Shown here piece after piece: positions 1 to 64,000 of a stretch of 64,000 nt of DNA (its first letter is position 1; each line of letters starts with the position of its first letter). The stretch spans positions 1 to 64,000 of the forward strand of contig VBFH01000025.1 in the NCBI GenBank assembly GCA_005883575.1. Direction: 5' to 3'. Under the pieces are notes generated by a model, which worked only from the letters and a program-made list of their open reading frames with translations, did not search any database and had not been told where the DNA came from. The stretch comes from Chloroflexota bacterium (GTDB lineage: Bacteria; Chloroflexota; Dormibacteria; Dormibacterales; Dormibacteraceae). Both the position numbers and the translations under genes were made by a program.

Positions 1-166
1 TGACGAACGCGTAGCCGGGATACGAGTGGACCGCGGGACGGATGTAGTCGGAGACCGGCGTGTGCCCGGTGAGCAGCGCCCAGCTCTCGTACGCAAGCAG
101 CACCGTGATCACGCCGAAGAGCGTGGTCACGGTCCACGAGAAGATGCTCCCGGTTGCCCTGATCAT
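1..166 (-). CDS. Partial membrane protein, N-terminus only
   Basis: An open frame on the minus strand starts at ATG 166 and runs off the left edge after 55 codons. It begins MIRATGSIFSWTVTTLFGVI and contains one clear hydrophobic segment (about residues 10-28), followed by a more polar stretch with HTPVSDYIRPAVHSYPGY. The pattern fits a cytoplasmic N-terminus, one membrane helix and an extracytoplasmic segment. It diverges from the enolase-superfamily gene at 200, leaving 33 bases between the two starts. The family is not recognised; the segment could be the first helix of a polytopic protein. Confidence 0.5.
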   Translation of the reverse strand, partial: MIRATGSIFSWTVTTLFGVITVLLAYESWALLTGHTPVSDYIRPAVHSYPGYAFV

Positions 167-199
167 GTCATGAATTGTCGCCGGATAGGATGGCGCGCA

Positions 200-1366
200 A
201 TGGGCGGCGCATCCCGAAACGACACTCGGATCACCCGAGTTCGCTCGCGCGTGCTCGATCTGCCGCTTCCTCACGAGTTCAGACCGGCGTGGGGCCGCAA
301 CGAGATCCAGCGGTCCTTTTACGTGACCCTCGTCGAGATCGAGACGGCGGCCGGCATCACTGGCATCACGGCCGCGGAGGCCGGACCTGAAGCCGCGGTT
401 TCCATCGACCGGTTCGTGGCGCCGCACCTCATCGGACAGGATGCGGCCAGCCCGGAGGCGTTGATCGGCGTGCTGCGCGACGCCGAAATCCTCGGTCCGC
501 CGGTGTACTGCATCGAGGTCGCGCTCTGGGACATCGCCGCAAAAGCCGCCGGGCTGGCGGCCCACAAGATGTGGGGAGCCGCGACGGATCGTGTTCCCGC
601 GTACTGCGCGACGGGCGAGATCCGGTCCCCCGAGCGACGGGTTGAGGACTGCCGCCGGATCGTCGCGGACGGTTTCAAGGCCGTCAAGCTTCGCTTCCAT
701 GCGGACGACCCGCGCAACGACATTCGGGTGGTCGAAGCAATCCGGCGGGAGATCGGGGACGGCCTGGTGATCCTCGTCGACGCGAACCAGGCCGGCGTCC
801 TACCCGGCCTGGGCGGGCACCGGCAGTGGACGCTGCGCGTGGCGATCGACGTCGCCCTCGAGCTCGAGCGCCTCGGCGTCACCTGGCTGGAGGAGCCGCT
901 CCCGCGTTACGACTACGCAGGCTTGCGTCGACTCCGCGAACACATGGGCACGCTCCAGCTGGCGGGCGGTGAGAACAACCACGGCCTGCATGAGTTCAAG
1001 CTGCTGATCGACCAGGGCTGCTACGACATCCTGCAGCCAGACGCCGTGCTGTCGGAGGGCGTGTACCAGCTCCGAAAGGTCGCCGCCCTCGCCGAGGCGG
1101 CGGGCCTGCTGATGGCGCCGCATACGTGGACCCACGGCATCGGGCTTCTCGCCAACCTCCAGCTCGTTGCCTCGATCCCCAACCACTCATGGTTCGAGTT
1201 TCCCCACGAGCCGCCCGGCTGGCCGGCCTCGGCGCTGAGCCAGATGCTTGCTGACAAGCCATGGATCGATGCCGAGGGCTGCCTTGCCGTCCCGGATCGG
1301 CCCGGCTTTGGCTTCGAGCTCGACGAGGAGCTGATCGAACGCCACACCGTGGCGCGCCAGGGCTGA
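200..1366 (+). CDS. Mandelate racemase/muconate lactonizing enzyme family protein (sugar-acid dehydratase type), paralogue 1
   Basis: Member of the enolase superfamily, probably dehydrating a sugar acid or related polyol acid through a Mg-stabilised enolate. Family landmarks are present: a KAVKLR segment near residue 160 for the KxK/KxR base, metal ligands in VDANQAG (D about 194), EEPLPR (about 231) and GGENNHG (about 257), then QPDAV and the base histidine in APHTW (about 308). ATG 200 is chosen because AGGA lies nine bases upstream and the protein then aligns with its paralogue at 2386; ATG 170 is an in-frame alternative. It lies upstream of the promoter at 1386, so it is probably transcribed separately. 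Family is secure, substrate is unknown. Confidence 0.85.
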   Translation: MGGASRNDTRITRVRSRVLDLPLPHEFRPAWGRNEIQRSFYVTLVEIETAAGITGITAAEAGPEAAVSIDRFVAPHLIGQDAASPEALIGVLRDAEILGPPVYCIEVALWDIAAKAAGLAAHKMWGAATDRVPAYCATGEIRSPERRVEDCRRIVADGFKAVKLRFHADDPRNDIRVVEAIRREIGDGLVILVDANQAGVLPGLGGHRQWTLRVAIDVALELERLGVTWLEEPLPRYDYAGLRRLREHMGTLQLAGGENNHGLHEFKLLIDQGCYDILQPDAVLSEGVYQLRKVAALAEAAGLLMAPHTWTHGIGLLANLQLVASIPNHSWFEFPHEPPGWPASALSQMLADKPWIDAEGCLAVPDRPGFGFELDEELIERHTVARQG

Positions 1367-1385
1367 CGGCCAAAACCGCCATCGA

Positions 1386-1436
1386 TTGACAAACCCACCG
1401 GCGGGCCATACCTTGGGGCCGGTTTGGAACGCTCCA
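1386..1436 (+). promoter_or_regulatory. Promoter P1 with LacI-type operator O1
   Basis: TTGACA (1386-1391), a 17-base spacer and TACCTT (1409-1414) make a sigma-70-like promoter. The palindrome TGGAACGCTCCA (1425-1436) covers the expected transcription start. The central CG and dyad are typical of LacI/GalR operators, and the same motif recurs at 9562-9586, 19590 and 23816. The gene starts only a few bases later, so its leader must be very short. Confidence 0.7.
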
Positions 1437-1438
1437 AT

Positions 1439-2389
1439 GTGGAAGTCCGTATTGGCTTGCTGACCGACGCAATGCCGGATCGCAGCCTCTCCGATGTCGC
1501 CACCTGGGCGTGCGGCACCGGGCTGATCCAGGACCTGGAGATCGGCGTCGGCGGCTACTCTTCGGCGCCGCACTGCCGGCCGGCGGAGCTTCTCGCGCAT
1601 ACCGAAGCCCTCGCGAGCTGGCGAAGGACCATTGACGACGCCGGGCTGGGGATCTCTGCCCTCAACGTCTCCGGCAATCCCCTGCATCCCAACCCCGAGA
1701 TCGCCGCCCGTCACGACGCCGACCTCCGACAGGCGATCAGGTTGGCTGCGGAGCTTGGCGTCGACAGAATCGTCGCGATGTCCGGCTGTCCGGGAGCGGC
1801 GCCGGCGGACCGTTCCGCTCCCCACTTCTCAGCCGGCGGCTGGCTGCCCGACCTCGAGCGCATCGCCGAATGGCAGTGGAGGGAACGGGTCGCACCCTAC
1901 TGGCTCGAGATCGCGGCCTACGCGCGACAGGAGCATCCGCGTCTTTTGATCTGCTTCGAGCTCCACCCGGGGACGTACGTCTTCAACTTGGAGACCTTCA
2001 GTCGCGCCCGGGCGCTGAGCGACAACCTCGGTGTCAACCTCGACCCAAGTCACTTCTTCTGGCAATCGATGGATCCGCTCGCGATGGTGGAGGCCATTGG
2101 CGATCGGATCGGACATGCGCATGGCAAGGACACCACAATCCACGCGAAGCGGCTCGCGCTCAACGGCATGCTCGACAGCAGGTGGCCAAACCCGCCTGAC
2201 GAGATGCCGTGGAACTTCGCCACGGTCGGCCGGGGGCACGACCAGGCTTGGTGGGGAAGCTTTGTCGCGATGCTTCGCGATCAGGGCTTCGGCGGCACCA
2301 TCAGCATCGAGTACGAGGACCCATTCGTGCCGGTTGAAGAATCCGTTCTCGAATCGGCGCGATTGCTCGGATCAGTGATCCACCCGTGA
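1439..2389 (+). CDS. Xylose isomerase-like TIM-barrel protein, paralogue 1
   Basis: About 316 residues resembling the AP-endonuclease-2/sugar phosphate isomerase-epimerase fold. Candidate metal-binding motifs are FELHPG, NLDPSHFFW, GHAHGKD, VGRGHD and IEYEDP, giving the Glu/Asp/His/Glu pattern of this superfamily. A TTG upstream at 1424 would place the operator O1 inside the coding region, so GTG 1439 is preferred; no Shine-Dalgarno is visible, consistent with a nearly leaderless message. Its stop overlaps the GTG of the next gene by four bases, so it is translationally coupled to the second enolase-superfamily enzyme. A close paralogue lies at 18580. Exact isomerase/epimerase activity is not known. 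Confidence 0.8.
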   Translation: MEVRIGLLTDAMPDRSLSDVATWACGTGLIQDLEIGVGGYSSAPHCRPAELLAHTEALASWRRTIDDAGLGISALNVSGNPLHPNPEIAARHDADLRQAIRLAAELGVDRIVAMSGCPGAAPADRSAPHFSAGGWLPDLERIAEWQWRERVAPYWLEIAAYARQEHPRLLICFELHPGTYVFNLETFSRARALSDNLGVNLDPSHFFWQSMDPLAMVEAIGDRIGHAHGKDTTIHAKRLALNGMLDSRWPNPPDEMPWNFATVGRGHDQAWWGSFVAMLRDQGFGGTISIEYEDPFVPVEESVLESARLLGSVIHP

Positions 2390-3615
2390 AGATCGAGCGC
2401 ATCAGCTGCCGTGTGGTCGACTTTCCGCTCGAGCGCGAGTTCCATCCGGCATGGGCGCGTGGGCGCAATCAGCCGGACCTGCTCATGGTCTTGATCGAGG
2501 TCGACACCGACGAGGGCGTGACTGGGATCGGCGCCGCGCACGCAGGCCTGGAGGCGGCGGTGACGATCGAGCGGTTTGTCGCGCCCTATTTCCTCGGCCA
2601 GGACCCGATGTACATCGAGCGCCTGGTGCCGGTGCTGCGCGACACCGAGATCCTTGGCGCGCCCGTGTACTGCATGGAGATGCCGCTGTGGGACATCATC
2701 GGCAAAGTCGCCGGCCTGCCGGTCTCCAGATTGTGGGGCGGCTATTCCGACAGCGTGACCGCGTACTGCGCCACGGCGGAGGTGCGCTCACCCTCCCAGC
2801 GCGTCGAAGACGTGAAGCGGATGCTGGAGGAGGGATACCGCGCGGTCAAATTCCGCTTTCACCTTCCCGATCCGCGTGAGGACCTGAAGGTGGTCGAAGC
2901 GGTGCGCGCGGCGGTAGGCGATGGGATCGAGATCATGGTCGACGCCAACCAGGCCGGCGTCGAGCCGGGGCACGGCGGCCACCACGCGTGGGGCTTTTCG
3001 GCGGCCCTGACCGTTGCGCGCGAGCTGGAGCGGATGAACGTGCGCTGGCTGGAGGAGCCGCTGCCGCGCCACGACTACGACGGGCTGCGCCGGCTTCGCG
3101 ACAGGCTCGACACCCTTCCGCTCGCGGGCGGAGAGGACAACCATGGCCTGCACGAGTTCAAGCTGCTGATCGATCGCGGTTGCTACGACATCCTCCAGCC
3201 CGACGCTCTGCTGTCGGAGGGCGTCGGCCAGATGCGCAAGGTCGCGGCGCTGGCGGAGACGGCCGATCTCGAGATCGCCCCGCACACGTGGGGAAACGGG
3301 ATCGGGCTCATGGCCAACCTGCACCTTGCGGCCGCGATTCCGAACTGCCCCTTCCTCGAGTTCCCGCACGATCCGCCGAGCGGGTGGACGGCCGCGGCTC
3401 GCGACCAGATGCTGATGGAGCCCCTGGTGATCAACGCCGAGGGCCGCGTGCGCGTGCCCGACCGGCCCGGGTTTGGGCTCGTGCTGGACGAGGAAAGGAT
3501 CGCCCGCTACACGGTGAGCACGCACACCGTCGGCCTCGATCAGGCCGCGCCCTTGCCCACCTCGAGCACCACTCGCCCTGACTCAACGCGCACCGGCACG
3601 ACCTTCACCGCGTAG
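2386..3615 (+). CDS. Mandelate racemase/muconate lactonizing enzyme family protein, paralogue 2
   Basis: Clearly paralogous to the protein at 200 along its whole length. It has AVKFRFH, VDANQAG, EEPLPRHD, GGEDNHG, QPDALLSEG and APHTWGNG, so metal and acid/base positions of the enolase superfamily are kept. One visible difference is GGEDN instead of GGENN in the third ligand loop. GTG 2386 overlaps the preceding stop (GTGA). The C-terminus extends about 25 residues past the point where paralogue 1 ends (…YTVSTHTVGLDQ…), and this tail is read opposite the last 76 bases of the Rieske gene, suggesting loss of an earlier stop. Probably a sugar-acid dehydratase; substrate unknown. Confidence 0.85.
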   Translation: MKIERISCRVVDFPLEREFHPAWARGRNQPDLLMVLIEVDTDEGVTGIGAAHAGLEAAVTIERFVAPYFLGQDPMYIERLVPVLRDTEILGAPVYCMEMPLWDIIGKVAGLPVSRLWGGYSDSVTAYCATAEVRSPSQRVEDVKRMLEEGYRAVKFRFHLPDPREDLKVVEAVRAAVGDGIEIMVDANQAGVEPGHGGHHAWGFSAALTVARELERMNVRWLEEPLPRHDYDGLRRLRDRLDTLPLAGGEDNHGLHEFKLLIDRGCYDILQPDALLSEGVGQMRKVAALAETADLEIAPHTWGNGIGLMANLHLAAAIPNCPFLEFPHDPPSGWTAAARDQMLMEPLVINAEGRVRVPDRPGFGLVLDEERIARYTVSTHTVGLDQAAPLPTSSTTRPDSTRTGTTFTA

Positions 3616-3902
3616 CTCTCATCCCACAGCGCGCGACCTCGCTCGAGCTCGAACTCCCAGCCATGCCAGGGGCACGCGATGACCGGCGTCTCGTCATCGA
3701 CCTCCATCGAGCCCGGCGCGCCGCTGCTGAGCCGGCCGCTGACGATACCAAGACAGACCGGGCCTTTCTGATGCGGGCAGCGGTTGTGGATCGCAAAGAA
3801 GCGGTCTCGCCATCGCAGCACGCCCACCTCGTGAATCCCGGCCTGGAGGATCCGCATGCGGTGGTCCTCGAAATCCGCGACCGCACCGACGTCGATCTTC
3901 AC
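3540..3902 (-). CDS. Small Rieske [2Fe-2S] ferredoxin-like protein
   Basis: A 120-residue single-domain Rieske protein. The cluster ligands are visible as CPHQKG (Cys-x-His) and CPWHGWEF (Cys-x2-His), with an intervening acidic loop. It has no signal peptide or membrane segment, so it is likely a cytoplasmic electron carrier or the small partner of an oxygenase. GTG 3902 overlaps the stop of the upstream amidohydrolase (GTGA), so the two are made together as the last genes of the importer operon. No oxygenase catalytic subunit is nearby. The 3' end overlaps the convergent gene ending at 3615. Confidence 0.85.
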   Translation of the reverse strand: MKIDVGAVADFEDHRMRILQAGIHEVGVLRWRDRFFAIHNRCPHQKGPVCLGIVSGRLSSGAPGSMEVDDETPVIACPWHGWEFELERGRALWDESYAVKVVPVRVESGRVVLEVGKGAA

Positions 3903-5020
3903 TGCGCCTTCTGGGCCACCGGCTTCGGCCGCTCCAGCTCCTTCTCGTTCCACTCGTAGAGCCGGCACGCGTTCTCGAAAAAGATCCTCCGGTGCCAATC
4001 CGCCGGCAGCCGAGTCGAAAGGTACTCGATCTCGTCGGCGTCCCAGTGTGGATAGTCCGACGAGTAAACCAGCCGGTCCTCGAGGTGCATCGAGCGCAGC
4101 AGGTCGATGACGTTCTCCTTTTCGGGGGCGATCTCGAGCGGTTGCGTCGTCACCCATACGTGCTGGGCGAAGTACTCGCTGGGCAGGCGCTTGAGCCAGG
4201 GCACCTCGCGGCGAAGGCCTTTGTACTCCGTGTCGAAACGCCATAACAAGCTTGGGATCCAAGCCGAGCCGCCCTCGATCAAAACGACCCTGAGGCCGGG
4301 ATATTTCTCGAACACGCCGTGCGCGATGAAGCTGACGAGATGGGTCTGGAGCGCCTGGGGCCACAGCACGTGCGTCTCGAAGTACGTGCTCACGCTGCCA
4401 CCCCCGGTGCTCGGCGGATTCGCCCAGCCGCCCGCCCCGCCGTGGATCGCCACCGGGCGGCCGGTCTCCTCGGCGGCCGCGTAGATGGGATGGAAGACAG
4501 GGTGCCCGAACCCGCGGTTGAACGGATTGTCGACCAGCATCACCTGCACCATGCGCGGGTTCAGCGCATGGCGCCGCACCTCGGCGGCTGCGGTATCGGG
4601 CAGCTGGCTGCCGACCATGATCGAGGAGAACAGGCGAGGATCCTGGGTCAGCCACCGCTCGACGCTCCAGTCGTTCATCGCGCGCGCAAGCTCGGCCGCG
4701 AAGTACGGGTTGTGATGCCCGGCGACGTGACTGTCGTCGCCAAACGTGAGGATCGCGCGCCTGAGGTCTGAGGCCGCGAGCAGCTGGTCGCGCATCGTCG
4801 GGTAATCGGAGCCAGGCTCGCCGCCGTGCTTCGGATACGTGTCGGCGCGCATGAACCCGTGCGGGTTCGGAAAACCGTCCTGAACCGTCAGCGGAACGTT
4901 GCCGGCCGGCCCCCGGTCGGTCACGTACTCGCGCCACCCTTTCGACAGGTACTGGATCAGCTCGGCGTCCGTGTTCCGAGCATGGTGTATGTCGCAGTCG
5001 ATGACCGGGCCCGAGTACAT
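3899..5020 (-). CDS. Amidohydrolase-2 family metal-dependent hydrolase/decarboxylase
   Basis: About 373 residues of the amidohydrolase-related family that includes ACMSD-type decarboxylases. It opens with the metal motif DCDIHH, then shows VAIHGG, FIAHGVFEKYPGL and the C-terminal SSDYPHWD, the usual barrel ligands in order. ATG 5020 is chosen because GAGGAA lies seven bases upstream; upstream in-frame codons run through the intergenic hairpin. It follows the sugar-binding protein gene and is coupled to the Rieske gene, so it may process an imported ring compound or lactone. The reaction cannot be assigned from sequence. Confidence 0.8.
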   Translation of the reverse strand: MYSGPVIDCDIHHARNTDAELIQYLSKGWREYVTDRGPAGNVPLTVQDGFPNPHGFMRADTYPKHGGEPGSDYPTMRDQLLAASDLRRAILTFGDDSHVAGHHNPYFAAELARAMNDWSVERWLTQDPRLFSSIMVGSQLPDTAAAEVRRHALNPRMVQVMLVDNPFNRGFGHPVFHPIYAAAEETGRPVAIHGGAGGWANPPSTGGGSVSTYFETHVLWPQALQTHLVSFIAHGVFEKYPGLRVVLIEGGSAWIPSLLWRFDTEYKGLRREVPWLKRLPSEYFAQHVWVTTQPLEIAPEKENVIDLLRSMHLEDRLVYSSDYPHWDADEIEYLSTRLPADWHRRIFFENACRLYEWNEKELERPKPVAQKAQ

Positions 5021-5046
5021 GAAGAAATTCCTCTCCTTACCAGGGT

Positions 5047-5074
5047 GGCAGGGCGGCTCGGTGTCCGCCCTGCC
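5047..5074 (-). other. Strong intercistronic hairpin after the binding-protein gene
   Basis: Two perfectly complementary 10-base arms (5047-5056 and 5065-5074) separated by an 8-base loop lie 18 bases after the binding-protein stop. No T-run follows on the minus strand, so it is not a canonical terminator. Hairpins here commonly protect the abundant binding-protein message or reduce downstream expression; that role is inferred. Confidence 0.65.
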
Positions 5075-5091
5075 TTGAGTTTGCAACTAGC

Positions 5092-6501
5092 TCAGAGTTT
5101 TTCGACTTTGTCGGCGCCGACCTGGTTGGACATCGTGTCGCTCAGGATCTTGATTGCCTGGTCGACCGACGTATTGGGGTTGGTCGCGATCTGCCCGGTG
5201 GCCTGGCCTATCCCCTGCACCCAGGCCGGATAACCCTCCTGCTCCGACGGCATAGGCTTCGAGTTCGGAAGCGCGTCGCCGAACGCCTTGTTGAACGGAG
5301 GGGCGAAGTCGAGGAAGCCGGAAGACTTGGCCACCGTCTGGCTCGGCGGCACAAACCCTGCGCGGTTGGCGATGAAGACCTGGTTGTCGTCGCTCTCGAT
5401 GATCTTGAGCAATCCCCAGGAGAGCTGCGGGTGCTTGGTCGCCTTGGAGACGGCTACGGCCCAACCGCCCAACGTGCTGGCCGTGCCAGGAGCCTGGCCT
5501 TTGGAGGTCGGTATCGGCACCGCGCTCGCCTCTTGCGCCGCGGTCGCCCAGTGGCGGTTCTGCTCGGTCCACGCGTCGGCAAACCAGTTGGAACCGATCG
5601 CGATCGCCATCTGATGGTCTTTCAGCAGGACGACGGGGCGTCCAACCGCCTTAGGCGAGAACAGGTCGGAAGTCGAGCCACCGAGGTGCTCCGAGTAGAC
5701 GGACTTGTAGAACTGCATGACCTCACGCAGTCCAGGGCTGTCGACCACCCACTTCTTCTTGTTGTAGTCGTAGATAGTCGGGGTCGATGACGCGTAGACC
5801 ATGTTGGCGCTGCCCTGGAGGACGCCACCCGCGCCGGCGCTCGTCCCCGCCGGCGCCCAGAAGGCGACGACGCTCTGCCCGCTGGATTTCACCGCGCGAG
5901 CGGCCTTGAGCAGGTCATCCCAGTTCTTGGGCTGCCAGGGCACCGAGATTCCGGCTTTCTGGAGCATCGCGTTGTTGTAGTAGATCGCCGAGTTGTTCTC
6001 TCCGGTGTTGACGGCAAAGACCTTGCCGTCGATCTTGCTCTCGTCCTGGATCACCTTTGGGAAGGAACCCCAGAACGGCGCCTTGCTCGAATCGCTGACG
6101 AACGAGTCGAGGGGAAGCAGATAGTCGGACGCCACCCACTGGCCGACGTAACCGGTCGGAAGCATGAACACGTCTGGCGTCGTGGATGGGTTCTTGTACT
6201 CGAGCGCGACCTTGTTGACAAGGTCGACATCCGTGCCGTTGAACCCCTGAAGGTTCAATTTCGCGTTCGGGTACTGCTGCTCGAACTCTTTTTTGACCTT
6301 GTCCCACCAGATCACGGACTGGTCGTCCGAGTCGAAGACATAGGTGGTCGAGTAGGCGACTGTGATCGTGCCCTTCATGTCGTCGTTCAAATTGGTAGAG
6401 GGGTTGTTGCTGCTGCTGCCACCGCATGCCGCGAGCATGGCCGTGGACACGAAGGTCAGTAGCACCGACCACAGTCCAAAACGTTGACCAGGATTCCTCA
6501 A
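5092..6501 (-). CDS. Extracellular sugar-binding lipoprotein of ABC importer
   Basis: A 469-residue family-1 solute-binding protein. The N-terminus has a lipoprotein signal: hydrophobic WSVLLTFVSTAM followed by the lipobox LAAC, then a Ser/Asn-rich linker. The mature part shows features of sugar-binding proteins (KVKKEFEQQYPN, VFMLPTGY, AIAIGSNWF, GGWAVAVSKATKHP). TTG 6501 is the likely start because AGGAGG lies seven bases upstream. It delivers substrate to the permeases at 7750 and 8619. It is the fourth gene of the importer operon, placed after the ATPase, and is followed by a stable hairpin. The ligand is unknown; context suggests a cyclitol or sugar derivative. Confidence 0.88.
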   Translation of the reverse strand: MRNPGQRFGLWSVLLTFVSTAMLAACGGSSSNNPSTNLNDDMKGTITVAYSTTYVFDSDDQSVIWWDKVKKEFEQQYPNAKLNLQGFNGTDVDLVNKVALEYKNPSTTPDVFMLPTGYVGQWVASDYLLPLDSFVSDSSKAPFWGSFPKVIQDESKIDGKVFAVNTGENNSAIYYNNAMLQKAGISVPWQPKNWDDLLKAARAVKSSGQSVVAFWAPAGTSAGAGGVLQGSANMVYASSTPTIYDYNKKKWVVDSPGLREVMQFYKSVYSEHLGGSTSDLFSPKAVGRPVVLLKDHQMAIAIGSNWFADAWTEQNRHWATAAQEASAVPIPTSKGQAPGTASTLGGWAVAVSKATKHPQLSWGLLKIIESDDNQVFIANRAGFVPPSQTVAKSSGFLDFAPPFNKAFGDALPNSKPMPSEQEGYPAWVQGIGQATGQIATNPNTSVDQAIKILSDTMSNQVGADKVEKL

Positions 6502-6513
6502 TGCCTTACCTCC

Positions 6514-7749
6514 TCATGAAATTTCTTCGGCTCTCGATGGCGCACCCCGTGCGCCGGTCTGACGTTGAAGGTCCGATCGCCCTTCCGCCGGTTCTTCTTT
6601 CCGCGCCTCCCTCACGGTCCTCCGAACGTCGGCTCCCCCGGCCACCGGCCGCTGGAGGATGGTGCGCCCCGACCGGGCGTCGAAGAGATGAAGCCGCGCA
6701 GGATTCAACGCGAGCTCGACCCGCTCACGGGTCCGCACGCCCGACCGCGGAGGGAAGCGGGACGTGACCGTTTCGCCTGCGCATACGGCGGTCACGTAAG
6801 CCTCGTGGCCCATCGGCTCGACGACGTCCACCTCGGCGCTGACGGTCAGCGTGCTGTCCGGGCTGGCGACGCGCCCCCACATGAGGTCCTCCGGTCGGAG
6901 GCCGACGGTGACCTCGCCGCCGGTCGTCTCGCCGGTGAGCTGCGATCCGGCGCTGATCGGAGTCTTGACGCCCAGGAACTCAATCGCCGTCTTGCCCTGC
7001 GTCGTCGTTAAACGCCCGGGCACGAAGTTCATTCGCGGGGAGCCGATGAAGCCGGCGACGAAGATGTTCGCCGGATTGTCGTAGAGCGTCTCCGGGGCAT
7101 CCACCTGCTGGAGCCGGCCGAGGTTCATGACCGCGATCCGATCGCCCATCGTCATCGCCTCGACCTGGTCGTGGGTCACATACAGCGTCGTCACCCGGAA
7201 GCGCTCGTGCAGCCGGCTCAGCTCCGCTCGCATCTGCACCCGCAAGCCGGCGTCGAGGTTGGAGAGGGGCTCGTCCATCAGGAAGACCTGTGGCTGCCGG
7301 ATGAGCGCGCGACCCAGGGCCACGCGCTGCCTCTGGCCGCCTGACAACTCCGAGGGACGGCGTTTCAAAAGGTGGCCCAGACCAAGTACGTCGGCCGTTT
7401 CCTTTACGCGCTCCGCCACCACGCTCCCGGCGGCGCCCCGCGCGCGCATGCCGAACGCAAGGTTGTCGTACACGTTCATGTGCGGGTAGAGCGCGTAGCT
7501 CTGGAACACCATCGCGACGTCGCGAAATCGTGGAGAAACGTTGTTGACGAGCCTGTCCCCGATCAGGATCCGTCCATAGGACGGTCGTTCCAGGCCGGCC
7601 AGCATCCGCAGCGTCGTCGTCTTGCCACACCCCGACGGGCCGACGAGGACGAGGAACTCACCGGCGTTGACGGTGAGGTTCAGGTCTTCGACCGCCGTCT
7701 CCGCGCCGAAGATCTTGTGCACGCCCTCGAACCGGACCTCGCTGAGCAT
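6514..7749 (-). CDS. ABC sugar importer ATP-binding protein, UgpC/MalK type
   Basis: 411 residues with Walker A GPSGCGKTT (about 37-45), Q-loop FQSYALYPH, signature LSGGQRQRV, Walker B VFLMDEPLSNLD and switch His VTHDQVEAM. The C-terminal third carries the TOBE/MalK-type regulatory domain (…VGLRPEDL…). This length and architecture are typical of ATPases that energise oligosaccharide/polyol importers. ATG 7749 directly abuts the TAG of the permease gene. The last 35 residues are rich in Arg/Glu and not conserved in the family. Confidence 0.93.
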   Translation of the reverse strand: MLSEVRFEGVHKIFGAETAVEDLNLTVNAGEFLVLVGPSGCGKTTTLRMLAGLERPSYGRILIGDRLVNNVSPRFRDVAMVFQSYALYPHMNVYDNLAFGMRARGAAGSVVAERVKETADVLGLGHLLKRRPSELSGGQRQRVALGRALIRQPQVFLMDEPLSNLDAGLRVQMRAELSRLHERFRVTTLYVTHDQVEAMTMGDRIAVMNLGRLQQVDAPETLYDNPANIFVAGFIGSPRMNFVPGRLTTTQGKTAIEFLGVKTPISAGSQLTGETTGGEVTVGLRPEDLMWGRVASPDSTLTVSAEVDVVEPMGHEAYVTAVCAGETVTSRFPPRSGVRTRERVELALNPARLHLFDARSGRTILQRPVAGGADVRRTVREARKEEPAEGRSDLQRQTGARGAPSRAEEIS

Positions 7750-8622
7750 CTACTTCACCGCCCCGCCGAAGTTGAATGCGCCGCTGAAATAGCGCGACAT
7801 GAACAGGTAAAGCACGATCACGGGCAGCGAGAAGAGAAGCGAGAAGACGGCGAGATCGCCGAACTTGAACAGCCCATGCGAGCCCATGAAGTTGTAGATC
7901 TCGACCGGACCCGGCTGATTTTCGGGGCTGTAGGTCAGGACGAAGGGGATGATGAAAGCGCCCCAGGCATTGATGAACGTGTAGATCGCGGTCACAGCGA
8001 TTCCGGGAACGGTCAGCGGCAGGACGACCTGGCGCAGGATCCGGAACGTGCTCGCGCCATCGATCGCAGCCGCATGCTCGAGCTCGAGCGGCACCGCGTC
8101 GATGAAGTTCTTCATCAGCCAGATGGCGAATGGCAGCGAGCTGGCGGCCAGAAAGAGGGCCGTCGTGTAAAGCGAGTCGAGCCAGCCCAGATAGACGTAA
8201 ATCTGGTACACGGGCACGACGAGCATCGAAACCGGGAGTCCGGACGCAAACAGGATCACGAGCATGAACGACCGCCTGAACGGGATGTGCATCCGGGACA
8301 GTGGATAGGCCGCGAGCAGTGCGAGCAACGTGGTGAGCACTGTCGTGGTGCCGGCCAGGATCAGGCTGCTGCGGAAAGAGCTGAGGGCGTCGGCCCGGCC
8401 GATCACGTCGGCGAAGTTGGCCAGCGTCGGCGTCGGGATCTTGATCGCCCAGTCGGGGTTGGCGTCGACGGAGGCGAAGACCATCCACAGCAGGGGGAGC
8501 AAGAAAAAGCAGCCGAGGAGGATGAGCACCACATTGGTTGCCAGCGCCGACACCGACACGCGGCGGTAGGGGACGACGATCAGCTCTTTGTCGGCCAGCC
8601 GCCGGGCCGCCACCGCACTCAT
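7750..8622 (-). CDS. ABC sugar importer permease, MalG/UgpE type
   Basis: A 290-residue inner-membrane protein starting at ATG 8622, overlapping the preceding permease stop (ATGA). Six membrane helices are predicted by eye. The EAA loop that contacts the ATPase is visible as ELEHAAAIDGASTFRILRQV, followed by LPLTVPGIA. It pairs with the permease at 8619-9512. A much longer open frame continues upstream in the same phase but is only antisense/off-frame reading of the neighbouring genes. Confidence 0.92.
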   Translation of the reverse strand: MSAVAARRLADKELIVVPYRRVSVSALATNVVLILLGCFFLLPLLWMVFASVDANPDWAIKIPTPTLANFADVIGRADALSSFRSSLILAGTTTVLTTLLALLAAYPLSRMHIPFRRSFMLVILFASGLPVSMLVVPVYQIYVYLGWLDSLYTTALFLAASSLPFAIWLMKNFIDAVPLELEHAAAIDGASTFRILRQVVLPLTVPGIAVTAIYTFINAWGAFIIPFVLTYSPENQPGPVEIYNFMGSHGLFKFGDLAVFSLLFSLPVIVLYLFMSRYFSGAFNFGGAVK

Positions 8623-9512
8623 ACCTGGCTCCTCGAGGCGCGGACGAACAGCAGCGAAAAGACGGCTCCGATCAGCACGAGAACCAGCGAGATCGCTGTG
8701 CCGTAGCCGAGCTGATGAAAGACAAACGCCTCCTGGTACACATAAAGCGGAAGCGTCATCGTCTCGATACCCGGGCCGCCCTGCGTCATCGCGTAGATGA
8801 GCGTGAACTCGGAGAGGTTGAGGATCGTGACCAGCAGCAGGTTGGTCACGATCGTCGGTTTCAGGAGCGGGAAGATCACCAGACGGTACCGGCGCCAGAC
8901 GGAAGCTCCCTCGACCTCCGCCGCCTCGAGCACCTCGGTCGGCAGGTTTCGCAGACCGGCCGAGAACACGAGCATCGAGAACGCGACGTTTCGCCACAGG
9001 TTCGCGAGCGACACGATGAGCATCGGCACCGCCACGAGAAAGTTTGTGTCCGTCTGTCGGAGCAGGATCGACAGCGTGCCGCCGGCCTGCGAGAACGCGT
9101 ACCAGACGAGGGCGACGGTGATCTCGGGCAGCACCCACGCGACGATGACGATCGAGCCGATGACCGCGCTGACCGAGACCAGGGCGTTCCGCAGGAGGAT
9201 GGCCAGGGCCATGCCTAGGACCGTCTGGCCGATGATCGCCGAGCCGACGACGAAGATGATGGTCAGCCACGACGACTTGATAAAGACGTAATCGCCCAGC
9301 ATCCGCGTGATGTTGTCCAGACCCGTGAAGTCGTAGGCGCGCGAACGCGAGCCGACCAGCGCGAGGTTCGTGAAGCCCAGGTAACAGGCGTAGAGGACCG
9401 GGAAAACGAACAGGACCCCGAGCAGGACGAGGGCCGGCGACAGCATTACCAGGCTCGACCACTGGAACCGCTCGCGGTCCAACCTCGGGCCCAAACCCGC
9501 CGCGACTGCCAA
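8619..9512 (-). CDS. ABC sugar importer permease, MalF/UgpA type
   Basis: About 297 residues with helices at SLVMLSPALVLLGVLFVFPV, SWLTIIFVVGSAIIG and SVSAVIGSIVIVAWVLP, and an EAA loop (EVLEAAEVEGASVWRRYRLV). The frame is open upstream but would then include promoter P2 and its operators, so TTG 9512 is chosen; GGAGGA ends eight bases before it. This is the first gene of the importer operon, transcribed from P2 with a leader of about 70 bases. It is the substrate-pathway partner of the 7750 permease. Confidence 0.9.
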   Translation of the reverse strand: MAVAAGLGPRLDRERFQWSSLVMLSPALVLLGVLFVFPVLYACYLGFTNLALVGSRSRAYDFTGLDNITRMLGDYVFIKSSWLTIIFVVGSAIIGQTVLGMALAILLRNALVSVSAVIGSIVIVAWVLPEITVALVWYAFSQAGGTLSILLRQTDTNFLVAVPMLIVSLANLWRNVAFSMLVFSAGLRNLPTEVLEAAEVEGASVWRRYRLVIFPLLKPTIVTNLLLVTILNLSEFTLIYAMTQGGPGIETMTLPLYVYQEAFVFHQLGYGTAISLVLVLIGAVFSLLFVRASRSQV

Positions 9513-9561
9513 CCTCAATTCCTCCGCAGGTCTGGCGGGACCGGGCTCGCGGCCCCGCCTT

Positions 9562-9617
9562 TGGAGCGTTCCACTGGAACGTTCCGTAATTCTCCGGGGC
9601 ACCGGCCCGAGCGTCAA
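9562..9617 (-). promoter_or_regulatory. Promoter P2 with two tandem LacI-type operators
   Basis: On the minus strand, TTGACG (9617-9612), a 17-base spacer and GAGAAT (9594-9589) form a promoter for the sugar importer. Two operators follow: TGGAACGTTCCG-type at 9575-9586 and TGGAGCGTTCCA at 9562-9573 (plus-strand reading). Their centres are 13 bases apart. Tandem placement suggests tighter repression of the importer than of the single-operator promoters; that is an inference. Confidence 0.72.
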
Positions 9618-9644
9618 GTCCCTTACCTGGGCGGAGAGGGACAG

Positions 9645-10700
9645 CTAGGACGGGCGCGGGGCCGCGGTCGACCTTCGCGCGACGAGGTTGACGTCCACCA
9701 GCTTGCGCGTCGGCGGCCCTTTCAGCCTGCGTTCGATGCGATCGGCGATGGTGGCGATGCCGAGTCCCGCGAGCTCGTCCCGCGGCTGGGCCACCGTCGT
9801 CAGCGCGATCCGGGCAAGTCCGGCCATGGGCACATCGTCGAAGCCGACGATCGAGATGTCGTCCGGCACGTGCAGGTTCACGCGGTCCGCGAACTCCTGC
9901 AGCGCGATCGCGGCGACGTCGTTGGAGGCGAAAACCCCCGTGGCCCTGTCGGCGCCCGTGAACACGTCGAGTAGAGGCCGCTCCAGGCCATCTATGCGGG
10001 CGTGGTCCGACGGCGGCGACCAGCTGATCCTCAGCGGAGGGCCGATATGCGCCTCTTTCAGCGCCGCACAGTAGCCCACCCACCGGACCCGGTCCGACTC
10101 ATCTTCGAGCTCGGGGATCGAAAGGTACGCGATGCGCCGGTGGCCGGCCTCGATCAGGTGGCTGGTGCCGAGGCGACCGCCGAACTCGTCGTCGACCGAG
10201 ACGACATCCCCCCAGTCCGCGCCGCAGCTGACGAACACGGCCGGCACCTGATGCTGCATGACCTCGCGCATGGTGCGGGCATCCCCCGAGAACGCGAGGA
10301 ACACGATGCCGGCCACGCGGTGCTGGAGGAGGGTCTCTACTCCCGCGAGCTCGCTCTGGCTGTCGCCTTCGGTGTTGCAGAACATCGCGGTGTAGCCGCG
10401 CGCCGCCGCGTGCCGCTCCACGGACTTCGCCATCTCGGCGAAGAACGGGTTGGCGAGGTCTCCGACCACGACGCCCAGGATGCTCGTCCGCTGCTGCACG
10501 AGCTGGCGGGCAAGCACGTTCGGGCGATAGCCGAGCTCATCGATCGCGGCCCGCACCCTGTGCCTGGTCGCCTCGGACACGCCTGGCAGTCCGCGAACGA
10601 CGTTGGAGACGGTCGATTTGGACACACCGGCGTGGGACGCCACGTCGTGGATCGTCGGGTGCCTGCGCGCCGTGGCCGAATCGTGCGTGACGGCCGCCAT
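9645..10700 (-). CDS. LacI-family transcriptional regulator
   Basis: About 351 residues: an N-terminal HTH (TIHDVASHAGVSKSTVSNVV, about residues 15-34), hinge region ELGYRPNVLARQL, then a periplasmic-binding-protein-like effector domain (LGVVVGDLANPFFAEM … FASNDVAAIALQEF … VPDDISIVGFDD). ATG 10700 gives a normal LacI N-terminus; TTG 10730 is an alternative without benefit. It sits between the zinc dehydrogenase and the importer promoter, and is the obvious candidate to bind the TGGAACGNTCCA operators. The recognition helix (KST…N) differs from E. coli LacI (YQT…R), so classical lac-operator binding is not expected. Effector probably an inositol derivative. Confidence 0.92.
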   Translation of the reverse strand: MAAVTHDSATARRHPTIHDVASHAGVSKSTVSNVVRGLPGVSEATRHRVRAAIDELGYRPNVLARQLVQQRTSILGVVVGDLANPFFAEMAKSVERHAAARGYTAMFCNTEGDSQSELAGVETLLQHRVAGIVFLAFSGDARTMREVMQHQVPAVFVSCGADWGDVVSVDDEFGGRLGTSHLIEAGHRRIAYLSIPELEDESDRVRWVGYCAALKEAHIGPPLRISWSPPSDHARIDGLERPLLDVFTGADRATGVFASNDVAAIALQEFADRVNLHVPDDISIVGFDDVPMAGLARIALTTVAQPRDELAGLGIATIADRIERRLKGPPTRKLVDVNLVARRSTAAPRPS

Positions 10701-10732
10701 GTGAGCTGAAGGCAATGTTATTCGCGACAAGG

Positions 10733-10744
10733 GTGAGCGCTCAC
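10733..10744. promoter_or_regulatory. Perfect 12-bp palindrome upstream of the LacI gene
   Basis: GTGAGCGCTCAC overlaps the stop codon of the zinc dehydrogenase and lies about 32 bases upstream of the LacI ATG. It has the central CG typical of LacI-family operators and matches the core of the idealised E. coli lac operator, although the local regulator's recognition helix is different. Possible autoregulatory site; the overlap with coding sequence makes chance a real alternative. Confidence 0.4.
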
Positions 10745-11898
10745 GCCTTCATGACGGGATCCATCAAGACCTTCATCGCGCCCTCGCGCTGCGACAGCTC
10801 GATCGCTTCGGCCGCGCGCTCGAGCGGCATCCGGTGGGTGATGATCTCGGTCAGGGGCAAGCGGTCGAGATTGCGCACGAGCAGGTTCATCGCCGGGACG
10901 TAGGAGGTCGCCGTCTCGCCGCCGACGCCGATGACGCTGACGTTCTTGGTGCAGATGTCCGCGTTCGGGTTGATGCCCACCGGGCCCATGTCGACAAAGG
11001 TGCCTGCCTCGACCACCGTGCCGCCATAGCGAACCAGGTGCAGGCACTCCGGGAACGACTGGGCGACACCGGTGCAGTCGATGACGATGTCCGGACCTGT
11101 GTGGGTGTGCTCGCGGGCCTGATCGATGCGCTCTTTCTCGGTGGTCCTCGCCGCATTGATGGTGAGCGTCGCTCCAAAGCGCCGGGCGAGCTCGAGGCGC
11201 GATTCCAGGCGGTCGATCGCGATCAGCTTGCCGCTGCCCATGAGCCGCGCTTTCACGAGGTGGCAGAAACCGAGGGGTCCGACACCGACGATCGCCACCG
11301 ACTCGCCGAAGGCGCTTCCTCCCCACCCGGCGGTCAACATCCGCGCGCGGTCGAATCCGTGCGTCACCGCCATTACCTCAGTGAGCGCGGCCAGCTCGTC
11401 GGGCAGGCCATCGGGCACTCGGAAGAGCGGGGTCCCCGGGAGCAGGTACATGTACTCCGCCCATCCGCCGAACAGGTGCGGCGGGATCCCGGCATGCAGG
11501 CTGTTGCCGTAGTCCTGAAGGTTCTCGCAGAAGTAGTAGGGATAGTCGTTGAGGCAGAAGACGCACTGGCCGCACGGAACGTTGGCCGCAGGGACGATGC
11601 GGTCCCCCGGCCGCAGCGGTCGCCCTTCGCTGTCGGGGATGGAGTTCGAACCACCGATGGCTTCGATCACGCCGACGTTCTCATGCCCGCAGATCAGCGG
11701 ATAGGTGATCTCGCGTTCGTGGTCGGTGCCGGCGTACTGCTTCGACTCGCCGCGGTAGGTGTGCTTGTCGGTGCCGCAGATTCCCGAGTAGGTGACCTTC
11801 ATCAGGACCTCGCCCGGCGCCGGTTCGGGCAGCGGGAAACGCTTTACCTCGATGTGGCCCGGAGCCGTCATCACGGCCGCCCGGGCGGTCGCGCTCAC
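10741..11898 (-). CDS. Zinc-dependent medium-chain alcohol dehydrogenase (polyol/inosose dehydrogenase-like)
   Basis: 385 residues of the MDR superfamily. The catalytic zinc motif is CGTDKHTYRG and GHENVGVIEA; the structural zinc lobe is CGQCVFCLNDYPYYFC. The Rossmann segment is VAIVGVGPLGFCHLVKAR, and IAIDRLESRLELA carries the NAD-type Asp. GTG 11898 begins just after an operator-like site. Located between iolB and lacI in the iol operon, it could oxidise an inositol or inosose, comparable to the zinc dehydrogenase of the Thermotoga inositol route; this assignment is by context. Other polyol dehydrogenase functions are possible. Confidence 0.85.
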   Translation of the reverse strand: MSATARAAVMTAPGHIEVKRFPLPEPAPGEVLMKVTYSGICGTDKHTYRGESKQYAGTDHEREITYPLICGHENVGVIEAIGGSNSIPDSEGRPLRPGDRIVPAANVPCGQCVFCLNDYPYYFCENLQDYGNSLHAGIPPHLFGGWAEYMYLLPGTPLFRVPDGLPDELAALTEVMAVTHGFDRARMLTAGWGGSAFGESVAIVGVGPLGFCHLVKARLMGSGKLIAIDRLESRLELARRFGATLTINAARTTEKERIDQAREHTHTGPDIVIDCTGVAQSFPECLHLVRYGGTVVEAGTFVDMGPVGINPNADICTKNVSVIGVGGETATSYVPAMNLLVRNLDRLPLTEIITHRMPLERAAEAIELSQREGAMKVLMDPVMKA

Positions 11899-11903
11899 AA
11901 GTT

Positions 11904-11915
11904 TGGAACGTTACA
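11904..11915 (-). promoter_or_regulatory. Operator-like site O3 before the zinc dehydrogenase
   Basis: TGGAACGTTACA lies in the 21-base gap between the iolB stop and the dehydrogenase GTG. It differs from the perfect palindrome at one position in the right half. No convincing -35/-10 pair was seen in front of it, so it may act as an internal roadblock or be a decayed site. Confidence 0.45.
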
Positions 11916-11919
11916 GGAT

Positions 11920-12723
11920 TCAGTCGAGCTGCCAGCGATGGTCGGCGTCGGTGGTGACCAGCCAGCGACGCACGGGGCCGGCCATCACGTTCAGGTAGTA
12001 GAGGTCGTACCCAGGACCAGCCGCCACAGGGTGATAACCGCGCGGGACCAGCACCACGTCGCCGTCGCGGACCTGGATCGCCTCGTCGAGCGATCGGTCG
12101 TCGGTGTAGACGAGCTGGACGGCAAAGCCCTCGGGCCGAGCCGTCCGGTGGTAGTACGTCTCCTCGAGGTAAGCCTCGCGCGGAACATCATCGGTGTCGT
12201 GCTTGTGGGGGGGGTAGCTCGACCAGTTGCCCGCGGGGGTCAGAACCTCGGTGACGAGCAGCGACTCCGCCGGACGGTCCTCCATCAGGATGTTGTGGAT
12301 CGTGCGCTCGGTGCGGCCGGAGCCACGCTTGAAGGGCCGGATCTCGGAGGCCTGAATCCGGGCTGGCTCGGCGCCGCGCGAGGCCGAGGCCCAGCACATC
12401 GCGAGCTCGCACACCTCGCTCGACGCTGTGATCTCGAGCTGCTGTCCCGGCGGCGCGTAGACCGCGTCGGGCGTGCCTTCGAAGACGCTGTTCCGCGCGC
12501 CTACGTCTTTCCAGGCCCGGGATCCAGCTGAGACGTCTGCCTGGCCCCTCAGCATCACGACGCAAACTTCTCGTGCTCCGGTCGACGGCCGGATTCCGTC
12601 GCCGCGTCGGAGCTCGTACACCTCAAAGCCGACATACGACCAGCCGGCCGATTCCGGGGTGACGATGGCCACGGGGCCCTCGCCCGCAGGCTTGCTTGGC
12701 CGGCGGAGGACGAGCTTCGTCAT
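11920..12723 (-). CDS. iolB: 5-deoxy-glucuronate isomerase
   Basis: About 267 residues, close to the usual IolB length of roughly 270. IolB converts 5-deoxy-D-glucuronate to 2-deoxy-5-keto-D-gluconate in myo-inositol catabolism. The cupin-type metal site is visible in YPPHKHDTDD, LEETYYHR and VPRGYHPVAAGPGYDLYYLN. ATG 12723 overlaps the iolD stop (ATGA) and removes an unrelated Arg-rich upstream extension. Its product would be phosphorylated by IolC, which is not found here. Good confidence from sequence motifs and the adjacent iolD. Confidence 0.92.
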   Translation of the reverse strand: MTKLVLRRPSKPAGEGPVAIVTPESAGWSYVGFEVYELRRGDGIRPSTGAREVCVVMLRGQADVSAGSRAWKDVGARNSVFEGTPDAVYAPPGQQLEITASSEVCELAMCWASASRGAEPARIQASEIRPFKRGSGRTERTIHNILMEDRPAESLLVTEVLTPAGNWSSYPPHKHDTDDVPREAYLEETYYHRTARPEGFAVQLVYTDDRSLDEAIQVRDGDVVLVPRGYHPVAAGPGYDLYYLNVMAGPVRRWLVTTDADHRWQLD

Positions 12724-14591
12724 ACGTGCCAGCGGCGCCTGGCGAGCCCGCGCTCGTGCTCCTCGCGCGCGTTCTTGACGTCGGCCGACTCCGCGACCTC
12801 GGCGACCGGCACCTCCCACCAACTGTCGTAGCTCGGCACCCCGTCGTAGCGGTCGACCATCACGTGGATCACCACGGTGCGGTCGATCTTCTTCGCGGCC
12901 ACAAGCGCGTCGCGAAGGTCTTCGATGTTCCGGGCGCGAAACACGTGCGCGCCAAGGCCCTGCGCATTCAAAGCGAGGTCGACTGGGAGACGCTCCCCGT
13001 TGCTGTGCGCCGAGTCATCCCCGAGCGAACCGTCGGAGCGATATCGGTAGCGCGTGCCGAAGCCTTCGGTTCCCTTGGAGCGGGACAGCCCCCCAATCGA
13101 GGCGAAGCCTTCGTTGTCGACCAGGACGATCGTGAGCTTCGCGCGCTCCTGGATCGAAGTCGCGATCTCCTGCGACATCATCAGGTAGGAACCGTCGCCG
13201 ACCATCACGTATATCTCGCGCGAAGGATCGGCGAGCTTGACACCAAGCCCGCCGGCGATCTCGTAGCCCATGGTCGAGTACCCGTACTCGACGTGGTAAC
13301 CCTTGGCGTCGCGCGTTCGCCACAGCTTGTGCAGGTCGCCGGGCATCGAACCCGCCGCGCAGACGACCACGTCTCGCGGGGCCGAGAGGTCGTTCACCGC
13401 GCCCAGGACCTCCGACTGCGCCGGCAGCGGCGTGTGCCCGAGGTTGTAGAGGCGCGAGACCTCGCGGTCCCAATCGGCGCGCAGCGCGTCGCACTCCTTC
13501 CGGTAATCGCCGGCCACGCTCCAGCGCTGCAGCCTCTCGTCGAGCGCTTCCAGCGTCGCGCGCGCGTCACCGGTCAGCGCCAGCCCTCCAAGCTTGTGAC
13601 TGTCCAGCTCGGCGACGTTGACGTTGATGAACCGCACCTCGGGGCTCTGAAATGCGGTGTGTGACGCCGTGGTGAAGTCGGTGAACCGCGTTCCCAGGCC
13701 GAGGACCAGATCGGCTTGCGTGGCGATGCGGTTGGCGGCGAGGGTGCCGGTCGCTCCGACGCCGCCTAGCGCGCCCGGGTGGTCAAACGGGAGCGACCCT
13801 TTGCCTGCCTGCGTCTCGGCGACCGGGATCCCCGTGCGCCGCACCAGACGCTTCAAGACCTCTACGGCCTCCGAGTAGATGACCCCGCCACCCGCGACGA
13901 TCAGCGGACGTTTGGCCGCGCGGATGAGCTCGGCTGCTCGGTCCAGCGACGGTCTGTCCGGTGCGACGCGGCCGATATGCCAGATGCGCCGCTCGAAGAA
14001 CTCTTCCGGATAATCAAACGCCTCCGTCTGCACGTCCTGCGGTAGCGCGAGCGTGGCGGCGCCGGTATCCGCGGGGCTCGTCAGCACGCGCATCGCGGCC
14101 AGCGCCGCCGGCACCAGCTGCTCCGGCCGCTGAACGCGGTCGAAGTATCGCGAGACCGGTATGAAGGCATCGTTCACGCTGACGTCGCCGCGCCATGGCG
14201 ACTCGAGCTGCTGCAGCACAGGGTCAGGCCGCCGGGACGCGAAAACGTCGCCCGGGAGCAGAAGCACGGGAACACGGTTGACGGTCGCGGCTGCCGCGCC
14301 GGTGACCATGTTGGTGGCTCCCGGACCGATCGAGGTCGTGCACGCAAGGGTTGCGAGGCGATTGCGCGCTCTGCTGAAACCCGCCGCCGTGTGCACCATC
14401 GCCTGTTCGTTGCGGGCCTGGTAGTAGGTCATCAGCTCGGGGTTTTGGGCGAGCGCCTGGCCGACGCCTGTCAGGTTGCCGTGGCCGAAGATGCCAAAGC
14501 AGCCTTCGATGAACCGGTGCTCGCTGCCATCGCGTTCGACGTATTGAGCCGAGAGAAAACGAACGAGCGCCTGAGCCATAGTCAGTCGCAT
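12720..14591 (-). CDS. iolD: 3D-(3,5/4)-trihydroxycyclohexane-1,2-dione hydrolase (TPP-dependent)
   Basis: 623 residues, near the 630-640 typical of IolD. It hydrolytically opens the inositol ring to 5-deoxyglucuronate. The N-terminal TPP-binding domain has YQARNEQAMVH with the cofactor-activating Glu and the CTTSIGPGATNM segment. The C-terminal domain carries the GDGSY…VDNEGF thiamine diphosphate/Mg motif at about residues 458-490. Start ATG 14591 gives MRLTMAQALVRFL as in known IolD. It is coupled to iolB by ATGA. Confidence 0.95.
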   Translation of the reverse strand: MRLTMAQALVRFLSAQYVERDGSEHRFIEGCFGIFGHGNLTGVGQALAQNPELMTYYQARNEQAMVHTAAGFSRARNRLATLACTTSIGPGATNMVTGAAAATVNRVPVLLLPGDVFASRRPDPVLQQLESPWRGDVSVNDAFIPVSRYFDRVQRPEQLVPAALAAMRVLTSPADTGAATLALPQDVQTEAFDYPEEFFERRIWHIGRVAPDRPSLDRAAELIRAAKRPLIVAGGGVIYSEAVEVLKRLVRRTGIPVAETQAGKGSLPFDHPGALGGVGATGTLAANRIATQADLVLGLGTRFTDFTTASHTAFQSPEVRFINVNVAELDSHKLGGLALTGDARATLEALDERLQRWSVAGDYRKECDALRADWDREVSRLYNLGHTPLPAQSEVLGAVNDLSAPRDVVVCAAGSMPGDLHKLWRTRDAKGYHVEYGYSTMGYEIAGGLGVKLADPSREIYVMVGDGSYLMMSQEIATSIQERAKLTIVLVDNEGFASIGGLSRSKGTEGFGTRYRYRSDGSLGDDSAHSNGERLPVDLALNAQGLGAHVFRARNIEDLRDALVAAKKIDRTVVIHVMVDRYDGVPSYDSWWEVPVAEVAESADVKNAREEHERGLARRRWHV

Positions 14592-14604
14592 GCGCGCGGC
14601 CTCG

Positions 14605-15711
14605 CTAGGACGGGTCTGGAAGCATCACGTCTCTTACCAGGACCGCGAGGTCGGTGCATGCGGCGATGAACTGGCGCAGCGTGCGCACGGTCGGCCCGTA
14701 CGAGTCGAACTCTTCCACCGAGAGGCCGTCCTCCGAGTACGCACGGCGGAAGTCCGGGAAGCGGGCAATGAGCTGCCCCACCACCTTGGGGTCGACCGGG
14801 TCGTCGATCCGCGGCCGGACCTCGATGTCACTTGCGTTGAACCGTTTTTGCCATGCGGACGGTGGCGAGACGACGGCGTCCGCGCCTATGAGCTCGCTCC
14901 AATGCATGTGATTGCGGAATGCCGCCGACAACAGCCGCAGCCGGTAGCCACGCTTGCGGAAGATGCCGTACGTCTTCTTGAAGACGGCCACCCCTGCCCA
15001 CTCCAGGTCGCCCGGATCGATGGTGATGTCGCGCTTCTCGAGCAAGACCTTCAGCCAGTCATCGAGCCTGCCGACCATGATCGTGCAGACCGGGCCCATC
15101 GACTCGACGTCCTTGCCCTCGCTGTCCCGCCGCCGGAGGCCACGTTCGACTGCTTCTGCGACCGCGATGCACTGGGGAAGCGTGAAGCAAACCGTCGCAT
15201 TCACGCTCATGCCCCGAGACGTCGCCTCTTCGATCGCCACGATGCCCGCGCTGGTGGCCGGGATCTTCACGATCATGTTCGGCGCAAGGCGGTTGAACGC
15301 GGTCGCGTTCTCGACGATGGCGCCCGGATCGCGGAAATACCTGGGGTCGGTCTGGATCGACAGGCGTCCGTTACGGCCGCCATGCGCCGCAAACGCCGGC
15401 TCGAGGAGCTTGGCGGCCCTCACCGACATCTCTTCGACGAGCTTCCAGCCGATCTGGTCCTCGGTCGCGCCCGGCAGCTCGCGAAGCAGGCTCTCGATCC
15501 GCGGCCGCCAGAGCGCGATCTCCTTCTTGAGGATGCCAAGCGCGATGACCGGGTTGCAGGTGGCCCCGACCGCGCCGTTTTCGATCGCGTACATGAGCTC
15601 GTCTATGTCAGCCGAGTCGTTCCACAGGCACGTCGGCGTGGTCTGCGTCATCTCGTGGAGCGGACTCTTGTAAACGAGCTTCGGGCGTGCTGCTGCCATT
15701 TCGGTCTTCAC
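14605..15711 (-). CDS. Transaldolase-family protein inside the iol operon
   Basis: 368 residues of the transaldolase superfamily. Family landmarks are VGATCNPVIAL near the N-terminus, LSIQTDPRYFRD and the Schiff-base region MIVKIPATSAG (Lys near residue 143), then SVNATVCFT. It is diverged from the ordinary transaldolase encoded at 47236, with a longer C-terminal half. It lies between iolD and iolA with gaps of 10-13 bases, the place where the pathway needs an aldolase making malonic semialdehyde for IolA. No iolJ-type aldolase is present, so it may substitute; that is a hypothesis. GTG 15711 or ATG 15699 could be the start. Confidence 0.82.
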   Translation of the reverse strand: MKTEMAAARPKLVYKSPLHEMTQTTPTCLWNDSADIDELMYAIENGAVGATCNPVIALGILKKEIALWRPRIESLLRELPGATEDQIGWKLVEEMSVRAAKLLEPAFAAHGGRNGRLSIQTDPRYFRDPGAIVENATAFNRLAPNMIVKIPATSAGIVAIEEATSRGMSVNATVCFTLPQCIAVAEAVERGLRRRDSEGKDVESMGPVCTIMVGRLDDWLKVLLEKRDITIDPGDLEWAGVAVFKKTYGIFRKRGYRLRLLSAAFRNHMHWSELIGADAVVSPPSAWQKRFNASDIEVRPRIDDPVDPKVVGQLIARFPDFRRAYSEDGLSVEEFDSYGPTVRTLRQFIAACTDLAVLVRDVMLPDPS

Positions 15712-15721
15712 ATTACGTCGA

Positions 15722-17155
15722 TCACCACCGCGTGACGACGACCTTCTTGCGTGTGTAGAAATCGATGCCGTCCGTGCCGTGGACGTGGAGGTCGCCGTAA
15801 AAGGAGCCCTTCCACCCGCTGAACGGGAAGAAGGCGAAGGGCTGCGCGATCGGCACGTTGATGCCCGTCATGCCCGCCTCGACCCGCTCGCGAAACTCGC
15901 GGGCGGAGCGCCCGGACTGCGTGAAGATCGTGGCCATGTTGCCGAGCGCCATCTGATTGGCCTGCCCGATCGCGTCGTCGAGCGTGGCCGCGCGGGCAAC
16001 CGAAAGGACGGGGCCGAAGATCTCCTCGTGCCCCACCGTCATGCCCGCGGTGACGCGGTCGAGGATGGTCGGGCCAAGGAAGAAGCCGGGCCGGGACATC
16101 TCGTGGCGGCCGTCGACAACCAGCTGCGCGCCTTCCGCGACCCCCTTGTCGACGTAGCCCGCAACCTTGTCCCGGTGTTCGGCCCGGATGAGGGGGCCGA
16201 TCTGGACGCCCGGCTGGTCGCCGGGCCCGACGACCATCCTTGACGCGGCGTCCCTAAGGGGGTCGAGCAGCGCGTCAGCCGCGCGCCCCACCGCGACCGC
16301 CACCGATCCGGAGAGGCAGCGCTCGCCGGCGTTGCCGAACGCAGAGTTGAGGATCGCCGGTACGGTCAGCTCGAGGTCGGCGTCGGGCATGATCACGATG
16401 TGGTTCTTGGCGCCGCCGAGCGCCTGGACGCGCTTGCCGTTCGCCGCCGCGGTCTCGTAGACGTGGCGGGCCACCGGGGCGGATCCCACAAAGGAGATCG
16501 CCGCGACCTTCGGGTGCCGGAGCAGTGCGTCCACGGCCTCACCCGCGCCATGGACCAGGTTCAACACTCCCTCCGGAAAGCCCGCTTGGAGAAACAGCTC
16601 GGCCAGCCGCTGGCCGCCGAGCGGAGTGCGGTCCGACGGTTTGAGCACGAACGTGTTGCCGGCCACAACGGCGAGCGGGTACATCCACAGCGGGATCATC
16701 ACGGGAAAGTTGAAAGGCGGGACCCCCGCGCAGACGCCGATCGGGTAGCGATACAGGTCCTGGTCGACGCCGCCTGAAACGTCGCGCAGCGTCCGGCCCT
16801 GGAGAAGGGTCGGCGCCCCGCAGGCGAAGTCCACGACCTCGATCCCGCGGCGAACCTCGCCGCGTGATTCCTCGAGCGTCTTGCCGTGGTGACGCGTCAC
16901 GATCGAGGCCAGCTCTTCGAAGTGCTCTTCGAGCACCGCCTTGTAGCGAAACATCAGGCGCACACGCTCCATCAGCGCGGTTCGCGACCAGGATGGAAAC
17001 GCGGCGGCTGCGGCGGAGACGGCTGCGTCGACCTCGCGGTCCGTGGAAAGCGGCACCTGCTCGATGACCTCGCCCGTCGCGGGGTTGAAGACGGGTAGAG
17101 ACCGCGTGCCATCCGCTGGCGCCCTCCACTCCGAACCGATGAGGTTGGGGATCAT
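15722..17155 (-). CDS. iolA: (Methyl)malonate-semialdehyde dehydrogenase, CoA-acylating
   Basis: 477 residues of the aldehyde dehydrogenase superfamily, MMSDH/IolA subgroup. It converts malonic semialdehyde to acetyl-CoA (or methylmalonic semialdehyde to propionyl-CoA). Seen are NAD-domain motifs VPPFNFPVMIPLW and VLKPSDRTPL, the glycine-rich FVGSAPVARHVY, and the nucleophile in FGNAGERCLSGS (Cys near 282). NFPVMIPLWM and GMTGINVPIAQPFAFFPFSG are characteristic of the MMSDH subgroup. ATG 17155 has GGAGG nine bases upstream. It provides the last step of the inositol pathway. Confidence 0.93.
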   Translation of the reverse strand: MIPNLIGSEWRAPADGTRSLPVFNPATGEVIEQVPLSTDREVDAAVSAAAAAFPSWSRTALMERVRLMFRYKAVLEEHFEELASIVTRHHGKTLEESRGEVRRGIEVVDFACGAPTLLQGRTLRDVSGGVDQDLYRYPIGVCAGVPPFNFPVMIPLWMYPLAVVAGNTFVLKPSDRTPLGGQRLAELFLQAGFPEGVLNLVHGAGEAVDALLRHPKVAAISFVGSAPVARHVYETAAANGKRVQALGGAKNHIVIMPDADLELTVPAILNSAFGNAGERCLSGSVAVAVGRAADALLDPLRDAASRMVVGPGDQPGVQIGPLIRAEHRDKVAGYVDKGVAEGAQLVVDGRHEMSRPGFFLGPTILDRVTAGMTVGHEEIFGPVLSVARAATLDDAIGQANQMALGNMATIFTQSGRSAREFRERVEAGMTGINVPIAQPFAFFPFSGWKGSFYGDLHVHGTDGIDFYTRKKVVVTRW

Positions 17156-17183
17156 CGCTCATAACCTCCGCGGTGCATCGCGT

Positions 17184-18449
17184 TCATCGGCGACTATCCA
17201 AATCTTGGGCCAATGCGCGACCCGGCTGCATCACGGGAGCCTCGCGGCGCTGCACAAGCACCGCGGCCACGAGAGCCGCCAGGAGGGCCGCGGCGGCGTA
17301 GGCGAAGAACGCCGACTGGATGCCGGCGACCGACCAGACGACGCCTCCGATGATCGGGCCGGCGGTGACGCCGATGTTCTCGAACTCGCCGAACAGGCCC
17401 ATGTACAGGGCGTGGCGTCGCCGAGGCATCGATTCTGCAATCCACGCGGTCGCGGCGGGCCAGATCAAGGCCGCGCCGACAGCCCGGATCGCGGCGGCGG
17501 CGATCACGCCCGCGAAGGTGCCCGCGACCGCGTATCCGATGTAACCGGCGGCGCAGATGATCCCACCCACGATCATGGTGGGCTTGCGGCCCCATCGGTC
17601 GGATGCGTTTCCACCCGGCACGAGCAGCACGCCTCCGATGAGGCCGACGGCGAGCATCGCGGAGCCGGCCGCCGCGGCGGACAGCTGCAGGCGGTTGGTC
17701 ACGAGCAGCGGCAGCAGGGCGAGCTCGCCGCCCAGACCGACCTGGACGAGCAGTACGAGGCTGGCGGTGATCGCCAACACGCGCACGACGCTCGGCTCGG
17801 CAACAGCTGTGTCCTCGCGCACCTCGTTCTGCCGGCTGCGGTGGTCGACGATCGTGAATCCCCGAAAAACCGGGAAGACGAGCACCGCGGACACCAACGG
17901 CAGGACCGCCGCGACCAGCATCACCTCGCGAATCGGGAAATGATCGATCAGCGCCCCGCCGACGCCCGCGCCCACGGCCTCAGCGATCACCCACTGCGAC
18001 GCGAGCAGCGCCAGGCCCGTTGCGCGGAGGTGTGCGTGAAGGGCGGTGCCTATGTAAGAGCGGGCGATCGGCCCGACCGCGACCATCATCCCCGAGGCGA
18101 GGAAGTACCCGGCGGCGATCAACGACACCGACCGGACCTGCGATACGGCCACGATGAACGCGCCGTAGAGCAGCTGGGACGCGACCAGGGGAGCGCCGTA
18201 TCCGAAGCGGTCCGCGATGAGTCCCCAAAGCCATTCGAAAACGAACATGCCCAGGCCGAACATCGACAGCGTCAGCCCGATCTCGTTCGGCGTCGTTCGC
18301 AGCTGCCGCAGCTCGAGCGGGAGGCAGATTTGAAGCACTCCTGTCGCGAGAGTCGAGAACACCAGGGCGGCGATGATGCCGCCGCTGCGGCTGCGGACGA
18401 GTGACTCGGTGATGCGCGAACCATAGGCCAAGATGTATTTGCCTCTCAC
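17184..18449 (-). CDS. Major facilitator superfamily transporter
   Basis: 421 residues with about twelve hydrophobic segments. MFS signatures are visible: LIADRFGYGAPLV in the loop between helices 2 and 3, and NASDRWGRKPTMIVGG in the equivalent second-half position. The start is GTG 18449. It is the promoter-proximal gene of the minus-strand iol operon (28 bases before iolA), so it may import or export a cyclitol or an intermediate. The drug-efflux subgroup is an alternative. Confidence 0.88.
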   Translation of the reverse strand: MRGKYILAYGSRITESLVRSRSGGIIAALVFSTLATGVLQICLPLELRQLRTTPNEIGLTLSMFGLGMFVFEWLWGLIADRFGYGAPLVASQLLYGAFIVAVSQVRSVSLIAAGYFLASGMMVAVGPIARSYIGTALHAHLRATGLALLASQWVIAEAVGAGVGGALIDHFPIREVMLVAAVLPLVSAVLVFPVFRGFTIVDHRSRQNEVREDTAVAEPSVVRVLAITASLVLLVQVGLGGELALLPLLVTNRLQLSAAAAGSAMLAVGLIGGVLLVPGGNASDRWGRKPTMIVGGIICAAGYIGYAVAGTFAGVIAAAAIRAVGAALIWPAATAWIAESMPRRRHALYMGLFGEFENIGVTAGPIIGGVVWSVAGIQSAFFAYAAAALLAALVAAVLVQRREAPVMQPGRALAQDLDSRR

Positions 18450-18579
18450 CGCCTCTTTGCCTCCCCAGGCGCGCTCAGTGACGCACGGTTTCGTCAGCTG
18501 CCTCGGCGCAGTCGACGCGGCTCAGGACCGATCGATGAATGCGCTCGTGTGTTGAACCAGGCCATGGCGACACAATTGC

Positions 18580-19545
18580 GTGCGACCGATGAAGGACGCT
18601 GAACGGCCGCGTCTCGGCGTGGTGACCGAAGCATTCGCGAACCGCCCCCTGATCGAGGTCATGGACTGGCTCAGGGCTTCCGCGCCCGCGATCACCGACC
18701 TCGAGATCGGCGCGGGCGGCTACGCGCCGACGGGGCACTGCGACCTGCCGCTGCTGCTGCGCGACGCCGCGGCCCGCAAAGTCTGGCTCGACGAGATCGA
18801 CGCCCGTGGTCTCAGGATCGCTGCGCTCAACGTGTGGGGCAACCCGCTGCATCCCGACGAGTCGATCGCCGCCAGGCACGACGGCGACTTGCGTGGCGCG
18901 GTCCGGCTCGCGGCGCTACTCGGCGTCGACCGGGTCGTCGCGCTGGCGGGCTGCCCGCCCGGCGCCGTCGGTGACAGGACGCCCCATTTCGCCGGTGGAG
19001 GGTGGCTGCCCTACCTGGAGTCGATCCACGACGCGCAGTGGGATCGCTGGGTCGAGCCCTACTGGTCGGACGTAGCGGAGTTTTCGGTCCGCGAGCATCC
19101 GCAGCTGCTCATCTGCCTCGAGCTGCACCCTGGCACCGTCGTCTACAACGTCGAAACCTTCCAGCGACTGGCAGCGCTCGGCGACTCGCTCGCCGCCAAC
19201 ATCGACCCTAGCCACTTCTTCTGGATGGGCATGGATCCGCTGGCGGTCACGCTCGCCATCGGCGACCGGGCCGGCCACTGCCACGGCAAAGACGTCAAGT
19301 TTGCCCCGGCCAACCTTGCCCTGAACGGACTACTCGACCGCCGCTGGCCGCTCAGCCCCGACGCCATGCCCTGGAACTTCGCCGTCGTGGGTCGCGGCCA
19401 TGACGCCTCCTGGTGGACGCGATTTCTCACCCAGCTGAAGGCGCATGGCCGCGTCCAGACTGTCGCCATCGAGCACGAGGACCCCTTCGTCGACGCCCAA
19501 CAGGGCATCCCCGAGGCCGCCGAGTTGCTCGCCCGTGCTCGGTGA
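18580..19545 (+). CDS. Xylose isomerase-like TIM-barrel protein, paralogue 2
   Basis: About 320 residues, obviously paralogous to the protein at 1439: shared DLEIGxGGY, LNVxGNPLHP, ELHPGT, NIDPSHFFW, GHCHGKD, VGRGHD and IEHEDPF. The Glu/Asp/His pattern of metal-dependent sugar isomerases/epimerases is kept. GTG 18580 and ATG 18589 are both possible starts. It is transcribed away from the MFS gene and lies just upstream of promoter P4. No local operator motif was found in its own 130-base upstream gap, so its regulation may differ from paralogue 1. Confidence 0.82.
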   Translation: MRPMKDAERPRLGVVTEAFANRPLIEVMDWLRASAPAITDLEIGAGGYAPTGHCDLPLLLRDAAARKVWLDEIDARGLRIAALNVWGNPLHPDESIAARHDGDLRGAVRLAALLGVDRVVALAGCPPGAVGDRTPHFAGGGWLPYLESIHDAQWDRWVEPYWSDVAEFSVREHPQLLICLELHPGTVVYNVETFQRLAALGDSLAANIDPSHFFWMGMDPLAVTLAIGDRAGHCHGKDVKFAPANLALNGLLDRRWPLSPDAMPWNFAVVGRGHDASWWTRFLTQLKAHGRVQTVAIEHEDPFVDAQQGIPEAAELLARAR

Positions 19546-19557
19546 CGTCCTCGGCTG

Positions 19558-19601
19558 TTGACACCATCCGGGCTTTCGTATAGGGTCGGTGGAACGTTCC
19601 A
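19558..19601 (+). promoter_or_regulatory. Promoter P4 with LacI-type operator O4
   Basis: TTGACA (19558-19563), a 17-base spacer and TAGGGT (19581-19586) are followed after three bases by the perfect palindrome TGGAACGTTCCA (19590-19601). This is the best copy of the shared operator. It drives the Gfo/IolE operon at 19623-23748. Confidence 0.78.
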
Positions 19602-19622
19602 ACATCGATCAGCGGGGTGACA

Positions 19623-20753
19623 ATGGCCGGCCGGCTGAAGGTAGGGGTCATCGGGTGCGGCTTGATCGCTCAGGTCATGCATCTCCATTACCTTCGGGAG
19701 CTCGAAGACCGATTCGAGATCAGCGCGGTCTGCGACGTCTCGGAGGAGGCCCGAGCGGCCTGCGCCAGGCGCTTTGGAGCTCCCGAGCAGTTCGCGACCT
19801 GGCAGGAGCTGATCGCACGGCCGCTAGACGCGGTGCTGGTGCTGACCTCGGGCAGCCACGCCCCCATCGCGATCGCCGCGGCCAAGGCCGGGATTCACGC
19901 TCTGGTCGAAAAGCCGATGTGCTTTTCGGTCGCGGAGGGCCGGGCGATGATCGACGCCGCGGAGGCGGCTGGCACCGTGCTGATGGTCGGCTACAACAAG
20001 CGGTACGACCCGGCCTACGCGCGGCTGGCCGAGGAGGCGGGTACTCTCCGTGACCTCCGCCTGCTGAGGATCACGACCCTCGAGTCCCCGATCGAGCCCT
20101 ACGTCCAGCACTACGACCTGCACCGCGGTGCGCCGCTGCCGCAGTCGCTTGCCCAGTCGCTCCGCGACGATGACGAGGCGCGTATCGATGCCGCTGTCCC
20201 CGACGCCGATCGGCTGTCGCGCTGGGCGTATCGCAACATCCTGCTCGACAGCCTCGTGCATGAGCTCAACGCCATGCGAGGGGTCATGGGTGAACCCGAA
20301 AGCCTGGAATTCGCGGACATTCGCGAAACCGGCCTGACCGCGATCTTCAAGTACGGATCTGCGCAGTGCATCCTCGCGTGGATCGACCTTCCCGAAATCG
20401 CCCGCTACTCGATGGAGTTCGCCTTCTACTCGCCGGAGCGCAGGGTAACCCTCGCCTTCCCATCCCCCTTCTTGCGCAGCATGCCCACGCTGCTGATCAC
20501 CGAGGACGGCCAGGCGCATTCACCACGCGCCTCGAGGACGGAAGAGGTCGCATCATATAGAGAGAGCTTCAAGGAAGAGCTCGTGCACTTCCATGAGTGC
20601 GTGACCACAGGAAAGCGCCCGATCACATCAGGCGTCGACGCGCTGCACGACATCGCCCTATGTGAGGCAGTGGTCACCGTGCATCGAGGCCGCCACGCCC
20701 TCGCGCAGCCGTCAGAGCCGGCGATGGCGACCGCGCCCCGCGAACGGCCGTGA
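19623..20753 (+). CDS. Gfo/Idh/MocA family oxidoreductase 1
   Basis: About 376 residues. N-terminal Rossmann motif GVIGCGLIAQVMH, conserved EKP motif (LVEKPMCFS, about residue 97) and NKRYDPAYARL, followed by the C-terminal alpha/beta dimerisation domain. Such enzymes oxidise or reduce sugars and cyclitols with NAD(P). ATG 19623 has GGGG five bases upstream; GTG 19617 is an alternative. First gene of the P4 operon and coupled by GTGA to the IolE-like gene. The insert QSLRDDDEARIDAAVPDADR is not typical and may affect substrate choice. Probable inositol/inosose dehydrogenase. Confidence 0.86.
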   Translation: MAGRLKVGVIGCGLIAQVMHLHYLRELEDRFEISAVCDVSEEARAACARRFGAPEQFATWQELIARPLDAVLVLTSGSHAPIAIAAAKAGIHALVEKPMCFSVAEGRAMIDAAEAAGTVLMVGYNKRYDPAYARLAEEAGTLRDLRLLRITTLESPIEPYVQHYDLHRGAPLPQSLAQSLRDDDEARIDAAVPDADRLSRWAYRNILLDSLVHELNAMRGVMGEPESLEFADIRETGLTAIFKYGSAQCILAWIDLPEIARYSMEFAFYSPERRVTLAFPSPFLRSMPTLLITEDGQAHSPRASRTEEVASYRESFKEELVHFHECVTTGKRPITSGVDALHDIALCEAVVTVHRGRHALAQPSEPAMATAPRERP

Positions 20754-21664
20754 CCGAAACGCAGAAGATTGCCATCGCCAACGCGCCGGTCAGCTATGGC
20801 GCGTTCGAGCTGACAGTCGGCATGGTTCCCGGCGTCCCCGACGGCGACACGGTCCTGGATGAGGTCGCCAGCGCGGGATACTCCGGGATCGACCTCGGCC
20901 CGCTCGGCTACTTCGGGTACGGCGAGGATCTCGCGTCGAGCCTGGCGCGGCGAGAGCTGGCACTGTCTGGCGGCTTCTTCGAACTGCCCTTCACGGATCA
21001 CTCCAGGATGCCCGCAGCGCTGCGCCAGCTCGGCTCGCTGCTCGATGTCTTCGACGCGGCCGGTTCGAAAAACGGCATGAAGCCAAAACCCACCCTCGCC
21101 GACATCGGCAGCGACCGGCGTCGAGCCCGCCCCGGTCAGGCCGCGACGGACCGTTCCCTGGGCTTCGACGACGAGTCGTGGCGGCGATTCGCCGAGGGCG
21201 TGGAGATGGCCGCGGGGTGCTGCCGCGAGCGTGGATACGAGCCGACCTTCCACCACGAGACCGGCACCAACATCGAGGCGCCCTGGGAGATCGAAAAGGT
21301 GCTCGAGCTGACTTCGATCGGACTCTGCCTCGACACCGGGCATCTTCTGCTCGGTGGCGGCGAACCGGTACGCGCGATGCGCGAATGGCGGGAGCGGATC
21401 AATCACCTGCATCTCAAGGACGCCCGAAGGTCGGTCGTCGAGGAGATCGTCCGGGAGGCGGCGCCGGTCGATGAGATCTGGCGAAGGCAGGCCTTCTGCC
21501 GATTGGGCGCGGGCGACCTCGACGTCGACGCCGTGCTCGAGCTAATCCGCCGCTCGTACTCCGGCTGGATCGTCGTCGAGCAGGACGTCCTGCCCGACCC
21601 GCATGGAACAGCCGCCGCGGACCAACGCGCCAACCGCGAATACCTCACTGCCCGAGGGTTCTGA
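20750..21664 (+). CDS. iolE: Inosose dehydratase-like TIM-barrel protein
   Basis: 304 residues. The N-terminus KIAIANAPVSYGAFE matches the start of IolE proteins, which dehydrate scyllo-inosose to the diketone used by IolD. Metal-ligand-type residues appear in TFHHETGTNIE, GLCLDTGHLLLGG, NHLHLKD and VVEQDVL. Start GTG 20750 overlaps the previous stop. A segment around residues 100-130 (GMKPKPTLADIG…) is longer and more polar than in typical IolE. With iolA, iolB and iolD on the opposite strand this completes the ring-opening half of the pathway. Confidence 0.85.
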   Translation: MTETQKIAIANAPVSYGAFELTVGMVPGVPDGDTVLDEVASAGYSGIDLGPLGYFGYGEDLASSLARRELALSGGFFELPFTDHSRMPAALRQLGSLLDVFDAAGSKNGMKPKPTLADIGSDRRRARPGQAATDRSLGFDDESWRRFAEGVEMAAGCCRERGYEPTFHHETGTNIEAPWEIEKVLELTSIGLCLDTGHLLLGGGEPVRAMREWRERINHLHLKDARRSVVEEIVREAAPVDEIWRRQAFCRLGAGDLDVDAVLELIRRSYSGWIVVEQDVLPDPHGTAAADQRANREYLTARGF

Positions 21665-21667
21665 CTC

Positions 21668-22582
21668 GTGGCGCCGCTCAGGATCGGTCTGGCCGGTGCG
21701 GGCCGGATGGGCCGCAACCACCTGCGGGCCCTTGTCCCCTCGGCCGACGTCAAGGTGACGGCGATCGCCGAGCCCTCAGAGAACGCCCGTGGCCTGCTTT
21801 CGGGCGGGGACGCGGCGGTGTACGGAGAGCTCGACGACATGCTCGAGGCCTCCGCCATCGACGCCGTGATCGTCTGCGTGCCGAGTGATCTGCACCTCCA
21901 AACGGTCAAGCGCCTGGTCGCTTCGCACATCCCGACCCTGTGCGAGAAACCGGTCGGCGTCACAACCTTCGAGGCGCGCGAGGCGGCGACGCTCGTGAGC
22001 GCGGCTGGCCTGCCTTTCCAGGTCGGATTCTGGCGGAGGTTCGTACCGGCGCTCAAGCGATTGCGCGAGCGCATCGCGGCCGGCGAGCTGGGCCGGATCT
22101 ACTCGGTCGCGAACTTTCAGTGGGACGGAGAACCGCCTGGCGCTAGTTTCCGCGCCCACAGCGGCGGCATCTTCGTCGACATGGGGGTGCACGAGTTCGA
22201 CCAGACGCGCTGGCTGGTGGAGCAGGAATTTGGCCGGATCATTTCGCTCGCCTCAGGGGTCGCGACCGAGCCCTCGGTCGACCCCGAAAGCGCCCACGCC
22301 ATGGCCGAGCTGTCGGGCGGGACGACCGCGGTGGTCTCGCTCGGGCGCAGGTTCCCCCTGGGCGACGTGTGCAAGGTCGAGGTGTTTGGGACGAGGGGCG
22401 CGGAAGAGTGCAAGTTTCTGTGGCCGCCGACGGCCGACGACACCTTTTTCACCGCGCTGCGCACCCAGGCCGAGAGCTTTGCGCGGCACGTGCGTGGCGG
22501 ACCCCTGGAGGGCGCGAGCGCGGATGACGCGGCCGCGGCGCTCGACGCGGCAGAGCGCGCGGCGCAGGCGGTCGGGGCGTGA
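21668..22582 (+). CDS. Gfo/Idh/MocA family oxidoreductase 2 (inositol 2-dehydrogenase-like)
   Basis: 304 residues with Rossmann motif GLAGAGRMGRNHLRAL and TLCEKPVGV. GFWRRFVPALKRLRE and VDMGVHEFDQTRWL contain the Lys/Asp/His-type catalytic region seen in inositol 2-dehydrogenases (conserved D and H in MGVHEFD). It is the shortest of the three tandem paralogues. GTG 21668 lies three bases after the iolE stop, and its own stop overlaps the next start. The best local candidate for IolG, but not distinguishable from scyllo-inositol dehydrogenase by eye. Confidence 0.85.
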   Translation: MAPLRIGLAGAGRMGRNHLRALVPSADVKVTAIAEPSENARGLLSGGDAAVYGELDDMLEASAIDAVIVCVPSDLHLQTVKRLVASHIPTLCEKPVGVTTFEAREAATLVSAAGLPFQVGFWRRFVPALKRLRERIAAGELGRIYSVANFQWDGEPPGASFRAHSGGIFVDMGVHEFDQTRWLVEQEFGRIISLASGVATEPSVDPESAHAMAELSGGTTAVVSLGRRFPLGDVCKVEVFGTRGAEECKFLWPPTADDTFFTALRTQAESFARHVRGGPLEGASADDAAAALDAAERAAQAVGA

Positions 22583-23748
22583 CCGCCGGCGACGTCGGGA
22601 TCGGCATCGTCGGCTACGGAATGATGGGCAAGGCTCATTCTTTTGGCTACACGGTCGCGCCCGTGATGCGACCGCTGCGCCACCGGCCGCACCTTCGCGT
22701 CATCAGCGGGCGAGATCGCGAAAAGGTGGCCAGCGCCGCCGCCGCCTACGGGATCGGGACCTGGCTCGACGATTGGCGCGAGCTGGTCCAGCGGCCGGAC
22801 GTCGACATCGTCGACATCTGCACTCCGCCGGGCTCGCACGCCGAGATCGCCGCCGCGGCTGCGGCCGCCGGCAAGGCGGTGATCTGCGAGAAGCCCCTGG
22901 CGGTGAGCTACCTCCAGGCGGCCGCCGCGGTCGCGGCGGTCGAGAAGGCGCATGTGCTCAACGCCGTCGGTTTCAACTACCGCCGCCTACCGGCGGTCTC
23001 GCTCATGAAGAGGATGATCGACGAAGGCGCCGTCGGCGAGATCAGGTTGCTGCGGGCCACGTGGCTGTCGGACGAGTTCGTCGACCCGGCGATCCCCTTT
23101 GACTGGCGCTTCGACCGATCCATCGGCGGGACGACGATCGCCGACCTTGGGAGCCACGTGATCGATATGACGACCTGGATGGCGGGCCCGATCGCAGAGG
23201 TGAGCGGCCAGTCCGTAACCTTCGTCCGCGAAAGGTCGGGACGCAAGGTGACGGTGGACGACGCGTCCTCCGCGCTGGTGCGCTTCGACTCCGGCGCCCG
23301 CGGGGTTTTCGAGATGGCGCGGACTGCGGTGCGCCGGCCATGCGACTTCACGCTCGAGGTCAACGGCGATCGCGGCACCCTGGTGTTCGAGTACGCGCGT
23401 CTCAACGAGCTGAGGTACGGAGATGGCGGCGACCGCTCGGAGCTCTACGGCATGCGGCGGATCCGGGCCGAGCACCCGCTCCACCCCTACGCGCGGGACT
23501 GGTGGCCCATCGGGCAGGGGGTTGGGTATGGCTCGAGCTTCGTCAACCACCTGGGTGACCTGCTCGACCGCTGGCCGGACAAGCCGTGGGAGCCGGACTT
23601 CGCCCAGGGCGCGGCGGTCCAGGCGGTCTGCGACGCGATCGAGCGGTCGGCGGCCGAGCGGCGCTGGGTTGAGGTCGCGGAGGTCATGGACAACCGGACG
23701 CCCTCTCCGGCGGCTTCGCCGCCACCTACCCACAAGGTGGGGAGGTGA
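22579..23748 (+). CDS. Gfo/Idh/MocA family oxidoreductase 3
   Basis: 389 residues with GIVGYGMMGKAHSFGY, ICEKPLAVS and GVGFNYRR-type segments (NAVGFNYRRLP), then the family's DLGSHVIDMTTW motif with the catalytic Asp/His. GTG 22579 overlaps the previous stop. Last gene of the P4 operon; the terminal 20 residues run into an inverted repeat at 23723. Three different Gfo/Idh enzymes in one operon suggest oxidation of several stereoisomers or successive redox steps (for example epimerisation by oxidation and re-reduction). Substrate unknown. Confidence 0.86.
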   Translation: MTAGDVGIGIVGYGMMGKAHSFGYTVAPVMRPLRHRPHLRVISGRDREKVASAAAAYGIGTWLDDWRELVQRPDVDIVDICTPPGSHAEIAAAAAAAGKAVICEKPLAVSYLQAAAAVAAVEKAHVLNAVGFNYRRLPAVSLMKRMIDEGAVGEIRLLRATWLSDEFVDPAIPFDWRFDRSIGGTTIADLGSHVIDMTTWMAGPIAEVSGQSVTFVRERSGRKVTVDDASSALVRFDSGARGVFEMARTAVRRPCDFTLEVNGDRGTLVFEYARLNELRYGDGGDRSELYGMRRIRAEHPLHPYARDWWPIGQGVGYGSSFVNHLGDLLDRWPDKPWEPDFAQGAAVQAVCDAIERSAAERRWVEVAEVMDNRTPSPAASPPPTHKVGR

Positions 23749-23774
23749 AGCTCCATCTCACACGGTGGGGAGGT
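23723..23774 (+). repeat. Imperfect hairpin plus 11-base direct repeat at the operon end
   Basis: Arms 23723-23733 and 23737-23747 pair over 11 positions with one mismatch and a three-base loop, straddling the stop of the last Gfo/Idh gene. GGTGGGGAGGT, part of the right arm (23736-23746), recurs at 23764-23774. No T-run follows. It may be a weak terminator or mRNA-stabilising structure just ahead of promoter P5. Confidence 0.5.
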
Positions 23775-23784
23775 CACGAGATCC

Positions 23785-23829
23785 TTGACGGTGCGGCGGG
23801 GTTGACCTATGGTTCTGGAACGCTCCAGA
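23785..23829 (+). promoter_or_regulatory. Promoter P5 with extended LacI-type operator O5
   Basis: TTGACG (23785-23790), 17-base spacer and TATGGT (23808-23813) precede the 16-base perfect palindrome TCTGGAACGCTCCAGA (23814-23829). Same architecture as P4. It serves the permease gene at 23878, giving a leader of about 55 bases. Confidence 0.75.
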
Positions 23830-23877
23830 AAGCGCGTTTTTGATGTTCTTTTTCTCGCTCTTTTAGGGGAGGAAAGC

Positions 23878-25518
23878 ATGGCGAGCACCAGCGCATCCAT
23901 GGGAGGGACAACCGCCGCGGGCCAGGGCCTCTTCACCCGCCAGTCGTCAGGCCTCGTGCGTGAGCTTGGCGTGCCTGCCGCCACCGGGATCGCCCTCGCC
24001 TCGGTCGCTGTCGTCAACACGTTCATCAACTTCAATGCCGGCCTCGTCTCTTTCAACCAGGCCGAAATGATCCTGCCGCTCCTGTTGGGGGCTGCGATCT
24101 GGCTCGTCGCCATGTTCGCCTACAAGTACCTGCTCGAGGCAATCCCCCGCGCCGGCGGCGAGTACGTCTATCTGTCCCGCATCATCTCGCCGGCGCTCGG
24201 CGCGATGGCCGGCATCAGCATCTGCATCGCCTTCACCTACATCCTGGCCGCCAACGCCAACTTCACCGCCGCCTACACCCCGTTCATGCTCACCGCGCTG
24301 GGCGCCGCCTTCAACAGCTCGGCGATCAGCGACGCGGCGGGCAACGTGACAAGCCAGGGCGCGATCGCCGCGATCAGCGTCGTCATGCTGCTGGTCGTCG
24401 GCACGGTCTCGCTGGTGTCTATCCGCCGGCTCGCCCAGGTGATCCTGGCCCTGGTTGGAATCCAGCTGCTCGCCTTCCTCGTTCTGGGCTGGCTTTTGAT
24501 CACGCACTCCCACCAGGACTTCGTCAGCGCGTTTGCCTCTTTCAGCAACCATCCCAACGCATACAGCGACATCCTCGCCGCCGCGCAGAAAGACCAGATC
24601 CCGCTCGGAATCTCGATCGGGGCGTCGCTGACCGCGGTGCCGTTTATGGTCCTGAACTACAACGGCGTGCTTTACGCGTATTACGTCGGCGGCGAGCTGA
24701 AGCGACCGGGTCGCACCTACCTCTACGCGTCCGTGATCAGCATCGCGCTGCTTGTCGTCGTCTGGCTGGGCGTTTGGCTCCTGATGCGCAGCACCGTCGG
24801 CCTTGACTTCATGCAGTCGCAGGCGAAGCTCGGCGCGACCGACCCGGACACTTACGGCAAGATCACGAGCCTCCAGTCATCCGCGGGTGGTCTGGGCTAT
24901 GGGCTCATCCTGTCCGGCGACCCCATCTCGAAGATCCTGATCGGCATCGCGGTGCCGGCGGCGGAGCTCGCCGTCGACCTCGCGTTCGTCGCCGTGGTCA
25001 CGCGGGTCATGTTCGCCCTCGCCTTCGACCGCCTGCTTCCAATCAGCCTGGCCAAGATCAGCGAAAGAAGCGCGATTCCCACCAACGCGATCATTGTGGC
25101 GGTGGTCATCGGCATCCTCTTCGCGATCCTGGCCGCGTTCGTCAACCTGTCCAACATCGTTGCCAACCTGGCCCTGTTCGTCGCCCTGATCATCGTGGCC
25201 GGAGGAGTCGCGGCGACGGCACTCCCGTACCGCCGTCCCGACCTGATCATGCGGCCGGGCCAGACCGAGCTGGCGCGCGTCGGCGGCGTCCCGGTGCCGT
25301 CGCTGTGGGGAGCAGCCACCACGCTTCTGGCCGTGATCGTGGTCGCGCTGATCGTCACACACCCTGAAGTTTTCGGCAGCTTCACGTTCACCTCCGTTGG
25401 CGCGCTGGTGGTCGTGCTCCTGGCCGGCCCGGTGATCTACCTGATCGCGAGGCAGATCAGGCTGACCCGCTCGTCGATCGACCTGAACCTCGCCCTGCGC
25501 GAGCTGCCGCCGGAGTAA
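23878..25518 (+). CDS. APC-superfamily permease
   Basis: 546 residues with about twelve to thirteen hydrophobic segments. N-terminal GIALASVAVVNTFINFNAG and IPRAGGEYVYLSRIISPALG resemble the first helices and conserved glycine-rich loop of amino acid-polyamine-organocation carriers. ATG 23878 is fixed by the strong GGGGAGGAAAG upstream; an in-frame ATG at 23809 would lie inside the promoter. Controlled by operator O5, so it is part of the inositol-type regulon; it might import a cyclitol amine, an organic acid or a sugar acid. It may be the first gene of the operon that continues at 25538. Confidence 0.88.
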   Translation: MASTSASMGGTTAAGQGLFTRQSSGLVRELGVPAATGIALASVAVVNTFINFNAGLVSFNQAEMILPLLLGAAIWLVAMFAYKYLLEAIPRAGGEYVYLSRIISPALGAMAGISICIAFTYILAANANFTAAYTPFMLTALGAAFNSSAISDAAGNVTSQGAIAAISVVMLLVVGTVSLVSIRRLAQVILALVGIQLLAFLVLGWLLITHSHQDFVSAFASFSNHPNAYSDILAAAQKDQIPLGISIGASLTAVPFMVLNYNGVLYAYYVGGELKRPGRTYLYASVISIALLVVVWLGVWLLMRSTVGLDFMQSQAKLGATDPDTYGKITSLQSSAGGLGYGLILSGDPISKILIGIAVPAAELAVDLAFVAVVTRVMFALAFDRLLPISLAKISERSAIPTNAIIVAVVIGILFAILAAFVNLSNIVANLALFVALIIVAGGVAATALPYRRPDLIMRPGQTELARVGGVPVPSLWGAATTLLAVIVVALIVTHPEVFGSFTFTSVGALVVVLLAGPVIYLIARQIRLTRSSIDLNLALRELPPE

Positions 25519-25537
25519 GAGGTCAGGGCGGAAGGTC

Positions 25538-26503
25538 ATGTTTTTCGGGCGTCCCAAAAAGCGGGCCCTCCGCGTCTACTTCGCGACCGACATCCACGGC
25601 TCCGACCGCTGCTTCCGAAAGTTCCTGGCCGCAGCGGACTCGTACGAGGCGGACGTCCTTGTGCTCGGCGGGGACATCGCGGGCAAGGGCCTCGTCCCGA
25701 TTCGCGCCCAGAATGGCTCCCTCGTCGCCAAGGTACGGGGCGAACCGGTCACCGTGCCCTCCTCGGAAGAGGACAGGCTTAGGGCTGAGATCAACCGCCT
25801 CGGGTTCTACTCCATCCTCGCCGACGCGGATGACCTCGACCGCCTGGAGCACGATCCGGCCCACCTGGACAGCGCCTTCCAGCAGGCGATCATCGAGCAG
25901 ATCGAGGGTTGGTGCCGGCTGGCGGCGGAGCGCCTCGCCCCCAGCGTGCGATGCATCATCACTCCCGGCAACGACGACCCGAAGGCGATCGACCCCGTCC
26001 TGAAAGCCGCGCCGCGAATCGAATCGCCCGAGGCTGAGATCTGTGACCTCGGTCCGGTGATCATGGCAAGCTGCGGAGACGTCACGCCGACCCCTTGGAA
26101 CACCGAGCGCGAATACCCGGAGGAGGAGCTCGGCCGGCGGCTGGAGAAGATCCTCGAGGGCGCACCAGCCGGCCGCAAGCTGGTGGCCAACTTTCACTGT
26201 CCGCCGTACGGGTCAGGCCTCGACTTCGCGGCCGAGCTCGACCCCCAGCTGCGCCCTGTCATCCGCGGCGGAAGACCTAGCATCGTTCCGGTCGGAAGCA
26301 GGGCCGTGCGCGACGTCGTCAAGCGCCACCAGCCTGTGGTCGGCCTGCACGGGCACATTCACGAGTCGAAAGGCGCGCAGAAGATCGGCTCGACGATGTG
26401 CCTGAATCCAGGCAGCGATTACGCCGCGGACGTGTTGCGCGGCGCTATCGTGGACTTCGCCGCGGATGGAAGCTACATCGATTTCCTCTTCACGACCGGA
26501 TAG
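25538..26503 (+). CDS. Calcineurin-like metallophosphoesterase
   Basis: 321 residues with the binuclear metallophosphoesterase blocks in order: DIHGSD (about 18), GGDIAGKG (about 43), a GNDDPK block near 150, NFHCPPYGSG and GLHGHIHES near 275. These provide the Asp/His/Asn metal ligands. A roughly 80-residue, helix-rich insert between blocks two and three is unusual. It follows the permease by 20 bases. The substrate cannot be predicted; the family includes phosphodiesterases and nucleotidases. Confidence 0.87.
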   Translation: MFFGRPKKRALRVYFATDIHGSDRCFRKFLAAADSYEADVLVLGGDIAGKGLVPIRAQNGSLVAKVRGEPVTVPSSEEDRLRAEINRLGFYSILADADDLDRLEHDPAHLDSAFQQAIIEQIEGWCRLAAERLAPSVRCIITPGNDDPKAIDPVLKAAPRIESPEAEICDLGPVIMASCGDVTPTPWNTEREYPEEELGRRLEKILEGAPAGRKLVANFHCPPYGSGLDFAAELDPQLRPVIRGGRPSIVPVGSRAVRDVVKRHQPVVGLHGHIHESKGAQKIGSTMCLNPGSDYAADVLRGAIVDFAADGSYIDFLFTTG

Positions 26504-27254
26504 CGCCCCTCTCCCGGACCCGGTCGCCGAGTCCCGTCGGCTCGTCGAAGCAGCCACCGGCAAGGGTGTGGTCGCGCGGCTGCTCGGCGGCGCGGCAATC
26601 CACCTTCAGGCTCCCCCAGGGGGACCCCTCCTGGCTCATCCCGTGAAAGACATCGACCTGGCGACGCGTCGTGGGGCCCGCACCGCCGTCACCGACGTGC
26701 TCCTGGCGGCCGGCTACGTGGCGGACCAGATGTTCAACGCGCTTCACGGCGCGAGGCGTCTCCTCTTCTACGACCAGGCCAACTCCCGCAAGCTCGACGT
26801 CTTCATCGGCGATTTCTCGATGTGCCACCAGATCCCGATCGCGGACCGGCTCGACCGGGAACGGCTTACAGTGCCGCTGGCCGAGCTGCTGCTCACGAAG
26901 CTCCAGATCGTGAAGCTGACCGAACGCGATCAGCGCGACATCTACAGCCTCCTTTACCACCATCCGGTGACGAATGGCGACGGCTCTGGCATCGAGGCGG
27001 ATTTCATCGCCCAGGTCTGCGCTCGCGACTGGGGGCTATGGCGGACGACCCGGGCGACGATCGAGCACTGCCAGGCCAATCTGGGTCTGTATGGTTTGGA
27101 CGGCAAGGCGGCAGAAGTGATCGAGGAGCGGCTTACGGCACTGTGGAGCAGGATCGAGAAGGAGCCCAAGAGCAGCAGGTGGCGGCTGCGCAGCCGCGTC
27201 GGCGACCGCATGCGCTGGTACGACGAACCAGAGGAGAACGCCGAGCACGCCTGA
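26466..27254 (+). CDS. Nucleotidyltransferase-fold protein
   Basis: 262 residues. The pattern LLGGAAIHL followed by VKDIDLATRRG and RKLDVFIGDF reproduces the G-G…DxD…D metal triad of the minimal nucleotidyltransferase fold; LAELLLTKLQIVKLTERDQRDI then resembles AbiEii/MNT-like proteins. The start at ATG 26466 overlaps the previous gene by 38 bases, so a later start is possible. The C-terminal half is helical and basic. No antitoxin-like gene is adjacent; the neighbours are a phosphoesterase and a GAF protein. Biological role unknown. Confidence 0.6.
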   Translation: MEATSISSSRPDSAPLPDPVAESRRLVEAATGKGVVARLLGGAAIHLQAPPGGPLLAHPVKDIDLATRRGARTAVTDVLLAAGYVADQMFNALHGARRLLFYDQANSRKLDVFIGDFSMCHQIPIADRLDRERLTVPLAELLLTKLQIVKLTERDQRDIYSLLYHHPVTNGDGSGIEADFIAQVCARDWGLWRTTRATIEHCQANLGLYGLDGKAAEVIEERLTALWSRIEKEPKSSRWRLRSRVGDRMRWYDEPEENAEHA

Positions 27255-27760
27255 TGGCGCCGGACCTCCGACGACCCAGCGCAACCGAGCTCCTCGCCGA
27301 AGCGGCGGCCCAGGGCGCCGACCTCGAGACCGTCGCCCGCGGCGTCCTGGCGCGGCTCTCGGAGCTGACCGGGCTGAGCTCGACCTACCTCGCGGAGACG
27401 AGGCTCACCGCTGACGAGCAGTACATCGTCTTTTCCTGCAACCGGAGCGACGTCTTCCACATCCCCGAAGACGTGACCCTCCCCTGGTCTGAAGGCGTCT
27501 GTCGGTTCGTGGTCGAAGGCGGGCCTCACTACACGACCGACGCGCAGAAGCAGTTTCCGAGCAGCAGCGTGGCGCGGCTGCTCGAGATCCGCACCTTCGT
27601 CTCGTATCCGGTGTTCACCGCCGAGGGGCGTTTCTTCGGCACCCTGTGCGGCGCGAGCAAGGAGCAGGTGGAGATCGAGCAGAAGGTCCTGGACCTGATG
27701 CGGGAGTGCGCGCGTCTCATCGGTCAGCGCCTCAGGGCCGACGTGTCGGCGCGTCCATGA
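27254..27760 (+). CDS. GAF-domain protein
   Basis: 168 residues, essentially one GAF domain: helical N-terminus (ATELLAEAAAQ…LARLSELTGL), SSTYLAET, WSEGVCRFVVEGG, VSYPVFTAEGRFFGTLCG and a C-terminal helix. No HTH, kinase or cyclase domain is attached, so it probably senses a small ligand or acts through a partner. ATG 27254 overlaps the preceding TGA, and its own stop overlaps the FAH gene start. Confidence 0.8.
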   Translation: MAPDLRRPSATELLAEAAAQGADLETVARGVLARLSELTGLSSTYLAETRLTADEQYIVFSCNRSDVFHIPEDVTLPWSEGVCRFVVEGGPHYTTDAQKQFPSSSVARLLEIRTFVSYPVFTAEGRFFGTLCGASKEQVEIEQKVLDLMRECARLIGQRLRADVSARP

Positions 27761-28626
27761 GGTTGCTGACGTTTCGGTCCGAGGACGGCGCTCGCCTCGG
27801 CATGCTGCGCGACGAGCAGGAGGTCGTCGAGCTTTCCGAGCCCCCGGACATGCTCTCGCTGATCGACTCGGGCGAGGAGGGACTGGAGCTCGTCAACAGC
27901 GCGTTCTCAGCCGGCAAGGGCAAGGTCCACAAGCTCGGCGACCTGCGAGTCCTGGCACCGCTGCCCAACCCGAGGGGAAACGTGATCGCGATCGGGCGGA
28001 ACTACCAGGCGCACGCGGAGGAGAGCGCCCGCGCGTCGGGGAAGACGGTCGACCCGCCGACGGTGTTTACGAAAGCGGTCACGAGCGTCGCCGGTCCATA
28101 CGACGACGTCGTCATCGACGACGCCGTCACCACCCAGGTCGACTGGGAGGTCGAGCTGGGCGTCGTCATCGGACGCGCCGGCGCGAACATCGCGCGCGAG
28201 CGCGCGCTGGACCACGTGTTTGGATTTGTCGTGGTCAACGACGTTAGCGCCCGCGACATCCAGTTCGGTTGGGGCGGTCAGTATTTCAAGGGCAAGAGCC
28301 TAGACGGCTTCTGCCCCATCGGGCCCTGGATTGTGACCCCGGACGAGCTCACCGACACCCGGTCGCTGCGGCTTCGGCTGCGAGTGAATGGCGATTCCAA
28401 GCAGGAAGGCAACACGCGCGACATGATCTATCCGGTCGACGCGGTCATCGAGTGGGTCTCCAAAGGGATGACGCTGCCCGCCGGCACGATCATCGCCACG
28501 GGCACTCCCGACGGCGTCGGGTTCGCGCGCACGCCGCCCGAGTTCTTGAAACCGGGTGACGTCGTCGAAGCAGAGGTCGAAGGGATCGGAACGCTTCGCA
28601 ATCGCTTCGTCTCCGGAGGTAAGTAA
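27757..28626 (+). CDS. Fumarylacetoacetate hydrolase family protein
   Basis: 289 residues of the FAH superfamily. IAIGRNYQAHAEE, then metal ligands in WEVELGVVIG (two Glu) and NDVSARDIQ (Asp), and GFCPIGPWIVTPDEL, GTIIATGTPDGVG are all typical. Members hydrolyse or dehydrate acyl-pyruvates and 2-keto-3-deoxy sugar acids. Coupled by ATGA to the GAF gene and followed after three bases by a DapA-type lyase. That pairing, with sugar-acid dehydratases elsewhere in the island, suggests a 2-keto-3-deoxy acid route; inferred from context. Confidence 0.88.
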   Translation: MRLLTFRSEDGARLGMLRDEQEVVELSEPPDMLSLIDSGEEGLELVNSAFSAGKGKVHKLGDLRVLAPLPNPRGNVIAIGRNYQAHAEESARASGKTVDPPTVFTKAVTSVAGPYDDVVIDDAVTTQVDWEVELGVVIGRAGANIARERALDHVFGFVVVNDVSARDIQFGWGGQYFKGKSLDGFCPIGPWIVTPDELTDTRSLRLRLRVNGDSKQEGNTRDMIYPVDAVIEWVSKGMTLPAGTIIATGTPDGVGFARTPPEFLKPGDVVEAEVEGIGTLRNRFVSGGK

Positions 28627-28629
28627 CGG

Positions 28630-29547
28630 GTGTTCGAGATCGCTCGCCTTTCCGGGGTGCTGGTGGCGCTGGCGTCCCCACTTCACCGCGACGGCACCGT
28701 TGACGAGCATGGTGTCAGCCGGCTCGTCGAGCACGTGATCGGAGGCGGTGTGCACGGCGTCCTGGCCCTGGGCTCCACCGGGGAGACGGCGTCGCTGGAC
28801 GAAAGCTCACGGCGCAAGGTGCTGGAGGCGGTTCTCGAGGCCACGGCAGGGCGCGTGCCCGTGCTCTCTGGTGTCGCCCAAGCGCAGCTCTCCTCGGCGA
28901 AGGCCGAGATCGAAGCCTCGGCGCGGATGGGCGCGGACGCCGCGCTGGTCGCTCCGCCCTTCTATTACCCGATGAGCCAGACGGGGCTTGCAGGCTTCTT
29001 TCGGCAGCTGGCCGAGGGCGCCCCGCTTCCGCTGATGCTCTACAACATCCCGCAGTTCACGAAGGTCGTGGCAGAGCCCGCCACCGTGGCGGCGCTCGCT
29101 CACGAGGGCATCATCAAAGGCGTCAAGGACTCGAGCCGGGACTTCGAGTACTTCGAGGCAGTTTGCCTTGCCACGCGCGACATCCCAGAGTTCCGAGTCT
29201 TCACTGGCAGCGATACCATGCTGCTCGCGTCGCTGGCGATGGGCGGCGCCGGAACGATCTGCGGCGCCGGCAACATCGCGCCCGCGTGGGTCGTGCGCAT
29301 CTACGACGCGTTCGTACGCGGCGATCTGGAAGACGCGCGGGGGGCGCAAGACGCGCTGTACCGGCTCGTGCTCGCGGTGCGCGATGGGGTTTTCCCGAGC
29401 GCCATCAAGGCCGCGCTCCACCTTCAAGGGATCTGCGAACCGTGGACTGCGCCGCCCGCGGGACGCCTCGACGAGCGAGCCGAGGCCCGACTCCGCGACC
29501 AGCTCGCGGAGTGGGGCCTGCTTACGCGCGCCGCATCACGGCACTGA
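28630..29547 (+). CDS. Dihydrodipicolinate synthase/N-acetylneuraminate lyase family aldolase
   Basis: 305 residues of the class I (Schiff-base) DapA/NanA family. GSTGETASL, the LYNIPQ tyrosine (about residue 137) and the Schiff-base Lys in KGVKDSS (about 165) are intact. It may cleave a 2-keto-3-deoxy sugar acid to pyruvate and an aldehyde, rather than act in lysine synthesis, because it follows a FAH-family enzyme. GTG 28630. The 3' end overlaps the convergent sialidase-like gene by 12 bases. Confidence 0.88.
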   Translation: MFEIARLSGVLVALASPLHRDGTVDEHGVSRLVEHVIGGGVHGVLALGSTGETASLDESSRRKVLEAVLEATAGRVPVLSGVAQAQLSSAKAEIEASARMGADAALVAPPFYYPMSQTGLAGFFRQLAEGAPLPLMLYNIPQFTKVVAEPATVAALAHEGIIKGVKDSSRDFEYFEAVCLATRDIPEFRVFTGSDTMLLASLAMGGAGTICGAGNIAPAWVVRIYDAFVRGDLEDARGAQDALYRLVLAVRDGVFPSAIKAALHLQGICEPWTAPPAGRLDERAEARLRDQLAEWGLLTRAASRH

Positions 29548-31395
29548 GATCTTCGCTACGACCTGCTGCTGGTAATGGCTGGCGTTGGTGCCGTCGTCGT
29601 AGGTGCTGACGAAGCTCGCATAGTCGAAAGAGCCGGCGAGCTCGTTCCCGAAGTAGTCGCCCAGGAACGTGTCGGAAGGATTGCACGGACACTGCCGATC
29701 GGGGCTGTTCAGCTGCGGGTCCCAACTGTGCTGCGTGATCCGGATGTTGTGACCCTTTGGCCTCAGGTCGGGGTAATAGAACTGGACGCTCGAGGTGATG
29801 CAGTAGTTGCTCGCGCCGTACGGCGGCAGGCCCGAGTAAACCGGACTTGACCGGTCCAGTGCGAGACCGGCGTCGGCGGCGTCCCGGGTGCCCGCCGAGG
29901 GACACGCAAGCCGGCGGTCGTAGAAGTTGACGCTCACGGTGCCGTCCGGCCCGACGGCCAGGTTCGGCTGAAACTCGTCGACGGTCGCGCTCGCGTTGTC
30001 GTTGACCTGGACCGGAGATGCCCACGTCGTGCCCTGGTCGTATGACGCGGTGAGCAAGATGTTGCCGAAGCCTGAGCTCTTCGACTCGTAGGCGATGTAG
30101 ACGGGGTAGTGGCGGCCGGACAGTTGGTTCCCGACCGCGAACGTCTCCTCGATCCCGTCCTCGAACGTCGTGTTGGCGTAACCCGCGCCGCTCAACGGCG
30201 GCGTGTGCACGCGACTGGCGGCGGTCGAGGGTCCGAACCATGTCGCGCCGCCGTCCGTCGAGAAATCCATGAGCACGTTGACGCAACACGATCCCTGCTT
30301 TGAGGCGTAGTTGATGATCGAGGTGTAGACCACGCCGTCGGGGTCGACGTGCGGGAAGAGGTAGGTGTTGTTGTTGGTGGACCCGTTTGCCGTCGGCAGC
30401 AGCACCGGCGCCGACCAGTCCGTGTGCGTGCCGTCAGCGTGGCCGTCCGCCCACTGCACGTACGGCTTGCTGCCATTGCCGTTGAAGTTCACGTACATCA
30501 TGTAGATCCGGTTGAAGGTCGGATTCGGCTTTCCGTGCACGGTCAGGTTGCGGTCGATCGCGATCCACTCCTTGTCAGGCTCCTGGCCAAGGCCGGCGTT
30601 GGTCGTGAAGACGTTGTCCGGCCTGCCGTTGTGGGTCGTGAGCCAAGTCTTGACGTCGGTCGCGCCGTGCGGACGGACGGCAACCGAGACAGCCTCGTTG
30701 TCGATCCCAGGGTTGGGCTCGTTGCCGGTCTCATATTTCTTAAACCCGCTCTTGTCGTAGTAGAACTGATACGGCAAAAGCGCCTGGTAGTAGTTGCCCC
30801 AGTAGTCAAAAGCGCCCACCGGGTCGGTGTTGTCGGTGAAGCCCTCGTAACCGGGCACATGCCCCATGGTCGGCCAGGTCTTGCCGCCGTCCCACGACTC
30901 GTAGAAACCCAGCAGGTGGTTGTAGCCTTCGGCGCCCGTGAACCACTTGCTCGAGCCGATGATGTGGTTCGGGTTCGTGGGGTCGACCCGGATGTCCGAC
31001 TCCGAATGGTCGGTCACCAGCATCGGCGTCGTCGCCGGATAGCCCGTTCGGCTCGTCGCCTGCGAAGCGTAGGGGCCGACCTCCTCGCGTGTGGTCGCGC
31101 CGGGGCAAGGCAGCTCGCCGGTGTAGCCGTCGTTCGGTCCGTTGTTGAACGGGGACGGCACCTCGGGTGTATAGCAGCTCACCTGCTGGCTCGTGACGAA
31201 GACATTCGTCACCGCATGGCTCTTGAAGCTGGCCGCGTAGGCGCTGTTGCTCTGGAGTCCCTGGGGCACGTTCCCAACGCCGGGATCCAGGCCCGTGGTC
31301 GCGCTCGAGACTGTGGTCAGCTGCGACATCGCGCAAAACATCGACGCGGCTGCCGAGGACGCGATCAAGCGGAATCCACCGACTCTGTTTCTCAC
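29536..31395 (-). CDS. Secreted sialidase-like (Asp-box) protein
   Basis: 619 residues with an N-terminal signal peptide (MRNRVGGFRLIASSAAASMF…). Asp-box motifs of the six-bladed sialidase propeller appear as SWDGGKTW, STDGGATW and SYDQGTTW, interspersed with EWIAIDRN, YMMYVNFNG and QPNLAVGPDG typical of BNR-repeat exo-sialidases. A run of cysteines near the C-terminus (CPSAG…NYCITSS…CPCNPSD) suggests disulfides in an exported protein. GTG 31395 has a GGAGGGGG six bases upstream. True sialidase activity is unproven; Asp-box proteins also include other glycosidases and binding proteins. Downstream of the GT39 gene on the same strand. Confidence 0.75.
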   Translation of the reverse strand: MRNRVGGFRLIASSAAASMFCAMSQLTTVSSATTGLDPGVGNVPQGLQSNSAYAASFKSHAVTNVFVTSQQVSCYTPEVPSPFNNGPNDGYTGELPCPGATTREEVGPYASQATSRTGYPATTPMLVTDHSESDIRVDPTNPNHIIGSSKWFTGAEGYNHLLGFYESWDGGKTWPTMGHVPGYEGFTDNTDPVGAFDYWGNYYQALLPYQFYYDKSGFKKYETGNEPNPGIDNEAVSVAVRPHGATDVKTWLTTHNGRPDNVFTTNAGLGQEPDKEWIAIDRNLTVHGKPNPTFNRIYMMYVNFNGNGSKPYVQWADGHADGTHTDWSAPVLLPTANGSTNNNTYLFPHVDPDGVVYTSIINYASKQGSCCVNVLMDFSTDGGATWFGPSTAASRVHTPPLSGAGYANTTFEDGIEETFAVGNQLSGRHYPVYIAYESKSSGFGNILLTASYDQGTTWASPVQVNDNASATVDEFQPNLAVGPDGTVSVNFYDRRLACPSAGTRDAADAGLALDRSSPVYSGLPPYGASNYCITSSVQFYYPDLRPKGHNIRITQHSWDPQLNSPDRQCPCNPSDTFLGDYFGNELAGSFDYASFVSTYDDGTNASHYQQQVVAKISVP

Positions 31396-31461
31396 GGCAT
31401 GCCCCCTCCGATTGAAGCCGTCAAACGAACGACCGGAGCATAGCCGAATTTCAGCGAGCGT

Positions 31462-33393
31462 TCAGGAAGCGGGCTGGGTCAGGTCGTACACCGTGACGCC
31501 GTCGACCGTCGTCGAGGCGAAGCTCTGGCTCACCCAGCTCGCGATCTGACTGGCTGACCCGGCGCCGCTACCCCGCATGCCGCCGGCGATGAAGTAATGG
31601 ATCTCGCCCTGGCTCACGTCAGCCTGGAACTCGGCCAGGGTGGGGGCGGGATCGGAACCGTTGAAGCCGCCGATCGCCATCACCGCATCCCCGGTCGCCA
31701 GCTCGTAGCCGGCCGCGGAGTTCGCGTCGATGGTGGCCGCCACCCAACGGTAGCTGCCGGCGTTGGACTCCAGCAGCGCGGTCAGCGTCGATCCAGGCCG
31801 GCTGGCCTGGAGAAAGTTGCCACCGCCGCCGGGAGCAGCCCCCAACCCACCTTGCGGCGGGGCGAACGTGCCGGCGGGCGGCTGACGGAAGCCGCCCGGG
31901 GCCTGGCCGCCTCCGTTGCCGCCCGGACCAAAGCTCGCGCCGAGCACGGTCGGACCCGCCGAGGGTATGGCGCCGCTGTGCGCCGTGATGACGGTGTCGA
32001 GGGTGTACGCGGCGGGACCCGCCAGCGCCGCGGCAAGCGCTGCGACGGCGACCGTCGTCGCCAGCGCCCGAGACGACAGCGGGCCGGCGGCGATCATCGC
32101 GCTCGCGATCAGGCCGATGACGAGGATGGCGACCTTCAGGTCCGGGTTCCACTCCGGGCTCCGGTCGAGCAGGACGTAGGCCCAAAGCGAGGTCGCGGCG
32201 AGGGCTCCCGAGAGGGTCCATCGCGCCGGCAACCGGCGACGTCGCTGCCAAAGCTCGACCGAGCCCGCGCCCACGAGCGCCCCTATCGCCGGCGCGAGGG
32301 CGACCGAGTAGTAGGGGTGGATGATGCCCTGGGCGAAGCTGAAAACCGCGCCCGTGACGAGAAGTCCGCCTCCCCACATGAGATAAGACGCGCGCGCGAG
32401 GTCGGTTCGCCGGGCGTGCAGGGTGAACCAAAGGCCAGCCACGAACAGGATCAGCGCGGCGGGGATGAGCCATGAGATCTGGCCGCCGAACTCGCTGAGG
32501 AAGAGCCGGTTCCATCCGGTGAGCCCCCAGCGCGAGCCTACGGCGCCGATTCCTCCGACGCTTCCGGCCTCGTTGCCGGTGATGCGGCCGAAACCGTTGT
32601 AGCCAAAGATCAGGTTGAGGACGCTGTTGTTCTGCGAACCGCCGATGTACGGCCGGCTCGCGCTCGGCCAGAGCTCGACGATGGCGACCCACCACCCTGA
32701 GGCGATGACGAGGGTGATGCCGGCGATCACCAGCTGCTTGATGCGCTGCCCCAGTCGCGGGCGGCCGGCAAGCAGGTAGACGAGGATCACCACCGGCACG
32801 ATCACGAACGCCTGAAGCATCTTGGCGAGAAAGCCGGTGCCAATCAGCGCGGCGGCCAGCATGAGCCATCTCGTCGAACCGCTCTCTGTGGCACGCTGCG
32901 TGGCGTACATCGCGGCCGTCAGCAGAAGCACCAGCAGCGCGTCCGGGTTGTTGAAGCGGAACATCAGCGCGGCGACCGGTGTCAGCATCACCACCGCCCC
33001 GGCGATGGTCCCGGCGACCGGCCCGCACCATCGCCGCACCGCGACGAACACCAGCGCGACCGTCGCGACCCCCTCGAGCGCTTGCGGCACGAGGACGCTC
33101 CACTGGTTGAAGCCGAAGATGCGCGCCGAGATCTCCATGACCCAGAGGAAAGCCGGCGACTTGTCGACCGTGATGAAGTTCGACGCGTCGAGCGAGCCGA
33201 AGAAGAACGCCGACCAGCTCTTCGTGCCCGCCTGCACGGCCGCCGCGTAGTAAGCGTTCGCCCAACCGTTGCGGTCGAGACCCCAGACGTAGAGGACGAA
33301 GGTCACGGCCATCAAGGCCGCAAATGCAAAGCGCGTCCCCAACACGCCTGGAATCCGGATCGGCATCGCTCGGGGATACGTGATTGCTGCCAT
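31462..33393 (-). CDS. GT39-type membrane glycosyltransferase (YkcB/ArnT-like)
   Basis: About 643 residues with a dozen hydrophobic segments. The first periplasmic loop has DASNFITVDKSPAFLWVMEI with the acidic residue of PMT_2/ArnT glycosyltransferases, which transfer sugars from polyprenyl phosphate on the outer face of the membrane. A Gly/Pro/Gln-rich linker (about residues 475-530) precedes a small C-terminal extracytoplasmic domain, as in YkcB-like proteins of Gram-positives. ATG 33393 is chosen; ATG 33366 is an alternative and the frame stays open upstream through the palindrome at 33462. Likely glycosylates an envelope component. Confidence 0.82.
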   Translation of the reverse strand: MAAITYPRAMPIRIPGVLGTRFAFAALMAVTFVLYVWGLDRNGWANAYYAAAVQAGTKSWSAFFFGSLDASNFITVDKSPAFLWVMEISARIFGFNQWSVLVPQALEGVATVALVFVAVRRWCGPVAGTIAGAVVMLTPVAALMFRFNNPDALLVLLLTAAMYATQRATESGSTRWLMLAAALIGTGFLAKMLQAFVIVPVVILVYLLAGRPRLGQRIKQLVIAGITLVIASGWWVAIVELWPSASRPYIGGSQNNSVLNLIFGYNGFGRITGNEAGSVGGIGAVGSRWGLTGWNRLFLSEFGGQISWLIPAALILFVAGLWFTLHARRTDLARASYLMWGGGLLVTGAVFSFAQGIIHPYYSVALAPAIGALVGAGSVELWQRRRRLPARWTLSGALAATSLWAYVLLDRSPEWNPDLKVAILVIGLIASAMIAAGPLSSRALATTVAVAALAAALAGPAAYTLDTVITAHSGAIPSAGPTVLGASFGPGGNGGGQAPGGFRQPPAGTFAPPQGGLGAAPGGGGNFLQASRPGSTLTALLESNAGSYRWVAATIDANSAAGYELATGDAVMAIGGFNGSDPAPTLAEFQADVSQGEIHYFIAGGMRGSGAGSASQIASWVSQSFASTTVDGVTVYDLTQPAS

Positions 33394-33461
33394 GGCGAAC
33401 ACTTTCGGCGCCGCGCATGGGCGGACACTTCGAGGTCCCTGAGAAAACACTGGGAACGAAA

Positions 33462-33487
33462 GAGCCATGCGCCACGGCGCATGGCTC
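33462..33487. promoter_or_regulatory. Perfect 12-bp inverted repeat in divergent promoter region
   Basis: GAGCCATGCGCC (33462-33473) and its exact complement (33476-33487) are separated by two bases. It lies in the 218-base gap between the divergent glycosyltransferase and pseudouridine kinase genes, about 70 bases upstream of the former start. No T-run flanks it, so an operator is more likely than a terminator. No matching regulator gene is adjacent. Confidence 0.5.
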
Positions 33488-33611
33488 GCACCCCCCAACA
33501 GCCTGCCGAGAGGACCCTACTCCCCGGCTAGCCGAATCATCGTGCGGTCCGCGCCTCGCCGGCCAACCGCAATTGGGCGATTTCGGCCTACCCCAAATGA
33601 GGTATGCCCAG

Positions 33612-34487
33612 ATGCGGCTTCCGACGGCTCGCTATCCTCGACAGGTCTTGATCGTCTCCATCGGCGACCTCCTGCTGGACATCACCATCGTTTCCGAAGG
33701 ACCGCTCCAGCCGGACGACGATGCGCCCGCGACGATCACTCTCGGCGGCGGAGGGCAGGCAGCGAACTTCTGCGCATGGACGGCCTCGCTCGGTGATGGG
33801 GCCCGCCTCATCACGCGCGTCGGCGACGATGAGACAGGACGCCGCCTGGTCAGCGACCTGGAGGCGCGGGGCGTCGAGGTGCACGCGGTCTGGGCGCCCG
33901 AACCGACGGGCGCGATCGCCGTCCTCATGGGTCTGGACGGCAACCGCGCCATGGCCACGCACCGCGGCGCGAGCGTCGGCCTAAGGTCGGGTGACCTCGA
34001 GGACGGCTGGTTTCGCGACGCCCGTCTGCTCCACGTGCCGGCCTACTCCCTTTTCGTGGAACCAATCGCGAGCGCCGCCCGGGCCGCGATCCGCTTGGTG
34101 CGCGAGGCGCGGGGGATGGTCGCGGTCGACCTCTCCTCGGCCGCCGGCCTGCGCGCGTACGGCCCCGCGAGGATGGCTTATGTCCTTGCCCGCTTGAAGC
34201 CGGAGGTGCTGTTCGCGACCGAGGCTGAGGCGGCGACGCTCGCCGTCCCGCTGGAGAGCCTGGCCCAGGTTCCAGTTCTAAAGCTCGGCTCGGCGGGCTG
34301 TCGCGTCTTCGGCCGCATCATTCCGGCGCCCACGGTCCAGCCGATCGACCCCACCGGTGCCGGCGACGCTTTCGCGGCGGCGTTCTGCAGCGCGTGGTTG
34401 CGCGGGGCGACGCCGCACGAGTCGGCGGAGCAGGCTGTGTCCGCGGCGAGTCGATCGGTGCTGGTGGCGGGGGCGCGGCCGAGCTGA
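33612..34487 (+). CDS. psuK: PfkB-family carbohydrate kinase, probable pseudouridine kinase
   Basis: About 291 residues. N-terminal GDLLLDITI, substrate-binding GGGGQAANFCAWTASLG, and the C-terminal PfkB signature DPTGAGDAFAAAF with the catalytic Asp are clear. ATG 33612 has GAGG nine bases upstream; TTG 33648 would be a leaderless alternative. The next gene is a pseudouridine-5'-phosphate glycosidase, so the substrate is probably pseudouridine rather than ribose or 5-keto-2-deoxygluconate. An IolC function cannot be completely excluded, but the location outside the iol island argues against it. Confidence 0.82.
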   Translation: MRLPTARYPRQVLIVSIGDLLLDITIVSEGPLQPDDDAPATITLGGGGQAANFCAWTASLGDGARLITRVGDDETGRRLVSDLEARGVEVHAVWAPEPTGAIAVLMGLDGNRAMATHRGASVGLRSGDLEDGWFRDARLLHVPAYSLFVEPIASAARAAIRLVREARGMVAVDLSSAAGLRAYGPARMAYVLARLKPEVLFATEAEAATLAVPLESLAQVPVLKLGSAGCRVFGRIIPAPTVQPIDPTGAGDAFAAAFCSAWLRGATPHESAEQAVSAASRSVLVAGARPS

Positions 34488-35368
34488 GCGACCTGCTCGA
34501 GGTCTCGCGGGAGGTCGCCGCTGCGCTCGAGGAAGGCCGACCCGTAGTTGTGCTCGAGACCTCGATCGTCGGCCAGGGCCTCCCCTCTCCCCACAACCTT
34601 GCGGCCGCGCACGGATCCGAGGCCGCGATCAGAGATGAAGGGGGCGTGCCGGCGACCGTGGCGGTACTGAACGGAAAACTTCGCGTCGGGGTCAACGATG
34701 CAGACCTCGAGCAGATCGCCGCCGGCGGGTCGGTCAAGGTTAGTGCTCGCGACCTAGGACCGGCGATTGCCCGCCGGACCATCGGCGCGACGACGGTGGC
34801 CGCGACCGCCCGAGCAGCCGCGATGGCGGGCATTCGCTTCCTGGCCACAGGCGGGATCGGCGGCGTGCACCGCGGACACCCGGAGGACCAGTCGGCCGAC
34901 CTCGAGGAGCTCGCGCGCTCGCCCGTGGCCGTCTTCTGTGCCGGCGCGAAGATCATCCTCGACCTGCACCTGACCCTGGAGCGGCTCGAGAGCCTGGCGG
35001 TCCCGGTGCTGGGCTACGGGTGTGACGAGTTCCCCGCTTTCTACACCATGCACAGCGGGTGCCCCGTCAGCGCGCGCGTCGATGGCGCCGAAGGCGCGGC
35101 CCAAACGTTGCGCGCCGCCTGGGACATGGGAAGTCGAGGCATCGTGGTCGCAGTGCCTCCGCCGGCGGAGCTCGAGGGCGCGGAGAAGATGGCGCGGCAG
35201 GCCGCGGCTGACCTGCAAAAGGTGAGCGGGGCCGACGTGACCCCACGTCTTTTGGCACGCATCACCGAGCTGTCCGGGGGCCGCTCGCTCGACCTGAACG
35301 TCGCCCTCGTGATCAACAACGCACGCATCGCCGCGCAGGTGGCGAGGGCTTTCGGGTCTCGCGTATGA
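34394..35368 (+). CDS. psuG: Pseudouridine-5'-phosphate glycosidase
   Basis: PsuG reversibly cleaves pseudouridine 5'-phosphate to uracil and ribose 5-phosphate. The core aligns with E. coli PsuG as recalled: VVVLETSIVGQG, GATTVAATARAAAMAGI, FATGGIGGVHRG-like LATGGIGGVHRG, FCAGAKIILDL and NNARIAAQVA. Homology begins at LLEVSREVAAALEEGRP, just after the psuK stop. The nearest ATG/GTG/TTG in frame is GTG 34394, inside psuK; otherwise a rare CTG around 34483 must be used. This start ambiguity is real. Coupled to psuK as usual for the pair. Confidence 0.88.
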   Translation: MVARGDAARVGGAGCVRGESIGAGGGGAAELSDLLEVSREVAAALEEGRPVVVLETSIVGQGLPSPHNLAAAHGSEAAIRDEGGVPATVAVLNGKLRVGVNDADLEQIAAGGSVKVSARDLGPAIARRTIGATTVAATARAAAMAGIRFLATGGIGGVHRGHPEDQSADLEELARSPVAVFCAGAKIILDLHLTLERLESLAVPVLGYGCDEFPAFYTMHSGCPVSARVDGAEGAAQTLRAAWDMGSRGIVVAVPPPAELEGAEKMARQAAADLQKVSGADVTPRLLARITELSGGRSLDLNVALVINNARIAAQVARAFGSRV

Positions 35369-35694
35369 CCCCGGATACCAAATACAGCCAGCTCGTCAGC
35401 AAGTTCATCGGGCGGAACGGAGTGACGGGCATCGCCGAGGGCAAGGGGTTCGGATCGACAGGTCAGCTCAAAGTGAATGGGCGCATCTTCGCCATGCTCG
35501 TGCGCGGTGAGCTGGTGTTGAAGCTGCCACGGTCGCGCGTGGACGAGCTCGTCAAACAGGAAGAGGGCGTGCGGTTCGACGCCGGAAAGGGCAAGCCCAT
35601 GCGCGAGTGGTTCGTCCTCTCCGCCGCCTCGAATAGGTCATGGACTTCGCTGGCGCAGGAGGCGTTGGATTTCGTGCAGGAGCGTAAGCAATGA
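35365..35694 (+). CDS. TfoX N-terminal/YjbR-like small protein
   Basis: 109 residues. FGSTGQLKVNGRIFAMLVRG, LVLKLPRSRVDELV and GKPMREWFVL match the TfoX_N/MmcQ-YjbR fold found in small DNA-binding-like or uncharacterised proteins. ATG 35365 overlaps the psuG stop and its stop overlaps the next start, so it belongs to the psu operon by position. In other bacteria this domain often stands next to AHSA1 and DUF1801 proteins, which are exactly the next two genes here. No specific function is known. Confidence 0.72.
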   Translation: MTPDTKYSQLVSKFIGRNGVTGIAEGKGFGSTGQLKVNGRIFAMLVRGELVLKLPRSRVDELVKQEEGVRFDAGKGKPMREWFVLSAASNRSWTSLAQEALDFVQERKQ

Positions 35695-35897
35695 TCAGCA
35701 TCGGCACGGCACGAGCGGTCGCCGGTGCGCCCCCCGCAGCGACGACGGTGGCTTACGTCCTGGAGCCCGCCGGTGAAGGCGCGCGCATCACGCTGCGCCA
35801 CACCGGGTTCATGTCTCGGGAGACGTGCGTCGCGACGTGCGTCGGCTGGGAGACAAGCTTCGACGAGCTTTCGAGGCTGATCTCGCGCGGCCGGTAG
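35691..35897 (+). pseudogene. C-terminal remnant of an SRPBCC/AHSA1 protein
   Basis: A 68-residue frame whose last 45 residues (YVLEPAGEGARITLRHTGF…VGWETSFDEL) match the final strands and C-terminal helix of AHSA1-type SRPBCC domains. The first two-thirds of the domain, normally about 90 residues, is absent; the N-terminal 20 residues do not resemble the family. It starts by ATGA overlap with the TfoX-like gene and overlaps the convergent DUF1801 gene by 89 bases. Probably the residue of an internal deletion. A functional mini-protein cannot be ruled out. Confidence 0.55.
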
Positions 35898-36267
35898 GCT
35901 CTTTCTTCGGCGGCGCCATCATCTCGCACCACGAGCGCACGATGTTCGTCAGCTCGGCCGTGCGGGCTTCGACCTCGGCGACGTCGGCAAACCGCATGAA
36001 GCGCGCAGAGGGACCATCCCCCTCGAGGTGCGGGAACTTGCCTGTGATCTTCGCGCCGCGATTGAACATGAGGGTGACCGCCTTCTTGTCGTGGTGAACG
36101 AAGCTCGCGAAGTCGCCGTTGAACGCGAACTGGACTGTGCCGTACTTCAAGTACTCGCCCATGCGGTTGTCGGCCCACATGATCACGTCGCGGGCCCGCC
36201 TGAGGATCGGCTCCGCGGGTTTCCGCTCGAGCCAACGGTCGACGTAAGGGTCTCTTTTCACAGCCAA
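35809..36267 (-). CDS. DUF1801 family protein
   Basis: 152 residues from TTG 36267 (or GTG 36261). The domain spans roughly residues 15-110: PILRRARDVIMWADNRMGEYLKYG, FAFNGDFASFVHHDKKAVTLMFNRG and a conserved basic/aromatic surface, as in small DUF1801/YdhG-like proteins, whose role is unknown. The last 30 residues are Arg/Ser-rich (…RSASKARRSLSPSRR…) and coincide with the overlap with the convergent AHSA1 remnant, so the natural stop may have been lost. Confidence 0.72.
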   Translation of the reverse strand: MAVKRDPYVDRWLERKPAEPILRRARDVIMWADNRMGEYLKYGTVQFAFNGDFASFVHHDKKAVTLMFNRGAKITGKFPHLEGDGPSARFMRFADVAEVEARTAELTNIVRSWCEMMAPPKKEPTGRARSASKARRSLSPSRRTSRRTSPET

Positions 36268-36268
36268 G

Positions 36269-36304
36269 AAAAAACCGGCGGGCGAAACGAGCCCGCCGGC
36301 TTTT
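36269..36304. terminator. Bidirectional-looking intrinsic terminator
   Basis: CCGGCGGGC (36275-36283) and its exact complement (36291-36299) form a 9-bp GC stem with a 7-base loop. Six A on the left give a T6 tract on the minus strand after the VOC gene, and TTTT follows on the plus strand. It terminates the minus-strand VOC transcript just before the DUF1801 start. Confidence 0.85.
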
Positions 36305-36316
36305 AATGTACTTCGA

Positions 36317-37093
36317 CTAGCTCTGTCGCAAGCTGAGCAAGCCGAACCCGGCGCCCTGCGGATCCATCACGATCGAGAAGCGCCCGCCCGGAAAGTCCTG
36401 CGGCGGCAGCATCTCCTGGCCGCCGAGGTCAATGGCCTTCTTGTGCGTCTTGTCGACGTCGTCGGCGCCGAAGTAGACCATCCAGTAGGACGGCACATCT
36501 TTCGGCACCATCGGGTTCATCTCCATGCCGCCGGCGATGCTCTGGCCGTCGTTCTTGAACTCCGTGTAGTCGCCCTGGCCCTCCCCCATCGGGCTGACCT
36601 TCTTGTCCCAGCCGAAGACCTTTGCGTAGAAAGGCTTGGCTTTCTCAAAGCCGCGGGAGTTGAGCTCGGCCCAGGAATACGCCCCCTGCTTCCCGGTCAC
36701 CTCGCTGCCGAACATCTTCTTCGGCTGCCAGACCGAGATGAAGGCCCCTGTCGGGTCCTGGAACACCGCCATCCGACCCTGGTCGAGGACGTCGAACGGA
36801 GGCGCGACCACCTTGCCACCTTCGGCCTCGACTTTCTTGGCCGTGGCGTCGGCGTCTCGCGTGCCGATGTAGACCATCCATGCTGAGGGCGCCTTGGGAT
36901 CCTGCGTCGGGCCGATGCCGGCGACGTCCTTGCCGCCCAGCTTCGCCAGCGCGTAACCACCGGCGTCGGGGCCGGCGATCTCGACCTTCCAGCCGAACAG
37001 CTTCGAGTAGTAATCGCTTGACGCCGCCGCATCCTTGCTCGACAGGTCGATCCACGCTGGTGCGTTGGCGACAAATGTCTTCGCGTCTGCCAT
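36317..37093 (-). CDS. VOC-superfamily (glyoxalase/bleomycin resistance-like) two-domain protein
   Basis: 258 residues made of two tandem VOC domains: PAWIDLSSKDAAASSDYYSKLFGW to GAFISVWQPKK, then YSWAELNSRGFEKAKPFYAKVFGW to GAGFGLLSL. This resembles the actinobacterial hydroxylase/glyoxalase-like proteins. ATG 37093 has AGGAGG eight bases upstream. Single-gene unit ended by the terminator at 36269, divergent from the FrnE-like selenoprotein. Substrate unknown. Confidence 0.88.
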   Translation of the reverse strand: MADAKTFVANAPAWIDLSSKDAAASSDYYSKLFGWKVEIAGPDAGGYALAKLGGKDVAGIGPTQDPKAPSAWMVYIGTRDADATAKKVEAEGGKVVAPPFDVLDQGRMAVFQDPTGAFISVWQPKKMFGSEVTGKQGAYSWAELNSRGFEKAKPFYAKVFGWDKKVSPMGEGQGDYTEFKNDGQSIAGGMEMNPMVPKDVPSYWMVYFGADDVDKTHKKAIDLGGQEMLPPQDFPGGRFSIVMDPQGAGFGLLSLRQS

Positions 37094-37224
37094 ATGCGTA
37101 CCTCCTGAGTGTTGGAGCTGACGCGGGGAACCGGGGAAACGCGCCCCTCACACCCATTGTGCCACCGCATGGTTAAGGGCTGCCGAAGGAATCCTCAAGA
37201 GACAGATGGCGTATCTATGGAACG

Positions 37225-37842
37225 ATGGACGAGCTCGCGCCGATCGACCTCGTGATCTTCTCCGACTACGTCTGACCCTGGTGCTACATCGACTCGGTCA
37301 GAGTCGAACAGCTCGAGGCTGAAGGCCTCGTCCACGTCACGTGGCTGCCTTTCGAGTTGCATCCGGAGGCTCCGCCGGAAGGCATCCCACGCGAGGCGTA
37401 CTTCGGACGCGAGCGCTCTGAGCGCATCCACTCGCATCTGCAATCGGTGGCGGAATCGGTCGGCCTCAGGATGAAGCCACGCGACGTGATCATCAACTCG
37501 CGCCGCGCGCTTGGCGCTGCCGAGCTGGCGCGGGAGCACGGATTGTTCGACGAGATGCACCACGCGCTGTTCAGGGCGCATTGGGAGAGCACAGGACATC
37601 TGGAGGACGTCGACGATCTGGTCAGGATCGGGACCGGCATCGGTCTGGATGCGGTCGAGCTGCGAGACTCCATCGAGACAAATCGATATGACGGGGTCAT
37701 CGACGAGAACCGTCAGGCCGCGAGCTCGGTCGGCATCGACGCGATCCCCGCACACATCTTCGGCAGGCGCTACCTCGTCGTGGGCGCGCAACCGTATGAG
37801 GTCCTGAAGCAGGTCGTCGACCAGGTCTCCGCGGCGGAATGA
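37225..37842 (+). CDS. DsbA/FrnE-family thioredoxin-fold protein with in-frame TGA (probable selenoprotein)
   Basis: Reading through TGA 37273-37275 gives a 205-residue protein starting MDELAPIDLVIFSDYV-Sec-PWCY. FrnE/HCCA-isomerase-type DsbA relatives have SDYxCPWCY there, so the TGA stands exactly at the first catalytic Cys of CxxC. The rest is intact: ELHPEAPPEGIP, a helical insertion domain, REHGLFDEMHHALFRAHW, and the cis-Pro loop GIDAIPAHIFGRRYLVVGAQPYEV. A 7-bp hairpin with loop GGTCA follows at 37289. The same window holds a Sec formate dehydrogenase, so the host evidently decodes UGA. Likely a cytoplasmic oxidoreductase or isomerase. A recent nonsense mutation is the alternative. Confidence 0.82.
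37289..37307 (+). promoter_or_regulatory. Candidate bacterial SECIS hairpin in the FrnE-like gene
   Basis: TCGACTC (37289-37295), loop GGTCA, and the exact complement GAGTCGA (37301-37307). The stem begins 13 bases and the loop 20 bases after the TGA, inside the range used by SelB-dependent bacterial SECIS elements. The G/U-containing apical loop resembles GGUC-type loops of formate dehydrogenase SECIS elements. Confidence 0.7.
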
Positions 37843-37881
37843 GGATCGACTCGCTCCTGCCCAGCCCGAAGTAGCGTTCTC

Positions 37882-38342
37882 CTAACGTCCCGCCGCGTAG
37901 GCCTGCGCACCCCGCAGACTCGCGGCGGCCGAGAGAATCCCGGTCTGCGGGTTGCGACCAACCGCGCAGATCCGGCCCAGCGACCACCGGGCCTCCTCCA
38001 CGACCTCGTGTCCGCGACGTCGCAGCTCCTCGAGGACTCCGTCCGGCATTGGCTCGGAATGCATCCGCCCCGGAGGAGCCCCATGCGGCGCGACCGAGCT
38101 CGGGACGTGCGTCGTGTGGAACATCGGCGCGTCATTGGCGGCCCTCGATCGACGCCTCACGCGCGATCCGGCGGTAGGTGGCGGCCAGGTCGGGGTTGCG
38201 AAACATCTCCCCAGGCCGCGGCCTCCCTGCACCGAGATACAGGGCCGCAGAGCTGGGCTAGTGGTCGCGAAAGAGCGGCTCGACCCTGCTGATCGTTTCG
38301 TGCCCTTGAGCTTGGGCCGGGTTGTAAACGCCACCGCTGTCA
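37882..38342 (-). pseudogene. Decayed gamma-glutamyltransferase
   Basis: Two pieces in different frames resemble gamma-glutamyltransferase. Upstream (about 38342-38155) one reads GGVYNPAQAQGHETI and, after an in-frame TAG, AALYLGAGRPRPGEMFRNPD then LAATYRRIARE, the segment before the propeptide cleavage site. Downstream (about 38150-37882) one reads SEPMPDGVLEELRRRGHEV and GRICAVGRNPQTGILSAAAS ending AYAAGR, the usual GGT C-terminus. Most of the roughly 500-residue enzyme between and before these parts is missing, so this is an eroded deletion product. Confidence 0.7.
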
Positions 38343-38437
38343 GTGCGCCTCCTGGAGCCCGCCTCGCCGCGACCAGCTCTCGAGCACCCTGAACAGAACG
38401 TAGCCGCCGAGAGCCCACAACGCGCCGACTCTTTCGC
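38340..38437 (-). pseudogene. Possible C-terminal fragment of a membrane transporter
   Basis: Directly after the regulator stop, a 32-residue frame reads SERVGALWALGGYVLFRVLE then SWSRRGGLQEAH and stops at 38340. The hydrophobic helix with a basic tail looks like the last helix of an MFS-type carrier. Nothing upstream continues it. It may be the stump of a transporter once controlled by the adjacent ArsR-type regulator; evidence is thin. Confidence 0.3.
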
Positions 38438-39427
38438 TCAGGACCGAAAGAGGCGGACCAGCGACTCTTCGGTCCTGGAGAAGAGACGTCGGAGGCCATC
38501 TTCGCTCGCGCTGAGCTCCGCGCTGCGCCCTACTGCCCGCTCTTCCAGCAGGCCAGCCTCGCGCAGAACCTGCACGTGCGCGCTGACCGTGGGCTGTGAC
38601 AGCTTCAGCTGGCGCGCGATCTCCGTGACCGAGGCGGGCTGGCGCGCGAGGCGCAGGAGGATGGTCAGCCGCGTGGGATCGGCGAGCGCTTTGATGCTCG
38701 CCGAGACGTCCGCCGCGACCTTGCGGTAGGAAGGCTCTCCGTGCCGGATCCCCCGACCGACATGGACCGTGCCGTGGAGCTCGATCAAGTGGATCTTGCC
38801 GCCAAACCAGCACGGGTTGAGGATCAGCTTGCCTTCCCCTGCGGCGGCGTCGGCCATCTCGTCGAGCTCGGGCCGGCCGGGCCACAGCCGGGTGAGGCCG
38901 AGCAGGCTCTTGAAGGCGACCCCCTGCTCCTGCAGAGCGCGGCTCCAGCGCTGAGCCTCGGCGACGACGGCTGAGCGGCCTTCCCTCTGCCACTCCGGCT
39001 CGACCGCGCGCCAAACGGCGGACAGCAGCTCGGCGTAGCGCTTGCGCAGTCCGCTGTCCGCCCGCAGGCGCTCGAGCCGCTCGCGCACGACCTTTCTCTC
39101 CGCCGGCTTCTCGGAGCGCAGCGAGGGAATCTCCGAGCGAGCCTGAGAGGCCTGGTCGAGCTTGTCGAAGAATCGCCGCAGATCGAGGTCGAGCAGCGTG
39201 CCCGAGCGATGAGCCAGCACGACCAGCTCGGTCGAGTACTGGGTGAGGCCGTCGGTCCTGAGCTCCGACAGCTGCGGTCCGAAGCGCCGGCGGAGCGGAT
39301 CCAGGGGGGCGAACGCTCCCTCGTGCTCGTGACCCGATTGGACGAAGTGCAGGACCCACATCAGCTCCAGCACCGCCGAAGGCGCCACGTGGATGCCGGG
39401 GGATTGTTCTTCGACCAGGGTCGGCAT
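38438..39427 (-). CDS. ArsR-type winged-helix regulator with large N-terminal domain
   Basis: 329 residues. The C-terminal about 90 residues form an ArsR-type DNA-binding domain: SIKALADPTRLTILLRLARQ, VTEIARQLKLSQPTVSAHVQ and VLREAGLLEERAVGRSAEL. The N-terminal 220 residues (LMWVLHFVQSGHEHEGAF…) match the DUF5937-like regions often attached to such regulators in actinobacteria. No metal-binding cysteine box is seen. It is divergent from a tiny gene at 39504 and the shared gap has two palindromes. The gene it once regulated downstream appears deleted (remnants at 37882-38437). Confidence 0.85.
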   Translation of the reverse strand: MPTLVEEQSPGIHVAPSAVLELMWVLHFVQSGHEHEGAFAPLDPLRRRFGPQLSELRTDGLTQYSTELVVLAHRSGTLLDLDLRRFFDKLDQASQARSEIPSLRSEKPAERKVVRERLERLRADSGLRKRYAELLSAVWRAVEPEWQREGRSAVVAEAQRWSRALQEQGVAFKSLLGLTRLWPGRPELDEMADAAAGEGKLILNPCWFGGKIHLIELHGTVHVGRGIRHGEPSYRKVAADVSASIKALADPTRLTILLRLARQPASVTEIARQLKLSQPTVSAHVQVLREAGLLEERAVGRSAELSASEDGLRRLFSRTEESLVRLFRS

Positions 39428-39439
39428 AGCTTTTGTCCT

Positions 39440-39497
39440 ATGTTAACAACCTAGGGTGTTAGTCCATTGACTATTGCGACAGGTCGCAACCTATAAT
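39440..39497. promoter_or_regulatory. Divergent regulatory region with two palindromes
   Basis: TGTTAACA (39440-39447) lies 12 bases upstream of the ArsR-type regulator start. TTGCGAC (39474-39480) and GTCGCAA (39483-39489) form a perfect 7-bp dyad with a two-base gap between TTGACT (39467-39472) and TATAAT (39492-39497), whose 19-base spacing is longer than ideal. Both dyads are plausible binding sites for the adjacent regulator. Confidence 0.5.
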
Positions 39498-39503
39498 TCG
39501 GAG

Positions 39504-39689
39504 ATGGACCACTACATCTCGGAACGACTCGTTCTCGACGCCCACCGGGAGATGGTCCGGGCGGCCGAGCGCCGGTCTCGCTTGACGCCGCAGTGTCCCG
39601 GCGTTCCCTTTCGCGTGTGGGTCGCAAACCGCCTGCGCACGATCGCGGACAAGCTCGACGGACGGCCGCAGCTCCGGCGCGTGGTCTAG
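39504..39689 (+). CDS. Small hypothetical protein
   Basis: A 61-residue basic protein (MDHYISERLVLDAHREMVRA…) ending RLRTIADKLDGRPQLRRVV, without membrane segment or cysteines beyond one. TATAAT ends six bases before the ATG, so the message would be leaderless or nearly so. Similar small helical proteins with an RTIADKL-type C-terminus are common near regulators in high-GC bacteria, but no function is recognised. Its promoter contains the dyad at 39474. Confidence 0.5.
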   Translation: MDHYISERLVLDAHREMVRAAERRSRLTPQCPGVPFRVWVANRLRTIADKLDGRPQLRRVV

Positions 39690-39765
39690 CTCCTGGCCGA
39701 CGAACGCTCGCCCGGGGTGCTGCCGCGGATATGAATAGAACGCGCGCGCGTGCTATAGGTGGCTG

Positions 39766-40056
39766 ATGAATCAATTCTTCGAGGCTCTCGGCCAGGACTG
39801 GGTGGACGCCGCGCAGCGCCGTGGAGCGGAGATCAGCAAACCGGCTCTGGATTCTCGCGTCGCCCTCGAGCTGCTGGAGCTGGCGCGCGTGGCGGCGCAT
39901 ACCCAGGAGCGCCGATTCGCGCCGCTGACCAGCTACCTCGCCGGAGTGGCGGCGGAGCGGCTTCGGGCGGCCAAGCCAGGTCTCGACGACGCCGCGGTCG
40001 CCGAGTTCATCCTCGAGGTGAGGCAAAAGCTCGAGCGAGAGGTCCCTGGGCTGTAG
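39766..40056 (+). CDS. DUF6457-like small protein, possibly molybdenum-cofactor related
   Basis: 96 residues, mostly helical: WVDAAQRRGAEI, LELLELARVAAHTQERRFAP and LTSYLAGVAAERL. This resembles the DUF6457 domain, which I recall as sometimes fused or linked to MobA-type molybdopterin guanylyltransferases. Its position next to the formate dehydrogenase operon (which needs a bis-MGD cofactor) fits. A TATAGG sits ten bases upstream of the ATG, suggesting a short leader. It is convergent with mrp, six bases apart. Confidence 0.5.
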   Translation: MNQFFEALGQDWVDAAQRRGAEISKPALDSRVALELLELARVAAHTQERRFAPLTSYLAGVAAERLRAAKPGLDDAAVAEFILEVRQKLEREVPGL

Positions 40057-40062
40057 GCGCCC

Positions 40063-41136
40063 CTACCGGACGTTGATCACCGGGAGCTGGCGGAAGCTCT
40101 GCACCGCCACCCTGGCGGCAAGCGCCGACGCCACCTTGCGGAGGGCCTGAGCGCCGGCAGTGTCGGGGCGCGACACGACGACCGGCGCGCCCGCGTCCGC
40201 CTCCTCACGTATCGATCCCTCGAGGGGAATCGCGCCCAGGTAGGGTACGCCGAGCCGCTGGGCCGAGCGCTCGGCCCTCCCGTGGTCGAAGACGAAGTGC
40301 TCCTTGCCGCAACCGTCGCAGATGAACCAGCTCATGTTCTCGATGAGACCGAGCGGTGGCACGTTCAGCCCGCGAAACATCTGCAGCGCCTTGAGCGCGA
40401 TCTTGAGCGCCGCCTCTTGCGGCGTGCACACGATCGCGACGCCGGTCAGAGGAACCGCCTGGGCCAGGGTCAGCGACGCGTCGCCCGTGCCGGGTGGAAG
40501 GTCGACCACCAGATAGTCGAGCTCACCCCACAGCACATCGCTCAGCATCTGCTCGATCGCCCGCGCCACCAGCGGCCCGCGCCACACCATCGCCTTGTCG
40601 GCCCCAGTCAGCAGTCCGATCGAGATGACCTTCATGCCGAAGGCGTCGAGCGGCACCAGCTTTTGGTCTTGGACTCGCGGCTGCTCGCCAACGCCGAGCA
40701 TGCCGGGCACCGAAGGGCCGTAGATGTCTGCGTCGAGCAGCCCCACGCGCGCCCCCGACATCTGGAGCGAGGCCGCGAGGTTCACGGCGACCGTGGACTT
40801 GCCCACGCCGCCCTTCCCCGAGCCCACCGCGATCACGTGCTTCACACCGGGGATCGCCGCCTCATGCGAGCGGCCATTGAAGGCCGCGCGGACGTTGGCG
40901 GTCATCTTCAGGTCGACGGCCGTTACGCCGGGAAGGTCGGAGACGAGTTGACGCGCGAGGGTCTGGAATCGATCGCGTACAGGACAGGCGGGGGTCGTCA
41001 GCTCGAATGTGAAGCTGACCTGCCCCGCGTCGGTGATCGCGATGTCTTTGATCATGCCGAGGCTCACCACGTCGCGGCCGAGGTCGGGGTCCTTGATCGC
41101 GGACAGCGCGGCGAGGACGTCCTCCCTACTGGGCAC
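40063..41136 (-). CDS. mrp: Mrp/ApbC/NBP35-type iron-sulfur carrier P-loop ATPase
   Basis: 357 residues. N-terminal DUF59/MIP18-like domain (VLAALSAIKDPDLGRDVVSL), then the deviant Walker A SGKGGVGKST near residue 108, DADIYGPSVPGM, VDLPPGTGDASLTL and the C-terminal CDGCG motif that binds a bridging Fe-S cluster. Last gene of the formate dehydrogenase operon; GTG 41136 lies 11 bases inside the NrfD gene. In this setting it probably helps load Fe-S clusters into the dehydrogenase; a housekeeping role is equally possible. Confidence 0.92.
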   Translation of the reverse strand: MPSREDVLAALSAIKDPDLGRDVVSLGMIKDIAITDAGQVSFTFELTTPACPVRDRFQTLARQLVSDLPGVTAVDLKMTANVRAAFNGRSHEAAIPGVKHVIAVGSGKGGVGKSTVAVNLAASLQMSGARVGLLDADIYGPSVPGMLGVGEQPRVQDQKLVPLDAFGMKVISIGLLTGADKAMVWRGPLVARAIEQMLSDVLWGELDYLVVDLPPGTGDASLTLAQAVPLTGVAIVCTPQEAALKIALKALQMFRGLNVPPLGLIENMSWFICDGCGKEHFVFDHGRAERSAQRLGVPYLGAIPLEGSIREEADAGAPVVVSRPDTAGAQALRKVASALAARVAVQSFRQLPVINVR

Positions 41137-42025
41137 TGAAGATCACCGCGGCCCGCATCGCAAGCACCCCCAGCAGCACAAGGAGCGAGACGACCACCGT
41201 ATCCAGGCGCACCCCGGCCACGGTGGCCGACCCGCCCGCCGCCTGCATCCGCGTGTGTCCACGCGCCTCGACCAGGGAACCCGCGATACCCGCCACCGCG
41301 ATCGCCCACAGTGGCAGCCACGGCAGGACTCGAGACAGGACGCCCGCAACTGCGATGGTGATGAAGAAGACGATGATCAGAGCGAGCTCCAAAACGGAGA
41401 AGTAGCCGTCCGCCTGATGCAGCCGGCCCAGGCTGATGCTGGCCTCCGGTCGATTGCGTATGAGCAGCGCGATCAGCGCCGCCGAGCCACTCAGGCCGGA
41501 TGCGAGGAACAGGCCGCCAAGGGCCCAGGTGTCGCTCCAGACGGGCTGGTTGCTCACGCTGAGCAGGACTCCCGTGTAGGAGGCGATGAAAAGGCCAAAG
41601 ACCGAACCGACGATGTTGAACAGGCGGTTGAGGAGCATCGGAACCACGCGCAGCCAGGAATCCAGCGCAGACACTGTCGCGAAGAATCCGAAGACCAGCA
41701 AGGCCCATGCTCCGACCGACATCGGCGACCAGTACTTGAAGTTGAGACCCGTATCGCCCGGTGTGACGTCGACCAGCATGTGCCAGAACTTCCACCAGCT
41801 GGCGCCAAGGTCCGCGGTGAGCAGGAGAGGACAGATCACTGTCGCCGGAAAGGCGACATAGAAGGCAATCCTCGCCGCCGCTTCGTCACGCGGGTCGCCG
41901 GACAGTCGCAGCAGCGTCCCCAAGACATAGGAGCCGCCGGCGATGCCCGCGAAGAAGAAGTAGAAGAGGATGTACCACGTCCACTGCGGCGGGCTGGCGA
42001 AGTGTTCCGCGGCCAGATAGACCAT
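41126..42025 (-). CDS. NrfD-type membrane subunit of formate dehydrogenase
   Basis: 299 residues with eight or nine hydrophobic segments starting with WTWYILFYFFFAGIAGGSYV, the classic NrfD/PsrC opening. No haem-ligating histidine pair typical of FdnI cytochrome b is evident, so electrons would pass to quinone through an NrfD-type anchor. ATG 42025 overlaps the stop of the Fe-S subunit (ATGA). Confidence 0.88.
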   Translation of the reverse strand: MVYLAAEHFASPPQWTWYILFYFFFAGIAGGSYVLGTLLRLSGDPRDEAAARIAFYVAFPATVICPLLLTADLGASWWKFWHMLVDVTPGDTGLNFKYWSPMSVGAWALLVFGFFATVSALDSWLRVVPMLLNRLFNIVGSVFGLFIASYTGVLLSVSNQPVWSDTWALGGLFLASGLSGSAALIALLIRNRPEASISLGRLHQADGYFSVLELALIIVFFITIAVAGVLSRVLPWLPLWAIAVAGIAGSLVEARGHTRMQAAGGSATVAGVRLDTVVVSLLVLLGVLAMRAAVIFSAQ

Positions 42026-42825
42026 CAGCCCGTCACCCTTCGCCGGAACGCGACCAGGCCGGCGACCACCGCGAGAACGCCAGTGACGAGCGCGGCCAGG
42101 TAGCCGCCGGCGTCATTCCGACTCGGCAAGCCCGCGTTGTCGGCATTCGGCAGCCCATAGGTCTCGGGTTTGTCCATGAGCAGGAAGAAAGCGTTGAGCC
42201 CGCCGTACACCTTGTCGTCGCGGCCGTAGAGCTGCGCCTGCTTGACACCCTGGCTGTGCAGCGCGGCCAGCCGTACGTCCGCCGCCTTCTGGAGCTCCGC
42301 CAGCGGCCCGAACTGGATCGACTGGGTCGGGCAGGCTTTCGCGCAAGCAGGCTCGAGTCCACCCTGCAGGCGGTCGTAGCACAGCGTGCACTTGTGAGCG
42401 GTGCCCGTCTGTGAGTTCATGCCGATTACGCCGTACGGACACGCCGCGATGCAGTTGCGGCAGCCGTTGCACACGTCTTGCTGGATGAAGACGGTGTTGA
42501 ACTCGGTGCGGATGATGGCGCCGGTCGGACAGACCTCCATGCAGCTGGCCTGCTTGCAGTGCTTGCAGACGTCCGACATCATCAGCCAGGCGGTGCCGTT
42601 GCCCGTGGTCGCGGATTGATCGGGCACGTGCTCGATGAACTTGACGTGGCGCCAGTTCTGGGCGTCGAGCGTCCCGGTGTTGTCGAAGCTGTCGGCGAGG
42701 AAGCTGGGGCTGTCGCCCTGGAGCTGATTCCACTCCTTGCACGCGACCTCGCATGCCTTGCACCCGATGCACACGCTGGTGTCGGTGAAGAACCCGTACG
42801 ACTCTCCGGCCTGGATGGTCGCCAT
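42025..42825 (-). CDS. Formate dehydrogenase iron-sulfur (beta) subunit
   Basis: 266 residues with four cysteine clusters for [4Fe-4S] centres: CIGCKACEVACKEW, CKHCKQASCMEVCP, CNGCRNCIAACPYG, and CTLCYDR with CAKACP. A C-terminal helix (YLAALVTGVLAVVAGLVAF) anchors it to the membrane. ATG 42825 is chosen since the frame upstream lacks family sequence. It transfers electrons from the Sec-containing catalytic subunit to the NrfD subunit. It lies five bases after the fdhE stop. Confidence 0.93.
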   Translation of the reverse strand: MATIQAGESYGFFTDTSVCIGCKACEVACKEWNQLQGDSPSFLADSFDNTGTLDAQNWRHVKFIEHVPDQSATTGNGTAWLMMSDVCKHCKQASCMEVCPTGAIIRTEFNTVFIQQDVCNGCRNCIAACPYGVIGMNSQTGTAHKCTLCYDRLQGGLEPACAKACPTQSIQFGPLAELQKAADVRLAALHSQGVKQAQLYGRDDKVYGGLNAFFLLMDKPETYGLPNADNAGLPSRNDAGGYLAALVTGVLAVVAGLVAFRRRVTG

Positions 42826-42830
42826 GCGGA

Positions 42831-43700
42831 CTAAAACCCCATGAGGTTGGTGGTGATCTTCGAATATCCCTGCTCGCGGGCGTAGAGGTCGAGCGGGATC
42901 GCGGCCATCTCGTCCACGATCGGCACGGCGCCGCGATCGGCCGCCAGGTCGACGCTGAGCAGGTAGCGGCGGCAGGAATCGCAAGCTTCGATCCTCATGT
43001 GCGGGAACACCGCGGCTTGCCGCGCCGCGACCGCGCCGCCGGGCAGGCCGCGCACGATGCTGCCGCGCTCGCCGGATGTGGTGCCGTGCTCGCTGAAGAC
43101 GTTGAGCTTCGCGCTCGCATCCTCACCGCAGCCGGCGCACGTCAATCGGGCGTAGCCCCACGTCGTGCCGCATCGCGCGCACAGCAGGTATCGGGCGCCG
43201 GTCGCGAGCTCGTCCGCCGCAGCCGCAAAGTAGCTCAGCTGCGGCAGTCCACCGCATGCGGGGCAGTGACGTGCGTCGCGCGGGCCGTCGCACTCGGCCT
43301 TGGCGCTCACGTCCAGCGCTTCGAGCACAGGCCCCAGGGACGCACGCGCGAGGTAGCGATCGACCGCCGGCTGCCCTTCGCCTTGCATCCAGCGCCGGAC
43401 GATGTCGTGCCCCTCCTGCGACTCGATGCGCTGGATCACCTCCGCGCGCAGGCGGTCGGGGCCGACAGCAACAGTGACGTCGACGACGCTCGGGAGCACG
43501 AGCTCCGCGACATAGGCCGCGACGCTCCGGGGCGGCGGCGCGGACACGGTGGCGTCAAGAAACGCTCTCTCCTGGACCGCGAGAAGCGCGCCGTAGAAAT
43601 CGAGCAGCTGGCGGGCGAAGCCCCGCCGGGCGCGCAGCTCAGCCACGCGACGCCGGCGCTCCGTCCACAGCTCGCTGCCGGCGACCGCGACCGCCATCAC
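42831..43700 (-). CDS. fdhE: FdhE-like formate dehydrogenase accessory protein
   Basis: About 289 residues. The second half carries four CxxC pairs of rubredoxin-like type: CPACGG, CARCGTTWGYARL, CAGCGED and CDSCRRYL, as in FdhE, which assists maturation of respiratory formate dehydrogenases. GTG 43700 overlaps the catalytic-subunit stop (GTGA); ATG 43697 follows immediately. Placement between the alpha and beta subunit genes is unusual compared with enterobacteria, where fdhE follows the structural genes. Confidence 0.88.
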   Translation of the reverse strand: MMAVAVAGSELWTERRRRVAELRARRGFARQLLDFYGALLAVQERAFLDATVSAPPPRSVAAYVAELVLPSVVDVTVAVGPDRLRAEVIQRIESQEGHDIVRRWMQGEGQPAVDRYLARASLGPVLEALDVSAKAECDGPRDARHCPACGGLPQLSYFAAAADELATGARYLLCARCGTTWGYARLTCAGCGEDASAKLNVFSEHGTTSGERGSIVRGLPGGAVAARQAAVFPHMRIEACDSCRRYLLSVDLAADRGAVPIVDEMAAIPLDLYAREQGYSKITTNLMGF

Positions 43701-46700
43701 ATCTTCTCCAGGTTGACGAGGAAGGCCTTGAACTCAGGCGTCCGCGCGTTCGCGTCGCCGACGAACGGGGTGAGCGCGTTCGCCAGCCAGTAGCGGCCGC
43801 GGCTTGAGTCGCTGTCCGCCGACAGGCCGACGTAGCCCCAGTGGATCGGGATCCCGATCTGATAAACCTTCTGGCCCGCGACGGTCATCGCGCCGAGGCG
43901 CTTGGTGACGAGAGCCAGGACCTCGACCTTGCCTCGCTTTGAGGAGACGCGAACCTGGTCTCCGCTCTTGATCCCCTTTTCGCTTGCCAGCTCGTAAGGG
44001 ATCTCGACGAAGGGCTTTGGCTGCAGCTGCACCAGGTGCGGCACGTGCTGGGTGACGTAGTGCTCGTGCTCGGTCAGCCGGTAGCTCGTCGCGATGTACG
44101 GGAAATCGGTCGCGGTGCCGAAACGGTCGGGCCGGCCGGCTGCTTTGTCGTAGAGAAACACGACCGGCGACGCCGAGTTGCCGGGGTGCAGCGGGTTGGC
44201 CACCGGCGACTCCACAGGTTCGTAGTGCTCGGGGAAAGGCCCGTCGAGCATGCTGTTGCTGAAGAGGCGGCCCACGCCCTCGCCGTTCATGATGAAAGGC
44301 AGCCAGGCGGCCGGGTCGTGCGGGTTCATCGTCGGCGGATAGTCAGGGACGTCGCCGACCCATTTGCTTCCGTTCCATGTGATGCCTGGCCGTGTTGGAT
44401 CCCACGCCTTGCCGTCCAGGTCCGCCGAGGCGCGGTTGTACATCACGCGTCGGTTCAGCGGCCAGCTCCACGACCAGTTGGGGTAGAAGCCCATGCCGGT
44501 CGGGTCGTTCGTCTTCGTATCCTGCACTCCCTGGCGGCGCTTCATCAGGTTGCCCGAGTCGAGATAGCTGCCGGTGTAGATCCAGTCGCCCGTGGTCGTG
44601 GTGCCGTCGTCCCTGAGAAGGGCGAAAGACGTCATCTGCTTGCCCGTGGTGAGGTCTTTGCCGTTGATCTCCTTGGCGATCTCGTCGAGCTCCGGCTTGA
44701 GCGGGTCTTTGTAGTCGACGGTCAGGTTCAGGATCGGGTCGGGGAACTTTCCGCCCTGCGACTGGTACAGCTTCTTCACCCGCTGGAAGATGTCGGCCAG
44801 GATCCAGTGATCGTGTCGCGCCTGGCCCTGCGGCGGGAGAACCTGGTCTTTCCACTGCGACCAGCGCCCGCTGTTCACGAACGAACCGTCTTTCTCGATC
44901 CAGTGCGTCGTCGGGACCATGAAGACCTCGGTCTTGACCTGGCTCGCATCCACGCCGGGCGCGTGCCAGAACTCGGAGCTGGTCGTCGGCAGCGCGTCCA
45001 TGACGACGAGCCACTTGAGATTGCCGAGCGCCTGGCGTACCTGGTTGCTGTCCGGGCCGATGCTCGCCGCGGTCATGCCAGACAGGATCAGGCCCTCCAT
45101 CTTGCCCTTCAGTGCCTGGTCGTAGATCGTCATCCACGACGCGTTGCCTGCGGGCTTGGGCACGAAGCTGAACGCGAACTCGTTTTCCTTCTTCGCGGCG
45201 TCGCCGAACCACGCCTTGAGGGTGCTGACCATGAACTTGCTGTAGTTGGTGCCGAAAAAGTTCCACGAGTTCTTGTCCGACTTCTTCGGCGCGCTCCCCG
45301 CGACGTAGTCGGCGATCGTCTTCTGTCCAGGCGCCGGGATCTTCAGGTAGCCGGGCAGGATCTCCCACGAGATCGCGTGATCGGTGTTGCCCTGGATGTT
45401 GGCGTGGCCTCGCTCCGCGTTCATACCCCCACCCGGGCGGCCCATGTTGCCCAGCAGCAGCTGCAGCACGGCGCCGGAGCGAATCAGCTGTCCGCCGGTC
45501 GTGTGATGGGTCAATCCGACGGCGTAAACGATGGTCATCACCTTGTCGGGCTTGCCCATCTGGCCGACCAGATCGGCGACCTTCATGAAGTCGGCCACCG
45601 GGATCCCGGTGATGCTCGAAACCATGTCGGGCGTGTAGCGCGAGTAATGCGTCTTCATCAGCTGAAAGACGGAGCGGGGATTCTGCAGAGTCTTGTCTCG
45701 CATCGCGAAGCCCGTGGAATCTGTCTCGTAGCTCCAGCTCGCAATGTCATAGGTCCGCTTGGTCGCGTCGTATCCGGAGAACAGCCCGTCCTTGAAGGAG
45801 AAACCTTCCTTGACGATGAACGACGCATTCGTGTAGTTGCGCACGTACTCGTCGTGGAAGAGGCTGTTCTGGAGCACGTGGTTGATGAGGCCGCCGAAGT
45901 AGGCGACGTCGCTGCCCGTCCGGATGCGCAGGTACATGTCGGCGACCGCGGACGTGCGGGTGAAGCGCGGGTCGGCGTGGATCATCTTGGCGCCGCGGTC
46001 GAGCTTGGCCCGCATGAACCACTGGAACCCCACCGGGTGCGCCTCCGCCGGGTTGGCGCCGTTGATCAGGATGAGGTCAGAGTTCTTGATGTCCCGCCAG
46101 TGGTTGGTCATCGCTCCCCTTCCGAACGTGGCGGCCAAACTGACCACCGTGGGGCCGTGTCAAACCCTGGCCTGCTGCTCGAGGTGTACCAGTCCCAGGC
46201 CCCGCATCAGCTTGGTGGCGAAGTAGCCCTCCTCGGAGCTGAACGCGGCGCCTCCCGCGAAGGCGATGCCTTCGGTGCGGTTGACAGTGTTGCCGTTGCC
46301 ATCCGTCGCGACGAAAGTCGCGTCCCGTGACGATTTGATGTTCTGCGCGATCTTGTCGAGCATCTGGTCCCAGGAGATCTTCTGCCAGCCTGTGGCGCCG
46401 GCCGGCCGGTAGAGCGGAGACTCGATGCGCCTGGGTGAGACGGCGAGCTGCATCGCGGTGGCGCCCTTCGGGCACAGGCGCCCTTCGTTGACCGGGCTGT
46501 CGGGATCGCCCTCGATCTGCAGGAGCTCCCAGTTGCCATCGCTCTTCAGGCGCGTGTACGCGACGAGCGAGCAGCCGACCGCGCAGTACGGACAGATGGA
46601 GTGCAGCTCCCTGGCGCCGGCGATGCGCAGGCTCTGCTTGACCTTCGTGGATTCGGCCACCGCGACGTCGAAGCCTAGACCCGACGCCGCAAGTGCGCCG

Positions 46701-46750
46701 GCTCCGGCAACACCCGTCTTGAGAAAGGTCCGACGTGTGACAGTCGGCAA
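43697..46750 (-). CDS. fdoG/fdnG-like: Selenocysteine-containing formate dehydrogenase, catalytic (alpha) subunit
   Basis: One 1017-residue gene if TGA 46162-46160 is read as selenocysteine at codon 197. The context LEQQARV-Sec-HGPTVV…FGRGAMTNHW is the signature of FdnG/FdoG active sites. The N-terminus has a twin-arginine signal (TRRTFLKTG…), then CPYCAVGC…CPKG for a [4Fe-4S] cluster. Downstream are molybdopterin domains (LILINGANPAEAHPVGF, MRAKLDRGAKMIHADPRFTR, GGGMNAERGHANIQG) and the C-terminal HYVTQHVPHLVQLQPKPFVE. Exported folded by Tat, it oxidises formate outside the membrane. Sec machinery genes are not in this window. Confidence 0.95.
46130..46148 (-). promoter_or_regulatory. SECIS hairpin of the formate dehydrogenase gene
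   Basis: On the minus strand GGTGGTC (46148-46142), loop AGTTT, GGCCGCC (46136-46130) pair over seven positions including two G-U pairs. The stem begins 11 bases and the loop 18 bases after the TGA, matching the position expected for SelB recognition. Confidence 0.72.
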
Positions 46751-46799
46751 GACGTACCCGAAAACGACGCTAGCCCAACCGGTGGCTTACGTCAAGTAA

Positions 46800-47225
46800 T
46801 CAACCGGTCGACATCAGGAGGTCGCTGCGTTCGTCGGACTCGGGGTTGCGAAGGAGATCGATCAGGCGGGGGTCCCACGGGACGATGATGCCGGTCGCGC
46901 CTGCGGTCTCGTAGTCGCGCAGCAAGGCGGTCCAAGAGTCTCGGTCGACAGGCATGGGGACCTCCGCCCAGCTCTCGCCCTCGGGTTCGCCGACCACCAT
47001 CCGCCCCCGACCGAGCTTGCGAAGGCCTGCCGGTTCGGGTTCTCCGACCCGCAGGCGAATCCGCTCGGTCACGGCCGCGATCGCGCCCAGGAGCACCCAC
47101 TGCTCCGGGGAATCCCCGGCGAGCCCGATCATCTCTGCGCCCGCGGCCTCCAGCGCCCGGACGTTGGCCAGAAAGTCGCCGGCGTCCTCGACGGTCGCCG
47201 GCATCACGACCCCGACTTTGATCAC
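46800..47225 (-). CDS. Short luciferase-like/TIM-barrel-related protein
   Basis: 141 residues from GTG 47225. The start VIKVGVVMPATVEDAGDFLA, then LEAAGAEMIGLAGDSPEQW and AAVTERIRLRV, resemble the first strands of luciferase-like flavin monooxygenases, but the protein is less than half their usual length (about 300) and ends ALLRDYETAGATGIIVPWDP. It may be an internally deleted relative or a distinct small family. It lies ten bases after the transaldolase stop and 50 bases before the formate dehydrogenase start. Confidence 0.45.
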   Translation of the reverse strand: MIKVGVVMPATVEDAGDFLANVRALEAAGAEMIGLAGDSPEQWVLLGAIAAVTERIRLRVGEPEPAGLRKLGRGRMVVGEPEGESWAEVPMPVDRDSWTALLRDYETAGATGIIVPWDPRLIDLLRNPESDERSDLLMSTG

Positions 47226-47235
47226 TAGGTCAAAT

Positions 47236-48336
47236 TTACCGCGGCGCCACCTTGACCTTGGGAAGGTTCTGGATCGACTCCCGGAACGACTTTGCGAACC
47301 CGGCGACGCCCTCGTCTTCCAGCTCCTGGGTGATCGCTGCCAGGTCGACGCCATGCACCGGCAGCTGGTCCAGCACCCGGCGCGCGCCGTCGAGGTCCTT
47401 CTGCAGGGTCAGCTCGGCGCGGCCGTGGTCGGCGAACGCCTGGAAGGTCGCCAGTGGCATCGTGTTGACCGTCGCCGGTCCGATGAGCTCCTCGACATAC
47501 ATCACATCGCGATAGCGCGGGTTCTTGGTCGACGTGCTGGCCCAAAGGCAGCGCTGCACCGAAGCTCCGGCTTCCCGGAGGCGATCCCAGCGCCGGCCCG
47601 AGTGCAGTTGCGAGAACATCTCGTAGGCGAGCTTCGAGTTGGCGATGGCGGCGTGGCCGAGCAACGTGTCGGCGCCCGCCTTGCCCTCGAGCTGCTGGTC
47701 GACTTTGGTGTCGACGCGGCTCACAAAAAAGCTGGCCACGCTGTGAACCTGGTTCAGGTCACTGCCTCGGTCACGCAGCTGCTCGAGGCCGGTGAGAAAC
47801 GCTTCGACGACCTTGACGTAGCGCTCGACCGCGAAGATGAGCGTGACGTTGATGTTCGCGCCCTCGCCGATCATCGTTTGGATCGCGGGCAGGCCGGCGG
47901 GTGTGGCCGGAATCTTCACCATCACGTTAGGTTTCGCGCATCGGCGGTGCAGGTCCCGTGCCGCCGCGATGGTGTGCTCGGTGTCGCCGGCGATCTCTGG
48001 TGACACCTCGATGCTGACAAACCCGTCACCGCCGTGTTCCCGGTCGAACACCGGACGCAAGACGTCCGCCGCAGCCCGCACGTCTTCGATCAGCAGGTCC
48101 CACACGATCGATTCCGGGTCCTGTCCGCGATCCAGGCGCTTGATGACGTCGTCCGCATACGCGTCTGAGGTTTCGAGCGCTTTGGCGAAGATCGTGGGGT
48201 TGGCGGTCACGCCGCCCACTCCCGCGTCGCGGTAGCGCGCGAGCTCGCCCGACTGGATCATGCCGCGGTCGAGCTGGTCGAGCCAGACGCTCTGACCCAG
48301 GCGCCTGAGCTCGGCGACCGAATTGGTCTTGTTCAT
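47236..48336 (-). CDS. tal: Transaldolase
   Basis: 366 residues, the length and pattern of actinobacterial-type Tal: SVWLDQLDRGMIQSGEL, GGVTANPTIFAKAL, FVSIEVSPEIAGDT, the Schiff-base Lys in NVMVKIPATPAGL (about 140), INVTLIFA, FFVSRVDTKVDQQL and LWASTSTKNPRYRD. Acts in the non-oxidative pentose phosphate pathway. ATG 48336 has a GGGGGG six bases upstream. Much more conventional than the family member at 14605. Confidence 0.95.
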   Translation of the reverse strand: MNKTNSVAELRRLGQSVWLDQLDRGMIQSGELARYRDAGVGGVTANPTIFAKALETSDAYADDVIKRLDRGQDPESIVWDLLIEDVRAAADVLRPVFDREHGGDGFVSIEVSPEIAGDTEHTIAAARDLHRRCAKPNVMVKIPATPAGLPAIQTMIGEGANINVTLIFAVERYVKVVEAFLTGLEQLRDRGSDLNQVHSVASFFVSRVDTKVDQQLEGKAGADTLLGHAAIANSKLAYEMFSQLHSGRRWDRLREAGASVQRCLWASTSTKNPRYRDVMYVEELIGPATVNTMPLATFQAFADHGRAELTLQKDLDGARRVLDQLPVHGVDLAAITQELEDEGVAGFAKSFRESIQNLPKVKVAPR

Positions 48337-48398
48337 GTCTTACCCCCCAACCAATTGAAACGCCATGGCGCGCGACTTTACTCCGCATACTCGGCTCC

Positions 48399-48806
48399 AT
48401 GAGTGACCAGGAAGCCACCCGGACGATCCAGGCCGTGATGCCGCTGGCCGCGACGCTCGGCATTCGGGCCGAGGTCTATTCCCCTGACGAGGTCGCGCTC
48501 TCGATGGATTGGTCTCCTTCCCTCTGCACGGCGAATGGGATCCTTCACGGCGGGGTGATCATGGCGCTGGCCGACTCCGCCGGCGCCGCGTGCGCGATGC
48601 TGAACCTTCCTGAAGGCGCGTCCGGCACGGCGACGATCGAATCAAAGACGAACTTCGTGGGTGCCGTCAGCAAGGGCACGGTCTCGGCCACATCGACGCC
48701 TCTGCACCGCGGAGGCACGACCATCGTCGTCGAGACGGTCGTGCACGCCGAGGCCGGCAAGCTGGTCGCCAAGGTGACGCAAACCCAGCTGGTGCTGAGG
48801 CGCTGA
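48399..48806 (+). CDS. PaaI-type hotdog-fold thioesterase
   Basis: 135 residues with the hotdog core: NGILHGGVIMALADSAGAAC, TIESKTNFVGAVSKGTVSAT and VVETVVHAEAGKLVAKVTQTQ. HGG and the following Asp are the usual catalytic region of PaaI/YdiI-like acyl-CoA thioesterases. Divergent from tal by 62 bases. Acyl-CoA substrate unknown. Confidence 0.87.
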   Translation: MSDQEATRTIQAVMPLAATLGIRAEVYSPDEVALSMDWSPSLCTANGILHGGVIMALADSAGAACAMLNLPEGASGTATIESKTNFVGAVSKGTVSATSTPLHRGGTTIVVETVVHAEAGKLVAKVTQTQLVLRR

Positions 48807-48824
48807 CTCCGGCGCGGGTCTCGC

Positions 48825-49595
48825 TTAGCGCTTCACCGCCGCCGCAACCTTCTCCCGCAGCTCGCGCTTCAGCTCGGAGGAATCGAGCGACGCGCTCAGG
48901 TGCCCTGCGAGCACCTTCTTCAGTCGCTCGGGAAGCATTCGCTCGAACGTCGAGCGCGCCTCGTCCGGCCCAGCCACATAGAGCTGCATGTAGGCGCCAG
49001 ACGACATCTCGCGTTCCACGGTCTTGACCGCCGCCTCGAGGTTGGCCTTGGCTTTGTTCTCGGCCTTGCGCTGGTTGCTCGGCGCTGAGGTTCCGCCGGC
49101 GCGCGAGTGTCTGACCTGCGTGCCGTTGACCTGCTCCAGAGGAACAATCTCGTCGAGGATCGCGCCGAACGTCTTCGCGTGCTCCTTGTCCACCACCGCC
49201 ACCAGCGCGGGCGGGTAATGCTCGAGTTGGCGAAGTATCGGCGCGAGAAGGAGCTCGCCGACCTCGAGCCTCTCATCGACCTCGTCGCGCAGCTTGATCA
49301 GCTCGAGCACACGGTGCGGCTCATCCGCGAAGCCCGCGAAAGCGGGGCACGCGGCGGGCCTTACGACCGCAATGTGGTGCCGCAGCCGTCGCATCTCGTA
49401 CTCCATCAGCTCGTGGTCCTTCGCGGTCACGCGGTGTTGGTACCGATGGAGGAGATCCCGAAATTCGATGTCGTAGAAGCGCGCGTCATAGCCCTCCGAG
49501 CGCGCTGGGAGATATATGGACAATGCGCGGTTCGATGCCCTGCGCAGGCGCGGCGCGAGCACGAACAGGGCCAGCAGCGGGCTGTAGTTAGTCAT
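48825..49595 (-). CDS. Bacterial archaeo-eukaryotic release factor-like (baeRF) protein
   Basis: About 256 residues from ATG 49595. PPALVAVVDKEHAKTFGAIL, followed by EIVPLEQVNG and the basic helix QRKAENKAKANLEAAVKTVE, then YMQLYVAGPDEARSTFERML, correspond to the two C-terminal eRF1/Vms1-like domains of the bacterial family linked with ribosomal stress. The N-terminal part (NRALSIYLPARSEGYDARFY) is the usual first domain. No GGQ-type tripeptide is seen. It follows the thioesterase convergently by 18 bases. Confidence 0.7.
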   Translation of the reverse strand: MTNYSPLLALFVLAPRLRRASNRALSIYLPARSEGYDARFYDIEFRDLLHRYQHRVTAKDHELMEYEMRRLRHHIAVVRPAACPAFAGFADEPHRVLELIKLRDEVDERLEVGELLLAPILRQLEHYPPALVAVVDKEHAKTFGAILDEIVPLEQVNGTQVRHSRAGGTSAPSNQRKAENKAKANLEAAVKTVEREMSSGAYMQLYVAGPDEARSTFERMLPERLKKVLAGHLSASLDSSELKRELREKVAAAVKR

Positions 49596-49698
49596 TTCAC
49601 AATCTTGAACGCTTGGCAGGCGCGGTCGGGGGGCCGGCGACTCAGGCCCTCGCCGTAAATGCTCACGAACCCCCTCGCCGGTAGAGTGGCAAGCGAGG

Positions 49699-49968
49699 AT
49701 GTTTGACGACGAGACGCCGGTGGCGTGGCAGGCCGTGCCCCGCCACGCCCCTGTCGTGGCGAGCGATGGCACCGAGATCGGGACCGCCGAATCGATTTTG
49801 GGCGATGAGGCGGAAGACATCTTCCATGGGGTGGCCGTCAAGCTCAGCGACGAGGGCAAGACGGTCGAGATCGCCGCAGCCCGGATCAAGAAGATGACGA
49901 AGCTGCACATCGTGACCGACCTCACGCCGGATGACGCGAAAGTGCTGCCGCTCTACCGAGCCAGCTGA
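49699..49968 (+). CDS. PRC-barrel/DUF2171-like small protein
   Basis: 89 residues with WQAVPRHAPVVASDGTEIGT, FHGVAVKLSDEGKTVEIAAA and TDLTPDDAKVLP, the strand pattern of PRC-barrel-like domains. No signal peptide or membrane segment. Divergent from the baeRF gene with a 103-base gap. Role unknown; such proteins often respond to stress in high-GC bacteria. Confidence 0.6.
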   Translation: MFDDETPVAWQAVPRHAPVVASDGTEIGTAESILGDEAEDIFHGVAVKLSDEGKTVEIAAARIKKMTKLHIVTDLTPDDAKVLPLYRAS

Positions 49969-50059
49969 ACCCGCCGGCGAAGAGCCTTGAGTCCGTACTT
50001 CACGTGGCCGGGCGCCGCACGTATTACGATTTGCGCCTCCGCTCGTTTTAGAGGTTTGA

Positions 50060-52477
50060 ATGGCACGCTGCGGCCGGCGTTTGGCAACCAGGGCGGGCGT
50101 CGCCATTTCTTTGGCGGCGATCGGGCTATTTGCCTTCGTAACGGTCACTGAGGCAGCCGCCAACCCAATTCAGATCTCGGTCCAGACCGGCTACCACAAC
50201 AACTTCAAGCTCGGCCAGTGGATGCCGGTCGCGGTCGACATCACCAACAACGGTCCCGCCCTGGACGGGAGGCTGGAGATCCAGGTCGACTCCGCGCTCG
50301 GGGCAAAGGGCGGGGGTCCAGGAGGGACGGCGATCTACGAAGTCCCCATCAGCCTTGCCGGCGGCGCGACCAAGCATTTCCGCACATTCGTGACGGAAGA
50401 TTTCTCGGTCCCGATCGCGGTCCGGCTCACCCGCGACAACAAGACGATCGCAAGCCGGCAGGTGACGCCCGCGAACTTGACGAGTCTGCTGGTTGGCGTG
50501 CTTTCCGACCGGGCTTCCGCGCTCGACGAGCTCGCGGCCGCGCGTCCCGGCGGCTTCACTCCAGGAATCGCGCACCTCGCGGCAGCCGACCTCCCCGACT
50601 CCGGTCTGGTCCTTCGAGCCTTCGACATGATCGCGATCGACGACTTCGCGACCGATACGTTGACCGGGGCCCAGCGCACGGCGCTCACCGACTACGTGAC
50701 CGCCGGTGGTTCCCTCCTGCTCGGGACCGGCGGTTCGTGGCGCAAGACGCTCGCAGGCCTGCAAAGCGGCATCGTGCCCATGGACGTGACCGGCTCGACG
50801 ATCCTGGCGGCGCCGGCATCGCTGGCCGGCGTGCGCGGCCTAGAAGTGGCGACAGGGACGCCAAACGGCATCGCGTGGATGTCCGAGGCAAAGCAACCAC
50901 TTCTCATCGAGAAGCAGCTTGGCGAGGGCATCGTCACCCTGGCGACGTTCGACTGGAACCAGGGTGCCATCGCCGCGTGGAGTGGCGAGTCAACCCTCCT
51001 GCGCCAGGTGTTCGTACGGTCGACGTTTGGCTTCGGAGCGGCGCAAACGATCTTCGGCGTAGGCGGCAACGGCGCCATCTCCGCGTCGCAGCGCGGCACG
51101 AACCTGACCCAGGCTCTCTCCAACCTGCCGTCCCTCAATCTGCCGGCGTGGTGGCTGATCGGATCCTTGATCCTGGTCTACGTGCTGCTGGTCGGACCTG
51201 TGAACTACGTGGTCCTGCGGGCGATGAACCGCCGGGCGCTCGCGTGGATCACGGTGCCGGCGATAGCGATCGTCGCCGCGGGAGGGGCGTATGGGACCGG
51301 AGTGATCACCAAGGGCACGTCGGTCCAGGCCAACGAGCTGTCGATCATCCACGTCGAAAGCGGTTGGGACCGGGCCTACCAGGAGGCTTACACGGGCATC
51401 CTGGCTCCGACGCGCGGCGACTACCAGGTGGGCGTGGCGGGAGGCCGGACCATGATCAGCCCCCTTTACAGCTACGGCAATCCCTTTATCGACCCCAACC
51501 AGGGCCTCCTGCGCATCGACACCGCCAACGACGCAATCACCATGCCTGGCATGAGCGCGTTCACGCTGCGCGGATTCGCGAGCGAGAGCGTCGCCCTCGC
51601 GCCGCGGGTCGAGGCCACCGCCACGGTCGCCGGGGGCAAGCTGGTGGGCACCGTACGGAACGCGTCGACGACGTTGTTCAGCGACGGCGTCGTGCTGGCT
51701 GGTAACTCCTTCCAGAAGCTCGGCGCCCTGGCCCCGGGGGCAAGCGCCACCTTTTCGCTCCAGCCCTCATTCGCCAATCCGGCGAACGGGCCCCCCGCGT
51801 ACCAGGCGATCTACGCCAATTCCTACTCGTGCTGCCCACCGCAGCCGCAAAGCTCGTCCGACGCCGAGCGTGAGGCGGAGATCAAGTTCTCCGTCCTGAA
51901 CATGCTCCCGGTCAACGGCTTCAAGGGGATCGTTCTGTCCTCGGCGCCGACGGTGCTTCTGTGGACGAAGCAGTCGTTTCAGGACATCACCGTGAACGGA
52001 AACCACCCGCACTCGTACGTGGAGAGCGCGGTCGTGCTCACGCTGCCGGTCGGCCAGATCAGCGCCGGCACGCTTGGCGCCGGCGTGGTGGCGGGCAGGG
52101 TGGTTGACGTCGAGGCCGATCTGCAGACGCAGGGCGGGCCGCCAGGGCTCGCCGTGACGCAGGGTGGAGGCAGCGTGACGTACGACTTCGCTCCGCAGCT
52201 CGCCACCGGCTCTCGCCTGAGCGAAGTCTCCATCTCGGCGTCGAATCCGTACGGCATCAAGGGAGTGCCCAACTCCGGGAGCGGCATCGTCGCGGTGAAG
52301 GGGCAGGCCTGGGACTGGACGAAGTCACAGTGGGTGGACGTCTCCTACGTGGACCCGGGCGAGACCGTCATCCCCGACTCCGCGGTCAACCGGGCGACGG
52401 GAGAAGTCAAGCTGAAGGTGAGCGCCGGCGAGGCGTTCTCGTCGGGCTGGCTTTCCCTGACGGGGACCGTCAAATGA
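50060..52477 (+). CDS. Large exported membrane protein of the VWA/ABC operon
   Basis: 805 residues. Signal-type N-terminus (ATRAGVAISLAAIGLFAFVT), then a long extracytoplasmic region with beta-type sequence and a GATase-like segment (FDMIAIDDFATDTL, DYVTAGGSLLLGTGG). Two membrane helices near residues 370-420 (PAWWLIGSLILVYVLLVGPV, ALAWITVPAIAIVAAGG) precede a second extracytoplasmic half containing YSCCPPQPQ. First gene of the operon that runs to 62391; its stop overlaps the ABC ATPase start (ATGA). The GATase-like and membrane features recur in the last two genes, so the three may assemble together. Function unknown. Confidence 0.75.
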   Translation: MARCGRRLATRAGVAISLAAIGLFAFVTVTEAAANPIQISVQTGYHNNFKLGQWMPVAVDITNNGPALDGRLEIQVDSALGAKGGGPGGTAIYEVPISLAGGATKHFRTFVTEDFSVPIAVRLTRDNKTIASRQVTPANLTSLLVGVLSDRASALDELAAARPGGFTPGIAHLAAADLPDSGLVLRAFDMIAIDDFATDTLTGAQRTALTDYVTAGGSLLLGTGGSWRKTLAGLQSGIVPMDVTGSTILAAPASLAGVRGLEVATGTPNGIAWMSEAKQPLLIEKQLGEGIVTLATFDWNQGAIAAWSGESTLLRQVFVRSTFGFGAAQTIFGVGGNGAISASQRGTNLTQALSNLPSLNLPAWWLIGSLILVYVLLVGPVNYVVLRAMNRRALAWITVPAIAIVAAGGAYGTGVITKGTSVQANELSIIHVESGWDRAYQEAYTGILAPTRGDYQVGVAGGRTMISPLYSYGNPFIDPNQGLLRIDTANDAITMPGMSAFTLRGFASESVALAPRVEATATVAGGKLVGTVRNASTTLFSDGVVLAGNSFQKLGALAPGASATFSLQPSFANPANGPPAYQAIYANSYSCCPPQPQSSSDAEREAEIKFSVLNMLPVNGFKGIVLSSAPTVLLWTKQSFQDITVNGNHPHSYVESAVVLTLPVGQISAGTLGAGVVAGRVVDVEADLQTQGGPPGLAVTQGGGSVTYDFAPQLATGSRLSEVSISASNPYGIKGVPNSGSGIVAVKGQAWDWTKSQWVDVSYVDPGETVIPDSAVNRATGEVKLKVSAGEAFSSGWLSLTGTVK

Positions 52478-53397
52478 TCGCCGTCGAGAATCTGACCAAG
52501 GTCTACGGCAAGCGCGCTGCGCTCGACCATGTTTCGTTCGAGGTGCCGGAGAAGGAGATCTTCGGTTTCGTGGGCCCGAACGGTGCCGGCAAGACGACCA
52601 CGCTTCGCATCCTGGCCGCGCTCATGGAGCCGACCGAAGGCCGGGCCTTCATTGACGGCGCGGACGTCACCAAAGAGCGCGAGAAAGTGCACAACCGCAT
52701 CGGCTACATGCCTGACTTCTTCGGCGTCTACGACCAGCTGACTGTCGCCGAATATCTCGACTTCTATGCCGCGTGCTACCGCCAACCGAAGAGCAGGCGC
52801 CAGAAGATCGTCGATGATCTGCTCGCGCTGGTCGGTATGACGGAGCGCAAGAACCAGTTGGTGGACACGCTGTCACGAGGTTTGAAGCAGCGGGTATGCC
52901 TCGCGCGCGCGCTGGTCCATGACCCCGCCGTCCTGCTCCTGGACGAGCCCGCCTCGGGCCTTGACCCGCGAGCTCGAGTCGAGGTGAGGGAGATCCTGAA
53001 AGAGCTGCGGGGTATGGGCAAGACGATCATCATCTCCAGCCACATCCTTCCGGAGCTGACCGAGCTCTGCACGATGATCGGGATCATCGACCACGGCCGC
53101 ATGCGCGCCACGGGTCCGGTGCACGAGGTCATCGCGCGTCTCACCACCGGCCGCCGCCTGCGCATCACAGTGCTCGACGCGAAAGAGGCGGCGATCGAGA
53201 TCCTCACGCCACTGCCGTCGATCAGGCACGTGGAGGCGGCCAACGGCACCATCGAGGCCGAGTACGAGGGCGATGAGACGACCGCTTCCGACATCCTGTT
53301 CGCCCTGACCGGAGCCGGCATCAGGGTCTCTGGCTTCACGCCGGTCGACGGCGGCCTCGAGGATGCGTTCCTCAGAGCAACCTCGGAGGAGGCGTGA
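52474..53397 (+). CDS. ABC transporter ATP-binding protein, ABC-2 (CcmA/NatA-like)
   Basis: 307 residues. Walker A GPNGAGKTT (about 38-46), signature LSRGLKQRVCLARAL, Walker B VLLLDEPASGLDP, switch His SSHILPEL. The C-terminal 90 residues match the extension of ABC-2 exporters (…GRRLRITVLDAKE…). The signature reads LSRGLKQR instead of LSGGxxQR, a known variant in this subfamily. Coupled by ATGA upstream and TGATG downstream to its permease. Confidence 0.92.
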   Translation: MIAVENLTKVYGKRAALDHVSFEVPEKEIFGFVGPNGAGKTTTLRILAALMEPTEGRAFIDGADVTKEREKVHNRIGYMPDFFGVYDQLTVAEYLDFYAACYRQPKSRRQKIVDDLLALVGMTERKNQLVDTLSRGLKQRVCLARALVHDPAVLLLDEPASGLDPRARVEVREILKELRGMGKTIIISSHILPELTELCTMIGIIDHGRMRATGPVHEVIARLTTGRRLRITVLDAKEAAIEILTPLPSIRHVEAANGTIEAEYEGDETTASDILFALTGAGIRVSGFTPVDGGLEDAFLRATSEEA

Positions 53398-54428
53398 TGA
53401 ACCCGGTCACGCGGGCCCTTTGGAACCCGATCGTGGCCAAGGAGTACCGCGCGCGCATGCGGACGTGGCGGTCACCCTTCGCGATCACGATCTACATCGT
53501 TCTCCTCGGGGGACTCGGCTGGGCTGTCTTCTCTGCCATCGCGAACAACACTTTTGGCTCCGGCCAGAACAACTACGGGCAGACGCTCTTCACGTTCCTC
53601 GTCCTGTTCCAGGTGGCGCTGCTCGCCTTCATCACGCCGGCTCTCACCGCGGGTGCGATCAGCGGAGAGCGCGAGCGACAGACGATCGACCTGCTGTTCG
53701 TCACGCCGATTGCGACCTTTTCGATCATCTGGGGAAAGCTGCTGGCGTCAATGTCATTCGTAGTGCTTCTGCTGATCCTCTCGGTGCCGATCTTCAGCCT
53801 CGTCTTCCTTTTTGGCGGGATCGAGCTCGACCAGGTGGTCTATGCCTTCATTGTCACCGGGGTGACGGCGCTGACGCTGGGCCTCGTCGGGCTCGCCTGC
53901 TCGAGCCTCTTCAGGAGGACGCTCGTGGCGACTGTGGCGGCGTACGCGGGCGCCTTCGTCTTGATGGCGGGCACGCTTCTGTACGGAGCTTTGTTTCCGG
54001 TCGTGGTCGACGTGAATGCGAGCCAGCAGCCTGCCCCGCCGGCGGTCACGCTGCTGAGCCCCGCCCTACCTCTCTACACCATCGCGACCAACCAACCCAT
54101 TCCGGGATATGGAGTCCGCTACCCGAGCGGGGGATTCAACCCGACCGCGGGCGGCGGTAGCTGCTTGACCCAGCCGGATGGGTCGACTACCTGCTACAGC
54201 ACCGGAGTCACGGCCCTTCCGGCGGGCAACGTCGTCGGACAGGGCTCCTCGCCCACGTCGGGAACTCAGCTGGCCAGCGGATTGTTCAAGGGCTGGCAGT
54301 ACTGGCAGGCAAGCGTCGTCATGCAGCTTGTGGTTTGCGCCGTGGCACTGCTGTTCAGCGCGTTGGTCCTGCCGCCCGTACGCCGGTTCCGCCTGAAGCG
54401 GCGCGCCGCGGCGCCTGCCCCGGCCTGA
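53397..54428 (+). CDS. ABC-2 transporter permease
   Basis: 343 residues with six hydrophobic segments. N-terminal NPIVAKEYRARMRTWRSPFA is the typical cytoplasmic coupling start, and FLVLFQVALLAFITPALTAG followed by ISGERERQTIDLLFVTPI is the conserved ABC-2 signature of helices 2-3. A large extracytoplasmic loop (about residues 205-300) rich in Pro/Ser/Gly separates helices 5 and 6. Works with the ATPase at 52474. Substrate unknown. Confidence 0.9.
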   Translation: MNPVTRALWNPIVAKEYRARMRTWRSPFAITIYIVLLGGLGWAVFSAIANNTFGSGQNNYGQTLFTFLVLFQVALLAFITPALTAGAISGERERQTIDLLFVTPIATFSIIWGKLLASMSFVVLLLILSVPIFSLVFLFGGIELDQVVYAFIVTGVTALTLGLVGLACSSLFRRTLVATVAAYAGAFVLMAGTLLYGALFPVVVDVNASQQPAPPAVTLLSPALPLYTIATNQPIPGYGVRYPSGGFNPTAGGGSCLTQPDGSTTCYSTGVTALPAGNVVGQGSSPTSGTQLASGLFKGWQYWQASVVMQLVVCAVALLFSALVLPPVRRFRLKRRAAAPAPA

Positions 54429-54435
54429 CGCACCT

Positions 54436-55977
54436 ATGAGCTCGCTGGAGGCCGTCGTCAGGGAGCTGCGGCTGTCCGCCGCCCGCGCGAGCGCGCTCCG
54501 CTATCTGCTTCATGCCCTGCTGGCGTCGGCGGCATGGATCCTGGCCATCGTCATCGTGGCCCGGTTTGTTCCGCTGGATCAGGTCCTCAAGATCGCCGCG
54601 GCCGGCGTACCCCTCGCATTCGCAGGCGTCGCCGCCGCCTGGGTTGCCGCCAGGCCCCGGCCGATGAGATTGATGCGTACAGCGGACCTCACGCTGGGTT
54701 TGAAGGAGCGCCTCTCGACCGCCTGGGAGCGCCGGAGTGAGCACGGACCCATGGACGGCGAGCTGCGCCGCGACGCGCTCGAGAAGGCTGCTCGCGCCCA
54801 GCTGCAGGCAGCGTTTCCGGTCGGCATTCGGCGCGGCGAGGTTCTGCTCACTGCCGCTGTGGCGATCGCGGCCCTCGGGCTGGTCCTCCTGCCCAACCCG
54901 ATGGACCAGGTCCTCGCGCAGCGACGAGCCGACCACGCCGCGCAGGCGAAGGCCGCGACGACGATCGCCGCCACCGAGAAAAAGCTGGCCGCCCCGAGCC
55001 CGGCGCCGGTCGACCCTCAGGTGCAGAAGATCCTTCAGGACACGAGAGCCAGGATCGCCGCCGCGACAGACCCTCGCTCGGCCCTGCAGAACATCACCCC
55101 GGCCGAGCAGCAGCTGCTGCAGCTCTCCGACCCTCAGACGCCGGCGCGTGCGAGCGCGGCCCAAAACCTGGCCAACAGCTTGAGCGCCACGGGGTCCGGC
55201 CATGCCGCCGCGCAGGCCATCAACGCCAGCCCGGCGCAGGGTGCGCAAGCGATGCGCAGTCTGGCCTCGCAGCTGCAGAATCTCTCGCCCAGCGATCGCG
55301 CCGAGCTCGCCAAAGCTCTCGCGGCCGCCGCACAGCAATCGCAGGATCCCCAGATGGCGGCCTCTCTGCAGCAGGCTTCCGCGGCCCTCTCAAAGGCAGA
55401 TCTGAACGCTGCGGCTCTGGCATTGGGCGGCGTGGCCAGCCAGCTCGACGCGCTGCAGCAGCAGGAGAGCAACGACCAGGAGATCGCCGCCGCGTTGAAC
55501 GGCCTCGAGGCCGCACGCCAGCAGCTCGCAAGCCAGGCGGACCGCGACGCGGCCCAGGCCGGCGCGACCGCGTCGGGTTCGCCGCGGCCAGGGGCAGGTG
55601 GAGCAGGGAGCGGCAACTCCAACTCCTCGGGCAACGGCAGCGGGAGCGGAAACGGCAGCGGGAATGGGAATGGGAACGGCGGCAGCGGAGGGACCGGCGG
55701 CCGCGGAACCAGCGGCTCGGGCGCGGGCCAGGGCACCGGTGCCCAGAGCACCGAAAGGGTCTACGTACCTGCCGGGCCTGTATCCGGCCAGTCGGAGACC
55801 GACCCCGCGCCGCTCGGGCCGGGCCAGGACGTGCCCCTCACGCCCTACACGCAGGTGATCCAGAGCTATCAGCAGACGGCCCTCGAAGCCGCGGACCAGA
55901 GCCTGATCCCAGGCAGCGAGCGGGACCTCGTGCGGGCGTACTTCTCGAGCCTCGGCGAGTCGGGCACCGGCAGTTGA
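54436..55977 (+). CDS. Membrane protein with coiled-coil region and Gly/Ser/Asn-rich linker
   Basis: 513 residues. Two membrane helices near the N-terminus (LLHALLASAAWILAIVIVAR and IAAAGVPLAFAGVAAAWVAA), a third around residue 140, then a long Ala/Gln/Ser-rich helical stretch (about 160-370) and a low-complexity Gly/Ser/Asn linker (about 385-435). The C-terminus ends with a conserved-looking SYQQTALEAADQSLIPGSER. This is the usual layout of the uncharacterised membrane partner encoded beside MoxR/DUF58 genes. The stop overlaps the TTG of the MoxR gene. Confidence 0.7.
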   Translation: MSSLEAVVRELRLSAARASALRYLLHALLASAAWILAIVIVARFVPLDQVLKIAAAGVPLAFAGVAAAWVAARPRPMRLMRTADLTLGLKERLSTAWERRSEHGPMDGELRRDALEKAARAQLQAAFPVGIRRGEVLLTAAVAIAALGLVLLPNPMDQVLAQRRADHAAQAKAATTIAATEKKLAAPSPAPVDPQVQKILQDTRARIAAATDPRSALQNITPAEQQLLQLSDPQTPARASAAQNLANSLSATGSGHAAAQAINASPAQGAQAMRSLASQLQNLSPSDRAELAKALAAAAQQSQDPQMAASLQQASAALSKADLNAAALALGGVASQLDALQQQESNDQEIAAALNGLEAARQQLASQADRDAAQAGATASGSPRPGAGGAGSGNSNSSGNGSGSGNGSGNGNGNGGSGGTGGRGTSGSGAGQGTGAQSTERVYVPAGPVSGQSETDPAPLGPGQDVPLTPYTQVIQSYQQTALEAADQSLIPGSERDLVRAYFSSLGESGTGS

Positions 55978-56972
55978 TCGCCGAAGAACCACGCCTCGAT
56001 CCGGTTCGCGTGACCGAGCTCGCGCAGTCGCTGGAGTCGGAGCTGGCCCGTTTGATCGTCGGCCAGAAAGCGCTGGTGCGCGACACGGTGATCGCGTTGG
56101 TCGCCGCCGGCCACACGCTCCTCGAAGGCGTGCCGGGCCTGGGCAAGACGGTTCTCGTCCGGTCTATCGGCCAGGCGCTCGACCTGAAGTTCGCTCGGAT
56201 TCAGTTCACACCTGACCTGATGCCGGCGGACATCGTCGGCACGAACGTCATCCGCGAGGACAAGGGTCGGCGTGAGTTCCAGTACCAGGCGGGTCCGCTG
56301 TTCGCCAACCTGGTGCTTGCCGACGAGGTGAACCGCGCCACTCCCAAGACACAGAGCGCCCTCCTCGAAGCGATGCAGGAGCGCACCGTCACGGTCGGCA
56401 CCGAGACGCGTGCGCTGCCCGCGCCGTTCTTCGTCCTCGCCACCCAGAACCCGATCGAGCTGGAGGGCACGTATCCGCTGCCGGAGGCGCAGCTCGACCG
56501 CTTCTTCTTCAAGTCGATCGTGCCCTTTCCAACCGAGATCGAGCTGCTGGAGATCGCGCGACGGACCACCGGCAACACCACGCCGCAGCTCAAGGCGGTC
56601 GCCGGCGCCGACGCGCTCCTCGCGGCGCAGAAGGTGGCAAGAGAGGTTCCCATCGCCGAGCATGTCCTGGTGTACGCGGGCAAGCTCATCTCCGCCACCC
56701 ACCCCGACCGGACCGAGCTCGACAGCGTGCGCCGATACGTCCGTTTCGGTGCGAGCCCTCGCGGACTCCAGACCCTCGTGCTCGCGGGCAAGGTGCGTGC
56801 GCTGCTCGAGGGTCGCTACAACGTCGCCTACGACGACATCGCGGCCGTCGCGCACCCTGCTCTGCGCCACCGCGTGTTCCTCCAGTTCGAGGCGGAGGCC
56901 GACGACGTGACCGCCGACCAGCTGATCGACGAGATCGTGGAGAAGACCGCAAAGGCAAAAGTCGCGGGCTAG
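55974..56972 (+). CDS. MoxR-family AAA+ ATPase
   Basis: 332 residues. Walker A EGVPGLGKTVLV (about 53), Walker B LVLADEVNRA, sensor-type ATQNPIELEGTYPLPEAQLD, and the helical lid with RFGASPRGLQ. MoxR ATPases act as chaperones that activate or insert metal ions into VWA partners. TTG 55974 overlaps the preceding stop. Three VWA-type or DUF58 genes follow, the canonical MoxR context. Confidence 0.93.
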   Translation: MIAEEPRLDPVRVTELAQSLESELARLIVGQKALVRDTVIALVAAGHTLLEGVPGLGKTVLVRSIGQALDLKFARIQFTPDLMPADIVGTNVIREDKGRREFQYQAGPLFANLVLADEVNRATPKTQSALLEAMQERTVTVGTETRALPAPFFVLATQNPIELEGTYPLPEAQLDRFFFKSIVPFPTEIELLEIARRTTGNTTPQLKAVAGADALLAAQKVAREVPIAEHVLVYAGKLISATHPDRTELDSVRRYVRFGASPRGLQTLVLAGKVRALLEGRYNVAYDDIAAVAHPALRHRVFLQFEAEADDVTADQLIDEIVEKTAKAKVAG

Positions 56973-56974
56973 CG

Positions 56975-57850
56975 ATGGATGCCCGCCTGCTCGAGCCGTC
57001 GGTGCTGCGTCGACTCGACGCCCTCGCGGTGCTCGTGCGGCGTGCCGTCAAGGGGCAGATGGGCGGCGAACGCCGCTCGGTCAGCCGAGGCCGCTCGCCC
57101 GAGTTTGCTGATTTCCGGAGCTACACGCCGGGCGATGACTACCGTCTGATCGACTGGAATGCGTACGCCCGGCTCGACCGTTTCATGCTTCGGCTGTTCG
57201 TGGCCGAGGAGGAGCTGCCGCTCAGCCTCTTCGTCGACCTAAGCGGCTCGATGGACTGGGGGCGTCCGCACAAAGCACAAACCGCCAAACGCCTCGCCGG
57301 CGCCATCGCGTACGTCGCGCTTGCGTCGCTCGACCGCGTGCGGCTGACGGTCTTCGCCGATGGACCGACTTCGGGCGGCGCCCCTTATCGCGGCCGCCGC
57401 GCGGCCCAGGAGCTGTTCGCCCGCATCCAGTCCTTCCCGGTGGGCGGGCCGACCAATTACTCGCGACTGGTGTGGCCGATCGCACGGCAGCGTCCGGGCC
57501 TGACGGTGCTCATCACCGACGGCCTGGGTGAGTCACCGATCGAGCCGGCGATCACCGCGCTCCGGCTGGCAAGGCAGGAGGGCGCCGTGCTCCAGCTGCT
57601 GGCGCCGCAAGAGATCGCGCCTGACTGGACGGGCGACGCGCGCCTCAAGGACGCGGAAACGGCCGCCGAACGCGAGTTCACCGCCACCCCGGCGACGCAG
57701 GCCGCCTACCGCACGGCCCTCGCGGGCCGCACGCAGGAGGTCGAGGACGCTGCTCGGCGCCGGGGCCTGCGCTTTGCTCGCCTGACCTCGGACCAGCCGG
57801 TCGAGGACATGGTGCAGCGCACGCTTCGTCAGGTCGGGTTGCTGGGATGA
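56975..57850 (+). CDS. DUF58 (VWA-like) protein, MoxR partner
   Basis: 291 residues. The DUF58 signature GRSPEFADFRSYTPGDDYRL continuing IDWNAYARLDR is present near residues 35-65, followed by SLFVDLSGSMDWG, a MIDAS-type DxSxS motif. No N-terminal membrane helices are seen, unlike longer DUF58 proteins, so it is likely peripheral. Two bases separate it from the moxR stop. Confidence 0.9.
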   Translation: MDARLLEPSVLRRLDALAVLVRRAVKGQMGGERRSVSRGRSPEFADFRSYTPGDDYRLIDWNAYARLDRFMLRLFVAEEELPLSLFVDLSGSMDWGRPHKAQTAKRLAGAIAYVALASLDRVRLTVFADGPTSGGAPYRGRRAAQELFARIQSFPVGGPTNYSRLVWPIARQRPGLTVLITDGLGESPIEPAITALRLARQEGAVLQLLAPQEIAPDWTGDARLKDAETAAEREFTATPATQAAYRTALAGRTQEVEDAARRRGLRFARLTSDQPVEDMVQRTLRQVGLLG

Positions 57851-59673
57851 CCTTTCTCGCGCCGGCCGCGGCGGCGCTCGCAGTCACGCTCCCGGTGATC
57901 GTCGCCCTCTACTTTCTGCGCATCCGCCGGCCTACCCGCGTGGTCCCAGCCCTCCACCTGTGGCCCGATCAGATCCGAGACCGGCAGGCCAACGTACCGT
58001 GGCAGAGGCCACGCTTCAGCTGGCTGCTGCTCCTTCAGCTCCTCGCCGCCGCGGTCCTCGTCGCGGCCGCCCTACAACCGGCGCTGCCCGCGACGGCAAG
58101 CCTCGCGCCGCACAGCATCGTCTTGCTCGACGCGTCGGCTTCTATGCAGGCGAAAGACGTGCATCCGTCGCGCTTCGACGAGGCCAGGCGCGAGATCGGG
58201 GCGATGATCGACGAGCTCGGCCCGCAGGATCGGATGACGCTGATCACGATACAGACCCCGCCACGGATCATCGCCTCCGGGTCGGGCGACCACGACGCCA
58301 TGCATCGCGCCCTGGGCCGGCTCACCGTGTCCAACGGCTCGGCTGACCTGTCGGCGGCCCTGACCCTGGCAGCCGGCGTCACCCGAGCCGGCGAGCAGTC
58401 GCGTGCCTACCTGTTCACGGACGGGATCGTCGAGCCGCTGCACGCCTCGTTCGCCAACGGCCTGCCCTTTCCGATCGAGTATCGCCGCGTCGGCGTCTCG
58501 GGCGAGAACGTGGGACTCATGTCTCTCGTCGTCCGCACGAGCGCACAGTCGCGCGCCGCCTATCTACGGGTGCACAACTTCGGACAGCAGGCGCGCTCGC
58601 TCACGCTCGAGTGGCGATCGGACGCGGGCTTGATCGACCTGCGTGCGCTGAGCCTGCAGGCGGGCCAGGCACAGGACCTCGTCCTTCCCGTGCCCGATGC
58701 CGCCGCCACGGTCACCGCCCGCATCGACGCCAAGGACAACTTCGCGCTGGATGACAGCGTGACGGCGATCGCCCGCACGCCTCGGGCATTTCGGGTCCTG
58801 CTCGTCACCGCCGGAAACCGTTTCCTCGAACAGGCGCTGCGCCTGCGCACCGACTTTCAGGTCGACGTCCTCGCGCCGACCGACTACAAAGGATCGACGG
58901 CATACGCGATGACCGTGTTCGATCGTTTTTCGCCGCCGGCGCTGCCCGATTCGCCCTTCGTCATCGTCGATCCGCCTTCGGGAAGCCCGCTCGCGGGCGG
59001 AAAGGCCGTGGGCATCGGCCGGGTGCGCGCGTCGGACGCGGGCGACCCGCTGCTCACGAACGTCACGCTCCAGGACGTGCGCGTGGCTCGCAGCCAGGAC
59101 ATGAGCGCGTCGCGCTTTGGCCGGGCCCTCATCACCAGCGTCCAGACGCCCCTCGTGCTCGTCCGGGACGAGCCGTTTCGGCAGGTGCTTGTCGGCTTCG
59201 ACGTCCACGACTCGGATTTTCCGCTCCGCATAGGGTTCCCGATCCTGGTCCAGAACCTCAGCGAGTGGATGCTGCCGCCGTCGGTGCCGGGGCACAGCTT
59301 CCATCCGGATGAGCCGGTGACGATCGTGCCCGAGAGCGGGGCGACCAGCGTGACGGTCGTGCGCCCGGACGGAAGCCGCCGCCAGCTCGCCACGGGAGCG
59401 ATCGCGACCTTCGCCGACACCGACCTGCTAGGCGTGTACACCGTCGAGCAGACTGCCGGCGGCAATACAGATCGATCGTGGTTTTCGGTCAACCTCTTCT
59501 CGGACGCGGCCTCGCAGCTTGCGCCGGTCGATCGCCTGGCCTTGCCTCCGGCGAAAGCGTTTCCCTCGCCGCAGACGACTCACCACGGTTTTCTTGGCAT
59601 CTGGCCCTGGATCGCGCTGCTCGCGTTGGTGCTGGTGGTTGCCGAGTGGCTGGCTTTTCATCGTGGGCTTTAG
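57847..59673 (+). CDS. BatA-like membrane VWA protein
   Basis: 608 residues. N-terminal BatA-type start (MTFLAPAAAALAVTLPVIVALYFLRIRRP), a second helix (WLLLLQLLAAAVLVAAALQP), then a VWA domain with the complete MIDAS start IVLLDASASMQ and the later FTDGIVEP. A long extracytoplasmic region and a final helix (GIWPWIALLALVLVVAEWLA) follow. Operates with MoxR and the other VWA proteins. The start ATG 57847 overlaps the DUF58 stop. Confidence 0.88.
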   Translation: MTFLAPAAAALAVTLPVIVALYFLRIRRPTRVVPALHLWPDQIRDRQANVPWQRPRFSWLLLLQLLAAAVLVAAALQPALPATASLAPHSIVLLDASASMQAKDVHPSRFDEARREIGAMIDELGPQDRMTLITIQTPPRIIASGSGDHDAMHRALGRLTVSNGSADLSAALTLAAGVTRAGEQSRAYLFTDGIVEPLHASFANGLPFPIEYRRVGVSGENVGLMSLVVRTSAQSRAAYLRVHNFGQQARSLTLEWRSDAGLIDLRALSLQAGQAQDLVLPVPDAAATVTARIDAKDNFALDDSVTAIARTPRAFRVLLVTAGNRFLEQALRLRTDFQVDVLAPTDYKGSTAYAMTVFDRFSPPALPDSPFVIVDPPSGSPLAGGKAVGIGRVRASDAGDPLLTNVTLQDVRVARSQDMSASRFGRALITSVQTPLVLVRDEPFRQVLVGFDVHDSDFPLRIGFPILVQNLSEWMLPPSVPGHSFHPDEPVTIVPESGATSVTVVRPDGSRRQLATGAIATFADTDLLGVYTVEQTAGGNTDRSWFSVNLFSDAASQLAPVDRLALPPAKAFPSPQTTHHGFLGIWPWIALLALVLVVAEWLAFHRGL

Positions 59674-59682
59674 CTGACGCGC

Positions 59683-62391
59683 ATGGGCTTTGAGCTGACG
59701 CGCCCGCTGCTGCTGGGAGCCGGCGTGATCGCGCTGGCGATCGTGGTCTTCACGTGGTGGCGCCTGGCGCCGCCCCTGCCGCCGCGGCGCGCCCGGCTTT
59801 CGCTTGGCCTGCGCGTGCTGATCGTCGTGCTGCTGACCGGCGCCCTTGCCGGTTTTGAGTTCCAGACCTCGCCGCCGGAGCAGTCCCTGATGGTCCTCGC
59901 CGACCTTTCGGCAAGCACCCAGAGCGCAATCGATCGGGAGACGGAGACCGTGCGGCAGATCCTGGCCCAGCGCCGGGGCGGTGACCGAGCCGGGGTGATG
60001 AGCTTCGGTCGCGATCCGCAAGTCGAGGTCAACATCAGCACCGCCCCTCAGTTCGCCGAGTTCGAGACCCGGCCCAACGCCAACTACACGGACGTGGCCT
60101 CGGCGCTGCAGCTTGCCGGCTCGATCCTGCCCGCGGAGACGAGGCGGCACATCGTCCTCGTCAGCGACGGGCGCTCCAATCTCGGCGACGCGATCGGGGA
60201 GGCGCGGCTCCTGCACGCCGAGGGCGTGCGGGTCGACGCGGTCGCGCTCGCGGTCCCGGTGGGCGCGGAAGCCCGCGTCGACCGGCTCGACGCGCCCGGC
60301 ACGATCAACCAGGGCCAGCAGGCGCGCGCGCAGGCGGTGATCGTGAGCAACACCGCCACCACCGCCACGGTGCGCTGGTACGTGGACCGCATGCTGCTCC
60401 TGACGACGCAGGTGAGCCTCGCCAACGGCGAGACCACGCTGTCGCAGGCCATCAAGCCGACGGGCACCGGCTTCCACAGCGTACGCGTGACCATCGATCC
60501 CACCCTGGACACGTACGCGGAGAACAACCTCGGCGAGGCGCTCGTCCAGGTCGTCGGACCGCCGCGTGTGTTGCTCGTGGAGCACTCGGATGGCGACGCG
60601 GCGAGCCTCGATGCGGCGCTGCGATCCGCCGGCATCCTCTCCACGACCATCGCGGTCGCACAGCTGCCCAGGACTCCGTCCGACCTGGCCGCCTACCAGT
60701 CGATCGTGCTCGTGAACGTCCCGGCCTCGAGTCTCGGCGGGGACGGCATGGCGCTGCTGGAGGCCGCGACGCGCGACCTTGGCATCGGCCTCGTCGTGAT
60801 CGGCGGCAACAACAGCTACGGCCCCGGGGGATACGCGGGAACTCCACTCGAGGCCACGCTCCCGGTCCAGATCGAGCTGCCCAAGAACATGCAGAAACCA
60901 CCCGTGGCGGTGATGCTGGTCCTGGAGACGACCGAGTCCAGCCAGGGCGACCAGGTCCTGCGAGGCGCGGCCGATGCGGTGATCGACCAGCTCACGCCGC
61001 GCGACTTCGCCGGCGTCACCAACGGCAACGGCGGCAACATCGTCATGCCCCTGACGCAGCTCACTGACAAGGCGAAGCTGAAATCTGCAATCGACGGCAT
61101 GGCACTCGGCGACCCGCCCGGCTACGGCGCCGACCTCAACGCCGCGGCCGCGCAGCTCGACAAAAGCAAGGCTTCGCTGAAGCACATCATCCTGCTCGGT
61201 GACGGCGACGCGACCGCCGACAGCTACAAGCCGATCGTCGAGGCCATCTACAAGAAGGGCATTACCGTCTCGACGGTCGCAGCCGGCTCCTACGGAACCG
61301 ACCCAGACCTGATGCGCCAGATCGCGCAGTGGGGACATGGCCGCGCTTACGTGAGCAACAGCCTGAGCGAGGTGCCACAGATCTTCCTCAAGGAGACGAG
61401 CGAGGCCCTGAAACCGTGGATCGTCGAAGGGACGTTCACTCCGCATCTCGGCTCGCTCCTCGAGGCGCTGCCCGGCGTACCTGTCGGCGCGTTTCCAACC
61501 CTGTCGGGATACGTCGCCACCACACCGCGCGCCGCCGCCGACGTCATCCTACAAAGCCCAACCGGCGATCCGCTGCTCGCAACCTGGCAGTACGGCCTCG
61601 GCCGCGTGATGGCCTGGACGAGCGACGCGCAAGGTCGCTGGACCGCCGGCCTGCTGCGGTGGCCGAGCGCGAATCGATTCTTCGGAGATATCGTCCGCTA
61701 CACCCTCCCGCAGGCGGGCGATCCCGCCTTGCAGATGGAGTCGCAGGTGCAGGGTGACCACACGCACCTGCTCGTCACCGCCCCCTCCTACTCAGGCGGG
61801 GCCGTCTCAGTCAGCGCGGTCACGCCCGACCTTTCCGACCAGGAGGTCACGCTCGGCTCGACAGGGCCAGGCAGGTTCGAAGGTGACCTGCCTACGGATC
61901 AGGTCGGCAGCTACCTGCTCCACCTGACCCAGACCGCCGGCGGGGCCGTCAAGCACACCAACACGTTTGGACTGGTGGTGCCGTACTCGCCCGAGTACCG
62001 CGAGCTCGGCACCGACGTCAACGTGCTCCGCGCCATCGCGCGCGCCGGCGGCGGTGGCGTGATCACCGATGTCACGCAGGCATTCCGCGTCCCGATCCCA
62101 CCCACGCGCGCGCCGCTTCCGATCGACGAGCTCCTGCTCGTGCTCGCGATCATCCTGTTCCCCTTCGACGTGGCGTTGCGGCGCCTGATCCTTCGCATCG
62201 AGGATGTTCCAGCGTGGCGTGAGGCTTTCAAGCGCAAGCCCGCGCGTGCGCTTGCCGCGGAGGCGACGGTGACCAGGCTGAGGGAACGCGTTGCCGGTTT
62301 GCGCTCTGCCCGCGCCGCCAGATCAAGCCCGACCGAACCGAACGCCCCAGACAAGACGCTCGAAGAGCTTCGCGCCCGCCGCCGGCGCTAG
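59683..62391 (+). CDS. Large membrane VWA/glutamine amidotransferase-like protein
   Basis: 902 residues. Two N-terminal helices (PLLLGAGVIALAIVVFTWW and LIVVLLTGALAGFEF) precede a first VWA-like domain (MVLADLSASTQSA, IVLVSDGRSNLGD), a GATase1-like segment (LVVIGGNNSYGPGGYAGTPL) and a second VWA-like domain (VMLVLETTESSQ…HIILLGDGDAT) that lacks the first MIDAS Asp. A C-terminal helix (ELLLVLAIILFPFDVALRRL) and an Arg-rich tail end it. This architecture matches the DUF1355-type Bat proteins of MoxR operons. The start codon lies in a 19-base tandem duplication at the gene junction. Confidence 0.85.
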   Translation: MGFELTRPLLLGAGVIALAIVVFTWWRLAPPLPPRRARLSLGLRVLIVVLLTGALAGFEFQTSPPEQSLMVLADLSASTQSAIDRETETVRQILAQRRGGDRAGVMSFGRDPQVEVNISTAPQFAEFETRPNANYTDVASALQLAGSILPAETRRHIVLVSDGRSNLGDAIGEARLLHAEGVRVDAVALAVPVGAEARVDRLDAPGTINQGQQARAQAVIVSNTATTATVRWYVDRMLLLTTQVSLANGETTLSQAIKPTGTGFHSVRVTIDPTLDTYAENNLGEALVQVVGPPRVLLVEHSDGDAASLDAALRSAGILSTTIAVAQLPRTPSDLAAYQSIVLVNVPASSLGGDGMALLEAATRDLGIGLVVIGGNNSYGPGGYAGTPLEATLPVQIELPKNMQKPPVAVMLVLETTESSQGDQVLRGAADAVIDQLTPRDFAGVTNGNGGNIVMPLTQLTDKAKLKSAIDGMALGDPPGYGADLNAAAAQLDKSKASLKHIILLGDGDATADSYKPIVEAIYKKGITVSTVAAGSYGTDPDLMRQIAQWGHGRAYVSNSLSEVPQIFLKETSEALKPWIVEGTFTPHLGSLLEALPGVPVGAFPTLSGYVATTPRAAADVILQSPTGDPLLATWQYGLGRVMAWTSDAQGRWTAGLLRWPSANRFFGDIVRYTLPQAGDPALQMESQVQGDHTHLLVTAPSYSGGAVSVSAVTPDLSDQEVTLGSTGPGRFEGDLPTDQVGSYLLHLTQTAGGAVKHTNTFGLVVPYSPEYRELGTDVNVLRAIARAGGGGVITDVTQAFRVPIPPTRAPLPIDELLLVLAIILFPFDVALRRLILRIEDVPAWREAFKRKPARALAAEATVTRLRERVAGLRSARAARSSPTEPNAPDKTLEELRARRRR

Positions 62392-63143
62392 CCGGCCATC
62401 TCGATCTGCTTGGACTCGACTTTGCGCATGAAGTCCATCGCTTCTTCGATACCCGGGGCCTTGAGCACATTCTCGCGCGCGAACTGCTCCGCGTCGTCGG
62501 AGTTTTTCGCGCGGATGCGCAGCGCCGCTGCGTCTCGGTCGTATTCCGTGCGCCGCATCTGCACACCAGGACCGAGCAGAGCCCAGTAGGCGCCGGGCTC
62601 GCCGTAAGTCATACCGACGCTGCCCGCGTTGATGATCCGCAGCCGATCCACCATGCGGTCGAACTGCATGTGCGTGTGTCCGCAGACCACGAGGTCGGTG
62701 TTGACGCCGGACATCAACATCCGCACCCGCTCGGTCGGCGTCTCCTTCGTCATCACATCGGTGTCGTTACGTGGAGTCGCGTGACAGAACATCACGCGCC
62801 CTATCCCTTCGACGCCGTCCACCGTCACCGTGTCCTCGAAAGACGCGAGGAAATCGCGCTGCTCCCCATCGATCTGTTTCGCGCACCATCCCGCGAACGG
62901 TCCTGGCATCGGTGATGCCTCTTTGCCATCGAACTCTTCGACCAGCCCGCGGTCGGCGTTACCGCGCACAAAACGCGCACCGGGCAGGCCGCGCAAGACG
63001 TCGATGGTCTCGGCGGGCATGGGCCCCGAAGCGACGTCGCCGCAGACAACGATCAGGTCAGGCCGTTCCCGCTCGACCTCAGCCAGCACCGCCTCGAGGG
63101 CGGGCAGATTGCCATGAATGTCCGCAAGAGCCGCAATCTTCAA
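62388..63143 (-). CDS. YfcE-like metallophosphoesterase
   Basis: 251 residues with DIHGNLPALEAVL, CGDVASGP, GNADR, FCHATPRND and CGHTHMQFDR in family order, giving a complete set of metal ligands for a calcineurin-like phosphodiesterase/phosphatase. The start is TTG 63143, overlapping the preceding stop. Convergent with the VWA gene with a four-base overlap. The protein is about 70 residues longer than minimal YfcE because of a C-terminal helical extension. Substrate unknown. Confidence 0.88.
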   Translation of the reverse strand: MKIAALADIHGNLPALEAVLAEVERERPDLIVVCGDVASGPMPAETIDVLRGLPGARFVRGNADRGLVEEFDGKEASPMPGPFAGWCAKQIDGEQRDFLASFEDTVTVDGVEGIGRVMFCHATPRNDTDVMTKETPTERVRMLMSGVNTDLVVCGHTHMQFDRMVDRLRIINAGSVGMTYGEPGAYWALLGPGVQMRRTEYDRDAAALRIRAKNSDDAEQFARENVLKAPGIEEAMDFMRKVESKQIEMAG

Positions 63144-63340
63144 CCGCTCTTGCGGTTTGCCTGAGCTTCGGCCGACGCCTTGTCGGGGTAGGGACCGTCC
63201 AGCCTTACGCCTTCCGCGTGGCCGCTTTCATCAAGCTCCGCGCTCACCACGTACCAACGCTTACCGAGATGGAGGACGCCGTGATGGAGCTCCGCGGTCC
63301 AGCTCTTCGGCGTGATGCCGATGCGCTCACGCTCCCCCAC
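63140..63340 (-). CDS. Small hypothetical protein
   Basis: 66 residues from GTG 63340, with TAELHHGVLHLGKRWYVVSA and EGPYPDK-like RLDGPYPDKASAEAQANRK. The WYVV…F/YPDKASAEAQA pattern loosely resembles SPOR-type repeats but is too short to assign. The stop overlaps the phosphoesterase TTG start, so it is translationally coupled to it. Confidence 0.5.
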   Translation of the reverse strand: MGERERIGITPKSWTAELHHGVLHLGKRWYVVSAELDESGHAEGVRLDGPYPDKASAEAQANRKSG

Positions 63341-63344
63341 CTCC

Positions 63345-63530
63345 TCAGTCTACGTGCGGACGCCTGCGCACGAAAGGGCCCATCAGCGCCAGGCCGCCGA
63401 AGACGACCGCAAGCACGAGCCCCAGGATCAGGAGCGGCGCGCTCAAGCCGTAGCGAACGGAGCCGATGACAACCACCCCTGCTCCGACGCAGAGGCCCAA
63501 GATCACTCCCCAGAGCCAGGATTGCGGCAT
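63345..63530 (-). CDS. Small two-helix membrane protein
   Basis: 61 residues from ATG 63530 with two hydrophobic segments (WLWGVILGLCVGAGVVVIGS and PLLILGLVLAVVFGGLALMG) and a basic C-terminus (PFVRRRPHVD). ATG 63536 is an in-frame alternative. It precedes the small gene at 63140 by four bases and probably shares its transcript. No family recognised. Confidence 0.55.
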   Translation of the reverse strand: MPQSWLWGVILGLCVGAGVVVIGSVRYGLSAPLLILGLVLAVVFGGLALMGPFVRRRPHVD

Positions 63531-63571
63531 AAGCATAAGTAAGTAACGCGCTGCCAGGTCAAACGGGAGGA

Positions 63572-63691
63572 GTGAAAATCGAGTTTCGAGAGCTCGTCGG
63601 GCGGCGTCGTTTGGCGAGGCGGTTTCAGCCGACGCCGATGCCGGGAGACGTGCTGGCGCGGGTTCTCGAGGCGTTAGCCTACAGACGGTGA
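63572..63691 (+). pseudogene. Short frame resembling a nitroreductase N-terminus
   Basis: A 39-residue frame, GTG 63572 to TGA 63691, reading VKIEFRELVGRRRLARRFQP then TPMPGDVLARVLEALAYRR. The RRRLARRF…P.PGDVLARVLEAL pattern matches the start of nitroreductase-family proteins, but the remaining 160 or so residues are absent. GGAGG sits only one base before the GTG. It overlaps the racemase start (GTGA). Remnant or short leader peptide. Confidence 0.4.
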
Positions 63692-64000
63692 ACGGCGCGC
63701 CCGTCGGCATCTTCGACTCCGGTGTCGGGGGCCTCTCCGTTCTACGTGAGATCCAGGCTGCGCTTCCGGCGGAGTCCGTTTACTACGTCGCCGACTCGGC
63801 GAACGCGCCGTGGGGCGACAAGCCTCCCGAGTTCGTGCGCGACCGCGGCTTGAAGATCGCCCGCTTCCTGGTAGCGCAAGGCGTCAAGGCCATCGTCATC
63901 GGTTCCAATACAGGCACGGCGGGATCCGCCGAAGCGCTGCGCAGCGACCTGGCGGTGCCGGTCGTCGGCATCGAGCCCGGCATCAAGCCGGCGGTCAACG
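63688..64000 (+). CDS. murI: Glutamate racemase-like protein, partial
   Basis: The first 104 residues before the right edge. VGIFDSGVGGLSVLREIQAA is the family's opening with the catalytic Asp/Ser, followed by YYVADSANAPWGDK and VPVVGIEPGIKPAV. Glutamate racemase makes D-glutamate for peptidoglycan. The position of the first catalytic cysteine (usually ACNTA) reads IGSNTGTAG here, so Cys is Ser by the given sequence. Start GTG 63688 has no clear Shine-Dalgarno and overlaps the preceding short frame. The protein may be a non-racemase relative or a second copy. Confidence 0.72.
   Translation, partial: MNGAPVGIFDSGVGGLSVLREIQAALPAESVYYVADSANAPWGDKPPEFVRDRGLKIARFLVAQGVKAIVIGSNTGTAGSAEALRSDLAVPVVGIEPGIKPAVN

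Follow-up and report, generated by a model that had tools for sequence, protein, structure and literature searches.

A transaldolase-family enzyme that may take the place of the kinase and aldolase of inositol catabolism in Dormibacterota and other bacteria

The window analysed here is the whole 64,000-nucleotide stretch of contig VBFH01000025.1 from a bacterium of the Dormibacteraceae. Read along its minus strand, it encodes in order an MFS transporter, IolA, a transaldolase-superfamily protein (TALx), IolD, IolB, a zinc-type dehydrogenase, a LacI regulator and an ABC transporter. The features are as follows.

5092..9617, minus strand: sugar ABC transporter with a binding protein, an ATPase and two permeases (SBP_bac_1 and ABC_tran/MalK-type domains; the permeases were assigned by place and sequence only)
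9645..10730, minus strand: LacI-type regulator (assigned from its own sequence and conserved place, with no family search)
10741..11898, minus strand: zinc-type dehydrogenase, candidate inositol or inosose dehydrogenase (IolM model, 149 of 450 bits; HpnZ-type model, 177 of 328 bits)
11920..12723, minus strand: iolB, 5-deoxy-glucuronate isomerase, which makes the proposed TALx substrate (TIGR04378, 333 bits; cut-off 205)
12720..14591, minus strand: iolD, trihydroxycyclohexane-1,2-dione hydrolase (TIGR04377, 918 bits; cut-off 715)
14605..15711, minus strand: TALx, transaldolase-superfamily enzyme, proposed to cleave 2-deoxy-5-keto-D-gluconate (DKG) (PF00923, E 2e-38; predicted fold, Z 34.5; active site, 96/96)
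15722..17155, minus strand: iolA, CoA-acylating (methyl)malonate-semialdehyde dehydrogenase (MMSDH) (TIGR01722, 599 bits; cut-off 448.5)
17184..18449, minus strand: MFS transporter on the far side of iolA (PF07690)
18580..23748, plus strand: divergent cluster of a TIM-barrel gene, a Gfo/Idh gene, the iolE-like gene and two further Gfo/Idh dehydrogenases (Pfam)
20750..21664, plus strand: iolE-like TIM-barrel protein, candidate inosose dehydratase (TIGR04379, 135 bits; under the cut-off of 290)
47236..48336, minus strand: ordinary transaldolase, used for comparison, outside the operon (Glu, Ser and Phe retained at three positions changed in TALx)

The TALx reading frame is complete, encodes 368 amino acids and begins with GTG. 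The original prediction placed the gene at these coordinates without giving a strand, and described gaps of 10–13 bases to its neighbours. The frame is intact on the minus strand, where the TGA of iolA is followed after 10 bases by the GTG of TALx, and the TAG of TALx after 13 bases by the ATG of iolD. The ATG of iolB at 12723 overlaps the iolD stop codon; this start is inferred, the listed open reading frame extending to 12822. The genes predicted to be iolA, iolB and iolD all exceed their NCBIfam cut-offs, whereas the gene described as iolE-like is only a weak match. The inositol cluster core (iolB, iolD, iolE and iolC) is thus incomplete, with iolB and iolD over cut-off, the iolE-like gene below it and iolC absent. 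Since iolB, iolD and iolA all pass their thresholds and the TALx gene is flanked by iolD and iolA, the gap is one of a single step, and this was counted in favour of substitution. The window neighbours that were scanned (not all were) are inositol-type genes, the question asked having been that of a sulfoquinovose cluster.

Among the further neighbours, the zinc-type dehydrogenase gene is also kept near the TALx loci of relatives, and the divergent cluster (18580..23748) stays close to TALx in several of them. The TIM-barrel gene at 18580 scores only 21 bits with NCBIfam models, weaker than the iolE-like gene at 20750. For the Gfo/Idh gene at 22579–23748 on the plus strand, the best model is that of levoglucosan dehydrogenase (298 bits; cut-off 650). 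The divergent cluster (18580–25518) may serve a 3-keto-sugar or levoglucosan-type route and not inositol use. An Rfam scan of the whole window gave zero matches, and the inverted repeats examined around the operon included no convincing operator.

The original prediction held that iolC and iolJ were missing, and that their presence elsewhere in the genome under the same operator would count against a substitution. When the whole genome was searched for both, none was found over cut-off. The IolC model picks up three PfkB kinases, of which the highest-scoring reaches 144 of the 300 bits required. That this protein is a hidden IolC was considered and rejected: the KDG-kinase model gives it more bits (266, although short of that model's own cut-off of 440). 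The best IolC-like kinases of four other TALx genomes (G046, G001, G005 and G003) also score higher with the KDG-kinase model, whereas in G019 and G055 such a kinase has IolC as its best NCBIfam model, but at only 149 and 144 of 300 bits. As to the aldolases, the whole genome has no match to the class II family PF01116 at E 1e-10, to DUF2090 (PF09863) or to the Cgl0159 type (PF22649); these three types define the scope of the search, and class I aldolases of PF01791 fall outside it. The absences are strong without being absolute, because the assembly is 95.5% complete.

The description of TALx as a diverged member of the transaldolase superfamily was upheld. Its sole Pfam match is TAL_FSA (PF00923, E 2e-38). 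The best NCBIfam model, a transaldolase subfamily, gives 109 bits where 367 are required; other transaldolase models (67 vs 234 and 51 vs 396 bits) and the fructose-6-phosphate aldolase-type FSA model (39 vs 246 bits) also fall short. TALx thus falls outside the named families of transaldolase and FSA. An AlphaFold2 model (pLDDT 83, pTM 0.85, with residues 1–11 and 22–34 below 50) predicts a transaldolase-type TIM barrel, and the solved structures closest to this model are transaldolases (Z 34.5, rmsd 2.5 over 318 residues, 22% identity). Elsewhere in the genome a normal transaldolase is encoded at 47236..48336, as had been predicted; TALx is about 29% identical to it. A fusion of transaldolase and glucose-6-phosphate isomerase, lying beside a transketolase-like gene on contig C86 (L004), is the second canonical transaldolase of the genome. 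In a family tree, TALx forms one group (support 90/75) apart from the ordinary transaldolases. Escherichia coli TalB and FsaA have very long branches in this tree, so their position is unsure.

The predicted Schiff-base motif MIVKIPAT is present at residues 146–153, and its lysine, K149, corresponds to TalB K132 in 96 of 96 TALx sequences. Also retained are N35, N154 and T156 of TalB (N53, N171 and T173 in TALx) and the arginines R181 and R228 (R215 and R266). TalB D17 is matched to D32 of TALx from its conserved LWNDSAD context. Four positions are changed: E96 to Q120, S176 to T210, F178 to M212 and S226 to A264. All of these residues, retained and changed, are invariant in the 96 sequences, including the signature E96Q, S176T and F178M. 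The ordinary transaldolase of the same genome and the transaldolase/isomerase fusion retain Glu, Ser and Phe, and TalB also has the Glu. In the MAFFT alignment, TalB is gapped at D17 and FsaA at three positions, and those cells are not evidence.

Q120 of TALx aligns with Q59 of FSA, the catalytic water site. M212 sits at the position of TalB F178, to which we take FSA Tyr131 to be equivalent, the alignment being gapped there; this proton-shuttling tyrosine is absent from TALx. The Gln alone therefore does not make TALx an FSA, and for want of a Tyr131 counterpart the choice between release and transfer of the bound unit is unresolved. Residues organizing the catalytic water were reported, in the part of the source available, to interconvert aldolase and transaldolase activity (PMC13259622). 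The phosphate site of TalB is described, in a source likewise available in part, as consisting of two Arg and one Ser (PMC3962226). By inference, R215 and R266 of TALx bind either the DKG carboxylate or an acceptor's phosphate group.

The distribution of TALx was determined in 61 Dormibacterota genomes, namely that of the window and those of 60 relatives sharing its genus, family or class. TALx was counted as present at 75% identity or more, so that G045, with a relative of only 32%, was not counted. Fifteen genomes have TALx, the 14 besides the window genome at 75–84% identity to the window gene. The iolD gene occurs in 25 of the 61: 14 genomes have both genes, one (G055) has TALx without iolD and 11 have iolD without TALx. 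IolC over cut-off was found in 10 of the 61 and in none of the 15 with TALx. It occurs in nine of the 11 iolD-only genomes and in G044, which has no iolD match; in G027, also iolD-only, the IolC next to iolD is broken into two frames, and in G054, the last of this group, none was detected. The aldolases follow the same division, a Cgl0159 or DUF2090 aldolase being found in 0 of 15 TALx genomes and 11 of 11 iolD-only genomes. The Cgl0159 type occurs in 10 of the 61, all iolD-only (in G027 as a fragment of 28.5 bits; cut-off 27), and the one iolD-only genome without it, G029, gave three matches to DUF2090. That family was also found in G032 and G039, from which both iolD and TALx are missing, and PF01116 only in G045 and the TALx genome G055. 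Thus relatives that lack TALx pair IolC with an aldolase of the Cgl0159 or DUF2090 type in place of IolJ.

By Fisher tests, TALx is associated with iolD (p = 2e-6), and is set against IolC (p = 3e-6; the split IolC of G027 scored as present) and against the Cgl0159 or DUF2090 aldolases (p = 2e-7). These tests ignore kinship. In a tree of IolD that left out the second, long-branched IolD of G019, TALx and the aldolase were exchanged at least twice within the phylum, on the starred branches and both times in the expected direction. With only two independent pairs a sign test cannot reach significance, and the genome counts are not independent. Another tree, with the second IolD of G019 kept, has 70 rows and shows five changes among three states. 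In G015 and G017, iolA abuts iolD with no TALx between them, and G022 has an iolB–iolD block without TALx; all three carry TALx elsewhere in the genome, 76–77% identical. The function of TALx therefore seems to be needed wherever its gene lies.

A scan of named genomes yielded 239 loci with a relative. The best 80 of these, 67–85% identical, belong mostly to Acidobacteriota and Dormibacterota; the labels Myxococcota, Actinomycetota (Acidimicrobiales), Spirochaetota, Planctomycetota and Verrucomicrobiota each apply to a single member, with the caveat that bins may be misassigned. Neighbours at these 80 loci, labelled by BLAST matches to window genes, are iolB-type (44), Gfo/Idh (43), iolD (41), LacI (37), iolE-type (36) and iolA-type (20). 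At least one of iolA, iolB, iolD and iolE was observed in the fetched stretch at 58 of the 80, and as an immediate neighbour at 28. None was present at the other 22, many of which are short contigs; four (L121, L149, L166 and L169) are full 21-kb stretches. No aldolase is among the Pfam-scanned members of the 40 largest neighbour families of these 80 loci, and three weaker kinase or aldolase types lie near TALx at no more than about two loci each. Linkage of TALx to inositol genes is thus a feature of the family as a whole.

Fifty TALx genomes from the best 80 loci, chiefly of Acidobacteriota, were searched whole. They represent 46 non-Dormibacterota loci (those left out being chiefly short contigs) and four Dormibacterota, and one of them (L126) is G055 of the 61. 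The iolD gene is present in 39 and absent in 11. According to the original prediction, clusters that consistently hold both systems would have refuted the substitution. This is not what was found: TALx and IolC exclude each other in the 61 Dormibacterota, and the same check found them together in only two of the 50 other TALx genomes, where IolC is over cut-off, and on one Clavibacter plasmid.

The substitution is not universal, since TALx and the IolC route are found together in three cases, which are genuine counterexamples. In Anaeromyxobacter oryzae, IolC is encoded by a long open frame within an iol operon, and TALx lies at a distance of about 14 kb, where a second ABC transporter adjoins it. 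G093 is a TALx genome that also has IolC over cut-off. On the Clavibacter plasmid pCI3, one cluster contains iolB, iolC, iolD, a TALx of 55% identity and an aldolase whose annotation is deoxyribose-phosphate aldolase. In a further group of four Dormibacterota genomes, G107–G110 (L122, L126, L128 and L134; G108 is G055), the gene after TALx is IolB-like (two were scored, at 182 and 189 bits; cut-off 205) and the genome has no iolD. These exceptions imply that the role of TALx goes beyond substitution, or that in these genomes it takes part in an additional route. A second, non-iol context was observed at L116, L117, L118 and L121 and in G015/G017, where TALx is followed by a TIM-barrel epimerase-like gene; at L117, an ABC transporter ATPase was seen near this pair.

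DKG, the product of IolB, is HOOC-CH2-CHOH-CHOH-CO-CH2OH, and a retro-aldol reaction between its C3 and C4 yields malonic semialdehyde and dihydroxyacetone (DHA). Its C3–C4 diol is D-threo and adjoins a hydroxymethyl ketone. Fructose and xylulose share this configuration, which is the one that transaldolases and their kin act on. Transaldolase and FSA handle unphosphorylated DHA units. Phosphorylation is required by DHAP-dependent aldolases and not by the transaldolase superfamily, which is why IolC would accompany an aldolase. The most probable reading, to which we assign a probability of about 0.7, is that TALx is a class I (Schiff-base) aldolase or transaldolase that replaces IolC and the DKG-6-phosphate aldolase and acts on unphosphorylated DKG. 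K149 would form a Schiff base with the C5 ketone and the C3–C4 bond would break; malonic semialdehyde would leave, to be consumed by IolA. The DHA unit remaining on the enzyme would either be freed as DHA, which DHA kinase or glycerol kinase would phosphorylate, or be handed to a sugar-phosphate aldehyde. That TALx fills in for the missing C–C cleavage, as originally predicted with the suggestion that the substrate might be unphosphorylated, is supported by genome context with few exceptions. What TALx acts on, the reaction it catalyses and what becomes of the DHA unit are inferred, and no activity has been measured.

With this substrate unchanged, TALx could be a true transaldolase that does not free the DHA unit but moves it to glyceraldehyde-3-phosphate to form fructose-6-phosphate, like the sulfofructose transaldolase of sulfoglycolysis, which we regard as possible but somewhat less than an even chance. 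Transaldolases are the closest solved structures, both TalB phosphate-binding arginines are retained (R215 and R266 in 96/96), and a sulfo-SFT pathway with a non-phosphorylated donor and glyceraldehyde-3-phosphate provides a precedent, judging from the available part of that report (PMC11968277). However, the catalytic Glu is replaced by Gln, as in FSA, and the Ser of the phosphate site by Ala (A264). A Dak1-type DHA kinase occurs in merely eight of the 15 TALx Dormibacterota (40 of the 61 overall), as transfer would allow, but its lack is uninformative, since glycerol kinase is near-universal and could phosphorylate DHA: GlpK-family matches (E <= 1e-100) occur in 14 of the 15. The presence of DHA kinase and glycerol kinase thus does not separate aldolase from transaldolase. 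At two Acidobacteriota loci (L158 and L164), a glycerol kinase over cut-off adjoins the TALx/iol cluster together with a glycerol-3-phosphate dehydrogenase-like (GlpD-type) gene, the latter scored in L158 only; such genes are as expected if DHA is released. Should TALx transfer the unit, the result would be a kinase-free inositol pathway in which malonic semialdehyde and fructose-6-phosphate are formed with no ATP spent at that point. This pathway, which remains a tentative and rather unlikely proposal, would span Dormibacterota, Acidobacteriota and scattered members of other phyla.

It is more doubtful that TALx acts on another step or substrate, such as another inositol-derived keto acid or a keto sugar of the nearby Gfo/Idh and TIM-barrel genes, while DKG is phosphorylated and cleaved by unlinked enzymes of broad specificity, such as a KDG kinase together with an aldolase of the KDPG type or of class I. 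In its favour, TALx accompanies a complete IolC route in Clavibacter, A. oryzae and G093, at some loci without iol genes TALx lies beside a TIM-barrel gene and ABC transporters, and KDG-kinase-like PfkB proteins are present, those of G019 and G055 having IolC as their best model at about half the cut-off. Such a role leaves unexplained, however, why TALx excludes IolC or the aldolases that go with it through at least two exchanges in Dormibacterota, and why iolB and iolA accompany TALx at so many loci. If TALx were just the usual transaldolase of pentose phosphate metabolism, placed in the operon by chance, the fold and the lysine would fit, but this explanation was rejected as very improbable: TALx fails every transaldolase cut-off and groups apart, it has lost the catalytic Glu96 and the Phe178 that ordinary ones keep, and the genome already has an ordinary transaldolase and the fusion protein. 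Cleavage of DKG by TALx thus remains the preferred reading, and many soil bacteria seem to finish inositol breakdown with a transaldolase-like enzyme, not with a kinase and an aldolase.

Inositol is a common plant compound, and the inositol of phytate is an abundant carbon source in soil. A literature search, to which preprints and most subscription papers were not open, gave no account of a TALx-type transaldolase with inositol catabolism and no paper on Dormibacterota with inositol. DUF2090 fused to IolC was proposed earlier as an alternative aldolase for this step, according to the accessible part of that paper (PMC9007349). One large survey takes iolB, iolC, iolD and iolE as the core of an inositol cluster, and the words 'transaldolase' and 'Acidobacter' are absent from its main text, the extent of the source available here (PMC9430895). 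As far as this source goes, such surveys require all four genes, so clusters without iolC are scored as incomplete (PMC9430895). If TALx acts as proposed, a pathway gap is closed in Dormibacterota and Acidobacteriota by a further unrelated solution beside IolJ, DUF2090 and the Cgl0159 type, and a family hitherto named just 'transaldolase family protein' gains a function. The textbook inositol pathway would have a shorter, undescribed form, and the Glu-to-Gln change used by engineers to turn transaldolase into aldolase would have a natural example.

Among characterized enzymes, transaldolases of the actinobacterial and Neisseria type (PDB 3r5e and 3clm) are the nearest in predicted fold (Z 33–34.5, 318–331 residues aligned). 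They have in common with TALx the Schiff-base Lys, the Asp, both Asn, the Thr and Arg181, but are only 22–24% identical to it; TALx has Gln, Thr and Met for Glu, Ser176 and Phe178 and is iol-linked. FSA (E. coli FsaA) shares the superfamily and the Gln at the acid/base water position (Q59), but with 220 amino acids it is much shorter than TALx (368), which lacks its Tyr131. In the engineered TalB variants E96Q and E96Q/F178Y (PDB 4rz5, 4rz6 and 9qpk), the Glu-to-Gln change is the one found naturally in TALx, whereas position 178 is Tyr in the double variant and Met in TALx. Transaldolase-like proteins of Shinella megaplasmids and of G045, 31–32% identical to TALx, share its Gln/Thr/Met signature but retain Ser226 (Ala in TALx), and no iol genes were seen in their clusters. 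The gene of this sister group lies with a class II aldolase and a HAD hydrolase in both, accompanied by DhaK/DhaL in G045 (L035, 7396–11925) and by an acetoin-dehydrogenase-type complex on the Shinella plasmid (L238, 6796–18313). It is another undescribed transaldolase-like enzyme, which perhaps releases DHA.

The known routes through IolC (with IolJ, DUF2090 or Cgl0159) share with TALx the proposed net step, DKG to malonic semialdehyde and a C3 unit. They require ATP and a kinase first, their aldolases have folds unrelated or distantly related to that of TALx, and they are found in relatives instead of it. TALx belongs to none of the DKG-6-phosphate aldolase families (PF01116, PF09863 and PF22649), PF00923 being its only Pfam match, so that the likeness claimed is one of function alone. 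By analogy, the closest pathway counterpart is the sulfofructose transaldolase (BmSF-TAL, PDB 8bc3; SftT). It belongs to a short, FSA-size family (about 220 amino acids) of a different pathway, with 18% identity and Z 18.7 over 197 residues (a phmmer match of 77 residues, E 5e-8), but it likewise splits an unphosphorylated C6 intermediate of catabolism, yielding a DHA unit together with a C3 aldehyde that is charged at one end, as TALx would do with DKG.

Follow-up and report, generated by a model that had tools for sequence, protein, structure and literature searches.

Selenoproteins of the DsbA-like type, named as known in the sequence-only reading of the locus described here, have been in the literature since 2005 (PMC1088965, PMC2398784, PMC9312934, PMC13188914). 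The first report comprised nine Sargasso sequences of COG2761 with a UXXC motif (PMC1088965). The type was extended in 2006 to Anaeromyxobacter, Desulfovibrio desulfuricans and Desulfotomaculum reducens (PMC1794560), the DsbA 1 group of 2008 held 63 sequences (PMC2398784), DsbA-like selenoproteins of 41 organisms followed in 2016 (PMC5029168), and reviews of 2022 and 2026 include them (PMC9312934, PMC13188914).

Two proteins of known structure and one further selenoprotein family are the nearest points of comparison. FrnE of Deinococcus radiodurans (DR_0659; PDB 5cnw, 5co3, 5cp1, 5xwh) has, besides its CPWC, a C-terminal CX4C proposed to act in regeneration, a motif present in many FrnE proteins and absent from some (PMC8945050). 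SCO1869 of Streptomyces coelicolor (PDB 3gl5) has a DsbA-family fold and is a Cys version. The NF041057 Rcas_1661 family thioredoxin-like (seleno)lipoprotein, which includes selenoproteins, is the 'DsbG-like' entry of PMC13188914. The locus compared with them lies in a window of 64,000 nucleotides, the whole stretch of DNA analysed here, from a dormibacterial genome (G000, 3.6 Mb, 95.5% complete) which, like the other dormibacterial genomes used, is a MAG.

The gene, its active site and its relatives

The FrnE-like gene occupies positions 37225-37842 of the forward strand. With TGA read as a residue it runs from an ATG through 205 codons to a TGA stop (37840-37842), and the TGA of codon 17 (37273-37275, forward strand), the predicted selenocysteine, is the single internal stop. 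This codon is aligned with the first Cys of the CPWC of homologues, and the active-site motif reads SDYVUPWCY. Re-reading bore out the claim, made from the sequence alone, that the TGA replaces the first active-site cysteine in a frame which is intact on both sides; the cis-Pro region AIPAHIFGRRY, said to be preserved, is also present (DAIPAHIFGRRY). Pro175 (AIPAHIF; codon 37747-37749, forward strand) is invariant in the alignment and by homology occupies the cis-Pro position of the thioredoxin fold. In the read-through translation the TGC at 37282-37284 (forward strand) encodes Cys20, the putative resolving residue of UPWC and the sole cysteine of the protein, so that U17 and C20 are the only redox pair. 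Sec17 is preceded by 16 residues only, in which visual inspection finds no hydrophobic leader, and the protein is probably cytosolic.

With U replaced by Cys the protein matches Pfam DSBA (PF01323) at 2.4e-29. Among PDB sequences FrnE of D. radiodurans matches best (1.4e-18), its CPWC aligned with UPWC, and SCO1869 comes next. An AlphaFold2 model built from the alignment has a mean pLDDT of 89.3; because the stop codon was read as a residue, it has one extra C-terminal Cys that is an artefact. The folds nearest to the model are those of the FrnE structures 5cp1 and 5co3, with a TM-score by query length of 0.87, followed by SCO1869 with 0.86; kappa GST, HCCA isomerase and DsbM are weaker matches. 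Like other members of the FrnE-like DsbA family, the protein has a [C/U]P[WF]C where its first helix begins, and a cis-Pro. The initial description as a FrnE/DsbA-like oxidoreductase is backed by domain, sequence matches and predicted fold alike, and we hold with very high confidence that the protein has a FrnE-like fold with a UxxC redox pair.

With D. radiodurans FrnE the protein shares the place of the CPWC motif, the cis-Pro and, probably, the cytoplasmic location predicted for FrnE (PMC8945050), but it has Sec where the Deinococcus protein has Cys, and it is without the C-terminal CX4C. SCO1869, the second-best group by both sequence and fold, likewise differs in having Cys. The likeness to NF041057 is that of two UxxC proteins of thioredoxin fold; the match reaches 43.2 bits against a cut-off of 190 and covers the C-terminal half only, and that family is described as a lipoprotein. 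No NCBIfam model reaches its cut-off on the dormibacterial FrnE-like group. The published 'DsbA-like protein' selenoproteins (COG2761, PMC1088965; 'DsbA 1', PMC2398784; 'form 1', PMC13188914), to which the protein is likened by description, motif and domain, have in common with it PF01323, a UxxC with the Sec N-terminal and widespread Cys homologues; they came first from marine metagenomes and later from other bacteria, whereas the present one is from Dormibacterota.

TGA and cysteine codons among homologues

The sequence-only reading had proposed a search for Cys homologues and for TGA-containing orthologues, and both exist. The close homologues are from Candidatus Dormibacterota and from soil MAGs named 'Chloroflexi bacterium'. 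An orthologue with an internal TGA is found in 30 of the 42 genomes of the GTDB family (50-100% identity), and all 29 GTDB-family orthologues among the matches listed have the TGA at the same codon. A second collection, which consists largely of the same assemblies, gives 40 of 41 dormibacterial loci (L047-L087) with intact frame and TGA at this codon; all intact homologues from Dormibacteria share it, even at identities as low as about 40%. The 41st locus (L067, the same as L041) keeps the TGA and has one C missing directly after it, which shifts the frame and is an assembly error or a recent lesion.

Farther away the codon is usually one for cysteine. In 38 of the 39 distant loci (L088-L126), from Anaerolineae, Myxococcota, Rhodospirillales, Rubrobacter, Nitrospirota, Poribacteria and others, TGC or TGT is found at the same place; the sole TGA among them is that of Terrihalobacillus insolitus (Bacillota; L100:6001-6558), in the motif SDFLUPFCF. 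A phylum-wide search of Chloroflexota gave a match in 115 of 400 genomes. Sixty loci were fetched from the family, class and phylum matches, hand-picked so that the counts are not prevalences, and their first xPxC position is TGA in 43, Cys in 16 and not scorable in one; the internal TGA is thus at the catalytic codon each time. One Chloroflexota genome (G376) encodes two FrnE-like paralogues (L190 and L194), of which one has Sec (UPWC) and the other Cys (CPWC). Plasmid matches are distant, at about 30% identity.

These data bear on the simplest objection, namely that the TGA is a real stop in a gene which has decayed or been mis-sequenced, with TGC read as TGA. The window comes from a single MAG contig and the one-base deletion of L067 falls directly past the TGA, both of which would fit such an explanation. 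The same TGA with an intact frame is, however, shared by dozens of genomes which several projects assembled separately, at 50-82% protein identity, and errors are not expected to fall on one codon across a phylum. Pseudogene and sequencing error were ruled out on the ground that the TGA is kept in dozens of genomes, and the probability left to them is negligible.

The hairpin after the TGA and the selenium machinery

A SECIS-like hairpin is located at 37289-37307 of the forward strand, with the stem TCGACTC (37289-37295), the loop GGTCA (37296-37300) and the stem GAGTCGA (37301-37307). The perfect 7-bp hairpin starting 13 bases past the TGA that had been noticed in the sequence is therefore real, but folding of the region, which had been proposed as a check, was less telling: as a single sequence the 40-nt hairpin is unremarkable (z -1.36). 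Single-sequence folding was dropped as uninformative proof of a SECIS element and a comparative pairing test was used instead, so that the significance of the hairpin comes from the comparison across homologues.

The test was run on ungapped sequences following the TGA, for the seven pairs formed by positions 14-20 and 26-32 after it. Of 81 unique Sec (TGA) sequences 48 form all seven pairs, versus one of 52 Cys sequences, and 0.86 of the cells (86%) are paired at the true register versus 0.28-0.50 (28-50%) for slid registers. Compensatory change on both sides accounts for 61 cells, mostly at the pairs 19/27 (T-A, C-G, A-T, G-C) and 20/26 (C-G, A-T). When the 3' arm was permuted among sequences the observed pairing was reached in 0 of 1000 permutations, also with Dormibacteria left out. 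Related sequences are not independent samples and kinship inflates these pairing counts, but the Cys homologues, which are also related among themselves, do not have the pattern. Within Dormibacteria the hairpin varies from T-A to T-G only, and the compensatory changes fall between lineages.

The loops are mostly GGTCN or GGGTG, with a G in the apical loop, and bacterial SECIS elements have a G in this place. Synonymous-codon conservation within Dormibacteria peaks at codons 18-27, the windows 18-24 and 21-27 being the top of 168. On this comparative evidence the hairpin is under selection. The protein segment IDSV[RG]V is nearly fixed in Dormibacteria and variable in Cys homologues (VGQG, LGDN, LEEP), as would be expected if the RNA constrained the protein. 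In one lineage (f19: L203, L205, L206, L209, L212, L215) the TGA versions have a hairpin which is weaker or in another register, around CTCCAG-TTTGGAG, and this suggests lineage-specific SECIS forms. None of the Rfam SECIS models matches the hairpin of the gene described here; their sole match is at the Sec site of the formate dehydrogenase gene of the window (46107-46165, reverse strand; SECIS_3, 52 bits), below the gathering score of 63.

Conventional ORF calling returned just a 161-aa ORF which starts at TTG 37357 and leaves out the active site, in keeping with the earlier warning that a conventional annotation would truncate the gene. This call is the argument for termination at codon 17 followed by re-initiation downstream, for instance at that TTG, which would yield a truncated DsbA-like protein without active site. 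Against it, conservation is among the highest in the N-terminal strand and in the P[WF]CY-IDSV segment past the TGA, homologues have either this TGA or a Cys codon for the catalytic residue, and the hairpin is maintained by compensatory change; re-initiation is thus extremely unlikely.

The genome has all four of the genes selA, selB, selC and selD for which the first reading had asked. On contig C39 selA (510 bits) directly precedes selB (70587-72410; 345 bits, over cut-off). The tRNA-Sec is on contig C42, with 71.4 bits versus a gathering score of 47, and is called by ARAGORN as tRNA-SeC with anticodon tca (UCA). The selD gene (L157; contig C86, 204596-205507, reverse strand) is over cut-off and has an in-frame TGA of its own in the catalytic loop (GAGUACK), so that the selenophosphate synthetase, by its sequence, is itself a selenoprotein. 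SelB is over cut-off in 34 of the 42 genomes of the family, and most of the remaining eight are incomplete assemblies. The second selenoprotein gene announced for the vicinity was found at 43697-46750 (reverse strand): it encodes formate dehydrogenase-N alpha, its TGA (46162-46160) stands in a sequence context as expected for Sec, QARV-U-HGP, and when read through it matches TIGR01553 over cut-off. Besides the FrnE-like protein, a single protein with a DSBA domain was found in the genome (L161; G000:C104:101299-101751, reverse strand); it has CPFV with one active-site Cys, and this assembly consequently has no Cys version of the FrnE-like gene.

A TGA reassigned genome-wide, or suppressed here to Cys or Trp and not to Sec, would also give a full-length protein, and as the residue aligns with Cys it is conceivable that UGA is now and then read as Cys when selenium is short. 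TGA is, however, also the stop of this very gene, the genome has a dedicated tRNA-Sec with SelA, SelB and a Sec-containing SelD, and the hairpin is specific to the TGA versions. A change of genetic code was ruled out by the gene's own stop together with the recoding machinery, and reassignment or suppression as a whole is very improbable. TGA at unrelated positions in orthologues, multiple frameshifts and an absence of selB or selC were looked for as signs against a selenoprotein, and none of them was found. The candidate proposed at the outset is supported by the pairing of Sec with Cys among homologues, by the hairpin with its compensatory changes and by selA, selB, selC and selD, and from these comparisons it is close to certain that the gene is a genuine selenoprotein gene whose UGA at codon 17 would be read as selenocysteine.

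Proposed function and exchange of Sec and Cys in the family

The best explanation as a whole, to which we give a probability of roughly 0.93, is a FrnE-like Sec protein made by hairpin- and SelB-directed recoding and acting by a disulfide-handling mechanism. On the comparative data the hairpin 13 bases downstream, together with SelB and tRNA-Sec, would direct the reading of UGA-17 as selenocysteine. In a thioredoxin fold with helical insert Sec17 would be the N-terminal residue of the first helix, where a selenolate of low pKa could attack a substrate disulfide; the mixed selenenylsulfide would be resolved by Cys20, and the Se-S bond re-reduced by a thioredoxin-like or low-molecular-weight thiol. 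An external thiol is proposed for this last step because the protein has no other Cys and is without the C-terminal CX4C of D. radiodurans FrnE. We infer the chemistry of Sec17 and Cys20 from the FrnE/DsbA fold and from what is established for selenoenzymes. A role in protein-disulfide reduction or isomerisation, with Sec17 as nucleophile, is by this analogy favoured, if with modest confidence, and its likely setting would be disulfide or oxidative stress, because the D. radiodurans FrnE mutant is sensitive to cadmium and diamide (PMC8945050).

The genomic surroundings add little. The nearest upstream gene encodes a divergent VOC/glyoxalase protein (36317-37093, reverse strand), and downstream on the opposite strand there is an ArsR-like regulator (38438-39427, reverse strand). 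Within the genus the divergent VOC gene and a pfkB/Indigoidine_A-like (pseudouridine-glycosidase-like) pair are found repeatedly, which fits ordinary synteny. No neighbour is kept across Dormibacteria in the 41 loci compared, there is no conserved operon among them, and no consensus promoter or terminator was found around the gene. The context yields no substrate, since the VOC and ArsR-like neighbours are not kept beyond closer relatives. An alternative function for the Sec oxidoreductase would be glutathione- or small-molecule-linked chemistry of the GST-kappa or HCCA-isomerase kind, as in detoxification, instead of general disulfide reduction. The fold neighbours which come after FrnE, GST kappa, HCCA isomerase and the disulfide reductase DsbM, would agree with this, as would the VOC/glyoxalase-family gene next door. 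The UPWC is, however, a dithiol-like motif typical of FrnE, the FrnE structures are clearly the best matches, and the VOC gene is on the opposite strand and was seen in only 15 of the 41 dormibacterial loci, some of which are cut short. We consider such a role unlikely, and disulfide handling the preferred one.

A quick maximum-likelihood tree was made from 116 proteins, the Sec rows having their Sec residue blanked. In it the Sec proteins of Dormibacteria fall into a single starred clade of 18 rows, all of them Sec. The tree has 17 changes, without direction, between Sec and Cys, of which starred branches force at least nine, versus a mean of 38.7 on shuffling; parts of it are uncertain from long branches. 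Two classical FrnE proteins with UPWC, from the genomes G034 and G038, are placed among classical Cys FrnE proteins and apart from the group of the window. These two loci (L232, G038:C36; L233, G034:C132) belong to one dormibacterial genus, read EIWSDIVUPWCYIGKRRFE...GITGVPFFV with the TGA at the first active-site Cys, and have no stable hairpin at the usual place. It is reasonably probable that the dormibacterial FrnE-like proteins form an orthologous group of their own, unmodelled and with Sec fixed, and that their family has undergone at least nine switches between Sec and Cys in and around Chloroflexota; among these would be a separate change to Sec in the classical FrnE paralogue of one dormibacterial genus.

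COG2761 is the FrnE COG; FrnE-type (COG2761) UxxC selenoproteins are already described, and the kind itself is not new. Literature searches for FrnE or Dormibacter with selenoprotein returned nothing relevant, with no report from Dormibacterota and no description of this FrnE-like group in Chloroflexi, and the deep-Sep paper mentions neither Chloroflexi nor disulfide nor thioredoxin. As far as could be found, what is new is the dormibacterial clade with fixed Sec, the exchange of Sec and Cys at least nine times in the family as a whole and the want of an NCBIfam model.

A poorly studied soil group thus gains a clearly supported selenoprotein lineage, and the locus is an example of how standard ORF calling misses the active-site half of such genes, the default ORF beginning past the active site. 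With Sec and Cys repeatedly exchanged at one catalytic position, close relatives provide matched pairs in which to ask what selenium brings to an enzyme and, if the switches proposed above are true, the family would be a natural experiment on why Sec replaces Cys.
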